From contig JAJRRT010000041.1 of the NCBI GenBank assembly GCA_024279255.1, forward strand, positions 119,711-183,710: a stretch of 64,000 nt of DNA, written 5' to 3'. Both the position numbers and the translations under genes were made by a program. The number at the start of each line of letters is the position of its first letter. Within the stretch, counting starts at the first letter, position 1. Below are positions 1 through 64,000 of the stretch, piece after piece. The notes under the pieces were generated by a model that worked only from the letters and a program-made list of their open reading frames with translations, was not told the DNA's origin and did not search any database. The stretch is from Deltaproteobacteria bacterium (lineage in GTDB: Bacteria; Desulfobacterota; Desulfuromonadia; Desulfuromonadales; Geopsychrobacteraceae).

Positions 1-1
1 T

Positions 2-1495
2 GCCTGTTATTCATATGTCCAACCGACTCCGGTAGTTGCACCACAGCTGGTTGCATATTCACATGAAGTTGCCACATTACTTGATCTGGATCAGTCGACC
101 TGTGAAAGCGAGCTGTTCGCGCAGGTTTTTGCTGGGAATCAACTATCGCCAGGGATGGAGCCCTACGCTTGCTGTTACGGCGGACATCAGTTTGGACGCT
201 GGGCCGGTCAACTCGGAGACGGACGGGCGATTAATCTGGGAGAGATTGTTAATCACCTCGGTGAGCGTTGGGCTCTGCAATTGAAGGGTGCAGGTCTTAC
301 CCCCTACTCGCGCCGGGCTGACGGTCTGGCTGTGCTACGATCCTCAGTTCGCGAATTTCTCTGCAGTGAAGCCATGTATCACCTCGGGGTACCGACCACT
401 CGTGCCCTGAGTCTTCTCCTGACGGGAGAACAAGTCACTCGTGACATGTTTTACGATGGGCACCCGAAACAGGAACCGGGAGCCGTTGTCTGCCGTGTGG
501 CGCCCTCTTTCACCCGTTTCGGTAGCTTTCAGATTTTCACCTCGCGTAATGAAATCGATCAGTTGCGTCAACTGGTCGATTTCACGATCCGCACTGATTT
601 TTCACATCTCGGAGAACCTTCTGTGGCTGTGTATCTTAAGTGGTTCGAAGAAGTTTGCCGTAAAACTGCCGAGATGATTATTCACTGGATGCGCGTCGGC
701 TTTGTTCACGGTGTGATGAACACCGACAATATGTCGATCCTTGGCCTGACAATCGACTACGGGCCCTACGGCTGGCTGGAAGATTACAACCCCGACTGGA
801 CCCCTAACACGACTGATGCTCAAGGCAGGCGCTATCGCTTCGGAAATCAGCCCCAAATTGCGCTTTGGAATCTCGCCCAACTCGCGAACGCCATCTACCC
901 CTTGATTGAGCAAACCGAACCTTTGGAAGAGGCGCTACAGCTGTATGGTGTTTGCTACAAACAGGGTTGGCAGGAGATGATGGCGCAAAAGCTGGGGCTG
1001 AAACAATTCAAACCGGAATATGATCTACCGTTAACGGCAGAACTGGAAAAGATATTGCGACTGGTTGAAACCGATATGACCATTTTCTATCGAAAACTGG
1101 CTGATCTTGACCCAGCAGAGGGTCAGAGTAATGATAATTTGCTCGCTCCGTTGTTCGACGCCTACTACCAACCGGAAGAATTGACCGAGGAGAACAAACG
1201 ACAAATTTGCGCTTGGTTGCGCACCTATCTGGAACGAGTGGGACAAGATGGACAAAGCAATACGGAGAGACGTCAAAAAATGAACGCAGTGAACCCTAAA
1301 TATGTGCTGCGCAACTACCTGGCGCAAATGGCGATCGATAAAGCGGAGGCTGGTGATCACAGTCTGGTTAATGATCTGCTGCAGGTGATGCGATATCCCT
1401 ATGCAGAGCAGCCTGATAGCGAGGAGTTTGCTCAAAAACGGCCCGACTGGGCACGCCAACGTGTTGGTTGCTCAATGCTCTCCTGTAGCTCTTAA
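2..1495 (+). CDS. selO: Protein adenylyltransferase SelO (YdiU/UPF0061 family), 5' end outside window
   Basis: Frame 2 is open from base 2 (ACYSYVQPTPVVAPQL...GMEPYACCYGGHQFGRWAGQLGDGRAINLGE...); SelO motifs GGHQFGxWAGQLGDGRA and LKGAGxTPYSRxADGxAVLRSSxREFLCSEAM; ends MLSCSS. Confidence 0.93.
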   Translation, partial: ACYSYVQPTPVVAPQLVAYSHEVATLLDLDQSTCESELFAQVFAGNQLSPGMEPYACCYGGHQFGRWAGQLGDGRAINLGEIVNHLGERWALQLKGAGLTPYSRRADGLAVLRSSVREFLCSEAMYHLGVPTTRALSLLLTGEQVTRDMFYDGHPKQEPGAVVCRVAPSFTRFGSFQIFTSRNEIDQLRQLVDFTIRTDFSHLGEPSVAVYLKWFEEVCRKTAEMIIHWMRVGFVHGVMNTDNMSILGLTIDYGPYGWLEDYNPDWTPNTTDAQGRRYRFGNQPQIALWNLAQLANAIYPLIEQTEPLEEALQLYGVCYKQGWQEMMAQKLGLKQFKPEYDLPLTAELEKILRLVETDMTIFYRKLADLDPAEGQSNDNLLAPLFDAYYQPEELTEENKRQICAWLRTYLERVGQDGQSNTERRQKMNAVNPKYVLRNYLAQMAIDKAEAGDHSLVNDLLQVMRYPYAEQPDSEEFAQKRPDWARQRVGCSMLSCSS

Positions 1496-1929
1496 AAAGA
1501 CTGCCAATACTTCTGCCAATTTTGTTTACAAACCTCTCGGCTGAATTCTTTCGGCAAGCTGCAGAGGCTCCCCTCTGGCTGGGCCAGAGTCTCCTCATCA
1601 GGAATCAGCGCTAGACATTGACAGGGCCGCTCAGAAACCGAGAAAGAACAGCCATCCTTGCCAAGGAATGCACATCCGCTCACTAAAGTGAGCGGAGCAG
1701 GCATCGGCACACCAGACTTCTCCCAGAGGACCAGCCCTAGCTCGGATAGGCATTCACGCATTTGTTCGAGGGGCAAAGGCTTTCCTGCGAAAAAGATCGT
1801 AAGAAATCGCTGCGGATCGATCCAAAGGCCAGGACTACCCTGACAACAACGGCCACCACATTTTCTGCAGAGAGAATAATTCAATGATTCTCTTTTTTGT
1901 AATTGCACAGACAGCCCACGATTGATCAT
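1492..1929 (-). CDS. YkgJ-family cysteine cluster protein
   Basis: CRKCGGRCCQ ... CAFLGKDGCSF ... RPCQC cysteine pattern. Confidence 0.8.
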   Translation of the reverse strand: MINRGLSVQLQKRESLNYSLCRKCGGRCCQGSPGLWIDPQRFLTIFFAGKPLPLEQMRECLSELGLVLWEKSGVPMPAPLTLVSGCAFLGKDGCSFSVSERPCQCLALIPDEETLAQPEGSLCSLPKEFSREVCKQNWQKYWQSF

Positions 1930-1961
1930 TGCTAAGGGTCACATTTCGACTGGATCATTTC

Positions 1962-2011
1962 CCGTGAAAGGCTGACGACATTGAAGCTATCAGCCTTTCA
2001 CGGTTTTTTTT
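1962..2011 (+). terminator. Intrinsic terminator-like hairpin
   Basis: CCGTGAAAGGCTGA / TCAGCCTTTCACGG 14-bp perfect stem followed by T8 on the + strand. Confidence 0.7.
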
Positions 2012-2025
2012 GCAAAATGACCTTC

Positions 2026-2514
2026 TTAGAGGATCTCAACCAGTTCGAACTCATAGGTTAATTCTTCACCCGCTAGCGGGTGATTCGCATCAAGGCTGAT
2101 CTCTTCATCGCTGATCTCTATAATAGTGACCATGTAAATATCATCGTCTTCACCGGTCACCTCAAGAGTTAATCCAACTTCCGGAGTGATATCGTCGGAC
2201 AATTCACTGCGTAATATGCTGAAGACATTTTCTGGATCATGCTGGCCAAAGGCATCTTCCGGAGAGATAACAACAGTCTTTTTTTCACCACCCCGCATGC
2301 CGATCAGGGCCGCTTCGAGCGGAGCATAGAATTCGCCTGCGCCGAGGGTCAATTCCAGAGGGCCATGGTCGTGGCAGCACTCATCATCACTGCACGAATC
2401 CTCTTCTGGATCTGCATTGGTGCTATCAATGATGGTTCCGTCAGCCAACTTGCCGATAAAGTTAAGCAAGACTTTATCTGATTCTTTTACCTGTGCCATT
2501 GGTTTGCCTTTCAT
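2026..2514 (-). CDS. FKBP-type peptidyl-prolyl cis-trans isomerase (SlyD-like)
   Basis: VLLNFIGKLADGTIIDST, His/Cys-rich insert, LTLGAGEFYAPLEAALIGMRGGEKKTV; start may be the internal MAQ. Confidence 0.85.
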   Translation of the reverse strand: MKGKPMAQVKESDKVLLNFIGKLADGTIIDSTNADPEEDSCSDDECCHDHGPLELTLGAGEFYAPLEAALIGMRGGEKKTVVISPEDAFGQHDPENVFSILRSELSDDITPEVGLTLEVTGEDDDIYMVTIIEISDEEISLDANHPLAGEELTYEFELVEIL

Positions 2515-2554
2515 CTTTAGTCAAATTTGTTCAGTTTAAGCTATCGAAACAAGG

Positions 2555-3772
2555 CTAATTGTTCAATCCTGCTGCGATAAAGGCTGTAGTCCAAGCCGCC
2601 TGAAAGTTATATCCACCTGTAATACCGTCAATATCCATAACTTCGCCAGCAAAATATAGATTTTCACATTCTTTGCTCTGCATTGTATTAAAATCAATAC
2701 TAGCAAGACTGACTCCACCGCAGGTCACGAATTCGTCCCTGAATTGCGTTCGACCCTGTACCGGATAAACATCATTAGTCAGTATGTTCACCAGTTTGTT
2801 TAATGCTGTTTTACCGAGTTCTCCCCATTTTTTGTCAGCAGATACCTCACTTTTCTGAAGTAGATAATTCCACAACCTTTCGGGCAAAAAGTAGGGTCTG
2901 ACGTTGGCCAATATCTTCCTGGGATGATCCGTGACAATGGTCTTCAACGTGGTGAAGACATCATCATTATTGCGCACGTTGGTCCAGTTTATCTGAATTT
3001 TAAATATATAGTCTTTTTCGCTTAACAGTCGCGCCCCCAGAGATGACAATTTTAAGATTGCAGGCCCACTCATTCCCCAGTGTGTTACCAGCAAGGCCCC
3101 CGCAGATCTCAACTTGCTTCCCTGTATTCGAACCAAAGTGTTCTCTACCACGATCCCCATCAACTCAGTGACAGAGTCATCAGGCAGCTTGAATGTGAAT
3201 AATGAAGGGACAGGGTCTTCAATTCTATGTTCTAATTTTTCAAGCCACACCAGACCATCTCGAAGCGGAGAACCTCCGGTTGCGACAATAACTTTGTCAA
3301 AGGATCTCGTTGGGACTTTTCCCCCGACAAGAGTCAACTGCAGTTTATCTACAGTCTTCTTAATGGCTTTAACGCCCGTTTCCAGTTCGACTTTAATTTT
3401 CAAATTTTTCGTCTGTTCTAAAAAACAATCGATGATGGTTTGTGAGTTTTGTGAATGAGGAAATACACAATTATCATCCTGAATAGTCAATTGAACGCCG
3501 TGAGACTCAAACCATTGCATGGCATCCTGGTTGTTAAAGATCCCGAAGGCTCTCTTTAAAGCCTTACCTCCCCGCGGATAAGCGTCGTACAATCTTTTCA
3601 TATCTGAACAAGCGTTCGTAATGTTGAACCGTCCACCGCCAGATACTTTAACCTTGGCCAATACCTCTTTCGACTTTTCAAAGATGACAACGTCAGCCGC
3701 CGGATAATTTTTCTTCACGTTGATAGCCGCGAAAAATCCAGCCGCTCCGCCACCAATTATGGCTACTTCCAT
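2555..3772 (-). CDS. NAD(P)/FAD-dependent oxidoreductase, HI0933/BaiN family
   Basis: N-terminal GGGAAG dinucleotide motif, [12 protein letters not shown], [11 protein letters not shown]-like, [28 protein letters not shown]. Confidence 0.88.
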   Translation of the reverse strand: [405 protein letters not shown]

Positions 3773-3901
3773 CCTGAGACCTCGTCAAATACAATAATAA
3801 TAAAGGGGCGTCTCCCGCATTCCTTTAAGAATTATGGGAAACACCCCGTTTTTTTGGCATATCAAGTCAACAATCTGAAATAATATTGCACTGCTACATT
3901 T

Positions 3902-4489
3902 TCAGAATATCAACATCTCTTTTTCAGCATAAATCACGGCAAATATAGTTGCCGGCTTGTCCCCGTGGCATGAAACAACATGGGGTAAGTTTGAATCAAA
4001 ATAGATAGAATCACCAGGATTGAGAACATCTGTGTGCCCTGAAAGAGTGACCTCAACCTGACCCGTCAGAACAAAGAGGATTTCTTCGCCTGCATGTTGA
4101 TTGGGTTCGGCTAGGGGGGCATCTGCAGGAGTGAGCGTCACATGGAAAGGTTCCATTTGACGGTTTTTCTTCTGATGGCCAAGAGACTCATAGCTGTAAC
4201 CTCCAGGCTTCACATCGGAACTGAAACGGGACACAGCCTCTCTGCTATTGTTTCTAACAATGCAAAAAGAGGAATCTGCACTACCGCCGAGGATGTCACC
4301 GACGGGAACCTGGAATGATTTTGCCAGGCTGACAATCTGCCCCAATGGCGGGGAAACCTTATGACCTTCAATCTCGGCAATCGTAAGCGCAGAGATTTCG
4401 GATTGCCTGGAAACATCTTCGATAGACATTCCAAGTTTGGTTCTCAGTTCTTTGACTTTTTCTCCGATTTTGACATTTTGATCCGACAT
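3902..4489 (-). CDS. XRE-family regulator with C-terminal cupin domain
   Basis: HTH (VKELRTKLGMSIEDVSRQSEISALTIAEIE) then cupin (HAGEEILFVLTGQVEVTLSGHTDVLNPGDSIYFDSNLPHV). Confidence 0.85.
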   Translation of the reverse strand: MSDQNVKIGEKVKELRTKLGMSIEDVSRQSEISALTIAEIEGHKVSPPLGQIVSLAKSFQVPVGDILGGSADSSFCIVRNNSREAVSRFSSDVKPGGYSYESLGHQKKNRQMEPFHVTLTPADAPLAEPNQHAGEEILFVLTGQVEVTLSGHTDVLNPGDSIYFDSNLPHVVSCHGDKPATIFAVIYAEKEMLIF

Positions 4490-4757
4490 CGACCATCTCC
4501 TATTCACAATATGAAGAGTTTGTAGAGATACAATCATGAACTATCAGAATATTGGGTTATAAATATTAGCATCGATAGAGCCATATCTCATTTCTATCGA
4601 GAAACTGTGAATCAATGTAACGACTTCTTCCTTCTACTCCACGAGTAATGTGGTGTCAATTAAAGGCTTCACGAGGCTTTGATCTAAATCTTTTGCAAAC
4701 GGCTCTTTCAGGTCAATTTAAAGCGGCTAGAGAAGTCTGCAGAAATGGCACGACATT

Positions 4758-5147
4758 CTAGTTAGACGCGTTCAAACGTGGGCAGAAACGTGATATTCCA
4801 ACAGAAAGTCCGTGTGAGTTTCCCGGGATGAGATAAGGGAGGTCGAGGTAGAGAATCGCTGTAATCAAAGCACCGTGGGAAACAGACCGCCGCAGGGTAC
4901 TTGAAACTCTGGCCAGCAATCGATCTGTTCCAGGGGAATGGTGGGTTGCATAACTCTCAAAGAGGCAGCCCGAAAGCCAGGTACAACAGGCTGAAAAATC
5001 GGCATAGGAATCAAGCAGTCGCTCACGGCTGCTGTCGAAGTCGACATTGAAAAACCGACAATAATCGGCGGATACCATCCCCTCTATGCAAAGGTTTGAT
5101 ATCTTCCCAACAAACTGCTGAAATTCTTCATCGCTGCAGACCTTCAT
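4758..5147 (-). CDS. Hypothetical protein
   Basis: 129-aa ORF, no recognised motif; may not be a real gene. Confidence 0.3.
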   Translation of the reverse strand: MKVCSDEEFQQFVGKISNLCIEGMVSADYCRFFNVDFDSSRERLLDSYADFSACCTWLSGCLFESYATHHSPGTDRLLARVSSTLRRSVSHGALITAILYLDLPYLIPGNSHGLSVGISRFCPRLNASN

Positions 5148-5229
5148 AACTGCACTCCGATATGTTCTATTCCTCAGGCCAAAAGCATCTATTGAGCCGA
5201 ATAAATGAAAGTATTCGGTTCAATCCTTT

Positions 5230-5799
5230 TCAGGCGGCAAGTCGCGCCAGGAAAGATTCGAAAAAACGTAAAAAAGCGAAAAATGATTCCTTGATAGGAT
5301 TTCGAGAAAAGTCGACTAAGGGCTTTGATATATATATAAATTTACTACCAGCATGCAAGCAGGCCAAACCGCCAGTCATCAGACGATCATCGAGTAAGGC
5401 GATTTGATCGGTATTGTAGTCGCCTTGGAGAGCAATCTTCTCCAGACCGTCAGGATAGGGCTTCTTGCGCACCCCGCCTACAAATACAATGTCAGGGTAG
5501 CGTAGATTGAAATATTGGAGACGTTCGCTTGAAGGTTTATTACTGAGGATATAGATATGCCCGGCACCGAAAACTTGCAACGCCTGATCGAGTACGAGTT
5601 CTGTCTCTGTCAGGGGCTTTGCCGCAGCGTGCGGGGCAAGGACGCCATCAAAATCAAAAACCAAAGCGCGGACGCCTTCAGTTTTTAACGCAGTAAGGTC
5701 GACATCAACAGTTGCAAGCTCGGGAGCCTCCGACAACAGGCGTCCAAGAACTCGACGTTGACGATGACCTGCAATCAGGCCGTAGAGGACATGGTTCAT
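5230..5799 (-). CDS. HAD-superfamily hydrolase (YqeG-like)
   Basis: ALVFDFDGVLAPHA HAD motif I; NKPSSERLQYF; GDYNTDQIALLDDRLMTGGLA motif. Confidence 0.8.
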   Translation of the reverse strand: MNHVLYGLIAGHRQRRVLGRLLSEAPELATVDVDLTALKTEGVRALVFDFDGVLAPHAAAKPLTETELVLDQALQVFGAGHIYILSNKPSSERLQYFNLRYPDIVFVGGVRKKPYPDGLEKIALQGDYNTDQIALLDDRLMTGGLACLHAGSKFIYISKPLVDFSRNPIKESFFAFLRFFESFLARLAA

Positions 5800-5841
5800 G
5801 CGTCCCTCCTTAACAATGCGGCAAAGTACCCAGACGGTACT

Positions 5842-6414
5842 TCAACCCTCTTCTTTTCTGACCAGAGTAAACAGATAGAAAGCGTAATCAACCAGAGACC
5901 AGAGAGTTATCAGCAAAACAATCGTAGAGACATAAGGCACCAGGACTGCAAGGTCAAACTCAAAACGTCCCAACAGCCCGATCAGCAGGAACAGGAAGAA
6001 CCCGACAGCCTGGCCCCAGGCCTTGACCTTGCCAGACATGCGTGAAGCCATAACAACGTTGGCCTTCATCGCAAAGAGACGGATGTAGCTGACTGAAATA
6101 TCACGTAACGCCATAAATACCGGCAACCAGAGTGGTAAAAGATTCACATGGGCAAGTGCAAAAAACATGATTAAGCGAGCAATTGAATCGGTGTAGGGAT
6201 CGAAAAATTTACCGAAATCGCTGGTCAGGTCATACTTGCGCGCCATCAGGCCATCGAACAGATCGGTCAACTCCGCCATGGCGCCAAGAATCACGGCAGC
6301 CAGAATCGTCCAGGCATTTAACCCGTAAACGGCAAAAACAGCGGCTAGGGTCGCAGCAATAAAGACCCGTGAAGCCGTTAGTATCTGTAGGTATATGAAC
6401 TGTCGGTTTTGCAT
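5842..6414 (-). CDS. CDP-alcohol phosphatidyltransferase family protein
   Basis: Hydrophobic protein with ELTDLFDGLMARKYDLTSDFGKFFDPYTDS (DGxxAR...GxxxDxxxD). Confidence 0.88.
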   Translation of the reverse strand: MQNRQFIYLQILTASRVFIAATLAAVFAVYGLNAWTILAAVILGAMAELTDLFDGLMARKYDLTSDFGKFFDPYTDSIARLIMFFALAHVNLLPLWLPVFMALRDISVSYIRLFAMKANVVMASRMSGKVKAWGQAVGFFLFLLIGLLGRFEFDLAVLVPYVSTIVLLITLWSLVDYAFYLFTLVRKEEG

Positions 6415-6527
6415 CTAGGCCTCGAAATAGATAGAAAATAGAATAGATTTCGGATGTTAACAGAAAAAAATTAGTTTCGCCAGCAGCTTGAAGATGATTG
6501 CACCCCTGGGAATCAAAACCAGATTCA

Positions 6528-8636
6528 TCAGGTTTTACGCTCCCATATCGTCACTTGGGAAATTGTATGCTGAAACTTACGAGCCGTCTCACGGATCACA
6601 AACTCGACGTCACGTGACTCTCCGATCTCGCGAAAATGAATGTCAAGTATCTCCCGCAATCCTTCCAGAGTGGTGAAAGGCTCTCCTGAACGACGCAGTC
6701 CGCCTAACCAGCTCGTTTTTCGGGTGAACTCTTCTCGCCAAGTATATGGTGACGCCAGAACGAGCAACCCACCAGGGTTAAGTCGCTGGTGGATCTCAGT
6801 CAAAAAACGTTTCGGGTCGGAGAGTCTGTCAATCAGGTTAGCAGCCAGGACAAGATCATACCCGGTGAACTGCGGTTTCAAGTTGTGCGCATCCCCCTGG
6901 TAAAACTCAATTCGTTCCTGACCTGATGTCAGATTATAGTCGCGCAGGTATTTTTCATGAAAAGAGACAATTTCCCCTTCCTCTGGGAGTTGATAGTGAA
7001 TCACACCTTTTCCCTGCATCTGATGCGCAATGCGAATGAAGCGCGCCGAATAATCGATACCGGTAACAAAATCGAAGTGTTGTGCAAACTCAAAACTGGC
7101 GCGGCCAACGGCACAACCCAGGTCAAGAGCACGCAGTTTCGGTTTATCAGCCATGTTCTCAAGGCAGATACGGACCAACTGATTCGGGAAGTTTTTAACG
7201 CCGAATTTTTCAGGGCCATAGTGAGCATCACAATACTGGGCAACGGCATCATCGGTTTCGTACATTGCTTCGGTAGTTTCGAGCTCTTGTTCAGAAGAGA
7301 CATAACGGAACCCAGCGTGCTGGTAAAAGTGTCGACGGAAGGCGTAGCGCGCATCCCGGGTTGCTTCGTTGCCGGTTGAGATCCAGGAGCCACCTTTGAT
7401 CAGGTTGTGTTGCGTGTCAAAAGTCGGGATAGAAAAATCGTCATACCATGGATGAATTTCAAAGCCGGGAAAGCCAGAAATTGGAGTCTCGCTCCACTGC
7501 CAGACGTTACCAATAAGATCGTAGAACTCCCCGAACGCAAATCGGTTGACCGGACATGAAGAAGCCCAATACTCAAGGTTAATATTCCCAGGTGCCTTAT
7601 CCCAATCGGGTTGATCTGGGACCTGGTGCTGATCGCGAAGCAAGGTCCATTCATCTTCAGTCGGCAGGCGAATCGACAGGTTGGAATCCTGTGCTTTCCA
7701 GTTGCAAAATGCCTTGGCTTCCAGATAATTGACTTCGACCGGCCAGTCCCAGGGCATGGCGATCTCCTGTGTCATGGTGCGCAAGCGATAGTTGGTTTTC
7801 TCCCGCAACCAGAAAAGTGGCTGTTCGGCTTTGCTGAATGAGAGCCAGCGCTGCCCCTCTTCTGTCCACAACTGCTGCTGCTGATAACCTCCGGCGTCTA
7901 CAAAATCCAAGAATTCGCGATTGGAGACCAGATATTTGCTCGCCTCGAAGTCATCGACATTAAATTGATGACTGCCAAATTCATTATCCCAGCCGTAGAG
8001 CCGGTGAGTCTTACTTTTTCCGAGACAGACCTGACCACCTGCAACAGGCAACAGCTGGTTTGTTGGGGCTTCTCCACTCTCTTTGCATATCTCCCACTCT
8101 GGTAGCGTACGTACTTGATCGATGGGCAAGCGACGGATAATGACTGAAGAGGTTTCCAGATGGATACGCTGGTGCTCGATTCCCATCATGATCGCCCAGA
8201 ACGGGTTGTCCCAATTGACAGGCAGCTCCAGTGGCAGGGTGCGGATCACAGTATCGATCAGCTCCCGGACTTCGTTGCGATAGGTTTTGACTTCAGTGGT
8301 CGTCGGCCAATCATAGTTCGCACTATCAAGGTCATCCCATGACATTTCATCGACGCCGATTGCAAACATCGACTCAAAATGCGGGTTAAGCCGTTTATCA
8401 ATGATTTTTGCGGCGATCAGCTTGTTGATATAAAATGTTGCGGTATGACCGAAGTAAAAGATCAAGGGATGCCGCAACGGCTCAGCGCGCAAATAAAAAG
8501 CTGAATCACTGGCTAGATTGTCGTAGAGCTGCTCATCGATACTGAAGGTTTTGTGAAAGTATTCTCTGATCTCGGTACGCTTCACTTCAGAGGTACCGGT
8601 ATTAAGAATCAGGGTGCGGATGTTGCGCAGGTCCAT
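6528..8636 (-). CDS. ovoA: OvoA: 5-histidylcysteine sulfoxide synthase / 4-mercaptohistidine N1-methyltransferase
   Basis: 702 aa; DinB-like N-terminus (GIEHQRIHLETSSVI), FGE-sulfatase domain (GGSWISTGNEATRDARYAFRRHFYQHAGFRYV), SAM methyltransferase C-terminus (ALDLGCAVGRASFEFA). Confidence 0.9.
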   Translation of the reverse strand: MDLRNIRTLILNTGTSEVKRTEIREYFHKTFSIDEQLYDNLASDSAFYLRAEPLRHPLIFYFGHTATFYINKLIAAKIIDKRLNPHFESMFAIGVDEMSWDDLDSANYDWPTTTEVKTYRNEVRELIDTVIRTLPLELPVNWDNPFWAIMMGIEHQRIHLETSSVIIRRLPIDQVRTLPEWEICKESGEAPTNQLLPVAGGQVCLGKSKTHRLYGWDNEFGSHQFNVDDFEASKYLVSNREFLDFVDAGGYQQQQLWTEEGQRWLSFSKAEQPLFWLREKTNYRLRTMTQEIAMPWDWPVEVNYLEAKAFCNWKAQDSNLSIRLPTEDEWTLLRDQHQVPDQPDWDKAPGNINLEYWASSCPVNRFAFGEFYDLIGNVWQWSETPISGFPGFEIHPWYDDFSIPTFDTQHNLIKGGSWISTGNEATRDARYAFRRHFYQHAGFRYVSSEQELETTEAMYETDDAVAQYCDAHYGPEKFGVKNFPNQLVRICLENMADKPKLRALDLGCAVGRASFEFAQHFDFVTGIDYSARFIRIAHQMQGKGVIHYQLPEEGEIVSFHEKYLRDYNLTSGQERIEFYQGDAHNLKPQFTGYDLVLAANLIDRLSDPKRFLTEIHQRLNPGGLLVLASPYTWREEFTRKTSWLGGLRRSGEPFTTLEGLREILDIHFREIGESRDVEFVIRETARKFQHTISQVTIWERKT

Positions 8637-8652
8637 TGATATCCTCCGGGTC

Positions 8653-9441
8653 TTAGTTAGAAGCGGTCAAATCAGTCAGAAACCGAGTACTGAATCTGTC
8701 GCAGATTTCAAGGAGAAAAGGGTCAAGACAAATCAGAGCTGCGTCAAGTATAGCAGCTGGGACGCCGCCATAGAAAGCCTCGGCGATGCTTCCGGCAATC
8801 GCTGCTTGAGTGTCTGCGTCACCACCTAGGGAAACCGCGAGACGAATTGCCGAAATAAAATCGGTGCTCTCGAAAAAACAGCAGAGTGCCTCAGGCACAG
8901 ACTTCTGACAACTCACCTCAAAACTGTACTCAGGTCTGATCTGCGTCAGCGGACGCCGCAGGTCGTAGCCGAATGTTTCGATAATGAAGGATTGTATCGC
9001 GGCCTTCCCTGACCCGTTACGCGCCAGGAAGATCGCTGCAGCAACTGCTTGCGCGCCCTTGATGCCCTCGGGATGATCGTGAGTCGGCATTGCTGTTCGA
9101 GCCGCCAGGTCAAGTACCTCATCCAGTTCGCTAGCAACCCAAGCCACTGGTGCCACACGCATGGCAGAACCATTGCCATAGGAGTCATAGGGACGATCGG
9201 TATTGGACGCCGCCCAGCGAGAAAAACGTTGGCCATAGCCAGCATGCGGGTAGCGATGATAGAAGTCATGGTAGGTTTCGCCGAAGGGGCGCTGCCCAAG
9301 CAGTGCATCAGCTGTCGCCAGGGTAAGTATTGTATCGTCGGTGAAGCGGCAATCGGGTGAAAAGAGTTGAAAATTACAAGATTTGATGGGTTGAAATTCG
9401 AATCGTGAGCCAATAATATCTCCGACAATCGCTCCCAACAT
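8653..9441 (-). CDS. ADP-ribosylglycohydrolase (DraG-like) family protein
   Basis: GAIVGDIIGSRFE, FTDDTxLTLATADALL, YGNGSAMRVAPVAW, GGDADTQAAIAGSIAEAFYGG. Confidence 0.9.
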   Translation of the reverse strand: MLGAIVGDIIGSRFEFQPIKSCNFQLFSPDCRFTDDTILTLATADALLGQRPFGETYHDFYHRYPHAGYGQRFSRWAASNTDRPYDSYGNGSAMRVAPVAWVASELDEVLDLAARTAMPTHDHPEGIKGAQAVAAAIFLARNGSGKAAIQSFIIETFGYDLRRPLTQIRPEYSFEVSCQKSVPEALCCFFESTDFISAIRLAVSLGGDADTQAAIAGSIAEAFYGGVPAAILDAALICLDPFLLEICDRFSTRFLTDLTASN

Positions 9442-9447
9442 AGAAGA

Positions 9448-9642
9448 TCACCCTGTTAGCCAGTCATAAAGGTATTTTCCAACGACCCCAAGCACGACCA
9501 GTTCAATCAAGGCCAACGCCAGGGCAAACTTCCACTTACCTTTTCCCCCGCGAAGTTTCTGTGGCAGGAATTTTTCCATATCTGCAGACATGTTCTGCCA
9601 GGCTTCAGATACGACACTCTGTTCTGGTTTTTTAGTCTTCAT
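9448..9642 (-). CDS. Small single-pass membrane protein
   Basis: 64-aa ORF with C-terminal TM (FALALALIELVVLGVVGKYLY). Confidence 0.5.
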   Translation of the reverse strand: MKTKKPEQSVVSEAWQNMSADMEKFLPQKLRGGKGKWKFALALALIELVVLGVVGKYLYDWLTG

Positions 9643-9646
9643 AGTG

Positions 9647-9823
9647 TCAGTTATATTTCGTGTCGCCGGTTGAGGTCGTTTTCAATACTGCGACAATTAA
9701 GGCGGCAAAAGGGCCTATCAGTAAGCTGATCGCTGCCCAGAGGTAAACATTGCGGCCTTTACTCTTGGCCATAGACACTGCTGCTGCTGCAAAAACAACC
9801 CAGATAAAAATCAATTGCTCCAT
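9647..9823 (-). CDS. Small membrane protein (58 aa, below the ORF-track cutoff)
   Basis: Manual translation: MEQLIFIWVVFAAAAVSMAKSKGRNVYLWAAISLLIGPFAALIVAVLKTTSTGDTKYN*; two hydrophobic segments; same strand and tightly upstream of 9448-9642. Confidence 0.55.
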   Translation of the reverse strand: MEQLIFIWVVFAAAAVSMAKSKGRNVYLWAAISLLIGPFAALIVAVLKTTSTGDTKYN

Positions 9824-9871
9824 ACATTCTCCAATTCAAAAAAATGACCAAGGAATGGTCAGACTACACTA

Positions 9872-10489
9872 TCAGAGCTCTTCTGGCGAGAGAGACGATT
9901 TACCACGTTCAGGATTCGGCTCAACAGGTCGATGGAGGAGTTGACTCAGTTGATCGGCGCCGCCGACATACTGACCATCAAACCAGATCTGCGGGACGCT
10001 GATTGGTGTTTTAGACCCAACAATTGGCTTGACACGCGCGAGCATCTCGTAGAGCGCGCGCGGATTCTTAACCACATCCTGATACTGATACTCTATCCCT
10101 GCGTCACTAAAATAGCCTTTAGCTCGCTGGCAATGTGGGCATGTCTCCTTCCCGAACAGGTGATTTCCCTGCAGCTTGCTGCGAGTTGCATGTTGACGAA
10201 TCACTGCTTCCGCCAAAACGCCACGATTCAAAGCACCGCCCTGACTGATCATTCGACCCTCAACCAGCACGATCGGCGCATGCCAACCTCCTTTGAGAAG
10301 CGGTCTCCACCAGTAGTCCAGCCAATCGTGTATCTGTAGATCAACCGGTATCCCGGCGAGTTCATGCTCCAGGGTATCGCGAATGACGTCCTTGGTCAGT
10401 GCGCATTCACCGCAGGGAATTTTGATCTTAAATGGACCCCAGATGCCAGCCCAGCGATAGAGGGTGATCTTTACGGGTGGATTTAGCAT
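9872..10489 (-). CDS. Glutaredoxin-domain protein with N-terminal extension
   Basis: FGKETCPHCQRAKGYFSDAGIEYQYQDV ... VPQIWFDGQYVGGADQLSQL. Confidence 0.8.
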   Translation of the reverse strand: MLNPPVKITLYRWAGIWGPFKIKIPCGECALTKDVIRDTLEHELAGIPVDLQIHDWLDYWWRPLLKGGWHAPIVLVEGRMISQGGALNRGVLAEAVIRQHATRSKLQGNHLFGKETCPHCQRAKGYFSDAGIEYQYQDVVKNPRALYEMLARVKPIVGSKTPISVPQIWFDGQYVGGADQLSQLLHRPVEPNPERGKSSLSPEEL

Positions 10490-10533
10490 CAGCTTACCTC
10501 CAGATTCAAGGATAACTGATTTTGCGAATTCTT

Positions 10534-10773
10534 TCAGTCCTCAGTGTGACGACTTCTTTTGGGGCCTGCGAGCCACTTCACTAACAGCAAGATCGCTGGG
10601 AACAGGTGAAATAGCAGATCAAAGAAATCAATAGGCCGACTCAGGCTTGCGTTGAGCAACATATTGAATTTTTCAACGATATGCGGTTCAGGAGAAAACG
10701 GCGCAAGCCCAAGAAATATTGCGGCGATGATCAGCGGCGGATACGGAATGCTAGCAAGACGTCTCATCAGCAA
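10534..10773 (-). CDS. Small membrane protein
   Basis: 79 aa with two hydrophobic segments, immediately downstream of the ABC-F gene on the same strand. Confidence 0.5.
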   Translation of the reverse strand: MLMRRLASIPYPPLIIAAIFLGLAPFSPEPHIVEKFNMLLNASLSRPIDFFDLLFHLFPAILLLVKWLAGPKRSRHTED

Positions 10774-10779
10774 AACGGC

Positions 10780-12411
10780 TTACAGTTTCAGATCTGTTTC
10801 GCCCTGACACAGCTTTTCACGCAGAGCGGCCACATCTGCATTTTCAAGATACTCGTCAAAACTCATCACGCGGTCAATCACTCCGCCAGGGGTCAGTTCA
10901 ACGATCCTGTTCGCCAGTGTAGAGACAAACTTGTGATCGTGAGAAGTGAACAGAATCACCTCTTTAAAATTGATCAAACTGTTATTGAGCGCAGTGATCG
11001 ATTCCAGATCCAGGTGGTTGGTCGGCTCATCGAATAACAGTACGTTGGCATTGGTCAACATCATCCGCGACAACATGCAACGCACTTTCTCGCCACCACT
11101 GAGTACGCTGGTCATCTTGGTCGCTTCGTCCCCGGAGAAGAGCATCCGGCCGAGAAAACCACGGGCAAAGTTCTCCCCTTCATGAGGTGGGTACTGGCAG
11201 AGCCAATCGATCAGGCTCAGATCTTTGGTAAAATACGCGCTGTTCTCTTTAGGGAAGTAAGAGTTGGTGATGGTCACTCCCCAGCGAAAACTACCGCTAT
11301 CCGGCTTAATTTCTTCAACCAGGACTTGAAGTAGCGTGGATTTAGCCAGGCTATTGCCGACAAAAGCGATCTTATCCCCTTTATTGACGGTCAAATTCAA
11401 CTTATCCAGGACCTTGACGCCATTAATGATTACGGTCAGATCCTTCACTTCGAGGATGATGTCACCACAGGGTCGCTCGGGCGTGAAACTTACAAATGGA
11501 TACTTACGCGAGGAGACTGGCAATTCTTCAATATCAAGTTTGTCCAGCAACTTTTTACGCGAGGTCGCCTGTTTGGCCTTGGAGGCATTGGAGCTGAACC
11601 GAGCGATAAAATCTTTGAGTTCGGCGGCCTTATCCGAGGTCTTTTTGTTAGCATCCTGTTTCTGTTTCAAAACCAGTTCACTGGCCTCATACCAGAAATC
11701 GTAATTGCCGACATAGGTACGGATGGTGCTGAAGTCGATGTCAGCAATATGGGTACAAGCTTGATTCAGGAAATGCCGGTCGTGTGAGACGACAATTACG
11801 GTATTCTGAAAACGACCAAGAAACTCTTCCAGCCATTGAATCGATTTGAGATCCAGGTGGTTGGTCGGCTCATCCAGCAGCAGAATATCGGGATTGCCGA
11901 AAAGCGCCTGAGCCAGCAGCACGCGCACCTTCTCACCGCCCTCGAGCTCTTTAAGTTTTTTACTTCGCAATTCCTCAGCAATGCCGAGACCATTCAACAG
12001 GACTGCCGCCTCAGCCTCAACTTCATAGCCGTTCATTTCAGCAAACTCGGCTTCTAACTCGCCAGAACGAACCCCATCTTCGTCAGTAAAGTCATCTTTG
12101 GTATAGATCGCTTCGCGTTCCGCCATCACCTCGTAAAGCCGCGTGTGACCCATGATAACAGTATTGAAAACAGACTCTTCGTCAAAAGCGAACTGATCCT
12201 GACGCAGCACGGCCAGACGCAGACCCTTGGCGATCGAGACCTCCCCTTTATCAGCTTCGGAATCACCCGCCAGAATTTTCAGAAAAGTCGTCTTGCCTGA
12301 ACCATTGGCACCGATCAGCCCATAGCAGTTGCCGGGCGTGAACTTGATATTAACGTTCTTGAAAATTGTCCGTTTGCCATAGGCTAGACAGATATTTGAG
12401 GCACTGATCAT
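10780..12411 (-). CDS. ABC-F family ATPase (YbiT-like)
   Basis: Two NBDs: GANGSGKTTFLKILAG...LLLDEPTNHLDLKS and second signature LSGGEKVRCMLSRMML...LLFDEPTNHLDLES; no TMs. Confidence 0.92.
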   Translation of the reverse strand: MISASNICLAYGKRTIFKNVNIKFTPGNCYGLIGANGSGKTTFLKILAGDSEADKGEVSIAKGLRLAVLRQDQFAFDEESVFNTVIMGHTRLYEVMAEREAIYTKDDFTDEDGVRSGELEAEFAEMNGYEVEAEAAVLLNGLGIAEELRSKKLKELEGGEKVRVLLAQALFGNPDILLLDEPTNHLDLKSIQWLEEFLGRFQNTVIVVSHDRHFLNQACTHIADIDFSTIRTYVGNYDFWYEASELVLKQKQDANKKTSDKAAELKDFIARFSSNASKAKQATSRKKLLDKLDIEELPVSSRKYPFVSFTPERPCGDIILEVKDLTVIINGVKVLDKLNLTVNKGDKIAFVGNSLAKSTLLQVLVEEIKPDSGSFRWGVTITNSYFPKENSAYFTKDLSLIDWLCQYPPHEGENFARGFLGRMLFSGDEATKMTSVLSGGEKVRCMLSRMMLTNANVLLFDEPTNHLDLESITALNNSLINFKEVILFTSHDHKFVSTLANRIVELTPGGVIDRVMSFDEYLENADVAALREKLCQGETDLKL

Positions 12412-12556
12412 TGGTCAATAATTCCTTTTAAAAACAGATCTTTGAAAACAAAAGACCACAGGGCCGTACCCCATGGTCTTCGAGCAGTGAACCTATATCA
12501 TTGATTCACAGACACAGGCAATGCTTTTCCTCAGTTTCAGTGCCCAGGCATCAGAT

Positions 12557-12934
12557 TCACCCTGCACTATGCCGCCATGCGGCCAGGGCAAGCAGCAACC
12601 ATCCTACCAGAAACGCAACACCACCCAGCGGAGTGATTATGCCGAGAGATTTGACACCAGAGAGCACTAAAACATAAAGGCTGCCAGAGAAGAGCAGTAT
12701 CCCTAACTGGAGTGACCACCCGGCGCTTCGGACCAGAGCAGCATCAGGCATTAACTGGCAGAGGATGCCGATCAGTAGCAGCGCCAGGGCGTGAATTAAA
12801 TGATATTGGACACCGGTCTGCCAGACACTCAGAAGATCAGGAGCGACTCGGGATTTCAACCCATGTGCGCCAAAGGCTCCAAGAGCAACACCGATCAAAG
12901 CGTTGAGACTACCAAGGATGAGAAAAATTTTCAT
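12557..12934 (-). CDS. DUF423 (YgdD-like) membrane protein
   Basis: LGSLNALIGVALGAFGAHGL...VWQTGVQYHLIHALALLLIG...ITPLGGVAFLVGW. Confidence 0.88.
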   Translation of the reverse strand: MKIFLILGSLNALIGVALGAFGAHGLKSRVAPDLLSVWQTGVQYHLIHALALLLIGILCQLMPDAALVRSAGWSLQLGILLFSGSLYVLVLSGVKSLGIITPLGGVAFLVGWLLLALAAWRHSAG

Positions 12935-13782
12935 GATATTCCTGTTTCGCGACTCTCGACATTTGTACCAAACACGCGGACCTCACGTTGTGGGAATGGG
13001 ATATTAACACCAGCTTGTTTGAGCGCCGCATATAAATCCTGATTGACCCGATAGAGCAGACTGAAGTAGCTGGTCGTTGGCACCCAGTAGCGAATCCCCA
13101 GATTAACCGAGGAATCACCGAAGGATTCGATACCGACCTGCGGTGCCGGGGCCAGGCATATCCCGTCAATGCTGGTCAGGGACTGATTGATCGCATCGAT
13201 CGCAATTTGAGGATCATCCCCGTAAGAGATACCGATACTGATCTCGGCGACCTTATTGGCAAAGCTGTTGTGAATAATCTCACCGACAACATGTTTATTA
13301 GGGATAGTTATTTTCTCGCCATCCTCATTGGTCAAAATTGTCGCCGCTAAACGAACCTCATCCACGACGCCGCTTACCCCCTGCACCAGGATGGTGTCGC
13401 CGACGACAAAAGGACGACTCAGAATGATCGACAAACCGGCACCATAGTTTGAAAGCGGTCCCTGAAGGGCGAAACTGCTACCGAAAGCTAGGGCACCAAG
13501 GGCTGCAATAAAGGGTGCTATGGAGATACCGAACTTACCGATGGCGATAATGATGACAAAAGTCAGGACCAGCATCTTGGTGAAGTTACCCAAAAATCGC
13601 CCCAGGGTCAGATCGAGTTCACGTTTTTCACAGAATCTGATCACTAACTGTCCCAGCCAGCCAGCCAATTTCACCCCAATAGCCAGGATGATGAGGGCTC
13701 CAACAATCTGGAAGCTGTATTTAATAATAAACTCTACTAAAACGTCATAAACCTTCTGTAGGGTCGCAAGTTCTTCCTGCAT
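12931..13782 (-). CDS. Small-conductance mechanosensitive channel (MscS family)
   Basis: GALAFGSSFALQGPLSNYGAGLSIILSRPFVVGDTI, ITIPNKHVVGEIIHNSF. Confidence 0.92.
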   Translation of the reverse strand: MQEELATLQKVYDVLVEFIIKYSFQIVGALIILAIGVKLAGWLGQLVIRFCEKRELDLTLGRFLGNFTKMLVLTFVIIIAIGKFGISIAPFIAALGALAFGSSFALQGPLSNYGAGLSIILSRPFVVGDTILVQGVSGVVDEVRLAATILTNEDGEKITIPNKHVVGEIIHNSFANKVAEISIGISYGDDPQIAIDAINQSLTSIDGICLAPAPQVGIESFGDSSVNLGIRYWVPTTSYFSLLYRVNQDLYAALKQAGVNIPFPQREVRVFGTNVESRETGIS

Positions 13783-13811
13783 ATGGCCTCCATAAAATAT
13801 CTTATTAGTAA

Positions 13812-15203
13812 CTATGGTCTCATCAGGGCCTGGTCAAGATCCTCTATTATATCCTGTGGATGCTCTCCCCCGACGTTAAGTCGCACCAGATCGCCCGGGA
13901 TATCTGCCAGTTTACGCCCCTGAGCCCCCTGTTGTTGATGAGTGGAGATGGACGGAATGGTGGCGATACTCTTGATGCGCCCCAGATCGGTAGCCCGCAT
14001 GATCATCTGTAAATGATCAAAAAAGTTGCGGGCCTTTGTCGCGCCCCCCTTAACCCTGAAACTAAGCAGATGACCGTATCTGGGCAGGGCATCGTCGCAA
14101 GCGTTCTCACTATCGACCAACCGCATCAGGCGGGAGGCAACGGTATGTCCGGCATCGTCGGGTAGGCCAGGATAATAGACGGTTGTCACACAACTGTGTT
14201 GGACCAGAAAACGCGCAACATCCATGCAGTTCTGACTGAGCAGGTCAAGCTTGCTGCGCAGGGTGTGTAGCTCATTCAGAATCAGGAGTGCGCTTAAGGG
14301 GTTCAGGGCCGGGCCGAAATCCCGCCCGGGGTGCAGCTTCAAATAGAGGGCGAAATTCTCTCTCATTTCGTCCGGACCAACCCGGCTGGGAATCTGATGG
14401 CGGGCGATCACCGCACCAGCTATCGCTAAACCACCAGCGTTCATACTTTTACTGACAGAATGCACGACAATATCTGCCCCCAGGCAGAGTGGACGCAGCA
14501 AGGCCGGGGTGGCGACGGTTGAATCAACAATTAACGGCACACCGAGTTGATGCGCCAGGAGCGCCACCGCGCAGATATCAACAACTGCCAGAGTCGGATT
14601 ACTCGGCATCTCAGCAAATAAAAAACGGGTCTGTTGATCGACAAGGCTCTCCCACTCCTTAAGGTCGAGTGGATCCTTGACCCAGCGCACGTCGATCCCT
14701 CTTTCGTTGGCATAACGCTCATTGAAGAGCATAAAAGTACCACCATAACACTTGCTACTGACCACGATATTGAAAGGACCTTTTGATGGAGAATCGATCA
14801 GGAAAGGGTTGGTGGCAAGAAAGATCGCGGCCATACCAGAGCCAGTAGCGCAGCAACTGACCTCCCCGTCAAAGCCGTAGCCATCGAGTAGTGCCAGGGT
14901 CTCTTCCAGGTAATGTAACGTCGGATTGGCAATGCGCGAATAAGCCCAAGATGGCATCAGGTAGGCCAGGGCAGCTTCCATATGATCACTACTCTCAAAA
15001 TGCTGAGCCGAACTCAGGTAGGCCGGTTCATTTATACTCCCCTGATTGGCCAGAGCGGCTTCAAGTCCGTAAATACCATGCACTGCAATAGTGTCGAATC
15101 TCTTGCTGCGCATTCGAGTTCGTTGTGTCGCCTCATCGGCCAACATTTTTTGACCGCGGACGATAAAGTTCTGCACACCGGGTGGATAATCCTCTTTAGC
15201 CAT
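13812..15203 (-). CDS. Cys/Met-metabolism PLP-dependent enzyme (trans-sulfuration family)
   Basis: YSRIANPTLHYLEETLALLDG, SVSKSMNAGG (PLP Lys region), FSRVKGG-like C-terminus. Confidence 0.85.
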   Translation of the reverse strand: MAKEDYPPGVQNFIVRGQKMLADEATQRTRMRSKRFDTIAVHGIYGLEAALANQGSINEPAYLSSAQHFESSDHMEAALAYLMPSWAYSRIANPTLHYLEETLALLDGYGFDGEVSCCATGSGMAAIFLATNPFLIDSPSKGPFNIVVSSKCYGGTFMLFNERYANERGIDVRWVKDPLDLKEWESLVDQQTRFLFAEMPSNPTLAVVDICAVALLAHQLGVPLIVDSTVATPALLRPLCLGADIVVHSVSKSMNAGGLAIAGAVIARHQIPSRVGPDEMRENFALYLKLHPGRDFGPALNPLSALLILNELHTLRSKLDLLSQNCMDVARFLVQHSCVTTVYYPGLPDDAGHTVASRLMRLVDSENACDDALPRYGHLLSFRVKGGATKARNFFDHLQMIMRATDLGRIKSIATIPSISTHQQQGAQGRKLADIPGDLVRLNVGGEHPQDIIEDLDQALMRP

Positions 15204-15414
15204 GGAATCCTCCAGAGCAGGTCACGGAGATTGATCTCATAATTATTCTAACGGGATATACTTAAGTTGCCAGTATCGTCTGTGAAACCTGATGGATTTA
15301 TTAATACAGAGCCTGATCATGTCTGGATAATGTAAGAGCCGAAACCTTTGATCTCGTAGAGAATGACGATAGAACTCTGATCATAAAAGCAAACTTCATG
15401 ACCAAGGGAATTAA

Positions 15415-17160
15415 ATGGTTATCAATAAAAAAGTCTTCCTGTCTTTGTTGCTGATCCTGACGGGTTGCAGCACAGCTCAGATCATTGATCGAACACCAGA
15501 GGGGGCGAGTGGGCTGGTCCCGCAACATCTGGTCAGATCTGACTCTTACATGGTGGCTACTGCGAATCCCTATGCCACCAAAGCGGGGCAGAAGGTTCTG
15601 CAACGAGGGGGCAGCGCTATCGATGCGGCCATCGTAATCAATATGGTGTTGACCCTGGTTGAGCCACAATCCTCCGGTTTAGGTGGCGGCTCTTTCATTC
15701 TTTATTGGGATAAGGAGACTGCGACTCTGCATACATACGATGGCAGAGAGACTGCCCCGGAAAATGTCGGCCCGGATCTCTTTTTCGAAGCTGGGAACCC
15801 CCTGCCCTTTCAACAGGCAGTTGCTGGCGGTCGAGCCGTCGGTGTGCCGGGTCTATTGAAAAATCTTGAACTGGGCCACAAAAAGCATGGACGTCTGCCC
15901 TGGGCGGATCTTTTTACGGAAGCCATTCGCCTTGCTGAAGACGGATTTATAGTCAGCCAGCGTTTAAGTAAATTGCTGACCGGAAATTCCAGCACTAAGC
16001 TACTGCGTAACAGGCAGGCTCGCGACTATTTTTATCCGGACGGCAAGTCCCTGTCTGCAGGGCAATTGTTGAAGAATCCGGCGCTGGCAAAAACATTCCG
16101 CCTGCTTGCGACACGGAGAAGTCAGGCTTTCTATTCTGAAGAACTTGCCCGTGACATAGTTCAGACTGTGCAGCAGGACCCGAACCCTGGCCAATTGACC
16201 ATAGAAGATCTGAAAAACTATCGAGCTATTGAACGTGACCCGGTCTGCAACCCCTTCTTTGAGTATCGAGTCTGCGGCATGGGGCCACCCACATCAGGGG
16301 GGATCAGCCTCTTGCAGATGCTTAGCTTGTTAGAATCTGCGGGCATTGATCGGCAGAAGCCTGCGAGTTCGCAGGCTATTCACCTTTTCGCTCAAGCAGG
16401 TCGACTGGCCTTTGCCGATCGGGGCCTTTATATTGCCGATCCCGACTATATCCAGGTCCCGACTCAGGGTTTGTTGAATGCTGGATATCTTGAGCAAAGA
16501 GCGCAGTTAATAGAACCAATAAATGATGTAGGTCGCGCACCGGCAGGGATCCCTCCCGGTCTGAGCAGGAATTCCCTGCACGTCGGTTATAGCCCCGAGC
16601 AGCCTGGAACCAGCCATATGTCAATTGTCGATAGCTACGGAAATGCCCTCGCCCAGACCGCCAGCATTGAACAGGGGTTCGGCTGTGGTCTCATGGTTGG
16701 TGGCTTTCTACTTAACAACGAGTTAACTGACTTTTCCTTCGCATGGAAGGATCAGACCGGCCGGCTCATAGCAAACCGTGTTGCAGGAAGGAAGCGTCCA
16801 CGTAGTTCCATGGCCCCTACCATGATATTCAATAGAAAAGGCGAGTTAGAGATGGTGGTCGGATCTCCCGGAGGAAGCCGAATTATCCCCTATGTGGCCC
16901 AGGCTGTTGTTGGTGTCCTGGTCTGGAAACAAGATATTCAGACCGCTATCAGCCAACCTCACTACCTGCATATGAACAACAAAAGTCTCGACATCGAAGC
17001 AGGAAGCTTTCTGGAGCCATACAAAGAGGATCTCGAAGAACGCGGATACCAGGTCAATATACGAGAACTCAACAGTGGATTGCATGGAATAACGATCAAC
17101 GACAAGGCTCTGCAAGGCGGTGCGGACCCCAGACGTGAGGGGTTGGTCCTTGGCGAATAA
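15415..17160 (+). CDS. ggt: Gamma-glutamyltransferase, lipoprotein signal
   Basis: LLLILTGCS lipobox; GGSAIDAAIVINMVLTLVEPQSSGLGGGSFILYWD; TSHMSIVDSYGNALAQTASI; GSPGGSRI. Confidence 0.93.
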   Translation: MVINKKVFLSLLLILTGCSTAQIIDRTPEGASGLVPQHLVRSDSYMVATANPYATKAGQKVLQRGGSAIDAAIVINMVLTLVEPQSSGLGGGSFILYWDKETATLHTYDGRETAPENVGPDLFFEAGNPLPFQQAVAGGRAVGVPGLLKNLELGHKKHGRLPWADLFTEAIRLAEDGFIVSQRLSKLLTGNSSTKLLRNRQARDYFYPDGKSLSAGQLLKNPALAKTFRLLATRRSQAFYSEELARDIVQTVQQDPNPGQLTIEDLKNYRAIERDPVCNPFFEYRVCGMGPPTSGGISLLQMLSLLESAGIDRQKPASSQAIHLFAQAGRLAFADRGLYIADPDYIQVPTQGLLNAGYLEQRAQLIEPINDVGRAPAGIPPGLSRNSLHVGYSPEQPGTSHMSIVDSYGNALAQTASIEQGFGCGLMVGGFLLNNELTDFSFAWKDQTGRLIANRVAGRKRPRSSMAPTMIFNRKGELEMVVGSPGGSRIIPYVAQAVVGVLVWKQDIQTAISQPHYLHMNNKSLDIEAGSFLEPYKEDLEERGYQVNIRELNSGLHGITINDKALQGGADPRREGLVLGE

Positions 17161-17331
17161 ATCTACATAAAATTCTTATATTTCACTCATTTGAACAGCA
17201 AACCTTTAGTCCGATGGTAAACTGTAATGAACAGGCGGCACAGAACCTTTCAGGAGCAAAGACCGAGAACAGACAAGATAAAACTAGGCGCCTCTCGGTT
17301 TTTGTGTCAAGCAAGAGTGAGGAGGTTGTCT

Positions 17332-17829
17332 ATGTTTAAAAATGTCGATGTGCAGGAAGCTATCAAACGCTCTATTCTGGTTGAAAAGTGTGCACGGGAC
17401 TTCTTTCGCCTCGGTGCGAAGCACATGAAGAATGACCGCGCCAGAAAAACCTTTGAGCTACTCGCTTCAGAAGAGGAGGAGCGCGCCAGAGGGTTTTATG
17501 ACATTTATCAAGGAGATGATATCCCTGATTTTGATGCATTTATGGCAGTGGACCCGGATATGGACCTGGACTGGTTGAATGACAGTGAAAAAACCTTGAT
17601 GGAAAACATCGACGAACGTCACGCTATGGATCTGGCTATGCAAAAGTCTCAGGCTCTGGAAAAATCATTGCGCGACATGGCGGACAAGTTTACTGATCCT
17701 CAAGTCAAAGAGATATTTTTAAAGAACGCGATCAGCACCCATCAGCATTATGAATTAATTGAATCTGAATACGCACACCTGATGGGTATGGTCCATGAAA
17801 CCGACATCAATACTTACGTTAGAGAATAA
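17332..17829 (+). CDS. Ferritin-like / rubrerythrin-type protein
   Basis: ATG at 17332 preceded by GGAGG; helix-rich E...ARDFFRLGAKHM...EEERARGFYDIYQ and ...HQHYELIESEY. Confidence 0.7.
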   Translation: MFKNVDVQEAIKRSILVEKCARDFFRLGAKHMKNDRARKTFELLASEEEERARGFYDIYQGDDIPDFDAFMAVDPDMDLDWLNDSEKTLMENIDERHAMDLAMQKSQALEKSLRDMADKFTDPQVKEIFLKNAISTHQHYELIESEYAHLMGMVHETDINTYVRE

Positions 17830-18095
17830 CCTGCTCCCTTTTCAAGGGCTGGTCTTAATCAGAGAGGATCAACCTGCGCCAGTATCTGAATCAGGGCGAC
17901 CTGATTCAGATACTGGCGGCTAGCCTATATTCAGCGCGGATGATAGCAGGATTTAGGTCGGGCTCGCTCATATCGCAGCGGTAAGTTGTGTTCAGCCTGA
18001 GCAGCAGAGATAATTAGACCAACAGTGCCGGTAAGTATGCCGGTCTGCTCACGATTTTGTGCCGAAACGGCATCTGAACACCAAAACCCTGTCAC

Positions 18096-18641
18096 TTAAT
18101 CTAGCGATTTACGTACCAGCGGTGTAATGCTCTGGGATAGTTCCCCCGCGCTCAGCCAAATTTCACCATCCTGAACCGTGCATTGCACTTGCATGTTGCG
18201 CTGAACCAATTTCGTCATCTCCCGGCATGAATCTTCTGAAATCTCAATCACGGTGAGGTTGTTGTAGCGCTGCAACTTCTCAGCATTTTTTTGCCACCAG
18301 ATATCTGCTCCGCGGCCACCATAAATATACAAACATACCTGATCTGATCGATTTGAGGCCTTACGTAACCTCCGCTCATCCGGCAGTCCGACATCGATCC
18401 ACAATTCGATGTCATCAGTAAGACTCTTCTGCCACAGATCTGGCTCTTCGTCAGCGCATAACCCTTTGGTAAAACTGAGTTGTTCATCGGCGTGCAGAGC
18501 AAAAGCGAGCAGACGCACCATCATCCGCGTATCAGTTTCAGAAGGATGGCGTGCCAAAGTCAGTAAATGCTCGGCGTAATAGCTTCGATCCATGTCTGAA
18601 ATCTGTAGCTCAACCTTGAATATTGTAGCGCTCAGTGCCAT
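18096..18641 (-). CDS. YaeQ family protein
   Basis: MALSATIFKVELQISDMDRSYYAEHLLTLARHPSETDTRMMVRLLAFALHADEQLSFTKGL...EPDLWQKSLTDDIELWIDVGLPDERRLRKAS. Confidence 0.9.
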   Translation of the reverse strand: MALSATIFKVELQISDMDRSYYAEHLLTLARHPSETDTRMMVRLLAFALHADEQLSFTKGLCADEEPDLWQKSLTDDIELWIDVGLPDERRLRKASNRSDQVCLYIYGGRGADIWWQKNAEKLQRYNNLTVIEISEDSCREMTKLVQRNMQVQCTVQDGEIWLSAGELSQSITPLVRKSLD

Positions 18642-18644
18642 GGG

Positions 18645-19070
18645 TTATTTCGACTCTGCAACAGCATCTTCTGCTTTGCAGTGGGCCACTACTTCCTTGA
18701 GCCAGGCGATCTCATCAGGTGTGAATGTTTTGAAATGATCAGTTCCCATATTCATCACCCAGTGAAGATCAACTGTGGTCATCTCTGTTATCAAATGCCC
18801 TGGTAATTTGACAAAGGGGGCCTCAAGCTCTGCCCAGTCATTGAGGCGTTGCTGTTGATCAAAGAAGACCAGGTAATCGGTTTCGTCATTATCAATAATC
18901 AGAGGAACCTCTGTCTCCTCTTCGGTTCCTTTGTCGTCAATCTGAATTTTTTCTTTAACCGTGGGGACAAAGAACAGCGTATTGAGAAACAGGTCATAAA
19001 AACCGGACTGGGCCTTCTGGTCTTCCGGATTAGCGCGCAGGGCTTCGAAGGCCTTATCGATATCAGTCAT
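18645..19070 (-). CDS. SseB-like domain protein
   Basis: VPLIIDNDETDYLVFFDQQQRLNDWAE...; directly upstream of yaeQ. Confidence 0.55.
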   Translation of the reverse strand: MTDIDKAFEALRANPEDQKAQSGFYDLFLNTLFFVPTVKEKIQIDDKGTEEETEVPLIIDNDETDYLVFFDQQQRLNDWAELEAPFVKLPGHLITEMTTVDLHWVMNMGTDHFKTFTPDEIAWLKEVVAHCKAEDAVAESK

Positions 19071-19304
19071 AAAAACACCTTTGGTCTCAGAGTTAAATGA
19101 GGGCGTGAAATTGAATCACGCACTTTAACAGATAGGAATCCATTTGTCTTGGCCAGCGAGATCCGGCCAATTCGATGATAGTTTCAAATATGAAAGGGAT
19201 GACAGTCCGCCTGACTGGCAGTCTGCTTTTTAAAGGGAGGACGCCTTCTTCTGTTACTGGGCACCTTTTGCAATAACCTGGTTGATGCAAAAGGTGCCCG
19301 CTAC

Positions 19305-19820
19305 TTACTGCCCTGATCCAGAATCGTGATCTATCTTTTCACCAAGAACATTTCTGTCGGGATAGGAGAGCTCATTGATACGAATTTCATATCTGTCGGC
19401 GGTGCAGAGGCAGTCGCCTTCGAGAAAGGGATTTTTTATCTCTAGACGAAGTTGTTCCTGCGACGCCGTTTTTATGATGCGCCAGCCACCGGCTTCTGAG
19501 TAGTTGAGATAGTCAGTAGAGAACGCGTTGCACTGCGTCGCACAAATTGATCTGCCCATATCAATATCGCTCCCCGAGCCCCCGGGGTCATAATCATAGG
19601 CGGTAACCAGAAAAGCTGTGACAACGCGCTCTGGAGTTTTTGCCGCTTGAGCAAAAGTGGCGGAAAGAAAAAACAGGGACACGAAAAGAACAAGACTCGA
19701 GAGAAGATAAACCTGATAATTGATCTCTTGTTTTGTTATGTGTATTTTTGTCCCCATGTCAACCAACACCTGTGGCGAGGTGACTCCCCTTCTCTGTACA
19801 TTTCTCATCGTGTCACCCAC
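19305..19820 (-). CDS. Hypothetical exported protein
   Basis: Signal-like segment LLSSLVLFVSLFFLSATFAQA; overlaps the upstream cytochrome gene end. Confidence 0.55.
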   Translation of the reverse strand: MGDTMRNVQRRGVTSPQVLVDMGTKIHITKQEINYQVYLLSSLVLFVSLFFLSATFAQAAKTPERVVTAFLVTAYDYDPGGSGSDIDMGRSICATQCNAFSTDYLNYSEAGGWRIIKTASQEQLRLEIKNPFLEGDCLCTADRYEIRINELSYPDRNVLGEKIDHDSGSGQ

Positions 19821-21502
19821 TCGCTACGCCGCTCTAGTTGTGGGTTGTTACCCTTGCCCAACTGGACGATGAAGCAACCTTTTGAAGCATAGCGTTGACC
19901 CTGCCCGAAGCTGAGACGTTCGTAAAGTGGGAAGTATGTGTCATCAAGCATATCGATACTGTCGAGAAAAAAATCACGATAATATTCACCGCGCATATCA
20001 ATGAGTGCTTTTCCCAGCACTTCATTGGAGATATAGGCCTTGCTGATGATTTCAGAATTGAAATCATCAAGTTTTCGGCCACTGAGTATACGTTTCAAGG
20101 AAATATCAAAACGGATATTTTCTTGAGGCAAGCGGTAAGGCCAGGTCATATAAAGATCATCTCTCATATCCTCGGGAAGAGCCCAAAGGTCGCTACCAAG
20201 CCAGGTTCCTGAGGTGAGGAGCAGTCCTCTCCAATCTGTTGTTTGAGCGACCGATCTAAGAGCAGGTATGGCGCTTGCGTCGTCCCAGACAATGATAACT
20301 GCTGGATTCTGAGTTTTTATAATCTTAAGTAACTGCTGTGCATTGAGTGTACTCCCGACCGGGAGGCTGATATCTGTAACTGGAGCTTTTTTCTTTTGCG
20401 CCCAACTGTCGTTAAAACCATCCTTCAGAGCATTCCCACGCCGTGAGTCTCGACTGACCTGCAGAACTCTTCTCTCTTTGAACAACTCAGACATACTGGC
20501 AAGGTAGCGTGCAGCAGCCTCCCCTTCCTGACGAAATCCGCGAGATAGATAGATAGTTTGCCAGTTATTTTCATCAAGCACCGGATAGTCGACCAGCGGG
20601 AAGATATTGGGCAGCTGATTGTCTTCACAGAAACGGTGGACTGGTTCCCAGTCACCGTGCGAAATTCCGCCGAGAAGAGCAAATACGGGATTCTTTTTGT
20701 AGAAATTTTCAAGCTGAGAATACCAGGTTGATGAAGGACCCTTCAACACCCAGCGTTCGAGGGTGAAACGTTTAGCGAGAAGATCTGGCCCGAGCATGTT
20801 GTAGGCCATACGCGCCACACGGGCGTTGTTTTGCGACGCAGTCGCCAAGCTGTTCTTGCGGTCAACACTAAATTGCAAAGGGAGTACCATCGACTCAATT
20901 TCAGCAGGATCGGTACCATCGACAATGACTGTGGCAAAGTGTAGGAATTCTTTACTGGCCCCTGCAGAGAACTCAGAAGAGAGTGTTTTGAGATAAGCGA
21001 TCAATATCGCCATATCGTCATCTTCAATCTGATAGCGCGGCATGACTTTCATCGTTGAACGGCCGTTCGGATCCACGCCACTAGCAATCATTTTTGCCAA
21101 AGTTTCATCGGTATAGGCAGGGCGAGCCGGTAGAGTTACCGCGTAACTATGATATGAGGGAACAAATTCATTCCCTTTCATATAGGGCTCACGGAGTTCA
21201 TATAAAATGCGTCCGGTCGCTGGAGGGGTAATGACTTCCCCCTCTACGGATCCAAGACCACTCCGGAGATGACAACTAATACAGGTGAAGGTGGTTGCCT
21301 CAACCGGAATTTCACCAGCGGCAAAAGCCAGCATCGGTTCTCCCGAAGGCAAAATTCCCTCACGATACATCCGCTCACCAAGGATTCTTACCTGTTCAGC
21401 GGTCAAGGATTCAACTGGTGCTGCAAACAGGTTTAATGGCATGAAGCCAGCCATCAGCAAAACAAGCAACAACGGTACAAAATATTTCATATAACCCTCC
21501 AT
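19805..21502 (-). CDS. Periplasmic c-type cytochrome fused to ABC-type substrate-binding domain
   Basis: Signal peptide; CISCH heme motif near N-terminus; followed by a ~400-aa periplasmic-binding-like region. Confidence 0.75.
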   Translation of the reverse strand: MEGYMKYFVPLLLVLLMAGFMPLNLFAAPVESLTAEQVRILGERMYREGILPSGEPMLAFAAGEIPVEATTFTCISCHLRSGLGSVEGEVITPPATGRILYELREPYMKGNEFVPSYHSYAVTLPARPAYTDETLAKMIASGVDPNGRSTMKVMPRYQIEDDDMAILIAYLKTLSSEFSAGASKEFLHFATVIVDGTDPAEIESMVLPLQFSVDRKNSLATASQNNARVARMAYNMLGPDLLAKRFTLERWVLKGPSSTWYSQLENFYKKNPVFALLGGISHGDWEPVHRFCEDNQLPNIFPLVDYPVLDENNWQTIYLSRGFRQEGEAAARYLASMSELFKERRVLQVSRDSRRGNALKDGFNDSWAQKKKAPVTDISLPVGSTLNAQQLLKIIKTQNPAVIIVWDDASAIPALRSVAQTTDWRGLLLTSGTWLGSDLWALPEDMRDDLYMTWPYRLPQENIRFDISLKRILSGRKLDDFNSEIISKAYISNEVLGKALIDMRGEYYRDFFLDSIDMLDDTYFPLYERLSFGQGQRYASKGCFIVQLGKGNNPQLERRSEWVTR

Positions 21503-21560
21503 AAATAATTACAGACGCGTGGGTGTAGATATGTGAGCAGGAAAAACAATTTCACATTGA

Positions 21561-22187
21561 CTACCTGATCCCAGCCATTTCCATTTCATGAAGATAGTCT
21601 TTACCATTCACCATACCGTTAATCCTGACCCATTTATTTTGTTCTGGAAGACGGATGAAGTTGAGGGGTTGATGATCCATCTTGTCACCGAAAAAAGCAT
21701 CGAAAGCGGTCGTGACGTTATCGATGTCGAGACGGCTGCCGGTGAGAAGAACCCAGCCTGGTTTCCCTTTGTATTTGTTGCGATAATTTGTCAGTACTTC
21801 GGGAGTATCGTGCTCGGGGTCAATGGTTATTGAAACGAGCAGAACATCATTGCTCTTATCCCCTAGCTCACGTTGCAAATCTATGAAGCCCATCGAAAGT
21901 AACGGGCAGATAGTCGTGCAGGTGGCATAGATGAAATTGACGACCACCGGTTTGTCTGAATCCAATATTTTATTGATTGAAACGCGTTGGCCGTTGTGAT
22001 CAGTCAGGACCAGATCGGGTATCTGATAAGTCTCTACACTACTGGCGTAGCCCTTTTTATTCATCATCGCCTGATGTTTGGAGTGATCGGCTGCAGACAT
22101 TCCTGCCATGTCATGCCCCATGCAACCAGCAAGAATGAAAATTAGCAAACCAGAACAAATCAGTAGACGCAATACTTTCAGGTACAT
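21561..22187 (-). CDS. SCO1/SenC family protein, lipoprotein
   Basis: LLIFILAGCMG lipobox; VVNFIYATCTTICPLLS (CxxxC); SITIDPEHDTPEVL. Confidence 0.9.
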   Translation of the reverse strand: MYLKVLRLLICSGLLIFILAGCMGHDMAGMSAADHSKHQAMMNKKGYASSVETYQIPDLVLTDHNGQRVSINKILDSDKPVVVNFIYATCTTICPLLSMGFIDLQRELGDKSNDVLLVSITIDPEHDTPEVLTNYRNKYKGKPGWVLLTGSRLDIDNVTTAFDAFFGDKMDHQPLNFIRLPEQNKWVRINGMVNGKDYLHEMEMAGIR

Positions 22188-22547
22188 ATAAAGCTCCTCA
22201 TGGATGTCGTCTCGAGTGAATTTTGAGAAATATCATTATACCAGAATAATATAATGCCCCAAGTAGTTAATAATTAGCAAAGTTCCTGCCATCAGTCTCA
22301 ATGCAAGTTAACCTATTAAATAACCGTTAAAAAGTTTGAATTGTTGAGGGTTTCATACAATCAAAAAGGATGCAAATTTATACCTATCTGGTCGCATTTT
22401 GACAAAATTCAGTCTTGCGATGGAACGCTGATCCTTTAATTTTCAATTAATTCATCAAAAAATCTGGACCTGCTGGCAGGTTTTGGAATTCAGCGGAAGA
22501 ATGTTGGAAAAAGGAAACATCCAATTCAGTTTAAACTACAAGTCATT

Positions 22548-23852
22548 TTATGCTTCCAGTTCAAGGAAGGTCAGGCTTTCCAGATGATAGGTTTGAGGAA
22601 ACATATCCAGCGGGCGGCTTTCGATGACACGATAGCCACCTGTCAACAATAGCGTTAGATCGCGGGCCAGAGTCATTGGGTCGCAAGAGACATAGAGTAT
22701 CCGCTTAACTTGCTGCTTGAGTAGATCGACAACGACCTCTTTGGCGCCACTACGCGGCGGATCAAGGATAACCAGATCAAAGCCATTTTCCCCGGCGAGT
22801 GTTGCGTAAGCAGCCTCTGCTGGTCGTGTCACAAAATCAATATTCGTTATTTGATTATGGTGAGCGTTAACTTTTCCCTGAACAATAGATCCAGCGTGCT
22901 CTTCAACTGCGACAAGGCTTGCCACGCGTCGTGCGAATGGCAGACTGAAATTACCCATACCACAGTATAGGTCAAGCACGCGCCAATCCTTACCGGGCGC
23001 AGCCATACGTAAGGCCTCGCTGATCATGCGACGGTTCTGGGCAAGGTTTACTTGTGAGAAACCGCCGGCACCATAGGCCAATTGCAGCGTGGGAAAATCA
23101 ACCTCGATGGTCAGGTCACGTGCCCCCGCAATATAGCTTAAGCTCGACCTGGAACCAGTTTGCAGAAAAAGGGCGAGGTCATATCTTTTCTGAAGTGATT
23201 TCAAATACTCCACTAAAGCAGTACTCTTTTTACCCGAATAGTGAAGAACTACTCTAACCTGCTCGCCATCACCGATCTCCATGTCGATCTGGGAAATCTG
23301 AGACGCAAAGGGACTGTGCTGTAGGCGTTCGCGCAATTCTGGCAAAAGTCGATTAAAGGCTGGATCAGCGATCGGGCATGATTGAACATCGATGACAGAA
23401 TGACTGTTGGAGCGGTAAAAACCGATCGCCAGTTTGCCATTAGTTAACGTATGGCACTTAAACTGAACCCGACTGCGGTAATGCCATTCAATGGGGGATT
23501 CCATAACCCCAGAGATCAGCACATCATCAATGCCGCACTGACGATGCAAGGCGTCACGGAATATCTTCTCTTTGTGACGTAACTGCTCAGCATAGGGAAG
23601 CATCTGCCACTGGCAACCGCCACATTCGCCAAAAACCGAGCAGGCAGGGCGACAGCGTTGTGGCGACTCGTGATCGAAGAGTACGGCTTCAGCCTCGGCA
23701 TAGCGCTTCTTTACGCGCGTTAGACGAGCTCGGACCAGATCACCAGGCACGGCACCGCGGACAAAAATAACCCGGCCATCGGAACGCGCAACTCCTCTGC
23801 CGCCAAAAGCGAGCGATTCGATCTCAAGTGGACCGATCAGCCCGTCATTCAT
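22548..23852 (-). CDS. rlmD: 23S rRNA (uracil-C5)-methyltransferase RlmD/RumA
   Basis: TRAM-like N-terminus, FGECGGCQWQMLPYAEQLRHKEKI, VLDLYCGMGNFSLPFA, VILDPPRSGAKEV, RILYVSCDPMTLARDL. Confidence 0.92.
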   Translation of the reverse strand: MNDGLIGPLEIESLAFGGRGVARSDGRVIFVRGAVPGDLVRARLTRVKKRYAEAEAVLFDHESPQRCRPACSVFGECGGCQWQMLPYAEQLRHKEKIFRDALHRQCGIDDVLISGVMESPIEWHYRSRVQFKCHTLTNGKLAIGFYRSNSHSVIDVQSCPIADPAFNRLLPELRERLQHSPFASQISQIDMEIGDGEQVRVVLHYSGKKSTALVEYLKSLQKRYDLALFLQTGSRSSLSYIAGARDLTIEVDFPTLQLAYGAGGFSQVNLAQNRRMISEALRMAAPGKDWRVLDLYCGMGNFSLPFARRVASLVAVEEHAGSIVQGKVNAHHNQITNIDFVTRPAEAAYATLAGENGFDLVILDPPRSGAKEVVVDLLKQQVKRILYVSCDPMTLARDLTLLLTGGYRVIESRPLDMFPQTYHLESLTFLELEA

Positions 23853-23854
23853 AA

Positions 23855-25123
23855 TCAGCCTTTGCTCACTGGGCTGATCTTGTCAGCAGTAAAGTCCATG
23901 GTTGCAAAGTAATCGTCATTGGTTTCAGTACGACGAATCAGTTCAACACTTCCATCGCTGCGCAGCAAAAGTTCTTTGGGGCGCAGACGGCCGTTATACT
24001 GAAAGCCCATAGCGTGGCCGTGAGCGCCGGTATCATGGATGATCAACAGGTCACCTTCTTCAATCTGAGGCAATTCACGCTGTACGGCAAACTTGTCGTT
24101 GTTTTCACACAAGGAACCGACCAGATCGATCACTTCTGCGGACCGGCTTTCACCACCAACCACATCAATATGATGGTAGGCATCGTACAACGCAGGGCGC
24201 ATCAATGCGGACATGCAGGAATCGACACCGACATATTTGCGGTAAGTATTTTTATGATTAATCGCCTGAGTGACGAGCACACCGTGTGGACCGGTCATGT
24301 AACGGCCACTCTCCATGACCATCTTTGGGGCATAGCCATGAGTCGACCTGTACTGGTCAAACAATGCAGTAATCTCTTGTGCCATCGCCTGCAGATCAAG
24401 TGGCTCCTGTTCAGGGCGATACGGAATACCAAAGCCACCACCAATATTCAAAAATTCAAAACGGATACCAAGCTCTTTTTCAACCTTCTCTGCAATTTCC
24501 AGTAGCATGCGTGAGGTCTCGACCATGTACCTGTAGTCGAGTTCGTTAGAAGCAACCATGGTATGCAAGCCGAAGCGGGTAGCTCCTTTTTCACGTGCCA
24601 TCCGATAAGCCTCTACCACCTGGTCGTGTGTCACCCCATACTTAGCCTCAACCGGATTACCGATGATTACATTACCGGTACGACGGGGACCTGGGTTATA
24701 GCGGAAACAGACCAGATCGGGAAGTTTCGGCACCTTGCCGAGCAGAGAAACATCGTCCAGATTGAGAATGCAACCTCCATCCAGAGCGGCGAAGTCAAAC
24801 TCTTCTTCGGTGGTGTTATTTGAAGTAAACATAATCTGTTCACCAGTCGCACCAACCTCGCGGCTGAGGATAAGCTCAGGAATCGAGCTGCAGTCAAAAC
24901 CAAAACCCATATCCTGCATGATTTGAAGAATACTTTTATTCGGCAGAGCCTTGACCGCATAGTACTCCTGAAATCCATCGATACCAGCAAAAGCGGCTTT
25001 CAGATCACGACCGGTCTGACGAATCCCTATTTCGTCATAGATATGAAAAGGGGTTCCATAGTGTGCTGCGATTTCTTCGACAATCGGTTGCAGCCGAGAT
25101 TTAAAGTCATTAGACATTGGCAT
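23855..25123 (-). CDS. Fold-III PLP-dependent decarboxylase (diaminopimelate decarboxylase-like)
   Basis: EYYAVKALPNKSILQ (PLP Lys), FEFLNIGGGFGIPY, ESGRYMTGPHGVLVT, GAHGHAMGFQYN. Confidence 0.85.
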   Translation of the reverse strand: MPMSNDFKSRLQPIVEEIAAHYGTPFHIYDEIGIRQTGRDLKAAFAGIDGFQEYYAVKALPNKSILQIMQDMGFGFDCSSIPELILSREVGATGEQIMFTSNNTTEEEFDFAALDGGCILNLDDVSLLGKVPKLPDLVCFRYNPGPRRTGNVIIGNPVEAKYGVTHDQVVEAYRMAREKGATRFGLHTMVASNELDYRYMVETSRMLLEIAEKVEKELGIRFEFLNIGGGFGIPYRPEQEPLDLQAMAQEITALFDQYRSTHGYAPKMVMESGRYMTGPHGVLVTQAINHKNTYRKYVGVDSCMSALMRPALYDAYHHIDVVGGESRSAEVIDLVGSLCENNDKFAVQRELPQIEEGDLLIIHDTGAHGHAMGFQYNGRLRPKELLLRSDGSVELIRRTETNDDYFATMDFTADKISPVSKG

Positions 25124-25143
25124 GGGACTTACTCCTTAAGACA

Positions 25144-25644
25144 TTATTGATTCAAATTTATTTTTCTGGTTTCTTTAAGAATGTCGAGAACAATTTTTAC
25201 ACTGACATGCGAGACACCATCTAGCTGTGCAAAATTCTCGCGCAGGCAGCGACCCAACTCCTGAAGAGATGTGACACGCAGCTTCACCAGGTAATGACAG
25301 TCTCCACTGATTTGAAAAACTTCCTGTGCACCGGGGATGTTTGTCAGTTGCGGACCGACATTGCCTGCTCCTGTCACTTGGAGTTGTACAAACGCAACCA
25401 AACCCTGGCCGAAATGACCCGGATTCAGACGCACTTCGTAGCCCTGGATGATCCCCTGCTGCTCAAGTTTACGGATTCTCTCCAGAATAGCAGAAGGCGC
25501 CATTCCAACCTGACGCGCAACTTCAGCGTTGGGGATACGCGCCTTTTCCTGAAGGATCTCCAGAATTCTTAAGTCAATCTCGTCAAACGTTCTTTCTTCA
25601 GTCATCATTACAGAATAATATTCTGTCGCAAAGGCTAAAGTCAA
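25144..25644 (-). CDS. Lrp/AsnC family transcriptional regulator
   Basis: DEIDLRILEILQEKARIPNAEVARQVGMAPSAILERIRKLEQQGIIQGYEV. Confidence 0.92.
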   Translation of the reverse strand: MTLAFATEYYSVMMTEERTFDEIDLRILEILQEKARIPNAEVARQVGMAPSAILERIRKLEQQGIIQGYEVRLNPGHFGQGLVAFVQLQVTGAGNVGPQLTNIPGAQEVFQISGDCHYLVKLRVTSLQELGRCLRENFAQLDGVSHVSVKIVLDILKETRKINLNQ

Positions 25645-25842
25645 TACGCATGTTGTAACAAAATTATAAAGCGTTCTGGAAGAGCATTCAACTTGGCGTT
25701 ATGAAGTATGTGGGAATGCAAACGGTGATCAAAGAGTCGATCAATAGGAGATATTGGTAGCGCGAGTCAGTTGAAGTGTTTAAGCAGAAAAGACAGGTCA
25801 TCATTTAGCGACCTGATCACTTGAAGAGCCTCACTGTTGAAG

Positions 25843-26772
25843 TTACTTCACTGGGCAAATCAAACGAAAGCCCAGGCTGTTATTGTGAGAGTCGGATCTA
25901 TACCATGAGCGGCGTGCTGCGCGGATATTTCGTGGGTCACTAAACCAACTCCCACCTCTAAGCGTACGGTATTCTTTTGGGCTTGAATCCTGGATAGTAA
26001 TGACTTTCCGTTGCGTATTGTAAGCATCGGCATACCAGTCCCCTGTCCATTCCCACACGTTTCCCAATATATCATATAGGCCATAAGCATTAGGCTTAAA
26101 AGAGCCAACAGCAACACTGACAGGGGAACCATCAGTACAGTCATGAAATTTTTGACCAATTCTATTTTGCTTCGCTGATTGATCGCCGACATTGGCATAA
26201 TCACAAACATCGGCCTGATTATCACCCCAGAAACGGGAAGAAGTTGTCATCCCTCTGGCTGCATACTCCCACTCTGCTTCGGTTGGTAGGCGATATGTCC
26301 TTGCGGTTTGGCTAGATAGCCAGGTCGCATAATCTGAAGCGGCCTTCCAATTCACATAGACGACAGGTTGCATTTCACCATTTAAATCATGTCCAAGGAA
26401 GCTTCCGCTATCATGATCAGCGTGGTAGAGGCGAAACTGAGAGTTCGTTACTTCATATCGTCCCATCCAAAAGTCATCCAGACAAACTTCATGACGAGGT
26501 CCCTCGTCGTCACCTCGACCTTCTTCACTCACGGGGCTCCCCATCTGGAAGCAACCACCCTTGATCAAGACAAATTCCATTCCAGTCGTTGCATCCGTAA
26601 AGGTCTCAGGCATTACAACCGGCGATTCGGCGTTAGTGTCTGAAGTTGAGAATATGGCGGCTGAATTCAGGTCCGATGGTGAGGCAAAAACTGGATCACT
26701 CAACAGAGCGACACCAAACAGAATGAAAAAGATAGAAAAAAAAGAGAGCTTGAGCACTGAAATCCCCCACAA
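25843..26772 (-). CDS. Exported formylglycine-generating-enzyme (SUMF1)-family protein
   Basis: FVLIKGGCFQMGSP...EVTNSQFRLYHADH...YRLPTEAEWEYAARG...YDILGNVWEWTGDWY...LRGGSWFSDPRNIRAARR. Confidence 0.9.
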   Translation of the reverse strand: MWGISVLKLSFFSIFFILFGVALLSDPVFASPSDLNSAAIFSTSDTNAESPVVMPETFTDATTGMEFVLIKGGCFQMGSPVSEEGRGDDEGPRHEVCLDDFWMGRYEVTNSQFRLYHADHDSGSFLGHDLNGEMQPVVYVNWKAASDYATWLSSQTARTYRLPTEAEWEYAARGMTTSSRFWGDNQADVCDYANVGDQSAKQNRIGQKFHDCTDGSPVSVAVGSFKPNAYGLYDILGNVWEWTGDWYADAYNTQRKVITIQDSSPKEYRTLRGGSWFSDPRNIRAARRSWYRSDSHNNSLGFRLICPVK

Positions 26773-26838
26773 TAGGTATAGTGAATTGATCTCAGATATT
26801 CAACAATTCTGCAACCCTTGTCAATCAACACTTCATGC

Positions 26839-27816
26839 TCAGGTGAATTCACTCCGGTTATGGTCACTGTTATAATCGAGCTGCGGCCCCTTTGGGATAA
26901 TCCCGGATGGATTGATCATCGTATGACTGCCATAGTAATGGGTTTTGATATGATCAAAATTAACCGTCTCTGCGACTTCCGGCATCTGATAAAGATCACG
27001 TAGGTAGTTGGAAAGATGGGGGTAGTCCACGATTCGGTGTAGATTACACTTGAAATGTCCGACATAGACCGAATCAAAGCGGATCAGGGTTGTAAAGAGT
27101 CGCCAGTCGGCTTCCGTGAGCTGTCCTCCGACAAGGTAACGTTGTTGGCCAAGGCGCCGTTCAAGCCAATCCAGGGCAGTAAAAAGCTCATCCAATGCTG
27201 AGTCATAAGCCGGTTGGGTCGTTGCGAACCCGACCCGATAGACGCCATTGTTGATCGATTGATAAATACGCTGATTTACAGCATCGATTTCAGTCTGCAG
27301 GGCTAGTGGATAATAATCGGTTTTTCGCTGAGTAAGTTCGTTAAATGCTGTATTGAGCATGCGGATAATCTCGCTCGATTCGTTAGTCACAATTGTCTGT
27401 CGTTCTTTATCCCATAGTGCCGGTACCGTGGCTCGCCCAGTATACTCGGGATCAGCCAATTGATATATCTGATAAAGGTAATTGGCTTTGGGTGTCGGAC
27501 TGGCCGCCGCCGTCCCGAGACTCAGTTCCCAGCCGTTCTCTAACATCAAGGGCTCAACCACTGAAACGCCGATCAGCGGCTGAAGGCCTTTGAGGACCCG
27601 AAATAGCAGAGCCCGGTGGGCCCATGGGCAGGCCAGTGAAACATAGAGATGATAGCGTCCGGCAGCGGCAATAAAACCACCCTTCCCACTTGGCCCAACT
27701 GAACCATCAGCGGTTATCCAATTACGGAAGCTGGATTCTTTGCGTATAAATTCACCTTTATTCTGTTTTGTATCATACCAGCGATCCTGCCATTTTCCGT
27801 CAACGAGTAGTCCCAT
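26839..27816 (-). CDS. Glutathionyl-hydroquinone reductase / Xi-class GST (YqjG-like)
   Basis: FRNWITADGS...AGRYHLYVSLACPWAHRALLFRVLKGL...PALWDKERQTIVTNESSEIIRML. Confidence 0.9.
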   Translation of the reverse strand: MGLLVDGKWQDRWYDTKQNKGEFIRKESSFRNWITADGSVGPSGKGGFIAAAGRYHLYVSLACPWAHRALLFRVLKGLQPLIGVSVVEPLMLENGWELSLGTAAASPTPKANYLYQIYQLADPEYTGRATVPALWDKERQTIVTNESSEIIRMLNTAFNELTQRKTDYYPLALQTEIDAVNQRIYQSINNGVYRVGFATTQPAYDSALDELFTALDWLERRLGQQRYLVGGQLTEADWRLFTTLIRFDSVYVGHFKCNLHRIVDYPHLSNYLRDLYQMPEVAETVNFDHIKTHYYGSHTMINPSGIIPKGPQLDYNSDHNRSEFT

Positions 27817-28145
27817 GAGTCACCTCTTCCCCTGTTAAACTGAAAAAAACAAGAGTCACAAGAACGTCCTGGCAGCACACTATCTACTGTTTCACAATAG
27901 CATATGCCTCAGAATCTGCGTTTCTATCCGTTTTTTTAATATTAAAATGAACCGTACCTGCTGCTTTCTCTATGCAGATGGAGTATGATTGTAATCGTAA
28001 GACTCCTGATCATGTTGTTTACTCGTGCAAAGGAGGTTGCCTATCGAAACAGATACAGATTCTTCGAATAGTTCGAACTACCCACTGACGGTTAATGACC
28101 GTCAGTCATGCCCATGACACGGGCACAGAGAACCACTAAATAAAG

Positions 28146-28174
28146 AAGGCCCGCAGCAACAAATGCGGGCCTTT
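28146..28174 (+). terminator. Intrinsic terminator in long intergenic region
   Basis: AAGGCCCGCA ... TGCGGGCCTTT hairpin, followed by a T-rich tract. Confidence 0.75.
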
Positions 28175-28668
28175 CATTTTGAAATATACTTAAATATTGC
28201 TTTTTTTCATAATGAACCTACCCATGCTGATTATTAATTGAACCTCCCATCACTCTCAGTACCTGTAGCACTTTAATGTTGGCTTCATTGCCATATTGGG
28301 CCGGAATCATCTCTCGAGAGTTTGCTGTCCAAATTGCCATGTCAATATTATTGGCGGAGGCTGACGGCTTTGTTCTGCGGGTTTAAAGAGGCCACAAATT
28401 ATTTGTTATCTTCAGAGGCTTTGCCGTCCACTAGTTCTCTCGCCCTTTTATGACAAGAAATAGCATCATGACTGCTCTTAAATCATCATAAGAAAAATAT
28501 GTCTCATTAGGATGTTTTTGCTTTACGGGACAAGATGTTGTGGACTATATTCACCTTCGGTACGATATGTAGTGTTTAACTTAAAAGGGTCCAGATGGAG
28601 ATTCGGCTCATAAGCGTCAAATTTCCTTCTGAATGGAGTGGGTTTTAATAAGTGGAGAAAAGTAGCCA

Positions 28669-30819
28669 ATGTCTTTAAATGTAATCAAAAAAACGCAATC
28701 AATTGCAGAGATCCCCTGGCAGGATGCCTCGCTCGATATCTGGGATAGCAAGTATCGACTCAAAGATGCTACCGGTCAGCCTCTTGATGCCGATTTGAGT
28801 GCAACCTTCGAGAGAGTCGCCAAGGCGTTGGCGGATGTTGAGGACGGGAGCGAGAAACAGCTCTATTGGTTTGAGCGGTTTCAGTGGGCGCTGGAAAATG
28901 GCGCCATCCCGGCCGGACGTATTACGTCCAATGCTGGTGCGCTTGATCACAAACCGGCAACCTCGACCATAAACTGCACAGTATCGGCAACGGTCGGGGA
29001 TTCGATGGATGATATCCTCAGCAAAGTTCACGAAGCCGGTCTGACACTCAAGGCCGGTTGCGGCATCGGTTATGAATTTTCAACACTACGACCACGAGAC
29101 GCCTTCGTCAGTGGAGCTGGTGCCTATACTTCCGGGCCGATGTCATTCATGGATATTTTTGACCGCATGTGCTGCACCGTCTCCTCGGCAGGCGGACGTC
29201 GTGGCGCCCAAATGGCGACCTTTGATATTTCCCACCCCGACGTAATTGATTTCATTAAAGCCAAACGCGAGGACGGCCGACTGCGTCAGTTCAATCTCTC
29301 CTTGCTGATCACCAACGAATTTATAGAAGCCGTCAAGCAGGATGCTGACTGGCCCCTCTGTTTCCCGCTGACTGCAAAAGAACTGGAGCGCGAGGGCCTG
29401 GACCTGCGAGATCCGGCTCAGGTCCTCTGGAAAGACTGGCCAGTCACTGAGGGCTACATTCAAAACCAGGTTGGCCAGGTTGCCTGCAGGATTTTTCGCA
29501 CCATCCGCGCCAAGCAACTATGGAACGTCATCATGGCCTCTACCTATGACTTCGCCGAACCCGGATTTATCCTGATCGACAAAGTCAATGAGATGAACAA
29601 CAACTGGTTCTGCGAGAAGATTCGCGCGACAAATCCCTGTGGCGAGCAGCCCCTGCCCCCCTACGGTTCCTGCCTTCTCGGTTCGATCAACCTGACCCGT
29701 TTTGTTGAACAACCTTTCACCGCGGAGGCTCGTTTTAACTGGGAGCACTTCAATGAGGTGGCCTCGGTATTTTCCCGCATGCTGGATAATGTCGTAGAGA
29801 TCAACGGTCTGCCACTTCAGCAGCAACGTGACGAAATCGTCGGTAAACGTCGTCATGGTATGGGCTATTTGGGCCTGGGCTCAACCATCACCCTGCTCGG
29901 CATGAAATACGGCGATGAAGATGCCATCGCTTTCACCGAGAAGGTCACCCTGCAGATGGCTCTGGCTGGCTGGCAGCAAGCACTGGAGTTGGCCCGTGAA
30001 AAAGGTCCAGCACCGGCACTGCTGGAAGACTATGAAATCACAGCAGAGATGCTACGCAACCGACCCGAAATGGAGGCCGACGGCATCCGCTTGGGCCAGC
30101 GTGTTCCAGGACGGATTCTGCATGCCCGTTACAGCCGTTATATGCAGCAACTATCCCAGGTCGCACCAGAGCTCGTCGCTGAACTCGCCGAGGTTGGCGC
30201 CCGCTATACTCATCATAGTTCTATCGCTCCAACGGGGACCATTTCACTATCGATTGCGAACAACGCCTCCAACGGGATTGAGCCCAGTTTCGCTCATCAC
30301 TATTGCCGGAATCTGATTCGCCCGGGCAAAAAGACCAAAGAAAAGATCGATGTTTTCTCTTATGAACTTCTGGCCTATCGTGAACTCATTAACCCGAAAG
30401 CCATGCCTGGTAGTGACAACTCTGATGAAAAGCTGCCTGACAACTTCATCACCTCGGAAGATATCACCCCTAAGCAACATGTTGATATCCAGGCTGCAGC
30501 CCAGAAATGGATCGATTCCTCCATCTCCAAAACAGCCAATGTCCCCAGTGATTTCCCCTTCGCCGAATTTCAGGATATTTACCTCTATGCCTATGAGCAG
30601 GGATTGAAGGGTTGTACAACCTTCCGTTACAATCCGGAATCATTCCAAGGCGTATTGGTCCAGGAGAAGGATCTGGCAGAGACGGTATACCAATTTGCCC
30701 TTGAAGACGGTACCGTCGTCAAAGCCCGGGGTAACGAAGACATCGAATACGATAACGAAATTCATTCGGCGGCCAACCTGTTTGATGCCCTCAAAGAAGG
30801 TTATTACGGCAAGCTGTAA
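28669..30819 (+). CDS. nrdJ: Adenosylcobalamin-dependent (class II) ribonucleotide reductase, large part (NrdJa-like)
   Basis: ATSTINCTVSATVGDSMDDILSKVHEAGLTLKAGCGIGYEFSTLRPR; NPCGEQPLPPYGSCLLGSINL; ends without the C-terminal Cys motif, which is in the next ORF. Confidence 0.9.
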   Translation: MSLNVIKKTQSIAEIPWQDASLDIWDSKYRLKDATGQPLDADLSATFERVAKALADVEDGSEKQLYWFERFQWALENGAIPAGRITSNAGALDHKPATSTINCTVSATVGDSMDDILSKVHEAGLTLKAGCGIGYEFSTLRPRDAFVSGAGAYTSGPMSFMDIFDRMCCTVSSAGGRRGAQMATFDISHPDVIDFIKAKREDGRLRQFNLSLLITNEFIEAVKQDADWPLCFPLTAKELEREGLDLRDPAQVLWKDWPVTEGYIQNQVGQVACRIFRTIRAKQLWNVIMASTYDFAEPGFILIDKVNEMNNNWFCEKIRATNPCGEQPLPPYGSCLLGSINLTRFVEQPFTAEARFNWEHFNEVASVFSRMLDNVVEINGLPLQQQRDEIVGKRRHGMGYLGLGSTITLLGMKYGDEDAIAFTEKVTLQMALAGWQQALELAREKGPAPALLEDYEITAEMLRNRPEMEADGIRLGQRVPGRILHARYSRYMQQLSQVAPELVAELAEVGARYTHHSSIAPTGTISLSIANNASNGIEPSFAHHYCRNLIRPGKKTKEKIDVFSYELLAYRELINPKAMPGSDNSDEKLPDNFITSEDITPKQHVDIQAAAQKWIDSSISKTANVPSDFPFAEFQDIYLYAYEQGLKGCTTFRYNPESFQGVLVQEKDLAETVYQFALEDGTVVKARGNEDIEYDNEIHSAANLFDALKEGYYGKL

Positions 30820-30833
30820 CAAGGAGCGATAAA

Positions 30834-31520
30834 ATGGCTACAAAAATAGATAAGAAGATAGTTGCATATGAGGTTATCAACCTCGAAGAAGAACGGAAAA
30901 AAGCAGCCCAGGAAGAGAAAAATCAACTCGAAGATATGCACGAGAATGTTGAGCGGCCGGAAATGTTGGTGGGCGCTACCTACAAAATCAAGACACCACA
31001 GAGCGAACATGCGCTCTATGTTACCGTTAATGATATCGTGCTGAACGCTGGCACCGAGCATGAAACTCGTCAGCCTTTTGAAATTTTCATCAATTCAAAA
31101 AACATGGCTCATTTTCAGTGGGTTGTTGCACTGACCCGGATGATGTCAGCAGTCTTTCGTAAGGGTGGAGATGTCACCTTTCTGGTTGAAGAGATGAAAG
31201 CGGTCTTCGATCCTCAGGGCGGTTATTTCAAACCGGGCGGGCGTTTTATGCCATCGATTGTGGCCGAGATCGGTTTTGCTCTTGAAAGCCATATGAAAAT
31301 GATCGGTCTGATCAAGGATGAGCGGATGCCCGATGCCATTAGGGAGATGCTCGACTCCAAGCGGGCCGAATATGACTCTCTCAAAGGCCGGAGAAAGACT
31401 GACGACGTTGGAAGCTTTCCACCCGACGCTAAGTTGTGCAACAAATGCTACACCAAGGCCGCCATTGTTATGGACGGATGTCTGACCTGCCTGAACTGCG
31501 GCGATTCCAAATGCGGCTAA
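30834..31520 (+). CDS. Class II RNR C-terminal subunit (NrdJb-like, TSCPD/zinc-ribbon)
   Basis: Starts 15 nt after nrdJa; QPFEIFINSKNMAHFQWVVALTRMMSAVFRKGG; C-terminal CNKCYTKAAIVMDGCLTCLNCGDSKCG. Confidence 0.85.
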   Translation: MATKIDKKIVAYEVINLEEERKKAAQEEKNQLEDMHENVERPEMLVGATYKIKTPQSEHALYVTVNDIVLNAGTEHETRQPFEIFINSKNMAHFQWVVALTRMMSAVFRKGGDVTFLVEEMKAVFDPQGGYFKPGGRFMPSIVAEIGFALESHMKMIGLIKDERMPDAIREMLDSKRAEYDSLKGRRKTDDVGSFPPDAKLCNKCYTKAAIVMDGCLTCLNCGDSKCG

Positions 31521-31612
31521 GTGGCGGCGTCCAGCAGTCTGTCGGGCAAGCCTGACAGACTGCTTGTCCCGAGCATTTACAAAAATTGTGTCAAACTAAA
31601 GAGGTACCGAAC

Positions 31613-32134
31613 TTGTCGAGTACAAACTGGGATATCCGCTGGATGGCTCTCGCCCAATTTGTTGCAACCTGGAGCAAGGACCGTGGCAGAAAAGTTGGCG
31701 CCGTTATTGTTGGCCCCGATAACGAAATTCGCTCAACCGGTTTTAACGGGTTACCGCGCGGGGTGAATGACGACGTTGAAGAGCGGCACGAAGCAGCCAA
31801 CGGTGAGAAATACCTGTGGGCGTCGCATGCCGAAAGAAATGCAATATACAACTCAGCCATGCTCGGCGTTTCAACCAAAAACTGTACAATCTACGTCCCC
31901 TGGTACCCTTGCATCGATTGTGCAAAGGCTATCGTACAGTCAGGATTGAATAAAATCGTCTGTTTTGAGCCCGATCTGACAGATGTTAACTGGGGAAAAG
32001 ATTTCGCAAAATCACTCATCATCCTCGGTGAAGGAAATGTCGTAACAAAGTTTATCGACCAGAAAAACTATCTGCAATCTGTACTCGATAAGGAACTTCA
32101 GGTTGGAAATGTCCAGATCGGTCCGCTGAAGTAA
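31613..32134 (+). CDS. dCMP deaminase-like cytidine/deoxycytidylate deaminase
   Basis: Probable TTG start after GAGGT; WASHAERNAIYNSA (HAE) and VPWYPCIDCAKAIVQSG (PCxxC). Confidence 0.9.
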   Translation: MSSTNWDIRWMALAQFVATWSKDRGRKVGAVIVGPDNEIRSTGFNGLPRGVNDDVEERHEAANGEKYLWASHAERNAIYNSAMLGVSTKNCTIYVPWYPCIDCAKAIVQSGLNKIVCFEPDLTDVNWGKDFAKSLIILGEGNVVTKFIDQKNYLQSVLDKELQVGNVQIGPLK

Positions 32135-32160
32135 AAACAACAACTCCCATGCTTAGCAAT

Positions 32161-32195
32161 AAGAAAGGGCCACCCGTACTGGGCGGCCCTTTCTT
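32161..32195 (+). terminator. Terminator downstream of dCMP deaminase
   Basis: AAGAAAGGGCC ... GGCCCTTTCTT inverted repeat 27 nt after the stop codon. Confidence 0.85.
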
Positions 32196-32330
32196 ATTGA
32201 TGACCGCCTACCAACTTGTTGTTTGTCTCTCCATATGCTATATCGACTGAGGTTAAATCCTCTTTTCATTATCTATCCAAACAGGATTAAAGCTCAAATT
32301 TGATACCTGTCGGGGGAATCTGTACTACTT

Positions 32331-33935
32331 ATGTACAAAGATTATTTTGGACTCAGGGATGATCCGTTTTCCATAGCCCCCGATCCACAGTTTTTATACA
32401 TGAGCGAGCGCCATCGCGAGGCCTTGGGGCATCTTGTTTATGGCATGAAAATCGACGGTGGGTTTGTGTTGCTCACTGGTGAGGTTGGAACCGGAAAGAC
32501 GACTGTCTGTCGTTGTCTGCTTGAGCAGATCCCGGAAAATTCTGAGGTTGCCTTCGTTTTTAATCCCAAGTTAACGGTGGTCGAACTCCTTGAAACTCTC
32601 TGTGATGAGCTTCGGATCGATTATCCGCCGGGCAATCTAAGCAATAAACTTTTTATCGATGCCATTAATCGCTTCCTGATCGACGCACACAGCAAAGGAC
32701 GAAAGACGGTACTGATCATCGATGAAGCTCAGAGTCTCTCTCCTTCTGTCCTTGAGCAGATTCGGCTGCTGACCAACCTGGAGACCAATAAACAGAAACT
32801 TCTTCAGGTGATAATGCTGGGTCAGCCAGAGCTGAAATTGATGCTTGAACAGCCCGAATTGCGGCAGTTGGCACAACGGATTACAGCCCGTTACCACCTC
32901 GAACCCCTGCCTCAGAATGAGATCAAGGCCTATGTTAATCATCGGCTATCCGTTGCTGGTGTCGAACGGCGACTCTTCCCGGCATCGACAATCAACAAGC
33001 TCTACCAACTCAGTGGCGGGATCCCGCGCGTCATCAACCTGCTTTGTGATCGTGCCCTGCTTGGTGCCTATGTAAGAGAGCAACAGACTGTCAGTCCCCG
33101 CCTTTTGACTGAAGCCGCACATGAGGTTTTCGGTGAACAGAAAAAAACTAATGTATGGACCTCTCCAAGCTGGCGTTGGCTCCTGCTCGTACTGCTTATT
33201 ACCATCGGCAGTGCCCAGCTGGTGGCAAACTATTGGGATGATCCACCATCGTTGGCCCCTGCCCCTGTTGCAGTGTCGGTGGTTGTAGAGGAGGTTCCGC
33301 AGTCAAAGTGGGATCGCCTGGAGTGGGATAAGCAACAGCCGATCGAACAGAGTGACACTTTAGCTTATCAGGCCCTGTTTGATATCTGGAAAATCAGCTA
33401 CCAGAGTGAGCAGGGTTCGGTGTATGAGCAGGCTGGCCGGCAAGGGTTGCGCCTGGGGAACAAACGGGACCGCTTCGAACAACTCCGCCACTTGAACCGG
33501 CCCGTTGTGCTGAAGCTTAAAAATTTTCAGAGTCAGGAATTTTACGTGACTTTGACATCTCTGACAGACGATTCTGCAACTCTGGTTGTCGGTAAACAGC
33601 GTCGAACCGTTCCAATCTCTACCCTCGCCAGACACTGGTTTGGTGAGTTTTCTCTCTTGTGGCAGGCGCCACCAGATTATCAGGGAAGCTTGAAACCGGG
33701 GGCCACAGGCAAGATGGTAGAGTGGCTGGATCAGCAGATGGCGTCCTTAAATGAGCGCGACCCCAGTCGTAAAAAAAATATTTCGCTGACCGGGGAACTG
33801 CTTGAAGAAGTGCAACGCTTTCAGTTCAATGAGGGACTTGACCCCGATGGCATTGTCGGCACCTACACCCTGATCCATCTAAACCATAAAATAAGTAACC
33901 AACAACCGACCCTGACCGCCGGACAAAAGGGCTAG
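32331..33935 (+). CDS. ExeA/GspA-like AAA ATPase with C-terminal peptidoglycan-binding domain
   Basis: MYKDYFGLRDDPFSIAPDPQFLYMSERHREALGHLVYG, GEVGTGKTTVCR, LIIDEAQSLS; TM after ATPase; C-terminal QRFQFNEGLDPDGIVGTYTLIHLN. Confidence 0.92.
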   Translation: MYKDYFGLRDDPFSIAPDPQFLYMSERHREALGHLVYGMKIDGGFVLLTGEVGTGKTTVCRCLLEQIPENSEVAFVFNPKLTVVELLETLCDELRIDYPPGNLSNKLFIDAINRFLIDAHSKGRKTVLIIDEAQSLSPSVLEQIRLLTNLETNKQKLLQVIMLGQPELKLMLEQPELRQLAQRITARYHLEPLPQNEIKAYVNHRLSVAGVERRLFPASTINKLYQLSGGIPRVINLLCDRALLGAYVREQQTVSPRLLTEAAHEVFGEQKKTNVWTSPSWRWLLLVLLITIGSAQLVANYWDDPPSLAPAPVAVSVVVEEVPQSKWDRLEWDKQQPIEQSDTLAYQALFDIWKISYQSEQGSVYEQAGRQGLRLGNKRDRFEQLRHLNRPVVLKLKNFQSQEFYVTLTSLTDDSATLVVGKQRRTVPISTLARHWFGEFSLLWQAPPDYQGSLKPGATGKMVEWLDQQMASLNERDPSRKKNISLTGELLEEVQRFQFNEGLDPDGIVGTYTLIHLNHKISNQQPTLTAGQKG

Positions 33936-33938
33936 ATT

Positions 33939-34640
33939 ATGTCATTTATTCTCGAGGCCTTGAAAAAGTCGGACAACAAACGTCAGGATGGAACGGTTCC
34001 CAAGCTCGAAACAATCCACGATTCGGTCATTCCGCCTCGCGCAAAACGACCTGGCTGGGTCTGGATATTGCTGTTCGTGCTAATTCTGAATGTCGCTGTT
34101 CTGTTGTGGCTGTTTGCCCCCTGGCAGCAGCAAATCAGCATACCCCCTGAATCTGGACAAACTGTTGTGCAAAAAAAGCCGACAACTTTTGAATCTCCAG
34201 TTAAAAAAACCAGACCACAACCACCCGAGACACCTGAGGCGACTTCTGTGAAAGAACCAGCTCCGATACCACCTCTGGCGATGTCATCTGTCGATCCGGT
34301 TCAAGCGACAGACAAAATTCTACAGCAACCACTTGCTATAAAATCTAACGAAAAGTCCCTGCTCAACACAGACCCGGCCACTAAACAGCAAAAGATCTAC
34401 TCCATAAAGGATTTACCGGTCTCAATCCGAGGAGATCTTCCGGAGATGCACATGTCGGTGCACGCGTTTTATTCAAATAAGCCTGCGGCGAGTCTGGTTA
34501 GGATTAATGACCAGATCATGCGTACCGGTGACCGCTTAACAGGCAAGTACATACTGGAAGAGATTACCTCAGAGGGCGCTGTCTTTTTTTACGCCGGCTA
34601 CCGGTTTCTGGTGCCGCGCAAAAATCTTCAAGATAACTAG
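33939..34640 (+). CDS. GspB-like general secretion pathway protein
   Basis: MSFILEALKKSDNKRQ N-terminus, TM, Pro-rich linker, C-terminal DLPEMHMSVHAFYSNKPAASLVRINDQIMRTGDRL. Confidence 0.9.
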   Translation: MSFILEALKKSDNKRQDGTVPKLETIHDSVIPPRAKRPGWVWILLFVLILNVAVLLWLFAPWQQQISIPPESGQTVVQKKPTTFESPVKKTRPQPPETPEATSVKEPAPIPPLAMSSVDPVQATDKILQQPLAIKSNEKSLLNTDPATKQQKIYSIKDLPVSIRGDLPEMHMSVHAFYSNKPAASLVRINDQIMRTGDRLTGKYILEEITSEGAVFFYAGYRFLVPRKNLQDN

Positions 34641-34822
34641 GGGGCTGTCGGACTATACGAGCTGAAGCGAAAATCTGGATGGTTGAGAACAGATTTTAGC
34701 TCGGTTGCAGACTCATAGCCATAGCTATGGGGCAAAAAGGAGCTAGAATATGGACCAACCACCCGGGTTTGCAGCCAGTTCATGGATACTCCGCCAGCCT
34801 CCTAGAACCTCAAACTCTATTG

Positions 34823-35059
34823 TTACAAACAGGACAGAGCTCTCGCCCTGGTTTCCAGGCAGTCAACATGGGATGTATAAAGTCGCAGGATTTTATCGTC
34901 AGGCAGGGATTCTATCCAGTCATGACGCTCCATGAAGGGCAGATCTCTCTTCTCGTGTAACAGACAATTTTCAGGATTCCCACCCAATGGACATTTGACC
35001 ATCAGGGCCATCAATTTTCCCCTGATAACTTCAAAACATTTCAGATTTGGATTGTTCAT
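34823..35059 (-). CDS. Small Cys-containing hypothetical protein
   Basis: 78 aa: KCPLGGNPENCLLHEKRDLPFMERHDWIESLPDDKILRLYTSHVDCLETR. Confidence 0.55.
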   Translation of the reverse strand: MNNPNLKCFEVIRGKLMALMVKCPLGGNPENCLLHEKRDLPFMERHDWIESLPDDKILRLYTSHVDCLETRARALSCL

Positions 35060-35228
35060 TTTCTCCCCCGACTCTTAAGAATTCTCTCTCGGTGGTACTG
35101 ACACGTATCAATCTTGCAAAGTTCGTTTTTCCATCAGATTATAGCAGCCATGAGGCAGCATTGAGATATGTTTAGAATGTTGAAACCTGCCTCATCGGCA
35201 CGGTTACAATGAAAAAGGCCAGCAATCG

Positions 35229-35435
35229 TCAGGGGTTTGTGCCCTGCTTACTATTTTCAATTGCATAAATGAGCTTACGAACAGCTCTTGTCGCATCATC
35301 AGCATCCTTGGTAATCGGTTCTGTTTTTCCGTAAGAGCCAGCGATCTGAACCGTAATAAATACCAATTTATCTGCTAATAGTCTCAGTTCATCAACAAGA
35401 GACTGGCGCTCATCTACAGAGAGTTCGGGCTTCAT
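35229..35435 (-). CDS. Small hypothetical protein
   Basis: 68-aa ORF; ribosome-binding-like GGAGG upstream. Confidence 0.45.
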   Translation of the reverse strand: MKPELSVDERQSLVDELRLLADKLVFITVQIAGSYGKTEPITKDADDATRAVRKLIYAIENSKQGTNP

Positions 35436-35642
35436 CAGTCTGTCCCTCCTTCTTTGCGGGGTGCTTGGTTAGTTATAAGCCTGACAGAGAGTGATGAAAA
35501 AAACAAGCTGGATATGGACTAACTCAGTTTATCTGCCCCTGTAACGACATCCTGAACTCTGCTACAATGGCAGGACACAGGACCGGACAGGTCTCCCATC
35601 AGGCCGACAGAACTATCTGTCCATGACACAATGGAGGTTGTC

Positions 35643-36299
35643 ATGAGAAAACGACTGACAATTATAGCCATTTTTGCCTTAGCGTTGGCCGGTTGCGCCC
35701 ATCAAGTCGGGCCACGTGAAGGGACTGGCAGCCTGCTCGGAGCTGGTGCCGGAGCACTAATCGGATCACAGATCGGCAGCGGAGGTGGCCAGATCGCAGC
35801 CGTAGCCCTCGGCACTCTGGCTGGCGCCCTGATTGGGCAGGACATCGGCCGCACCCTCGACCGGGCAGATCTGGCTTACATGCAGCAGAGTACCCAGCGT
35901 AGCCTGGAGGTCATCCCCACATACCAGACCAACGGGTGGGTTAACCCGGATACCGGGCACTCAGGTTCAATCACCCCGCTCAAGACCTACCAGAACGCCA
36001 GTGGAGAGTATTGCCGCGAATACCAGCAGACAGTGGTGATTAACGGCAACGAACAACAGGCCTATGGTCATGCCTGCCGACAAGTGGACGGCAACTGGAA
36101 AATCACTTCAACGGCACCTGTAACCAAGGTGCAGACAGTCACCAGGTACGTTCCGGTAAACAGCTATCGGATGGGATACCCCTCGACCTATTATCCCGGT
36201 TATTACTCCCCGGCCTATCTCTGGCCGTCAACCTCGCTCAGCCTCTCGTTCGGTCACTATTCCGGTCACGGGCACCATTGGGGTTACGGTCATCATTGA
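35643..36299 (+). CDS. Glycine-zipper outer-membrane lipoprotein (17-kDa-antigen-like)
   Basis: LALAGCAH lipobox; GSLLGAGAGALIGSQIGSGGGQIAAVALGTLAGALIGQDIG; C-terminal Tyr/His-rich tail. Confidence 0.85.
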   Translation: MRKRLTIIAIFALALAGCAHQVGPREGTGSLLGAGAGALIGSQIGSGGGQIAAVALGTLAGALIGQDIGRTLDRADLAYMQQSTQRSLEVIPTYQTNGWVNPDTGHSGSITPLKTYQNASGEYCREYQQTVVINGNEQQAYGHACRQVDGNWKITSTAPVTKVQTVTRYVPVNSYRMGYPSTYYPGYYSPAYLWPSTSLSLSFGHYSGHGHHWGYGHH

Positions 36300-36584
36300 C
36301 CATGACAGAACATTGGAACAGGCATCGTCCGCATCAGTGCTAGCGATGCAACCAAGGCTCGCAACAGAGGATATAATGATCCTGTGTGAAAATGCTGAAT
36401 TGGCTGACTCTGTTGTCTCTAACGTTGAAAGAAATCCATAGAACGCTGAAAATAGACATTAAGAGCCTACATTAAGTAGACTTCGTAAGTTCTTGTTATG
36501 ACGAGACAATCTGTCTTGATATTGATATTTGCTTCCGTTGTCACACTGGCACAAAACCTCATGTTGAACCATGTACAGATAACC

Positions 36585-38558
36585 TTAACCGAAAGGCAAA
36601 AGGCCACTCATTTCGCTGTCTGACGGCCTGATGAAGCGACTGAAGTCAGCCTCATCAAGAGAGGCCATCTCACCGAGGCTGACTGTCTTCAGGGTATCTA
36701 TTTCGCTTTCACAGCTATTGTAGGTGGTGTTATAGAACGCGATACGCTTCTCTTTATCAAGTCCCATCAACAATAGCTGTTGAGCCCCCTTTTTAATCTG
36801 CTTCATTTTACAGTGCAGGTCGTCAAGGCTTTTTGTCGTCCATACCCCAAGGTAAATAGGGCTGTTGACGTTTCTGACATCTCCGATCAGTTCACCCCGT
36901 AGCAGGTCATCCTTTTCGCGGCCCAGATAAGGCACAAAGTCGAGGTGTTCCGCGAGTTTCCGATCCGTGGTGAAAAAATTTCCATTGTCGGGATCGAGGG
37001 TAAAGATCATGGTGCGATCGGTAGCCTGACCATAGCTCTGGAACAGGACATCCTTGTACTCCTGAAACGGCACATTCTTCATGATGCAGGTATCATACTT
37101 GTTGAGACGCCTGCAGATTCCCAACAGCCATGACCTGATCGCGCTGTTGTCGATACGGCAGGAGCCCAGCTCTTCCTTCAGAAAATCGAATGATTTGCCA
37201 CCGAAGCGGTAGAGCAGCACACTCTGGAAGATATCACGGATATTGTTGTAGCGACTGAAATGATAGATCAGGTCGAAGCTGAGCAGCTCCATTTGCCTGA
37301 GCTGCCAGATAAAGATGGTATTATCATTTCGACTGGTCTCCTTGCTAATTCTGGTTTTCTGCGTAGTTTTGATTAGTCTGACGTAGCGGGTACTCAACTC
37401 TGCTAACAACTCCGAATCCTTAGTCGTGCTTCTCTTCAAACAGATGGTCCACCGAGTGAACTCCCCTTCTTTGCTGGACACCTCAATGTGATCTGCCCCA
37501 AAGGTGGCATAGGTCTGCTGTGTCCCGACCCCTTTGCCGGGCTGGGTCCCTTTGGTTGATTTGCCAACAAAGAGTGGCAACTGGTCCGGTCCTTTTTCAA
37601 GTCTTTGTTCAGAAATTCCTGTGCCGTTATCCGTTATGGACAAGGTCACATTATCGCCTTGCTGTTCCAGCAAAAATTCGATCAGGCCAGGATTTCCCGC
37701 TGACTTGATCGCATCAAGAGCGTTAGAGACGATATTGATCAGGGCCCTGCTATAGCTGATGTAAGTACCATTGACCGGATCGATCTTCGATCTGAGGATC
37801 ATCTTTACCTCACAAGAGCTGTCCACCGCTTCGATGAAGGGTATGACGCGCTCTGTGATTAGATCCTTGAGAAAGACCTTGTGCGACTGGTGGACATTGT
37901 CTTCATACATATTCAGGGTGTTTAGCAATGCGGTCGTTTCCCGGTTGATATCTTCGGCGACCTTGTTGAAGTTGCCGACTGACAGCATGGCGGTCATGTC
38001 AAAAAGAACCTTCAGTGATTTTTTCACGTCGTGGCGTACTTTGCTCAACTCTTCGACCACCGTCACATCCGGACGTTTCGATGAAACCACCTTCTGCTTG
38101 AGCGTCTCAGCGACTACTGACATCAGGTGAAACTTCATCTTGCGAAAGACAACCTGATCGGTGATGCTGAAACCTCTGGTTTGAAAAAAATCGATGGAGC
38201 TTAATAGCTTGTCCCAGACATAGAGATAGATATTGGCATCAGGGCCCACTTTATGGGCAAGGTAGCGAACGAAGGCTGAGCCTATCCCCTTCCCTCTGCC
38301 GAACGGGTTGGTTACCAGTTTGTAGATATGAAAATTTTTCTGGTCCGGAGTCGCGTAGACCAGCAGATATCCGAGCAGTTCCCCCTTCTCGTCCCATACG
38401 AAGCTGTGTTCATAATCAATGTCGATAGTGTTATCGAGAATATAGGGCGAAGGGATCAGCAGAGAATCGATGTTGAGCAGAGGGGAGTTTCTAACCGCTT
38501 TTTCGTATTCAGGGGTCAAACCTGTTATGTAGGGAAATTGACTGGGCTTCCATTCCAT
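36585..38558 (-). CDS. GNAT-like domain + histidine-kinase-like GHKL ATPase + uncharacterised C-terminus
   Basis: N-terminal NPFGRGKGIGSAFVRYLA; RHDVKKSL box; ALINIVSNALDAI...LSITDNGTGISE...GKGVGTQQTYATFGADHIEVSSKEGEFTRWTICL; ~280-aa tail of unknown type. Confidence 0.75.
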   Translation of the reverse strand: MEWKPSQFPYITGLTPEYEKAVRNSPLLNIDSLLIPSPYILDNTIDIDYEHSFVWDEKGELLGYLLVYATPDQKNFHIYKLVTNPFGRGKGIGSAFVRYLAHKVGPDANIYLYVWDKLLSSIDFFQTRGFSITDQVVFRKMKFHLMSVVAETLKQKVVSSKRPDVTVVEELSKVRHDVKKSLKVLFDMTAMLSVGNFNKVAEDINRETTALLNTLNMYEDNVHQSHKVFLKDLITERVIPFIEAVDSSCEVKMILRSKIDPVNGTYISYSRALINIVSNALDAIKSAGNPGLIEFLLEQQGDNVTLSITDNGTGISEQRLEKGPDQLPLFVGKSTKGTQPGKGVGTQQTYATFGADHIEVSSKEGEFTRWTICLKRSTTKDSELLAELSTRYVRLIKTTQKTRISKETSRNDNTIFIWQLRQMELLSFDLIYHFSRYNNIRDIFQSVLLYRFGGKSFDFLKEELGSCRIDNSAIRSWLLGICRRLNKYDTCIMKNVPFQEYKDVLFQSYGQATDRTMIFTLDPDNGNFFTTDRKLAEHLDFVPYLGREKDDLLRGELIGDVRNVNSPIYLGVWTTKSLDDLHCKMKQIKKGAQQLLLMGLDKEKRIAFYNTTYNSCESEIDTLKTVSLGEMASLDEADFSRFIRPSDSEMSGLLPFG

Positions 38559-38676
38559 GGCGTATCTTGCCCCCTATCCTGTGTTGAAAACGGTTATCAA
38601 GAATTCCTGTATAAACGTCATTGTAAATGGAATCGACAAGAGACTGTCAATCAAAAATCACGCTTGACCAAGCACT

Positions 38677-39342
38677 TCAGCCCCGCTTCCGGCCAGCGGC
38701 ATAATCAACATATTCACTGATATAATATTCGGCCTGTTCACTACCTAGTTTGACCGCTTCCCGTCCCTGCATCGTTTCGATCCAGCCGCGTAACTTGTCT
38801 AAATGGTCAGGAATCTTCAAACCACGATAGTGCTCCAACACTGACCAGCGCTCGAACCATGGATAAAAGGCGAGATCGGTCAAACCGACCTGCCAACCGA
38901 ACCAATATGGCCCCTCCCCAGCACGGCGCTTCAACTCATCATCCAACACCGTCAGCACCCGACACATTTCAGATGCAGCATTGGACTGTTCCACTTTCTG
39001 TTGCGCCTTTAACAAACGGTAGAATAGTGGAACAAGGCTCGACCAAGCATAGTCGATCCAGAGCCTGGCTTCTGCACGCTGCTGTGCGGTTACAGGCAGC
39101 AGAGGTGGCTCTGCGCAGCATTCATTAACATACTCGCTGATGATCAACGACTCACGCAACATGAAATCCCCCTGTCGTAAAGCTGGAACCGCGCCCACCG
39201 GGTTGATCTGTGAATACCAATCCGGTTTGTTACGCAGATCAATTTCGATAAGGGTGAATGGGAGATTCTTTTCCATCAGCGCCAACCGACTGCGATGCGC
39301 AAAAGGACAGACACGGGCGCTGAACAGTTCGATCTTTTCCAT
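38677..39342 (-). CDS. Glutathione S-transferase family protein
   Basis: EKIELFSARVCPFAHRSRLALMEKNLPFTLIEIDLRNKPDWYSQINPVGAVPALRQGDFMLRESLIISEYV. Confidence 0.9.
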   Translation of the reverse strand: MEKIELFSARVCPFAHRSRLALMEKNLPFTLIEIDLRNKPDWYSQINPVGAVPALRQGDFMLRESLIISEYVNECCAEPPLLPVTAQQRAEARLWIDYAWSSLVPLFYRLLKAQQKVEQSNAASEMCRVLTVLDDELKRRAGEGPYWFGWQVGLTDLAFYPWFERWSVLEHYRGLKIPDHLDKLRGWIETMQGREAVKLGSEQAEYYISEYVDYAAGRKRG

Positions 39343-39544
39343 AATCAGCTCCTTTGCAATAAAAACCCTGAGGCCAGCGTAACAGATCGCCGAAAAAGAG
39401 AACACCTAGCAGACTCTGCGAAGGCTTAATCGTGAGCGTTCTTTAGACACCAGGTCCATATGCTTGCACAGCCGGGTTTTACAGATATGCTGTTAGTGAG
39501 ATCTTCATATCGACTTACCCAACCTTGAAGGACAAGGAGTCCCA

Positions 39545-39997
39545 ATGAATAAAAATATCAAAATTCGATTGATGGAAGCTAAAGACTTTGAGGCTGTTGT
39601 TAAGATAGATGAATATGTGCTGAAAAAAAGCAGGCGAGAATATTTCGAACAAAAATTTGAATTGCTTTTTAAATCTGGAGAGTTCCTACCCACCTCTTTT
39701 GTTGCCTTGAATGAAAAAGACAGCGCGGTGGGATTTTTAGTGGGCACACTCTACATAGGAGACTATGGTATCTCCCGGGATGGAGCAACCATCGATGCTA
39801 TCGGCGTTGATCCGGATTATCAGCGTCAAGGTATTGGTGAGAAATTAATGGATGAATTTATATTTCATTTGAGGCAACTTGAAGTCACTAAGATCAACAC
39901 CCTGGTCGAGAAGAATGATATCCAAATGATGAATTACTTTGATGCGAATCAGTTCAGCCCCTCTAAAACAGTCGTGAACCTGGAACGCAGCATTTAA
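39545..39997 (+). CDS. GNAT family N-acetyltransferase
   Basis: IDAIGVDPDYQRQGIGEKLMDEFI; RBS AAGGAG upstream. Confidence 0.9.
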   Translation: MNKNIKIRLMEAKDFEAVVKIDEYVLKKSRREYFEQKFELLFKSGEFLPTSFVALNEKDSAVGFLVGTLYIGDYGISRDGATIDAIGVDPDYQRQGIGEKLMDEFIFHLRQLEVTKINTLVEKNDIQMMNYFDANQFSPSKTVVNLERSI

Positions 39998-40184
39998 CCA
40001 CTTAGCATTCCAAGGTCCAGACTATGCCACGGGATCAGGTCTGATCAAATCGGATGACTACGGATTTCAAACAAAAACAGTACATTTGGTCCAAATCAGA
40101 TTCTATATGCCTTTATCCCCGCAACATGCCTTAGAATATAGCAAATTGATGGTTCCAGAGAATCCACCCCAGTGTCAGACCCGG

Positions 40185-40775
40185 CTAGTGGGTGGCTTTG
40201 TCACCCCAGATTGTTTTCAGGCGTTGATCGCGTCCGCAATTCCAACGGTAAGCCGAATAGCGAAATGAGTAATTTTTGTAATAATCCTGATGATAACTTT
40301 CTTCCCCCTTAATGGGATAAAAAGTTGAAGCACTCAAGATTGGAGTCACAATCTCTTCATCAGGAAACATCGCTATCACCTGTTTTTTCGATTCCTCTGC
40401 AAGTTTCTGCTCCGACCCATTGGCCACGAATATTGCACTCAAATAACTGTGGCCCCTGTCGCAAAACTGGCCCCCGTCATCAAAGGGATCTATGTTGACC
40501 CAGTAATGATCCAACAGCTGCTGATAACTCACCTGGCTCGGGTCATAGCTAATCTCAACCGCCTCATAGTGGCCAGCATGGTTGCCGTTGTAGGTTGGAT
40601 CTTTCAGGGTGCCGCCGGTAAAACCGGAGACCACTTCTGTAACCCCATCGAGTTTTTCGAAGTCGGACTCCATACACCAGAAACATCCACCGGCCAGGAT
40701 AGCTTTATCGGCTGAGACATTGACGGCAGATAAGAGCAGGATTGCGCAGAATGATAAGATCATTTTGTATTTCAT
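40185..40775 (-). CDS. msrA: Peptide-methionine (S)-S-oxide reductase, exported
   Basis: Signal peptide; AILAGGCFWCMESDFEKLDGVTEVVSGFTGG; YHQDYYKN. Confidence 0.93.
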   Translation of the reverse strand: MKYKMILSFCAILLLSAVNVSADKAILAGGCFWCMESDFEKLDGVTEVVSGFTGGTLKDPTYNGNHAGHYEAVEISYDPSQVSYQQLLDHYWVNIDPFDDGGQFCDRGHSYLSAIFVANGSEQKLAEESKKQVIAMFPDEEIVTPILSASTFYPIKGEESYHQDYYKNYSFRYSAYRWNCGRDQRLKTIWGDKATH

Positions 40776-40856
40776 AAGATCTCCAGACGTTCTTGTTATC
40801 GACTATTTTAAGACTCTGACCAGTCGCAGCTTAATCGAATGGCCACCAGCAAATGA

Positions 40857-41456
40857 TCACTTGAAGAGATTCACGTATTCTGCGTAACCCTCTTTTTCCA
40901 ACTCGGTCACAGGGACAAACCGCAGTGACGCCGAGTTCAGACAGTAACGCAAACCGTCCGGAGCGGGACCATCATTGAAAACATGGCCCAGGTGCGCATC
41001 GCCCTGCTTGCTGCGCACTTCGGTACGGACTGAAAAGAGACGGGTATCCACCTTTTCGACGATCTCATCCGGATTTAGTGGTCGCGTGAAACTCGGCCAG
41101 CCAGTACCAGAATCATACTTGTCGATCGAGCTGAACAACGGAGCGCCAGAGATCACGTCGACATAAATACCAGCCTCGTGATTATCCCAATAGCTATTAG
41201 CAAAAGGCGGTTCAGTCCCCTCTTCACGAGTCACCTTATACTGCAGCGGGGTCAACCGGTTCTTGAGCTCGTCATCAGTAGGAAGCACGCCGCTCTTCAT
41301 ATTATCCATCGTTTGCTCCTTCATCATGTCATCCGACTTCATCGATTGAGACATTGTCTTCTCATCGGCCTTCTGGTCCATTCCCTTACTCTGCACCTGA
41401 TGAATGGCCATAAAAACCAGCGGCAGACTGAGAATTGTGATTAACAGGATTTTCAT
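40857..41456 (-). CDS. msrB: Peptide-methionine (R)-S-oxide reductase, exported
   Basis: [82 protein letters not shown]. Confidence 0.93.
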
Positions 41457-41935
41457 GTTGTCCTCCATCTTAGCAGATCCGGCAATTTTTCTGCCGGTGT
41501 GTCTATTAACTGATTGAAGAATACAGGATCTGGTTAACGACTGATTAATGACTGTATAAAGATTGGGTAAAGATTTTTCTACAGGTGGGGATGAAAGATT
41601 TGAGGTCGTGCACCCTAGCTATACCGTAGGCGTTGATAAAAAACTATTGAGGACAAGACTTTTATAATGATCAAAGACGTTTGCTGTTGTAAAATAGTTA
41701 AATGAAAAACACACTTATCAACACCAATCCTTATCTCAAGAATGGTTCCTCGCGAAAACGCGCCATGGCGCGTAATATCGAAAGTTCATCCTCTATTGAG
41801 AGTATACAGGTTTAAGCGTGATGCAGCGACCGGCCTTTCATTCCCGGCCGATCCGACCAATATGCATTCAACGACATCAAACAGAAAGCCCATAACGTCA
41901 CTAAACAGCCGAATCATTAGACTGATATTCACGAT

Positions 41936-42486
41936 CTAATCCCGCCCCACCACAGCAAAATATTCTTTTTTTCGCCATCCATCCATCTCACTAAAATCAA
42001 GCAACGGCAGACCGGCCTGCAAGCCCATCAAGGTTGCCAACAGACGACCGAGCCGACCATTGCCTTCACAAAACGGATGGATCAACATCAACTCAACATG
42101 CACCTCGCCCAAAGCCTGGACAATAGATGCACGGTCAGTAAAGTTGCATGGAGTAAAACGCCGCAGCTGATCGCGTTCGAATTCAGTCATTAATGTTGGG
42201 ATGGACGAACCATGGCAAAGTTGAAGCCGTCTTTACTGATATTGACCTGACGGTAATCGCCTGCCCATGTGTAGATATCCCCGAGCCAGAGGTGATGCAT
42301 GTCGCGGATATCCTGCGTGCTGAACAACTGATCCTGTTCAACCTCACCCAGCAGCTGATCCTCGGCCTGCCACAATTCAGCGGTCTCGGCGGTTTCCAGC
42401 TTTTCGCCAGTTGCACGATTTTTTCCACCCTTCCTTTCAACAAAACCAACTACACTAATCACAGAATTATTCAAAATCATGTTCAA
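41936..42486 (-). pseudogene. Fic-family protein disrupted by frameshift
   Basis: 42190-42486 encodes ...LGDIYTWAGDYRQVNISKDGFNFAMVRPSQH*; 41936-42190 in another frame continues MTEFERDQLRRFTP...ELMLIHPFCEGNGRLGRLLATLM, stopping at GRD*. Confidence 0.85.
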
Positions 42487-42595
42487 CTGTAATTTATGCT
42501 GTATTTATATCTTGACATTCATATATTGTGATAATATATTTCGTGCATATACACATAACTGCTCGGTTGAGTAACCTGAGACAAGGAGATTTATC

Positions 42596-42988
42596 ATGAA
42601 AATCTGTTTTCCCGTAGTTGAAGACCAGGGTCTCGAAAGCGAAGTTTATGGGCATTTTGGTTCAGCACCTCTGTTTATTGTTGTCAACACGGAAACTAAA
42701 GAAATAAAAGCATTGAACAATGGTGACGAGCATCACGAGCATGGTGCCTGCCAACCACTAAAAGCCCTTGGCGGGCAAGATGTTGATGCCATTGTCGTCG
42801 GTGGTATTGGCGGCGGTGCCCTGATGGGTTTAAACCGGGCCGGTCTCGTTGTCTATCAGGCCCAGGGCTTGACTATTTCTGACAACATCACCTGTCTCAT
42901 TCAGGCTGGATTGCCAGTCTTGACCCCGGCGCAGACTTGTGGCGGGCATGCCCATGGACACGGCCACGGTGGCGGCTGTCATCACTGA
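42596..42988 (+). CDS. Dinitrogenase iron-molybdenum cofactor (NifX/NafY-like) family protein
   Basis: MKICFPVVEDQGLESEVYGHFGSAPLFIVVNTETKEI...; His/Gly-rich tail; A(G)GVEAIVVGGIGGGAL-type motif. Confidence 0.88.
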   Translation: MKICFPVVEDQGLESEVYGHFGSAPLFIVVNTETKEIKALNNGDEHHEHGACQPLKALGGQDVDAIVVGGIGGGALMGLNRAGLVVYQAQGLTISDNITCLIQAGLPVLTPAQTCGGHAHGHGHGGGCHH

Positions 42989-43114
42989 GGCTCAAATTCT
43001 CGTCGAAAAGCATCAGGTCGGGCAGGGATAATTGCTCGACCTGATTAAAAAACGTATGACTAAAAATCGGCTGAGAAATTGTAGAAAACCTTCACACTGA
43101 ATAGAGAGAAATTC

Positions 43115-43465
43115 ATGGCCCCACGTCCCAAAAAACCGCGTCATTGCTGTCGAACCCTCATTGAACTAGGTGTTCAAATCTTCAAGCCTGCGGGGACGCC
43201 TTTGGTAGAACTCGAAAAGATCCACATCCTTCCCGATGAGCTGGAGTCTATGCGTCTCTGCGACAGTCTGGGCTTGACTCAACAACAGGCCGGAGAAAGG
43301 ATGGGGATTTCTCGAGGCACCGTACAACGTCTGGTCAACAGCGGTCGAAAAATACTGATCGAGACCCTTCTGGAGGGACAGGCGCTCGTGTTGGATGCGG
43401 AGGAGTTGGCAGACGTCGAAGATCTACCCGTTATAGAGGATTCAGAAGTGAATGAAGTCGCTTAA
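43115..43465 (+). CDS. DUF134-family DNA-binding protein
   Basis: FKPAGTPLVELEKIHILPDELESMRLCDSLGLTQQQAGERMGISRGTVQRLVNSGRKI. Confidence 0.92.
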   Translation: MAPRPKKPRHCCRTLIELGVQIFKPAGTPLVELEKIHILPDELESMRLCDSLGLTQQQAGERMGISRGTVQRLVNSGRKILIETLLEGQALVLDAEELADVEDLPVIEDSEVNEVA

Positions 43466-43670
43466 AGTTAAAATCATCCGTTTGAGTTGGGTGCTGATTA
43501 TGCTTGTCTGTGCCTTCCTGCTGGGTCGCTTCCTGCAACCAAAAACCGGAAGTATGGCTCGCGGCATGAGGCAAACTCCGCAGGTTGATTTCTCAAGAAT
43601 GCGCGCACCAAACAACCGAGCCCCAGCCTCTCGTCCTTTGCGGCGTAATCAGAACCCCTACCAGCGCTGA
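43452..43670 (+). CDS. Small membrane-anchored protein
   Basis: 72 aa, N-terminal TM, overlaps upstream stop; co-directional. Confidence 0.5.
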   Translation: MKSLKVKIIRLSWVLIMLVCAFLLGRFLQPKTGSMARGMRQTPQVDFSRMRAPNNRAPASRPLRRNQNPYQR

Positions 43671-43678
43671 TACTGATC

Positions 43679-44518
43679 ATGACAAACAAACCGATAACAT
43701 TTCTGTGGTTCGCCAGGATATCTCCCCGGCGTTGGGTACAAGCCCTCAGTTTGATTCTGGCCAACGCCTACTTTCTATCCTGGCTGCGTTTTATCCCCTG
43801 CGGATTCCTCAACTGCTCCAACTGCGCTCTGGCGACCTTCAGCTGTCCACTGATTCTACTCCAGCGCGGTGCAATCTTCATTTCGATGGGGATGTTAGGG
43901 ATGATGTTCTGGAAGATCGTCGGCAGCATTATTGCGGCTCTGGCGCTGTTGCTGCTATTTGGCGCCGCCCTCGGCAGTTGGACCTGTGGCTGGCTCTGCC
44001 CCTTCGGCTTTGTACAGGATCTGTTACACAAAATCCCGACGCGCAAATACACCCTGCCGCTCTGGTCCAGCTGGTTCCGCCTGCCCCTTTTTGCCCTGCT
44101 GGTCGGGATTATTCCTTACCTGACACGCTCCTTTGCCTTTTGCGATATCTGCCCACCAGGGACCATCACCCGCCTGGTACAGCAGGCCTCGAACATTCCA
44201 CTCTTTCTACGCGCGCCTGAAGGGATCATGGCCATAGTTTCAATTGTCAGTCTGATTCTGTTCCTGATGCTGGCGCTGTTTATCAACCGGCCCTTCTGCA
44301 CCCTGCTCTGCCCCATTGGCGGCATCTACGGATTGAGTAACAAGTTTTCCGGGCTGTTTCTGCATTTAAAAAAGGACGACTGCAGCCAGTGCCAGCGGTG
44401 TGAAAAAAAATGTCCCCAGGGGATCAACCCAGTCCTTACCCCGAACCACAGCGCCTGCACCCGTTGCCTGGAATGTACCGGAAGCTGTGACGCGCTAAGT
44501 CTCGATGTGAAGATTTGA
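43679..44518 (+). CDS. NapH/NosR-like polyferredoxin membrane protein
   Basis: GSWTCGWLCPFGFVQDLLHKIPTRK; FCTLLCPIGGIYGLSNKFSG; two 4Fe-4S motifs CSQCQRCEKKCPQG and CTRCLECTGSCD. Confidence 0.88.
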   Translation: MTNKPITFLWFARISPRRWVQALSLILANAYFLSWLRFIPCGFLNCSNCALATFSCPLILLQRGAIFISMGMLGMMFWKIVGSIIAALALLLLFGAALGSWTCGWLCPFGFVQDLLHKIPTRKYTLPLWSSWFRLPLFALLVGIIPYLTRSFAFCDICPPGTITRLVQQASNIPLFLRAPEGIMAIVSIVSLILFLMLALFINRPFCTLLCPIGGIYGLSNKFSGLFLHLKKDDCSQCQRCEKKCPQGINPVLTPNHSACTRCLECTGSCDALSLDVKI

Positions 44519-44561
44519 CCAACTAGACGATTAAGAACAATTGCCTTCAAAGAAATCACCA

Positions 44562-45407
44562 ATGCGTAGCTTTACCTCACTATTGACCACTTTCAGCTTC
44601 CTGACCATGACCGGGTCGGGCCTGATCGCTTTCGTTATGCCCCAAGGAAGAATCGCCTTCTGGAATAACTGGGCCTTGCTGGGTCTGGATAAAACCGCCT
44701 GGGGGAATATTCATATCGCCACCAGTCTCTTGTTTCTGATCGCTGGCATTCTCCACACCTGTCTGAATTGGAGGGCATTGCTGAATTATCTGAGCGGAGG
44801 CCGCAAGCCCGACACCCGTAGTCGTGGACCGCTCTGGGCGGCTCTCCTGCTGACAGTTTTCTTCAGCATCGGAGCAGTTGTCGAACCACCTCCCTTTAAG
44901 CAATTATTCAATTTCAATGCCTGGGTGAAAGATACCTGGGTGACTTCTCCAGCGCAAAACCCGCCGTTCGGCCACGCAGAGCTCAACTCGCTGGCAGACC
45001 TGTGCGGCAAGCAGAAAATTGACCTCGAGGAGGCGTTGACTAAATTGATGGAGATGGGCCTTAAAGGGATCTCCGCCGAGGCAACCTTGCAACGCATCGC
45101 GACACTCAACCAGCGCTCTCCCGCTGAGATTTATCACCTCATAAAACCGCTCCCCACGACGGGTGAGAAACAAATTCATACGGCTGAACTGGTCGTACAG
45201 CAACTTGAAGGAATAGGGGTTGGACGCAACACTCTGGACGAGATCTGCCAGAAATTTAGCATCACTCCACAACGCGCAGCGGCCAAACCGGCAGAACAAG
45301 GCTGGTCTCTCGAAAGTGACGAAACAATCAAAACTGCGGCCAAACGTCTCGGTGTTTCACCTATGACGATTATTCAAACCATTATGCTCAGCGAGAAAAT
45401 CATTTAA
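44562..45407 (+). CDS. DUF4405-type membrane protein
   Basis: MRSFTSLLTTFSFLTMTGSGLIAF...WGNIHIATSLLFLIAGILHTCLNWRALLNYL; C-terminal helical repeats. Confidence 0.8.
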   Translation: MRSFTSLLTTFSFLTMTGSGLIAFVMPQGRIAFWNNWALLGLDKTAWGNIHIATSLLFLIAGILHTCLNWRALLNYLSGGRKPDTRSRGPLWAALLLTVFFSIGAVVEPPPFKQLFNFNAWVKDTWVTSPAQNPPFGHAELNSLADLCGKQKIDLEEALTKLMEMGLKGISAEATLQRIATLNQRSPAEIYHLIKPLPTTGEKQIHTAELVVQQLEGIGVGRNTLDEICQKFSITPQRAAAKPAEQGWSLESDETIKTAAKRLGVSPMTIIQTIMLSEKII

Positions 45408-45437
45408 ACCTACTGAAAATCCAGGAGTAACAAACTC

Positions 45438-47138
45438 ATGTCTACTGAACCACGCAAGATCCTGATCGTCGGCGGCGTTGCCGCTGGAATGAAAACTGCC
45501 TCCCGTCTGCGGCGTCTCGACTCCGAGGCAAAAATCACTGTTATCGAACGCGGCGTCCATCTCTCTTACGGCGCATGCGCCCTGCCTTATGTTCTGAGTG
45601 AAGAGATCGAAGAACTCGATGAAGTTCGCAAGACCGCGAACGGAACTGTGCGTGATGAAGCCTTTTTTTCCATGGTGAAGGATGTAGACGTTCTGACCCG
45701 TTGTGAAGCGCTGGGCATCGATCGTGAAAAACAGTTATTGGACGTTAAGTTTCTGGATGATGAGCGACAGCAGCAACTTGCCTATGACGCTCTCGTCCTG
45801 GCCACTGGTAGCAGGCCCCTGGTCCCACCCTTTCCGGGGAGAGATCTGGCAGGTGTCCGTGCCTTAAAAGGGATGGAAGATGCTGCAGAGATCGCCAAAA
45901 ACATAAAATCGAACAATCATGCAGTCATTGTCGGGGGCGGACTGATCGGCCTGGAAATGGCTGAAGCACTCAAGTCCCGGGGTATGGACGTCACCCTGCT
46001 GGAGATGCAGGATCAGGTGCTGGCCGGGATTCTCGATAGCGATCTGGCGGAACATGTTCATCGGGAATTGCGCAACAAAGGGATCAAGCTGCGGCTACAG
46101 GAAGCACTGCAGGAAATTCGCGGAGAAAATGGTCGTGTCCAGCAGGTCACAACCGCAAAGGGAAGCTATGCGGCAGATCTGGTGATTCTCGCTCTGGGAG
46201 CCCGACCGAACATCGAACTCGCACAAGAAGCCGGACTGGAGATCGGTCCCAGCGGCGCAATCAAGGTCAATAAGCACATGCAGACCAGCGATCAGAATAT
46301 CTGGGCCGCGGGGGATTGTGTCGAAAGTCGGCATCTGATTAATGACCAACCGATGTATCTGCCACTTGGTTCGACGGCCAACAAACATGGCCGCATCGTC
46401 GCTGATGTCCTCTGCGGCAAGCCCGCCAATTTCCCGGGAATTCTCGGCACGCTGCTGGTCAAGGTCTTTGGCCTCAACGTTGGGCGCACAGGGCTCTCGG
46501 CAGAAAAAGCCCGCCAAAGCGGCTTCGATCCGGTGAGCATTTTTGCGCCCTCACCCGACCGGGTCCATTCCATGCGGGACGCTCGGCCGATTCTGACGCG
46601 ACTGACGATCGATCGCCACAGTCGTAAATTACTCGGCGCCCAGATTGTTGGTCCCGGCGAGGTCGCCAAACGCATCGATGTGATCGCGACGGCACTCAGT
46701 TTTGATGCCAGTATCGATCAACTCGCCAAAATTGATCTCGGCTACGCCCCACCATTTTCTGCGGCGATGGACCCACTGCATCAGGCCGCCAATGCGTTAC
46801 GCAACAAACTTGATGGTCTCGCCGACAGCCTCTCTCCGTTGCAGCTCAAACAACAACTTGACCTCGGCAAAAAGCTGTTACTGCTCGACGTTCGCTCACC
46901 GGACGAATATTCCGAAGTGCGCCTGCCCGGAGCAATGCTGCTACCACTTGGCCAATTACGCGCCAAGGTCAACGAACTCCCCAAAGATACGTTGATTGTG
47001 CCTTTTTGCAAAATCAGCCTCCGCGGCTACGAAGCAGTTCGTATTCTCCACGCTGCGGGCTATGATAAGGTTGCCTACCTCGAAGGCGGAGTACTCGGCT
47101 GGCCCTGGCAACTTGAGCGCGGAGCAGCCGAAGTCTAA
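45438..47138 (+). CDS. CoA-disulfide reductase-like FAD oxidoreductase with C-terminal rhodanese domain
   Basis: ILIVGGVAAGMKTASRLRRLD...HLSYGACALPYVLS; LALGARPNIELA; IWAAGDCVES; rhodanese LLLDVRSPDEYSEVRLPGAMLLPLGQL...VPFCKISLRGYEA. Confidence 0.9.
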   Translation: MSTEPRKILIVGGVAAGMKTASRLRRLDSEAKITVIERGVHLSYGACALPYVLSEEIEELDEVRKTANGTVRDEAFFSMVKDVDVLTRCEALGIDREKQLLDVKFLDDERQQQLAYDALVLATGSRPLVPPFPGRDLAGVRALKGMEDAAEIAKNIKSNNHAVIVGGGLIGLEMAEALKSRGMDVTLLEMQDQVLAGILDSDLAEHVHRELRNKGIKLRLQEALQEIRGENGRVQQVTTAKGSYAADLVILALGARPNIELAQEAGLEIGPSGAIKVNKHMQTSDQNIWAAGDCVESRHLINDQPMYLPLGSTANKHGRIVADVLCGKPANFPGILGTLLVKVFGLNVGRTGLSAEKARQSGFDPVSIFAPSPDRVHSMRDARPILTRLTIDRHSRKLLGAQIVGPGEVAKRIDVIATALSFDASIDQLAKIDLGYAPPFSAAMDPLHQAANALRNKLDGLADSLSPLQLKQQLDLGKKLLLLDVRSPDEYSEVRLPGAMLLPLGQLRAKVNELPKDTLIVPFCKISLRGYEAVRILHAAGYDKVAYLEGGVLGWPWQLERGAAEV

Positions 47139-47221
47139 CGGAGGTGCACCATCTGAAGAAGTTGCGAATCCTAGCAATCTGTCGACCTTGCCATGAACCG
47201 GCTGCTAAACAGCACACATAG

Positions 47222-47268
47222 GGGACCAGTCATACCCCCATCCTCCCGATGAGGGTATGACTGGTCCC
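47222..47268. repeat. 16-bp perfect inverted repeat (REP-like or terminator hairpin)
   Basis: GGGACCAGTCATACCC (47222-47237) / GGGTATGACTGGTCCC (47253-47268). Confidence 0.85.
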
Positions 47269-47499
47269 AGCATGATTCAGGGAGTAACGTCAGGCGTCCA
47301 AGGTGATAAATTGCGATATCCGCTTATCTAATCAAATAGTTACTTTGAGATCGGACCAAGTCAACATCCAGTTTTTCGACAAGAAACATCCCACAAATGT
47401 TGGCTTTGTGAGGTTATAGGTCGATTTTTGCCCCTTAAATCAGCCCCATAATCGGTTTCAGCCTCCCGCAACACACAAAGCCCATCAGTTTGAGTAAAC

Positions 47500-48010
47500 T
47501 CTCGATTACGACCTTGTATTCCGAGAGTCTGCTGGGTTCGCTGGGCAAACTCGGTGCTTCCAACGGCGACACTTTGTGACCAGATCTCTTCGCGCTGCAG
47601 TTCTTCTTGCAGAGCGCTTACGACCCAACTCTATATGCTTCTCGTAAAGTTTCGACACTGCATACTTCCAGTGCATCGGCAAGGCCATCTAAATCAATGG
47701 TCGTATTACGGCGTCAGTTGCCTTGAATTTCATGATAGCCGCCATGCTTCCATTCTTCGAGATGCATGACTATTCATGCGCGTACCATATTCAGATCAAG
47801 GTAGACGAGGCAACATTGTAGGTAGTTGCCGGTCTCTATAGCTGTCGCATGGTAGCGATCTTCCCAAAACGCGCCCTTGCGATGTTTTCTGGCATTGTAT
47901 TCTTGACCTGTTCGTCCAGCGACCAGCTGGATCAATCGACGGATCTCGTTGTCACCTCCTCTGTTTCTCACGATCAGATGGATATGATCGGAGGTTATTG
48001 TGTAGTTCAG
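47500..48010 (-). pseudogene. Decayed REP-associated tyrosine transposase (RAYT / Y1_Tnp)
   Basis: NYTITSDHIHLIVRNRGGDNEIRRLIQLVAGRTGQEYNARKHRKGAFWEDRYHATAIETGNYLQCCLVYLDLNMVRA*, then frameshifted EEWKHGGYHEI... and EELQREEIWSQSVAVGSTEFAQRTQ; N-terminus missing. Confidence 0.75.
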
Positions 48011-48298
48011 AATCTCTTCATACTTTTGATCGATAACTGCCTTGAACTCAGCACTGATCTGCGTCCAATCGAGAAGATCAACCCGAAACGGCAGGTCTGA
48101 TTCAACAAGGGCTTCACGCAGCTCACTCAGTTGCTGACTATCGATTTTTTCCTTACTGACAATCACCAGATCCAGATCAGAATAAGGCTTGGTGCTACCA
48201 TTGATCCGCGAGCCAAAAACGAGCACTTCACTGCCGGGGACATGCTCGGTCAACAAGCTTATAACGATCTCAAGTTCGTCATCGGAAAGATCAATCAT
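47774..48298 (-). CDS. MNT-type nucleotidyltransferase fused at its C-terminus to a RAYT fragment
   Basis: MIDLSDDELEIVISLLTEHVPGSEVLVFGSRINGSTKPYSDLDLVIV (GSxx...DLDLV nucleotidyltransferase signature) running directly into the HxH transposase region. Confidence 0.75.
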   Translation of the reverse strand: MIDLSDDELEIVISLLTEHVPGSEVLVFGSRINGSTKPYSDLDLVIVSKEKIDSQQLSELREALVESDLPFRVDLLDWTQISAEFKAVIDQKYEEILNYTITSDHIHLIVRNRGGDNEIRRLIQLVAGRTGQEYNARKHRKGAFWEDRYHATAIETGNYLQCCLVYLDLNMVRA

Positions 48299-48565
48299 TA
48301 CGCTTCTCAATTGCCTGCAACAGGGCCCTTGCATCAGCATAAAACCGTTCGGCACTGGCAAATATCTCAACCGCGACCTTCTGGTTATAGACATGCGAGG
48401 TCTTATTGCGAGCTTCGTGGTAGGCCCACCAGATCTTGACGTCGGTTATCAGCAGATTCTCAGACGCAATCCGGAACAACCAGTTCCAGATTGTGGACCC
48501 GCTCCAAGCCTGTCTTCAGAGAGGCTATCGCCTTTTCAAGGCTACCGAGGTCCAACATTGCGACA
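48291..48565 (-). pseudogene. HEPN (HI0074/HepT-like) protein remnant with internal deletion and frameshift
   Basis: N-terminal MLDLGSLEKAIASLKTGLERVHNLELVV in one frame; C-terminal LFRIASENLLITDVKIWWAYHEARNKTSHVYNQKVAVEIF in another; stop overlaps the MNT start (ATGATTGA). Confidence 0.7.
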
Positions 48566-48645
48566 AACCTTTCTCTTAAGGGCTTTTAAACAAGCTAAAA
48601 GCATAATCAACAGAGTCTTTTGCTAAAGGCTGATAATCAAACGTT

Positions 48646-48725
48646 CGTCATTCCCGCGGAGGCGGGAATCCAGAAGTTCTCGGGGACGGCCCAAAAACTG
48701 GATCCCCGTTTTCACGGGGATGACG
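48646..48725. repeat. MITE-like palindromic element
   Basis: CGTCATTCCCGCGGAGGCGGGAATCCAG ... CTGGATCCCCGTTTTCACGGGGATGACG imperfect terminal inverted repeats. Confidence 0.8.
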
Positions 48726-48824
48726 ACGTTTACAAGAGCCTCAACATACAGGAAATTATCGAATAGACACAGGCGTGTAAACGAAAAACCACAGTGTCCA
48801 GATTCAATAACCAACAAAATTAAC

Positions 48825-48976
48825 TATGGCCCTATCGGGCCAATGGCGGAGTCCACTACGGTCGGAACTCCCTCTCTGCGTAGATTCCCCTCCACCCGCT
48901 GACGCGGCTATCTCTGGCCGTTCTTCTGACATTTAGTCAGCGCTCACTTGGGTTCGATTCCCGCCACCTCCACCAA
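48825..48976 (+). repeat. ~150-bp repeat copy 1, ending in tmRNA-3'-end-like GGGTTCGATTCCCGCCACCTCCACCA
   Basis: TATGGCCCTATCGGGCCAATGGCGGAGTCCACTA...TGACATTTAGTCAGCGCTC...; matches copy 2 at 49023. Confidence 0.8.
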
Positions 48977-49022
48977 AAGTACAAAGGCACCCCTATTCGG
49001 ATAACCCACAAGCTTTAGAACA

Positions 49023-49175
49023 TATGGCCCTATCGGGCCAGTGGTGGGGTCCACTATGTTCAGGACATCATGTCCTTCTCGGCGTAGACTCCCATCCGCT
49101 CGCTGACGCGGCCATCCATGGCCGCTTTTCTGACATTTAGTCAGCACTCGCTGCGCTTCGATTCCCGCGACGACG
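49023..49175 (+). repeat. ~150-bp repeat copy 2 (divergent)
   Basis: TATGGCCCTATCGGGCCAGTGGTGGGGTCCACTATG...TGACATTTAGTCAGCACTC...TTCGATTCCCGC. Confidence 0.8.
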
Positions 49176-49182
49176 TCGCACA

Positions 49183-49221
49183 ATTAAAAAGGGCCGTCCC
49201 TTTTGGGACGACCCTTTTTAA
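49183..49221 (-). terminator. Strong hairpin, interpreted as ancestral ssrA terminator displaced by the island
   Basis: AATTAAAAAGGGCCGTCCCTTTTGGGACGACCCTTTTTAATT inverted repeat immediately outside the left att copy; on the minus strand it directly follows CCACCTCCACCA. Confidence 0.75.
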
Positions 49222-49236
49222 TTGGTGGAGGTGGCG
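49222..49236. repeat. Island direct repeat, left (att)
   Basis: TTGGTGGAGGTGGCG, identical to 63707-63721. Confidence 0.85.
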
Positions 49237-49298
49237 TCCATCACATAAAGTAATACAAATTACTGTTTTTACTGATATTTAATAAACGCGACAAAATC

Positions 49299-49324
49299 GA
49301 TTTACTGCATTACGTACTGCAACA
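49299..49324 (+). repeat. Candidate integrase arm-type site, left
   Basis: GATTTACTGCATTACGTACTGCAACA; 24/26 identical to 63572-63597. Confidence 0.7.
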
Positions 49325-49692
49325 GGTGTATTTTTACCAAGTGGATTCCGTGTTTCTCCATCGACTTAATGTTTTCACGTTGCCTCTTTCTCTGGCTTTT
49401 CTTCCTGCGCTTTTATTAACCCAATCCAAAAGCATGGATAGCAACCAGAACACCAGAGTCAGTTGCACACAATAACTCCGCCGCTAGCAGGTCATTTTTT
49501 ACACAAACGCACAAAAACCACACTACCCCTCACCCTTGCAAATCATCGCAATAAATCAGTAGCTACACAGTCTCCTGCGACCTTCTATATCAAATCAGAC
49601 CCCTCCTTATATCTATGGGAAATAAATCCCGCATGACCGCAACTCTTAAGTCATAACTGTTTTCTTATTGGGTTGTCAGAGGAGGTTTAACT

Positions 49693-50562
49693 ATGAACGT
49701 ACATGAGCAAGTTACCGCGAGGATTATGGAAATTTTAGAGGCTGGAACTATTCCCTGGAAGAAACCTTGGAACTCAAGTGAGGGGGCAAAGAACCTCATC
49801 AGCAAGAAGCCCTACCGAGGGATCAATCAGTTCCTACTGAACTGTTCACCCTATGGCAGCCCTTACTGGCTTACATATCGACAGGCAGCAGACAGGGGCG
49901 GTCAGGTTAGAAAGGGAGAGAAGTCTACACCCGTTGTGTTCTGGAAATGGTTAGACCGTAAGGATAGTGACGACCAGGATCAAGACTCAACCACAGGAAG
50001 AGTACCACTGCTCAGGTATTATAATGTTTTCAATCTGGAGCAGATCGACGGTATTACGGCACCAGTAGAGGAACAGCCTGTCAACTCTTTCTCACCCATT
50101 GAACAGGCTGAACTGGTCATCAGGAACATGCCATCCAGGCCTAACATCCTGCATGGTGGAGAGCGTGCCTTCTACTCCCCCAAGCTCGACTTCATCCAAC
50201 TCCCGCCAAAAGAAGCATTCACATCACCAGAAGAATTCTACAGCACGGCATTTCACGAGCTTGCTCATTCCTCTGGCCATGCCTCACGCTTGAGCCGCAA
50301 AGGAATTCTTGAGCCAAGTTACTTCGGAAGCCACGACTACAGCCAGGAGGAACTGGTCGCTGAGTTCGGGGCATCCATGCTCTGTGGCTATGCCGGTATC
50401 GAGCAGCAGACACTTGAGAATAGCGTAGCGTATATCCAAGGTTGGCTGAAGGTGCTTAAGGGCGATAAGAAACTTGCCATCGTCGCTGCAGGGCAGGCAC
50501 AGCGAGCTGCCGACTTCATCCTGAATATCCAGCATACCGACGATGAGCAGACCCAGACTTAA
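49693..50562 (+). CDS. ArdC-like antirestriction protein (ssDNA-binding domain + zincin metallopeptidase)
   Basis: MNVHEQVTARIMEILEAGTIPWKKPWN...YRGINQFLLN; FHELAHSSGH (HExxH); RBS GGAGG. Confidence 0.9.
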   Translation: MNVHEQVTARIMEILEAGTIPWKKPWNSSEGAKNLISKKPYRGINQFLLNCSPYGSPYWLTYRQAADRGGQVRKGEKSTPVVFWKWLDRKDSDDQDQDSTTGRVPLLRYYNVFNLEQIDGITAPVEEQPVNSFSPIEQAELVIRNMPSRPNILHGGERAFYSPKLDFIQLPPKEAFTSPEEFYSTAFHELAHSSGHASRLSRKGILEPSYFGSHDYSQEELVAEFGASMLCGYAGIEQQTLENSVAYIQGWLKVLKGDKKLAIVAAGQAQRAADFILNIQHTDDEQTQT

Positions 50563-50598
50563 CAAGTATTCAATGGATGCCGCTTGCATGCTCCTGCA

Positions 50599-50623
50599 CC
50601 TCCTGTAGAGGCGCTACAGGAGG
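50599..50623 (+). terminator. Hairpin after ardC-like gene
   Basis: CCTCCTGTAG-AGGCG-CTACAGGAGG 10-bp perfect stem. Confidence 0.55.
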
Positions 50624-50758
50624 CTTCCATTCAATCCAAGGGTAAGGGCCAGGGTTGCATTGCAGCGATGTCTGGCAGGGGCCTTGGGGCACATCTCTCA
50701 AGGTTGTGCGAGTCGGGGATCAGCAGGGCTAGAAGCTCAACAAACATCATTCCGCGAG

Positions 50759-50790
50759 AAAGGGGCAGGCCACAAGGCTGAGCCCCTTTT
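50759..50790 (+). terminator. Terminator-like hairpin upstream of radC-like gene
   Basis: AAAGGGGC ... GCCCCTTTT. Confidence 0.65.
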
Positions 50791-50810
50791 CGCATTAATG
50801 GAGACTAGCC

Positions 50811-51311
50811 ATGACCATACAAACATTATTCGGTGAGAACGAAGGTAATGAGACCCGCAGCATTCGGATGAAGGTGATTCGGCCAGTCTGGGAGACGCTG
50901 ACGATCAACGAAGTTGCTTCAGACTACATCGGTGGGCGCGCTCGGTTTACATCTTCCCGCGAAGTATTTGCGCTCTTCAACTTCCTGAAGTACGAAACCA
51001 AGGAACATTTTCTGGCTCTGCATCTGGACAGCAAGAACCGGATTCTCTGCCTGGACAAGGTATCGTCAGGTTCTCTGAATGCGTCGATTGTTCATCCGCG
51101 AGAGGTATTCAAGACGGCACTTCTCAGCAGTGCTGCAGCAATTTTATTTGTGCACAACCATCCCAGCGGAAACCCTGAGCCCAGCAGAGAAGACCTGGAG
51201 CTGACGACCAGACTCAAGCAGGCTGGCGACCTGCTGGGCCTTCGGGTACTGGACCACATCATCATCGGCGAAGATCGATACGTTTCTCTGGCCGATCAGG
51301 GCCTCGTTTAA
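50811..51311 (+). CDS. RadC-family JAB-domain protein
   Basis: FLALHLDSKNRILCLDKVSSGSLNASIVHPREVFKTALLSSAAAILFVHNHPSGNPEPSREDLELT (HNHPSG). Confidence 0.93.
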   Translation: MTIQTLFGENEGNETRSIRMKVIRPVWETLTINEVASDYIGGRARFTSSREVFALFNFLKYETKEHFLALHLDSKNRILCLDKVSSGSLNASIVHPREVFKTALLSSAAAILFVHNHPSGNPEPSREDLELTTRLKQAGDLLGLRVLDHIIIGEDRYVSLADQGLV

Positions 51312-51441
51312 ACTATCAGCTGGCGACCTGGCCCGGAACCAACCGGGCTGGGTATGCCGAACTGGATCTTCTTTATTTTTCTTTTCCTAAGTGATACTTT
51401 GCACTTCTGTACAATATCATATTGCTATCGGAGGGGAAGTA

Positions 51442-52905
51442 ATGTCCAAAAGCCTCATATCATTAGTTCTGATTGTCTTTTCATTTCTGTTGCCATCCTC
51501 ATGTTTAGCCTACACCAAAGATTCCATTGTCAAGATTTTCACTACAGCGGTGACCTACAACTACGATTCTCCCTGGCAGACATCAGGATCCACAGAAGGG
51601 ACAGGATCAGGTAGCATCATTTCTGGCCATCGTATCCTCACCAATGCGCATGTAGTTAGCAATGCGACTTTTATTGAGGTCAAGAAAAACGGAGATCCTC
51701 GCCGGTTTGTCGCACAGGTACTTGCTGTCTCGCACGATTCAGATCTGGCCTTGCTACAGGTTGAAAATGAATCATTCTTTAAGGACACAAAGCCATTGAC
51801 GTTTGGACCCCTGCCTAAGCTTTTGGATGAGGTAGTCGTCTATGGTTATCCTGAAGGGGGGAGTGGTCTTAGTGTCACCAGAGGGGTAACCTCCCGCATT
51901 GAAGTTACGCAATACGCACATAGTCGCTTGATGCTGCTGGGCGTCCAAATTGACGCCGCGATCAATGCCGGCAATAGCGGCGGCCCCGTCATTCTGGACA
52001 ACAAGATCGTAGGAGTGGCCACGCAGACCAAAGTTGATGCAGAGAATATCGGGTATATTGTCCCTGTTCCTATTATTGAGCACTTTCTTGCTGATCTGAA
52101 AGATGGCCAATATGACGGATTTCCAGATGACGGAATCACAACCCAGCCTCTGGAGAACCAGACATTTAGGGATTCTCTTCAACTTCCCGATGCAGAAACT
52201 GGAGTCTATGTTTATGAGGTCGTCCCAGGAGGGTCAACAGATGGCACATTGAAACCGGGCGACGTCTTGCTCAGCATCGACAACAACAATGTCGCCAACG
52301 ATGGTTCTGTGGTCCTTAGGCCGGACCTGCGGGTCCAATATGACTATTATTTCAGTGCAAGGCAGATTGGGGAAAAAGCCGAGATCACCCTCTGGCGGGA
52401 TGGCCAGAAGATATCGCTTTCAATCCCCTTGATCCACAAACGAGGTGACTCCTCCCCTATCAAGCCGCCTCAATATGACTCACCTCCCGAGTATATCATC
52501 CTCGCTGGTGTCATTCTCACGCCCCTCACTTACGACTACCTGAAGACCTGGGGTGAAGAGTTCGAGAAAAGTGCTCCACCACGCCTCTCTAAGTATCTTT
52601 ACAAAAAAAGAGCAGTCGCAGAAGAACAGGTTGTCATTATCAATGGCCTGCTATCCTCCCAAATGACTGCCGGTTATCAGAACATTGCCACAGATGAGCG
52701 GGTTATCTCTATCAACGGTCAATCCTTTGCTAACTTCAAAATACTGGATGAACTGATTGATGAAGCACTAAAGTCAGATGAACCGATAACCCTCCGATTG
52801 GAGGATAAAAGTATTATTGTCCTCTCCACAGTAGTTCATAAAATGAAAAATAAAAACCTATTGAGTCTCTATGGGGTAGGGAACGAAAAAAGGGTCAACA
52901 ATTAG
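51442..52905 (+). CDS. Exported HtrA/Deg-like trypsin-type serine protease with C-terminal PDZ-like region
   Basis: RBS GGAGGGG then ATG 51442; signal peptide MSKSLISLVLIVFSFLLPSSCLA; catalytic triad context LTNAHVV, DSDLALL, NAGNSGGPV. Confidence 0.88.
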   Translation: MSKSLISLVLIVFSFLLPSSCLAYTKDSIVKIFTTAVTYNYDSPWQTSGSTEGTGSGSIISGHRILTNAHVVSNATFIEVKKNGDPRRFVAQVLAVSHDSDLALLQVENESFFKDTKPLTFGPLPKLLDEVVVYGYPEGGSGLSVTRGVTSRIEVTQYAHSRLMLLGVQIDAAINAGNSGGPVILDNKIVGVATQTKVDAENIGYIVPVPIIEHFLADLKDGQYDGFPDDGITTQPLENQTFRDSLQLPDAETGVYVYEVVPGGSTDGTLKPGDVLLSIDNNNVANDGSVVLRPDLRVQYDYYFSARQIGEKAEITLWRDGQKISLSIPLIHKRGDSSPIKPPQYDSPPEYIILAGVILTPLTYDYLKTWGEEFEKSAPPRLSKYLYKKRAVAEEQVVIINGLLSSQMTAGYQNIATDERVISINGQSFANFKILDELIDEALKSDEPITLRLEDKSIIVLSTVVHKMKNKNLLSLYGVGNEKRVNN

Positions 52906-52943
52906 ACCCAGTCTCGTTCGATGAAATAGGAAACTAATTTTAA

Positions 52944-53729
52944 ATGTTTTATTTAGCTGTTGCCTCTAAAGTGTCAAGAAAACTAGTTAAGATTCAAATA
53001 TTAGGCATACTGGGCCTCATTTCAACCTTAACCATTACCCACTCTTATGCTGCCGGGAACGAAATGAACCAATCGTTCAATAAAGCGAAAAAGATCCTGC
53101 TCCGAGAAGTGTACAGAGATCACCGTCAGACCTTCTATTGCAACTCTGAGTTTGACTCAAAGAAGCGAGTTTTCCATACCGGAGGTTACATCCCCAAGAA
53201 AAACAACAAACGAGCACACCGCCTAGAATGGGAGCATGTCGTGCCTGCACATGCTTTTGGTCAGAGCTTCCCTGAATGGAGGGATGGAGATCCTAGGTGC
53301 ATCAGTAGTAAGGGCAAGCCATTTAAAGGGCGTAGATGTACTGAGAAACTCAATGTGCCGTATCATTATATGCAAGCCGACATGCACAACCTTGTACCCG
53401 CCATTGGGGAAGTCAACGGTCTACGTTCTAACTACTCGTTTGCCATGATCCCAGGAGAAGCAAGGCAGTTTGGCTTGTGTGATATGGAGATATCAAACCG
53501 TAAAGCCGAACCACCCGAATCAGTACGTGGGGACATTGCACGAACATATTTATATATGGACGACTCCTACCCAGGCAGAGGGATAATTAGCAAGAAGACC
53601 CGCAAGTTATTTGACGCATGGGATAAGCAGGATCGAGTAGATCAGTGGGAGTGTGAAAGAGAACTGCGCATAAGGGCGATACAGGGCAACGGCAACAAGT
53701 TTGTTAATCGTGAATGTCCAGGCGGGTAA
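52944..53729 (+). CDS. Exported endonuclease I (EndA/NucM) family nuclease
   Basis: RDHRQTFYCNSEFDSKKRV...RAHRLEWEHVVPAHAFGQSFPEWRDGDPRC...DMHNLVPAIGEVNGLRSNYSFAMIPGE; signal peptide. Confidence 0.92.
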   Translation: MFYLAVASKVSRKLVKIQILGILGLISTLTITHSYAAGNEMNQSFNKAKKILLREVYRDHRQTFYCNSEFDSKKRVFHTGGYIPKKNNKRAHRLEWEHVVPAHAFGQSFPEWRDGDPRCISSKGKPFKGRRCTEKLNVPYHYMQADMHNLVPAIGEVNGLRSNYSFAMIPGEARQFGLCDMEISNRKAEPPESVRGDIARTYLYMDDSYPGRGIISKKTRKLFDAWDKQDRVDQWECERELRIRAIQGNGNKFVNRECPGG

Positions 53730-53775
53730 CTCATTTTATTTCGTATTTCTGGGTTAATAAAAACAGGAGACATAC

Positions 53776-54093
53776 ATGAAAAAGCTTATTCTATTGATAA
53801 TCACAATAGTTCTATTCGCAACACCTGCAGTGGCTGTAACACAGGATGAGTATTGTGACGTTATGGGTACGACCGGTGGCTACATGATGGTATTCCGTCA
53901 GAGAGGTATGGCTAAAGCCGATGCCATCAAGCTCCACAAACTCGTGTCCTACAGTGAAAGCTATGAACAGTTCGGCGATGTCTTAGCTAAAGAGGCGTAC
54001 AAGTGGAATGTCGTTGAAGGCCAATACGAACAAGCCATGCAAATACAGTTGTTCACTAAGACTGTCTACGATTTCTGTATGAGTATTGATTGA
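53776..54093 (+). CDS. Small exported hypothetical protein
   Basis: MKKLILLIITIVLFATPAVAVTQDEYC signal; RBS GGAG. Confidence 0.65.
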   Translation: MKKLILLIITIVLFATPAVAVTQDEYCDVMGTTGGYMMVFRQRGMAKADAIKLHKLVSYSESYEQFGDVLAKEAYKWNVVEGQYEQAMQIQLFTKTVYDFCMSID

Positions 54094-54151
54094 TACCCTG
54101 TGAGCCCTCGTAATAGGGCTTTATAACTTCAATAACTAGCGAGGCAAGGAT

Positions 54152-54688
54152 ATGCTTAATAATTTTAAAAATAATCGACAAACTATGATTATCATTTTTA
54201 TAACGTGTCTATTAACTATTCCATCTCTGTCATATGCATCAAGCATGTTTGATGATTTTAAATCTGGTGAGTTTGGAAATATACTCGAAAAACGGGAAAT
54301 CCGAAATTGGAATGAAGTAAACAAAAACAAGATAACTTTTGATAATAGCAAGCTAGGTTGCAGCGGCTATAAGAATAAGTATGAGCGGCCTAAAGACTGT
54401 ATGTTTTCTTCTACAATTACAAATAATAGTGATGAGTATATTTCATATGTAGTTGTGAAAATAGAATTTATGAATAAAACAACCGAGAAAGTTATTGTTG
54501 AAAAAAAAGAAACATTCAAGATGCCAATCATACCGACAGCTACCAAGGAGATAAAAGTTTATTTTGACAATTCAAACTTTAAGCAGATTCCCGAACAGCT
54601 AGTAGACAATTGGGCATGGAACTTTGAATTTTTAGGAGCTATCCCACAGGACATGACTTTCAGTAGCTCTGATTACAACTGGCTTTAA
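54152..54688 (+). CDS. Exported hypothetical protein
   Basis: Signal-like TMIIIFITCLLTIPSLSYASS; 178 aa, low GC. Confidence 0.65.
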   Translation: MLNNFKNNRQTMIIIFITCLLTIPSLSYASSMFDDFKSGEFGNILEKREIRNWNEVNKNKITFDNSKLGCSGYKNKYERPKDCMFSSTITNNSDEYISYVVVKIEFMNKTTEKVIVEKKETFKMPIIPTATKEIKVYFDNSNFKQIPEQLVDNWAWNFEFLGAIPQDMTFSSSDYNWL

Positions 54689-54809
54689 TACAAAAGCTCC
54701 CTGGAGTGATTTTGCACATAGAATAAAAATGGACAGCCTGACACTGCCCCGCAAAATTTGAAAATGTGTGCTTGCTTGTCACATAAGCCAACGGAAATGG
54801 AGAAATGAA

Positions 54810-55235
54810 ATGATGGTTAAAAAGGGGTTAATCGTAATTTGTTTACTGCTGTTTTCTTCACAGGCGTTTGCGGTTTGTAACCCCAAGTTATCTGTAGCGG
54901 AAGAGGAAGCGGCTTTAGAAGAATTTGGAGGGGCAGGCGATTTATTCGCAAACTGCATGAAGATTCAAGGGGCGATCATGATCAAACGGGGAGAAACTGG
55001 TCGCGATAATATTCTTGGTCAATCTCTCTCAAGATGCAAGGCAGAATTTGGCGACTGCGCAGAGGTTCTAGTCAATTTAGGTTGTTCAAAAGCCGAGGCA
55101 CTCCAAACGGTCACATTAATCAATCGCCAGAGTTTAGACACTATTTATTCAAATGCGCAAATACATTTTCAACGAACCAATAAATTTAGGGAGGGGATGT
55201 TATGGGTATCAGAAATAGAATTATTCGTGGATTAA
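54810..55235 (+). CDS. Exported hypothetical protein, paralogue A
   Basis: VKKGLIVICLLLFSSQAFAV; GRDNILGQSLSRC; LGCSKAEA. Confidence 0.65.
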   Translation: MMVKKGLIVICLLLFSSQAFAVCNPKLSVAEEEAALEEFGGAGDLFANCMKIQGAIMIKRGETGRDNILGQSLSRCKAEFGDCAEVLVNLGCSKAEALQTVTLINRQSLDTIYSNAQIHFQRTNKFREGMLWVSEIELFVD

Positions 55236-55633
55236 TCATACTTTGCTTACTGCTACTTTCTTCACAGGCTTTCGCACAGAGTTGTGAAGACCTGTTAAAT
55301 GGTCATTATTCTGATGAGTTCTATAAAGAGATTAAACTATTGTCATTTTGCATGGTTTATGAGGGTGCAAACTTAATTGAGCAGGGGGAAGCTGGTCGCG
55401 ATAATGTCATTAAAAAATCACTCATTGAATGTGGGTTTGATTTTGCTGTGGCTAGACGGGTTGCGATCGATACAGGTTGTTCAAAAAGTGAATCAACCAT
55501 CGCAGCTACGTTACCCGTAATGGAGCAGGCAGATAACATATATAAAGCTGCGCAAACAGGTGCGCGAGCATACGCAAAACCTGATACGGAACTAATGAAA
55601 GAAGTGAAACGATTATTCTTCGAAAAGGATTAA
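55202..55633 (+). CDS. Exported hypothetical protein, paralogue B
   Basis: RGLIILCLLLLSSQAFAQ; GRDNVIKKSLIEC; TGCSKSES; overlaps paralogue A by 34 bp. Confidence 0.65.
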   Translation: MGIRNRIIRGLIILCLLLLSSQAFAQSCEDLLNGHYSDEFYKEIKLLSFCMVYEGANLIEQGEAGRDNVIKKSLIECGFDFAVARRVAIDTGCSKSESTIAATLPVMEQADNIYKAAQTGARAYAKPDTELMKEVKRLFFEKD

Positions 55634-56031
55634 TCGTAGTTTGTATAGACTCAAGCATCAATCAGTGCCTATCAGAAAACTACACAAAACAACATATTTC
55701 ATGTATTTCCAAAGAGTTGGCGTTTACAGTACACCTAACTATTAAAAGACATTTTTGATGGAGATCCTAACACACTGGAAATAATAATTTTATTTGAGAC
55801 AATGAGAACTTTTGTCATACTTCTACAAGTACTGAAACATGACACCTAAATCTCTCAAATTCGGAAAATGGGCATGCACGAACATAACACCTATCTCCGG
55901 CAAAGCCGGTTTGTTTTGGTGGCTGGCAGGCCATTCCAGTTTCCCCGCATATTTTTGTAAACCTATCCCAGTCATTTTGTTATCATGCTGCTAATTGCTA
56001 TCTGTATAAAATTAATTGGGAGAATATAAAA

Positions 56032-56436
56032 ATGAAAAAAATATTCCTTATTGTTTTGGTGCTGTTTTTTGGGTTTAGTATATCAAGTGCTCATGCTATC
56101 AGCATTGAAACTCTAGCGAGAAATGCAGCAAATGATATCAACAAACAAACCCCCATCTATAAAGATGAGCACACCCGCCTTAATTCTGCATTAGCAGTCG
56201 GAAAAGTAATCACTCTCAACTATACGCTGGAGCAATTCAGCGCAGATAAGCTTTTTTCTATGTACTACAAAAGCGACATTGATAATCTGATGGTTGAAAC
56301 TGCAACCCCCTTGTGCTTGCTACCGGACCTAAAAGGGCTAATCAAAAAGGGGGCTGCTTTTCAAGCTGTTTATACAGGCAAACATGGAGGGCTAGTTTCT
56401 CGAGTTATGATTGATCGTAGTTTCTGCGGATACTAG
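56032..56436 (+). CDS. Exported hypothetical protein
   Basis: MKKIFLIVLVLFFGFSISSAHA signal; NAANDINKQTPIYKDEHTRLNSALAVGKVITLNYTL; RBS GGGAG. Confidence 0.65.
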   Translation: MKKIFLIVLVLFFGFSISSAHAISIETLARNAANDINKQTPIYKDEHTRLNSALAVGKVITLNYTLEQFSADKLFSMYYKSDIDNLMVETATPLCLLPDLKGLIKKGAAFQAVYTGKHGGLVSRVMIDRSFCGY

Positions 56437-56669
56437 GAGAAAATATAAGAAAAATATTTTTGCTTGTATGCCTCTGCCCTTTGCCAACTCTATTGTATTT
56501 AAGCCCCCACACCCGTGCCATGCCCCTTATGACGGCATTTTGAGAGGCTCTCCCCTCTTTATCAAGTTCATCGGCGATAATTTCCCTCCGTTGAAAACCC
56601 TGCAAACGAGGTTGCCGGCAACACTGTGGACAATATAAGCGCGGCTAAAACCAACGATCTTTTCATTTA

Positions 56670-57050
56670 TTATTTACAGCGATACTTTAGATATAATGCA
56701 GTAGCTACAGTTACTGCATCCTCATCATTGTCATAAGGTTTAGACCTTAAATGTTGCATTACTGTTTTAAGATAATCCTTTGGGCCTATGTTGCCCGCAC
56801 AAGCCTTATAGTCCTCTTCGGGGGCAGCAAATAACGTCATTCCATAAAACATTCCTTTTACCAAACCCAGACAATAGCCCGCTCCATAAAGAATATCTTC
56901 GCCTTTTTTGTGCGAGGCCACGCTTTTGTCAACAAGTAGGTATAGATCCTCACATTGTTTTAGCAATGCTTGAGACTTACTCTCTGCAAACGTGGTAGTC
57001 GGTAATATCAGGACCAGAGCAAGTGTCGCAAAAACCAAAAGACTTTTCAT
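56670..57050 (-). CDS. Exported Rap1a/Tai-immunity-like protein
   Basis: Signal MKSLLVFATLALVLILPTTTFA; GAGYCLGLVKGMFYG...CAGNIGPKDYLKTVMQHLRSKPYDNDEDAVTVATALYLKYRCK, spacing resembling Rap1a proteins. Confidence 0.65.
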   Translation of the reverse strand: MKSLLVFATLALVLILPTTTFAESKSQALLKQCEDLYLLVDKSVASHKKGEDILYGAGYCLGLVKGMFYGMTLFAAPEEDYKACAGNIGPKDYLKTVMQHLRSKPYDNDEDAVTVATALYLKYRCK

Positions 57051-57083
57051 TTATCTCCCCCCTTGAATTGCGTAGACATGTCA

Positions 57084-57257
57084 TTAATTTGTACTTGAGC
57101 ACGTCGAGCCAAAACTAATTTCTACAACCTCACCATCACTATACTTACAGAATCTACTTGTGCCTTCTGTCCATTGTGACATCAAGACACTCGCAAATGC
57201 TGTTGATGATATGAACAACAGTAACATGACTAAACTGATTTTAATTTTCTTACTCAT
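57084..57257 (-). CDS. 57-aa exported protein missed by the ORF track
   Basis: Manual translation: MSKKIKISLVMLLLFISSTAFASVLMSQWTEGTSRFCKYSDGEVVEISFGSTCSSTN*; clear signal peptide; upstream of 56670-57050 on the same strand. Confidence 0.6.
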   Translation of the reverse strand: MSKKIKISLVMLLLFISSTAFASVLMSQWTEGTSRFCKYSDGEVVEISFGSTCSSTN

Positions 57258-57709
57258 AGCTATGGCTCCTTTGTTGTTTAGAATTAACTACCTGGCTATT
57301 AGACAAAGCATCCTCCATGGTCGGCTACACCAAATAAGGTATCGTGGTAATTTGTATTGGTTGAACTGTTGGCAGGGATTTCGGCAGGAAAGATCAGAAA
57401 TACAAGCATGAATTGTGTCCACCCCTCCAATTCGTAAGAACACTTTACCAAATTTAAAGTTCAATGAAAACACAATCCTCGCACTGCTTTTTCGTGTACC
57501 TTCTAGAGACTTCAGCTTTTTTCAAATTTTTCTCATCTGGGTACGCGGTCAGTACTATATCGCAAAGGTCTAGTTCCAAAGCTACCCCCCCGGTACCTAT
57601 ATAACTTTGCCCGACGTTTTTTTCAAATACGTTTCCACTACAACACCAACATCACAAGCCTTTTTACATGGATGGCAATAGTGCCACCATCCCTGATCAG
57701 GAGTCTATT

Positions 57710-57898
57710 ATGAAACCAGCACAGTCTTTGCTACCTGAGTCCGTCCGAAACATCGTTGAATCTGTTAATTGTGCATCGCGCATCATCCTCAAGACCTGCG
57801 AAGGTGCTGAACGTACCGTTACTGGCCTCGATGAGGTCACAACCCTCATGCTCAAGCAACAGCAGAATCGCCTGCTTGTTGAACTGGCAGATGCGTAA
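57710..57898 (+). CDS. Small hypothetical protein
   Basis: MKPAQSLLPESVRNIVESVNCASRIILKTCEGAERTVTGLDEVTTLMLKQQQNRLLVELADA; AGGAG RBS; followed by a GC hairpin at 57908-57923. Confidence 0.55.
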   Translation: MKPAQSLLPESVRNIVESVNCASRIILKTCEGAERTVTGLDEVTTLMLKQQQNRLLVELADA

Positions 57899-57907
57899 CT
57901 CTAACGT

Positions 57908-57923
57908 CCCCGCTTCGGCGGGG
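57908..57923 (+). terminator. Short GC hairpin
   Basis: CCCCGC-TTCG-GCGGGG followed by ATTAAATCTTT. Confidence 0.6.
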
Positions 57924-58081
57924 ATTAAATCTTTAAAGCTATTTACACTTTAAAAGCTTACACACACCACAGCCACACCAACATCAGATAGTATTCTTAA
58001 AGACAGATCCCTCACCACATGGATAAAGCATTTCATCCCAGGGCTTCAATCATGACCCAAACCACAGTTTGCACTATCGCC

Positions 58082-58808
58082 AGCCTGCCAGGCTAGACAC
58101 TCCGTTCGGCACGTCGCATAACGAATTCTTTATGCAACATGCCCCAGCCAGTAACAGCTGGGGTTCCCTCACTCTCGTTTCAACATAATAGAATTATGTT
58201 AACTACCCTGGCAGACAAGGCGACAGGGTTTCAGGGCATCTCAACACTCCAGAAGCACTCCTTCATTACATACCAACAGAAACCATTGGTACTTCATTAC
58301 GGAGTAATTCTTCCGTATAACCTTCAATCACGGCTCACAGATAAAATCTCTGTCAGCCTAAGACCATTCATTGCGCCTACGGCGTATTCTAGTTGATCCC
58401 CGCCCACCCGGCACTAGCGGTATCTATCCAATCAGGTCAGTCATGCCATGATGTTGTTAGCTTCTACTGTCAGAGGTATTTGTGTGCCGCCCGTCCGCCC
58501 CATGGGCTCCCAGACAATCAATATCAATTTGACCAAAGAAACTATCTATGTAAATATTCGTTCTATGGGGGGGACATAAACCACCCATATTGAGCCCGGT
58601 TCAGTCGACCCTCCTCCACTGTTCCGGGCTTTCTTTATTTAACGATTTGAAATTCCCAGGCTGCTCGTCTAACCGAAGACGACCTAACCATTACCGTTCT
58701 CATCTGATATACAACATTGCGACTCACCACGTTTACCATTTGGCCGATAGTATCAGTGCAAGCGGTGGATGTGATACCTGCTGCTGGCGCATGCCACGCA
58801 TGCAGGTA
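58082..58808. other. Hairpin-dense non-coding tract
   Basis: Serial perfect inverted repeats at 58082-58094, 58116-58135, 58142-58163, 58182-58200, 58205-58229, 58298-58317, 58593-58630, 58665-58682, 58750-58777, 58775-58808; no convincing ORF on either strand. Confidence 0.65.
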
Positions 58809-58857
58809 GGAACGGGCAACGCGACAGTACTGATCCTATCGAGCCAAATATGAACTA

Positions 58858-59325
58858 TTAAAAATTATCCAAGCAATTTTCTCGATTTTCTTCTATGCAA
58901 TAAATGGAACATGCTTTGTGCAAATAACGCAAAAACTTTAGATGGTCCCTCTTGCCCTTGCTATGGCTAATATTCCTATCGACATCGGCGAGAAACGATC
59001 TTACTTCATTATCTGACATGTCATCCAGATACCTATATTCATAGTCATCATAGCCACAATCAAGGCATACCGGGACATAGCCACCTTGTGTCATATGATA
59101 CCTTCGAACCTCAGCTGTACCCATATTTCTAGAATCAAACGACGCTCCTATTCGTAGTGCTGGCAGATCAACATTTAACCCCTCATGCAATGACTTCGCG
59201 GTCAGACTACTTGTTGCTGGTTCCGGCTCTATAAACATTGAAATTAGGGCATTAACAAAATCCAACTTTCGTTCATCAGTATTCAATCCATCGACTATCT
59301 CTTGTTTTATTGTCACCGTTTTCAT
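58858..59325 (-). CDS. Hypothetical protein
   Basis: 155 aa with VPVCLDCGYDDYEYRYLDDMSDNEVRSFL; island gene. Confidence 0.55.
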   Translation of the reverse strand: MKTVTIKQEIVDGLNTDERKLDFVNALISMFIEPEPATSSLTAKSLHEGLNVDLPALRIGASFDSRNMGTAEVRRYHMTQGGYVPVCLDCGYDDYEYRYLDDMSDNEVRSFLADVDRNISHSKGKRDHLKFLRYLHKACSIYCIEENRENCLDNF

Positions 59326-59591
59326 TATGGGTTCCTTTGTTTATATAATTTATTTGCCATGTCTCATCAGATACCATTTCACTCCTGCTTTTTCGCCTTC
59401 AAGGTAGGCATTCGCCTGCCAACAGGCTTCAAAGCAGTCACAATGGTATCTGCTTCGCCATGGGCACTAGGGCCCAAGACTGCTTGTCTTAGGCCTCAAC
59501 AGGCATTAACTTCACATCCTAGGCAGCCCGAAGGCTCCGTTACACAAAGCAGGGCAATGACAGCCCTGCCTTGCTGGAGTTTTTACTGCCA

Positions 59592-61196
59592 TCACAGAAC
59601 CGGCTGCTCATCGCTTAAAATGGCCGAATCATCCAGTTCACAGATTTCACCTTGCGCTTTAAGCGCATTTGCGTTTTTAGTCACCATCGCTTCAGTTTGC
59701 TCAGGGGTTAAAACGCTTTTTGCGCAAAAACGCCTATCTATTTTTCTGTAGGTCGTTTTCGGCGCACCTCCTGTAGCAGTGGTTTCACATTCTACGATTC
59801 CATCAGAAATAAGCTGTTCAAGTAGTTCCTGTAGTATGTGACTGCCTATATGGTTTGAAAATGCCTCTTTACGTATCTCTGTCGTTGTCTTTGTCCCAGC
59901 ACCAAGACACTTCAGTATTTTCTGTTTTTTTCTATCTGGAACAGTAGTGCCATCAAAAATGAAATTGGCACTTTGGTCGGCATATTTCCAGAAGACTAGT
60001 GCCGCCTCAATGTCTTCTACCCCAATGCTTTTACCTTTTCTGAATAGGCAGTATACCAACGCAAGCCTTAAAACATATGGAGCGGCTCTGGCTATTATTG
60101 TTCCGGCAATTCCCGGCCGTGACTCCGCTAAATCAGGGTAACAATCTGACCATAGTTGTTTAGCCTCATTGGTTAGCTTATATTCTTTACCTTCATGCGC
60201 TAACTTAATGGCACTTTCAATATGCTCTGCCATCTTTTGTTTTACATGGACTGGCAACGGCTCCGGGAAAGGAACCAGCTTTGTGCGTTTAGCACATATC
60301 CATAGAAAGCGATTTCCAAAACCATTCATCTTGTCATTCTCAGACAACAGCTTTTTAAGCTCAAAAAGCGTAATATGTGCAATGATTCCAACATGGGCAT
60401 TTGTACAACGGATTATTGAGGTTTTGGTTATTGGCTCACAATTTCCGCTATCAAACAGCGTCCTGATAATTGATGACAAAGTATTACCTTCACGCTTTGA
60501 TGCTTGCAGTGAAGAGGAAAATTCTTCTTCAATAACAAGCAAACATTTGTCCTTCATGCCTGGATCTGTAACTTGCCAATTACCTGAGTTGGTCTTTTTA
60601 TCTGTCACCCACTCTTGAGCCTCATCACGAACCGCATTAATGATTCCTTCACCAGTAGAAAGAGGACCGGGAGACGTCTTACATCCACGCTCAACTAATT
60701 CAAAAACCACTTTGACTGGACCAATCGATGTTCCTTTTCTGGCGCTATTAGACTCACCAACAACAACCCCATTAATCCTGGCATAATGTTTTGTATCCCC
60801 GACCATGAGATACGGATTTGGGCCGCAAGATATGGCAAAATGACTAAGTAGAGTTATTAATATTGCCGCCGGATCAGCTTCGCTGTTCTTTGTTGCTTCC
60901 TTGATGAAATCACCGATAACACGGGGCATTGCCTCTGGCTGGAGAGGGTCTGGCCAAAGTTGTTTTTTGTTAAGCGTATTCGGTTCTTCAGGTTCAACAG
61001 TTTTTGCTGCTTCAATATTTGATGATACATCTACTTCGGCAGGGTTCGATCCACCTTGCACAGAGGAAGTATCTTGTTGGTTTAAGTCTGACCCTTGTAT
61101 ATTTTTATCAACGTGGTTATCATCTATTTCGTTATCAGTAGTATCGAGCTGTGGATCTGTTGGCCCAGATCCCAGCTCATCTATTTTCCCTTTCAT
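59592..61196 (-). CDS. DUF3987-family (YfjI-like) protein
   Basis: DFIKEATKNSEADPAAILITLLSHFAISCGPNPYLMVGDTKHYARINGVVVGESNSARKGTSIGPVKVVFE; CLLVIEEEFSSSLQASKREGNTLS. Confidence 0.88.
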   Translation of the reverse strand: MKGKIDELGSGPTDPQLDTTDNEIDDNHVDKNIQGSDLNQQDTSSVQGGSNPAEVDVSSNIEAAKTVEPEEPNTLNKKQLWPDPLQPEAMPRVIGDFIKEATKNSEADPAAILITLLSHFAISCGPNPYLMVGDTKHYARINGVVVGESNSARKGTSIGPVKVVFELVERGCKTSPGPLSTGEGIINAVRDEAQEWVTDKKTNSGNWQVTDPGMKDKCLLVIEEEFSSSLQASKREGNTLSSIIRTLFDSGNCEPITKTSIIRCTNAHVGIIAHITLFELKKLLSENDKMNGFGNRFLWICAKRTKLVPFPEPLPVHVKQKMAEHIESAIKLAHEGKEYKLTNEAKQLWSDCYPDLAESRPGIAGTIIARAAPYVLRLALVYCLFRKGKSIGVEDIEAALVFWKYADQSANFIFDGTTVPDRKKQKILKCLGAGTKTTTEIRKEAFSNHIGSHILQELLEQLISDGIVECETTATGGAPKTTYRKIDRRFCAKSVLTPEQTEAMVTKNANALKAQGEICELDDSAILSDEQPVL

Positions 61197-61414
61197 GATG
61201 CGACCTCCTGATCTTGGTCTCTTTTTTCAATCCGAGACAATATCCATTCGTCAATCTCACTCTCAAGCCACCCGACTGATCTTGATCCTAAATTTATTGG
61301 TTTAGGAAATGTCCCGACAGCAATAAAATTGTAGATTGAGGAGAGGCAAATCCCAGTCCTGTCCACTACCTGCTTGCGCCTTAAGATTTTGTGTTTACTG
61401 CTTGTTTGATTCAT
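61193..61414 (-). CDS. AlpA-family (MerR-like HTH) regulator / excisionase
   Basis: ILRRKQVVDRTGICLSSIYNFIAVGTFPKPINLGSRSVGWLESEIDEWILSRI; stop overlaps DUF3987 start. Confidence 0.9.
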   Translation of the reverse strand: MNQTSSKHKILRRKQVVDRTGICLSSIYNFIAVGTFPKPINLGSRSVGWLESEIDEWILSRIEKRDQDQEVAS

Positions 61415-61492
61415 TGATTTAGCTCCTATAGCAAATAAGTGTTAATGGCCGATATTGGCTTTTTCTACAATGCCAAAGGCGAGACACAAAAA

Positions 61493-61523
61493 AAGGTCAC
61501 TGAAAAACTTCTCTCAGTGACCT
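61493..61523 (-). terminator. Hairpin between island genes
   Basis: AGGTCACTG ... CAGTGACCT 9-bp stem. Confidence 0.65.
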
Positions 61524-61579
61524 CTTCGATTTACTCTTAAAATATTGAATACTTAAGCTATTTCATTTTTAGAAAATAA

Positions 61580-62185
61580 TTATTTTTTATTGCTATCCCG
61601 CCACTCCCTGAACGCTTGCGCAAAACTATCTTCATATAGATACGGTGGACCGGGTGGGGGCTTATCGTTTCCTTGATACAATTCGTAAAAAATGGCATAA
61701 ACCTCTTTCACATCGAAATCCTTGCGAGCGGGGAGCCATCTTCTTAACATATCCAAAATGTCTTTATTACCAGTATCGACACCATTAAATATCCCAAAAT
61801 CACCATGGAATAAATGCCAGAAACTATCTAAATCTGTTTGGGCGATATGCAACAGTTCAAACAATTTATCTTTGTCAGGATTTCCAGCTAGTATTCTATA
61901 CTTTTCAGACTTTTTGTTCTTTACTGCCTGTTTTCGATGTTTCCTTTCGTTAACTTCAACTTCATTCTTGATTGTTTTAAACAGCACCGTAATAACATTA
62001 GAAGGGACAGGTTGATTATTCTCCACACATTTCAACCAACACCTTTTTGCATCTATTCCTGACATTTTTGCGCGATAATCTTCACAATCTACACGCCCGT
62101 AACTAGGACCATGTATCAAAGATTCGACTTCTTCCTCAGCCTTCCATTCGGACTCTTCATCCGAAATATAATCATCATCTTGCAT
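61580..62185 (-). CDS. Hypothetical protein
   Basis: 201-aa acidic/basic ORF between integrase and AlpA. Confidence 0.55.
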   Translation of the reverse strand: MQDDDYISDEESEWKAEEEVESLIHGPSYGRVDCEDYRAKMSGIDAKRCWLKCVENNQPVPSNVITVLFKTIKNEVEVNERKHRKQAVKNKKSEKYRILAGNPDKDKLFELLHIAQTDLDSFWHLFHGDFGIFNGVDTGNKDILDMLRRWLPARKDFDVKEVYAIFYELYQGNDKPPPGPPYLYEDSFAQAFREWRDSNKK

Positions 62186-62257
62186 TAAGCTATCCTCCCC
62201 AATACATACGTTTTACTATCACGGATTGTCGTATGCAGTAGATCCAAACTTAGATAT

Positions 62258-63529
62258 TTATACGGTACTATTCTTTCGAATCGGAATGACCTTCGCTTTA
62301 ACTTCCTTCAACCCATCAAGATAATCGGCCCATATCTGCATCATACGAAACCGCTCATCCAGATGCTGCGCCCTGTTGTAGCTTTCACCTAAAGGGTCAG
62401 CCACTGCGTGAAAAAGCTGTTTTTCAATAGCCGTAGGCGTATGCCCTAAAATCTCATCCAGCTTCGTCCTGGCAACAGCTCTCCACCCATGCGTTGAATG
62501 AGTTTTCTTGTCATAACCCAGGTTACGCAAAGCAGCATTTAATGTGTTTTCCGATAGCGGCTTAGCATTTCTTCCCTTGGTGTCGGGAGCTATTCTTATT
62601 GAAGGGAAAACCAACCTGCCAGCTCCAGTAAGAGGCTGAATCTCCCTCAGTATGGCAACAGCTTGATGCGATAGAGGGATAAGATGTTTCTCCCCTGCCC
62701 TTTTGATCTTCTGGTTTGTCTTGAGTTTCATCCTCTCAATAGGGATCTCCCAAGTAGATTTATCAAGATTAAATTCACACCATTCAGCAAACCTCAGTTC
62801 ACCCGGACGTTGAAAAACCAGTGGGGCTAATTGCAATGCACAGCAGGTAATGAAGTGACCACTGTAACTGTCAATATCTCTAAGCAATTGCCCAAGCTTA
62901 ACCTCATCAAGTAACGCGGGGTGGTGGGTTGGTATAACCTCCTGCAATGCACCTTTTAAATCACTGGAGACGTCACGATCAGCCCTTCCGGTTGAAACAG
63001 CGTAACAGAACACCTGTCCAGCAATTGACTTGCACCGGTGAGCAGTCTCAACCGCTCCTCTTGACTCAATTCTTCGCAGTACGCTTAAAAGTTCTGTTGC
63101 AGTAATTTCCCGTAGCGGTCGCTTGCCTATCCAAGGGAACAGATTGTTCTTCATTCTAGCCATGGTGGTCACAGTATGACTTTCGGACCATACCTGCTTT
63201 TTCTTTTTCAACCACTCAAGAGCAATCGGTTCAAACGTTTCTTCTTGTGAGGTCTTGCGAACATCTGAAGGGTCAATCTTATCGGCAATCTGCTTACGTG
63301 CTCCCCTTAGCTTCTCTTGAGCTTCAACCAGTGAAGTATCTGGGTACTTACCAAACGCCAAGGTATTCCGCCCTCCAGCTGGCCTGGTGTAATCAAAACG
63401 CCAAAGCTTTGAACCATCTGGCTTGATTATTAAATACAAACCTTCACCATGAGATAAACGATAAGGTTTGTCTCTCAGCTTAGCTGTTCTGATTCTGGCA
63501 TCGGTTAATTTCTTAACGGCTTTTGGCAT
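62258..63529 (-). CDS. Tyrosine recombinase/integrase (P4-type, DUF4102 N-terminus)
   Basis: KKLTDARIRTAKLRDKPYRLSHGEGLYLIIKPDGSKLWRFDYTRPAGGRNTLAFGKYPDTSL; catalytic core RPGELRFAEW...HGWRAVARTKLDE...H. Confidence 0.93.
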   Translation of the reverse strand: MPKAVKKLTDARIRTAKLRDKPYRLSHGEGLYLIIKPDGSKLWRFDYTRPAGGRNTLAFGKYPDTSLVEAQEKLRGARKQIADKIDPSDVRKTSQEETFEPIALEWLKKKKQVWSESHTVTTMARMKNNLFPWIGKRPLREITATELLSVLRRIESRGAVETAHRCKSIAGQVFCYAVSTGRADRDVSSDLKGALQEVIPTHHPALLDEVKLGQLLRDIDSYSGHFITCCALQLAPLVFQRPGELRFAEWCEFNLDKSTWEIPIERMKLKTNQKIKRAGEKHLIPLSHQAVAILREIQPLTGAGRLVFPSIRIAPDTKGRNAKPLSENTLNAALRNLGYDKKTHSTHGWRAVARTKLDEILGHTPTAIEKQLFHAVADPLGESYNRAQHLDERFRMMQIWADYLDGLKEVKAKVIPIRKNSTV

Positions 63530-63571
63530 CCACCATCTCCAATCGTTGCAGTACACAGAAAGTTAATCATT

Positions 63572-63597
63572 GATTTACTGCATAACGTACTGTAACA
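63572..63597 (+). repeat. Candidate integrase arm-type site, right
   Basis: GATTTACTGCATAACGTACTGTAACA; further GTACTGCAACG units at 63609-63619 (+) and 63544-63554 (inverted). Confidence 0.7.
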
Positions 63598-63650
63598 AAC
63601 CATGGAATGTACTGCAACGTAATAGACGATAATGGACAGCAGGCAAAGAA

Positions 63651-63675
63651 AAAGCCCTGAATATTCAGGGCTTTA
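63651..63675 (-). terminator. Island-supplied replacement terminator for ssrA
   Basis: AAAGCCCTGAATATTCAGGGCTTT palindrome directly downstream of the tmRNA 3' end. Confidence 0.7.
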
Positions 63676-63706
63676 AATGTTTCATTGTACTTAATTAAAT
63701 GTTCAT

Positions 63707-63721
63707 TTGGTGGAGGTGGCG
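63707..63721. repeat. Island direct repeat, right (att, ssrA 3' end)
   Basis: TTGGTGGAGGTGGCG, identical to 49222-49236. Confidence 0.88.
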
Positions 63722-64000
63722 GGAATCGAACCCGCGTCCGAAAGCCTTCTACGATAGGCCTCTACATGCTTAGTCTATGATTTAAATTTAACCGCAGCAA
63801 AGCTCCCACAGACAGGATATTCGCCAGGCGATTCTACTTTAGTTTCGCCCCGATGCCGTAGACCCTCACCGGAACTAGCCTGCTAAATTAACGTCTCGTC
63901 AGCCACACAGGCAATGATTGAAAAGACGTAGCAGCTTAAGCTGCTAGTGCGTAACGAACGTCAGTATCGGCGTTTGTTAGTATGGGCTTTGTTTCGGAGC
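63708..64000 (-). ncRNA. ssrA: tmRNA (5' end beyond window)
   Basis: 3' end GCGGGTTCGATTCCCGCCACCTCCACCA; tag ORF reading ...ADTDVRYALAA* (GCC GAT ACT GAC GTT CGT TAC GCA CTA GCA GCT TAA). Confidence 0.93.

Follow-up and report, generated by a model that had tools for sequence, protein, structure and literature searches.

How nine neighbouring genes that all appear to encode exported proteins came to lie on one mobile island, and whether their products act together, is the question raised by positions 51442-57257 of the window (the whole stretch of 64,000 nucleotides analysed, which forms the end part of a 183,710-base contig). The explanation that we judge best, and to which we give roughly an even chance, is an integrase-type island at ssrA whose mosaic envelope cargo was gathered in several acquisitions and is not one co-evolved machine.

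The island at ssrA

The original prediction treated the nine genes as island cargo, and the island is real. It covers ~14.5 kb (about 49222-63721) at the 3' end of ssrA (tmRNA) and carries a 15-bp direct repeat at both edges. The boundaries and the recognisable backbone are as follows.

49222-49236, left boundary: distal attachment repeat TTGGTGGAGGTGGCG, a copy of the ssrA 3' end
49693-50562, + strand: ArdC-type antirestriction protein (ArdcN and MPTase-PolyVal)
50811-51311, + strand: RadC-like JAB protein
59592-61196, - strand: replication-type protein, weak match to the phage helicase phrog_5311
61193-61414, - strand: AlpA regulator
62258-63556, - strand: tyrosine integrase, adjoining ssrA
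63707-63721, right boundary: attachment repeat at the ssrA 3' end
63708-64000, - strand: ssrA (tmRNA), 3' part, cut by the contig end (Rfam tmRNA, 131.5 bits)

An integrase beside ssrA, with the 3' end of ssrA repeated at the far edge, identifies an integrative genomic island at ssrA, and on its strand of the window the 15-bp repeat occurs at these two edges only. ArdC, RadC, the nine exported genes and the backbone all fall within the boundaries, the island genes counted beside the cargo being ArdC, RadC, 57668, 58858, 59592, AlpA, 61580 and the integrase. No mating genes were recognised among the products scanned, and the replication protein 59592 has no relatives in the viral contigs or related genomes searched. 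The arrangement of integrase, repeat and AlpA is that of other integrase islands at ssrA, from which this island differs in a cargo made up almost entirely of exported proteins.

The sequence around the left edge has features of its own. A strong hairpin at 49181-49224 looks like the displaced original ssrA terminator. Just outside the island an imperfect repeat is present in two copies (48869-48967 and 49073-49171, 83% over 99 bp), the first of which terminates in a piece of the ssrA 3' end, inverted, that includes the exact 15-mer on the opposite strand (48962-48976), perhaps the scar of an earlier insertion. Further out, an ORF at 47774-48394 (- strand) encodes a nucleotidyltransferase domain fused with a transposase domain of IS200 type (Y1_Tnp), probably a chimera that a REP-type element produced, and a short inverted-repeat element of a kind common in bacterial intergenic regions lies at 48640-48730 (CGTCATTCCCGCGGAGGCGGGAATCC...).

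Nine consecutive exported products

All nine consecutive ORFs of the original prediction were confirmed at 51442-57257 with unchanged coordinates, and decayed copies of two start regions lie among them.

51442-52905, + strand: exported HtrA protease, Deg9/Deg2-like, catalytic triad intact (Pfam Trypsin_2/PDZ/PDZ_3)
52944-53729, + strand: exported endonuclease I of the EndA/NucM family, both catalytic motifs (EWEH and HNLVPA) intact (Pfam Endonuclease_1)
53776-54093, + strand: small exported protein, phrog_2315 / DUF3836
54152-54688, + strand: exported protein, weak DUF2393 match below cut-off, 32% GC
54810-55235, + strand: small exported orphan, tandem paralogue of 55202
55202-55633, + strand: small exported orphan, tandem paralogue of 54810
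55612-55647: short decayed third start region, common to 54810 and 55202
56032-56436, + strand: small exported protein, few (four) distant relatives of unassigned function
56599-56670, - strand: decayed second copy of the signal-peptide region of 56670, directly downstream of that gene (72% over 72 bp)
56670-57050, - strand: small exported protein, sub-threshold Rap1a match
57084-57257, - strand: very small exported protein, 57 aa, no family

The Sec-type signal peptides originally read by eye were recovered by a rule-based test written for this analysis (charged n-region, hydrophobic core, A-x-A-like site), which scored 9/9 cargo genes as positive against 0/8 of the other island genes. Among other ORFs of the same genome, taking the first start codon gave 32/223 positives and allowing any early Met gave 45/223, a background of 14-20%. 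At 20% nine consecutive positives would be expected by chance with a probability of about 6e-7; background runs reach 6, showing that neighbouring genes are not independent, and the excess is strong all the same.

Common export, contiguity and strand (seven of the nine genes on +, with 56670 and 57084 on -) are what would be expected if protease, DNase and small proteins formed one envelope defence system against phage, conjugation or transformation, but the distribution of the genes argues against such a system. HtrA, EndA and the small proteins do not co-occur in any relative fetched. The EndA relatives examined have neither HtrA nor any small protein alongside, EndA was not found in the DNA fetched around close HtrA relatives (three of these stretches being short), and hardly any relatives of the small proteins searched turned up in other genomes of the class. 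The GC content of the cargo genes is likewise uneven, ranging from 32% to 47% versus 49.6% for the genome, which suggests separate origins, and PADLOC matched HtrA through its generic protease domain alone and left the remaining eight genes without a match. We therefore regard a single defence system as highly improbable, and the proposal of one co-operating set is not supported by the linkage looked for among these relatives. A known anti-phage defence system was also rejected, no PADLOC model being matched beyond the generic protease domain of HtrA. Promoter and terminator scans gave no more matches than shuffled sequence.

The protease and the nuclease

The assignment of 51442 to the HtrA-like proteases holds, with Trypsin_2, PDZ and PDZ_3 found in Pfam and an intact triad (H70, D101 and S179) that is invariant in six relatives. 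In profile searches plant Deg9 and Deg2 are matched with E about 1e-143 versus about 1e-31 for DegP, and an identity as DegP, DegQ or DegS was rejected, with 51442 below all of their NCBIfam cut-offs (best TIGR02037, 129.2 bits vs 416.2). By these sequence comparisons the protease is of Deg9/Deg2 type, not DegP/DegQ. The plant proteins match it over its full length through protease domain, PDZ and PDZ_3, whereas the window protein is bacterial, has a signal peptide and is encoded on an island. Its close relatives are rare, the nearest (68% identity) lying in a 3.8-kb metagenomic contig beside an ORF that by eye resembles a GIY-YIG nuclease; others occur in two related genomes (46% and 40%) and in Sulfurovum and Leptospira records (about 38-39%). 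These rare bacterial relatives are spread over distant phyla.

The endonuclease I call for 52944 is equally secure, both by its Endonuclease_1 match (112.7 bits, curated cut-off 25) and by its catalytic motifs. The protein gives a full-length profile match to the structure of the Vibrio endonuclease I Vvn (PDB 1ouo, E 8e-54), in which E97, H98 and N149 align with the Vvn motifs EWEH and HNL, whose His, Asn and Glu residues are known to be catalytic. The window EndA differs from Vvn in being island-borne and in an insertion around residues 115-128 that is absent from Vvn in the alignment.

EndA is scattered in its distribution. It is present in 5/97 related genomes at about 61-69% identity, once as a fragment, and in unrelated gene contexts. 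The closest relatives are sporadic chromosomal genes, followed by plasmid copies (up to 60% identity, 111 plasmid records in all) and by prophage copies, which by eye lie, for example, just after a CI-like repressor in one prophage (L086) and after phage morphogenesis genes in another (L084). In the former (7298-9297) the EndA relative directly downstream of the repressor is itself followed by another small exported-looking protein, an arrangement expected for a lysogen-expressed gene. In two loci from another family of the phylum (L076, 9523-13485; L079, 6640-10315) EndA relatives adjoin hxs-like genes, read by eye as a His-Xaa-Ser (hxs) radical-SAM operon.

Of the roles offered in the original prediction, a periplasmic barrier against incoming DNA is a reasonable one for EndA by itself and does not extend to the whole block as one set. 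DNases carried by mobile elements, Dns of C. jejuni CJIE1 and IdeA of a V. cholerae ICE, have been reported to inhibit transformation (PMC4774983), and this precedent together with the relatives on plasmids and prophages makes the barrier reading reasonable. Like Dns and IdeA, the window EndA is a DNase encoded by an integrated mobile element, predicted to be exported and expected to cut external double-stranded DNA. Catalytically intact and with relatives on mobile elements, it fits a transformation-blocking role, and by analogy it probably works as Dns and IdeA do. Identity of the window protein to a Helicobacter prophage member is low (35%), and its effect on transformation is predicted. 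That Helicobacter protein is nearer by host to the tested Campylobacter Dns; in the tree it sits on a long branch outside the clade of the window EndA. Against the barrier reading, the tree places the window EndA among chromosomal copies from its order, outside the plasmid/prophage group, and some relatives occupy ordinary chromosomal contexts; plasmid, viral and most f64-family copies form a supported group beside the chromosomal ones, with inner support that is partly weak. A ComEC-type Competence domain was found in the genome, which alone does not establish competence of the host.

The enzyme families of the protease and the nuclease both include housekeeping members, and their relatives here occur singly in ordinary chromosomal contexts, as they might if EndA supplied external DNA as food and the protease answered envelope stress. 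Such a nutritional or housekeeping cargo is distinctly unlikely in our view, since it explains neither the small orphan genes nor why EndA recurs on plasmids and prophages.

The small exported proteins and the role of the cargo

The small proteins are mostly orphans, two sets of which show tandem duplication and decay. The tandem paralogues 54810 and 55202 are 37% identical, with 13/17 residues identical in the signal regions versus 37/116 in the mature parts, and neither has a relative among 276 other genomes of the class. The decayed copy beside 56670 corresponds to the first 72 bp of that gene, for which the rest of the class gave a single weak match. Neither 55202 nor 56670 has relatives in plasmids or viral contigs, and 56032 has none in plasmids. 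53776 is a member of phage family phrog_2315; no relatives were found in the phage records or viral contigs searched. For 54152 and 57084 the searches covered family libraries only. Together with the uneven GC, the tandem paralogues and decayed copies point to repeated acquisition, duplication and decay, in keeping with the mosaic cargo that we favour.

The original prediction described the small proteins as immunity-like and one product as Rap1a-like. The match of 56670 to PF18602 (Rap1a) does span the whole profile (E 2.4e-5), but at 25.2 bits it is below the curated cut-off of 27.7, so that the similarity is weaker than had been stated, a confident Rap1a identity was rejected, and the immunity-like label is carried by one of the seven small proteins, through this sub-threshold match. 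Solved Rap1a/Tai4 chains gave no match. Rap1a has a helical fold held by the disulfide Cys78-Cys122 (PMC3852654), and 56670 has four cysteines after its signal (C33, C60, C84 and C125). Its model is all helical with a pLDDT of 53.6, and no fold match was found at that low confidence; the structure predictions of both 56670 and 55202 are of such low confidence that fold searches are meaningless. 56670 thus resembles Rap1a/Tai4 immunity proteins in its small size, export and weak whole-profile match, and departs from them in its score and in the absence of an effector gene nearby and of Tae4 from the genome. Self-toxicity on loss of 56670, an idea also raised there, is unsupported, no toxin partner being recognised in the block.

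Could the small proteins nevertheless be an orphan array of periplasmic immunity proteins directed against competitors' toxins, with EndA and HtrA as separate passengers? The precedent is SAIDI-1 of Salmonella Typhi, an orphan immunity islet that encodes small proteins in a row, mostly active in the envelope, and in which most genes have recognised immunity homology (PMC7400221). This genome has neither a T6SS sheath gene (PF05943) nor Tae4, so any immunity here would be orphan, and the conserved signal regions and diverged mature parts of 54810 and 55202 are as such an array might show. Unlike SAIDI-1, the island has a single recognisable candidate, itself sub-threshold, and an islet defined by several recognisable immunity genes was rejected on that count; with poor structure models besides, we consider the array unlikely as an account of the cargo. 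As a guess at what the small proteins do, periplasmic immunity is nonetheless the best founded, given the near-threshold Rap1a match, the missing Tae4 and sheath genes, the tandem divergence and the islet precedent. A still broader construction, an acquired envelope shield in which EndA would act against foreign DNA, a duplicating array of unrecognised immunity proteins against toxins and the Deg9-type protease as a third layer, seems to us improbable.

For the mosaic island that we prefer, the functions of the cargo proteins, which we infer in every case, could combine as follows. Intact EndA would probably pass to the periplasm or the outside and degrade incoming double-stranded DNA; its activity would make natural transformation less frequent, which would shield the island from being replaced by recombination. 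ArdC would guard the island's own DNA upon entry. The Deg9-type protease probably serves quality control of envelope proteins, and binding or inhibition in the periplasm is the probable role of the small exported proteins, among them candidate immunity proteins that duplicate and diverge.

An island at ssrA and a DNase on a mobile element are known kinds, and the island as a whole overturns no known picture; the composition of its cargo is unusual. PADLOC recognised nothing specific in it, so defence screens built on known systems would overlook an island whose cargo is almost wholly exported. The small exported orphans offer a concrete set for testing periplasmic immunity, and the nuclease adds a candidate transformation-blocking enzyme borne by an integrated island, a testable case of mobile elements guarding themselves against DNA uptake.
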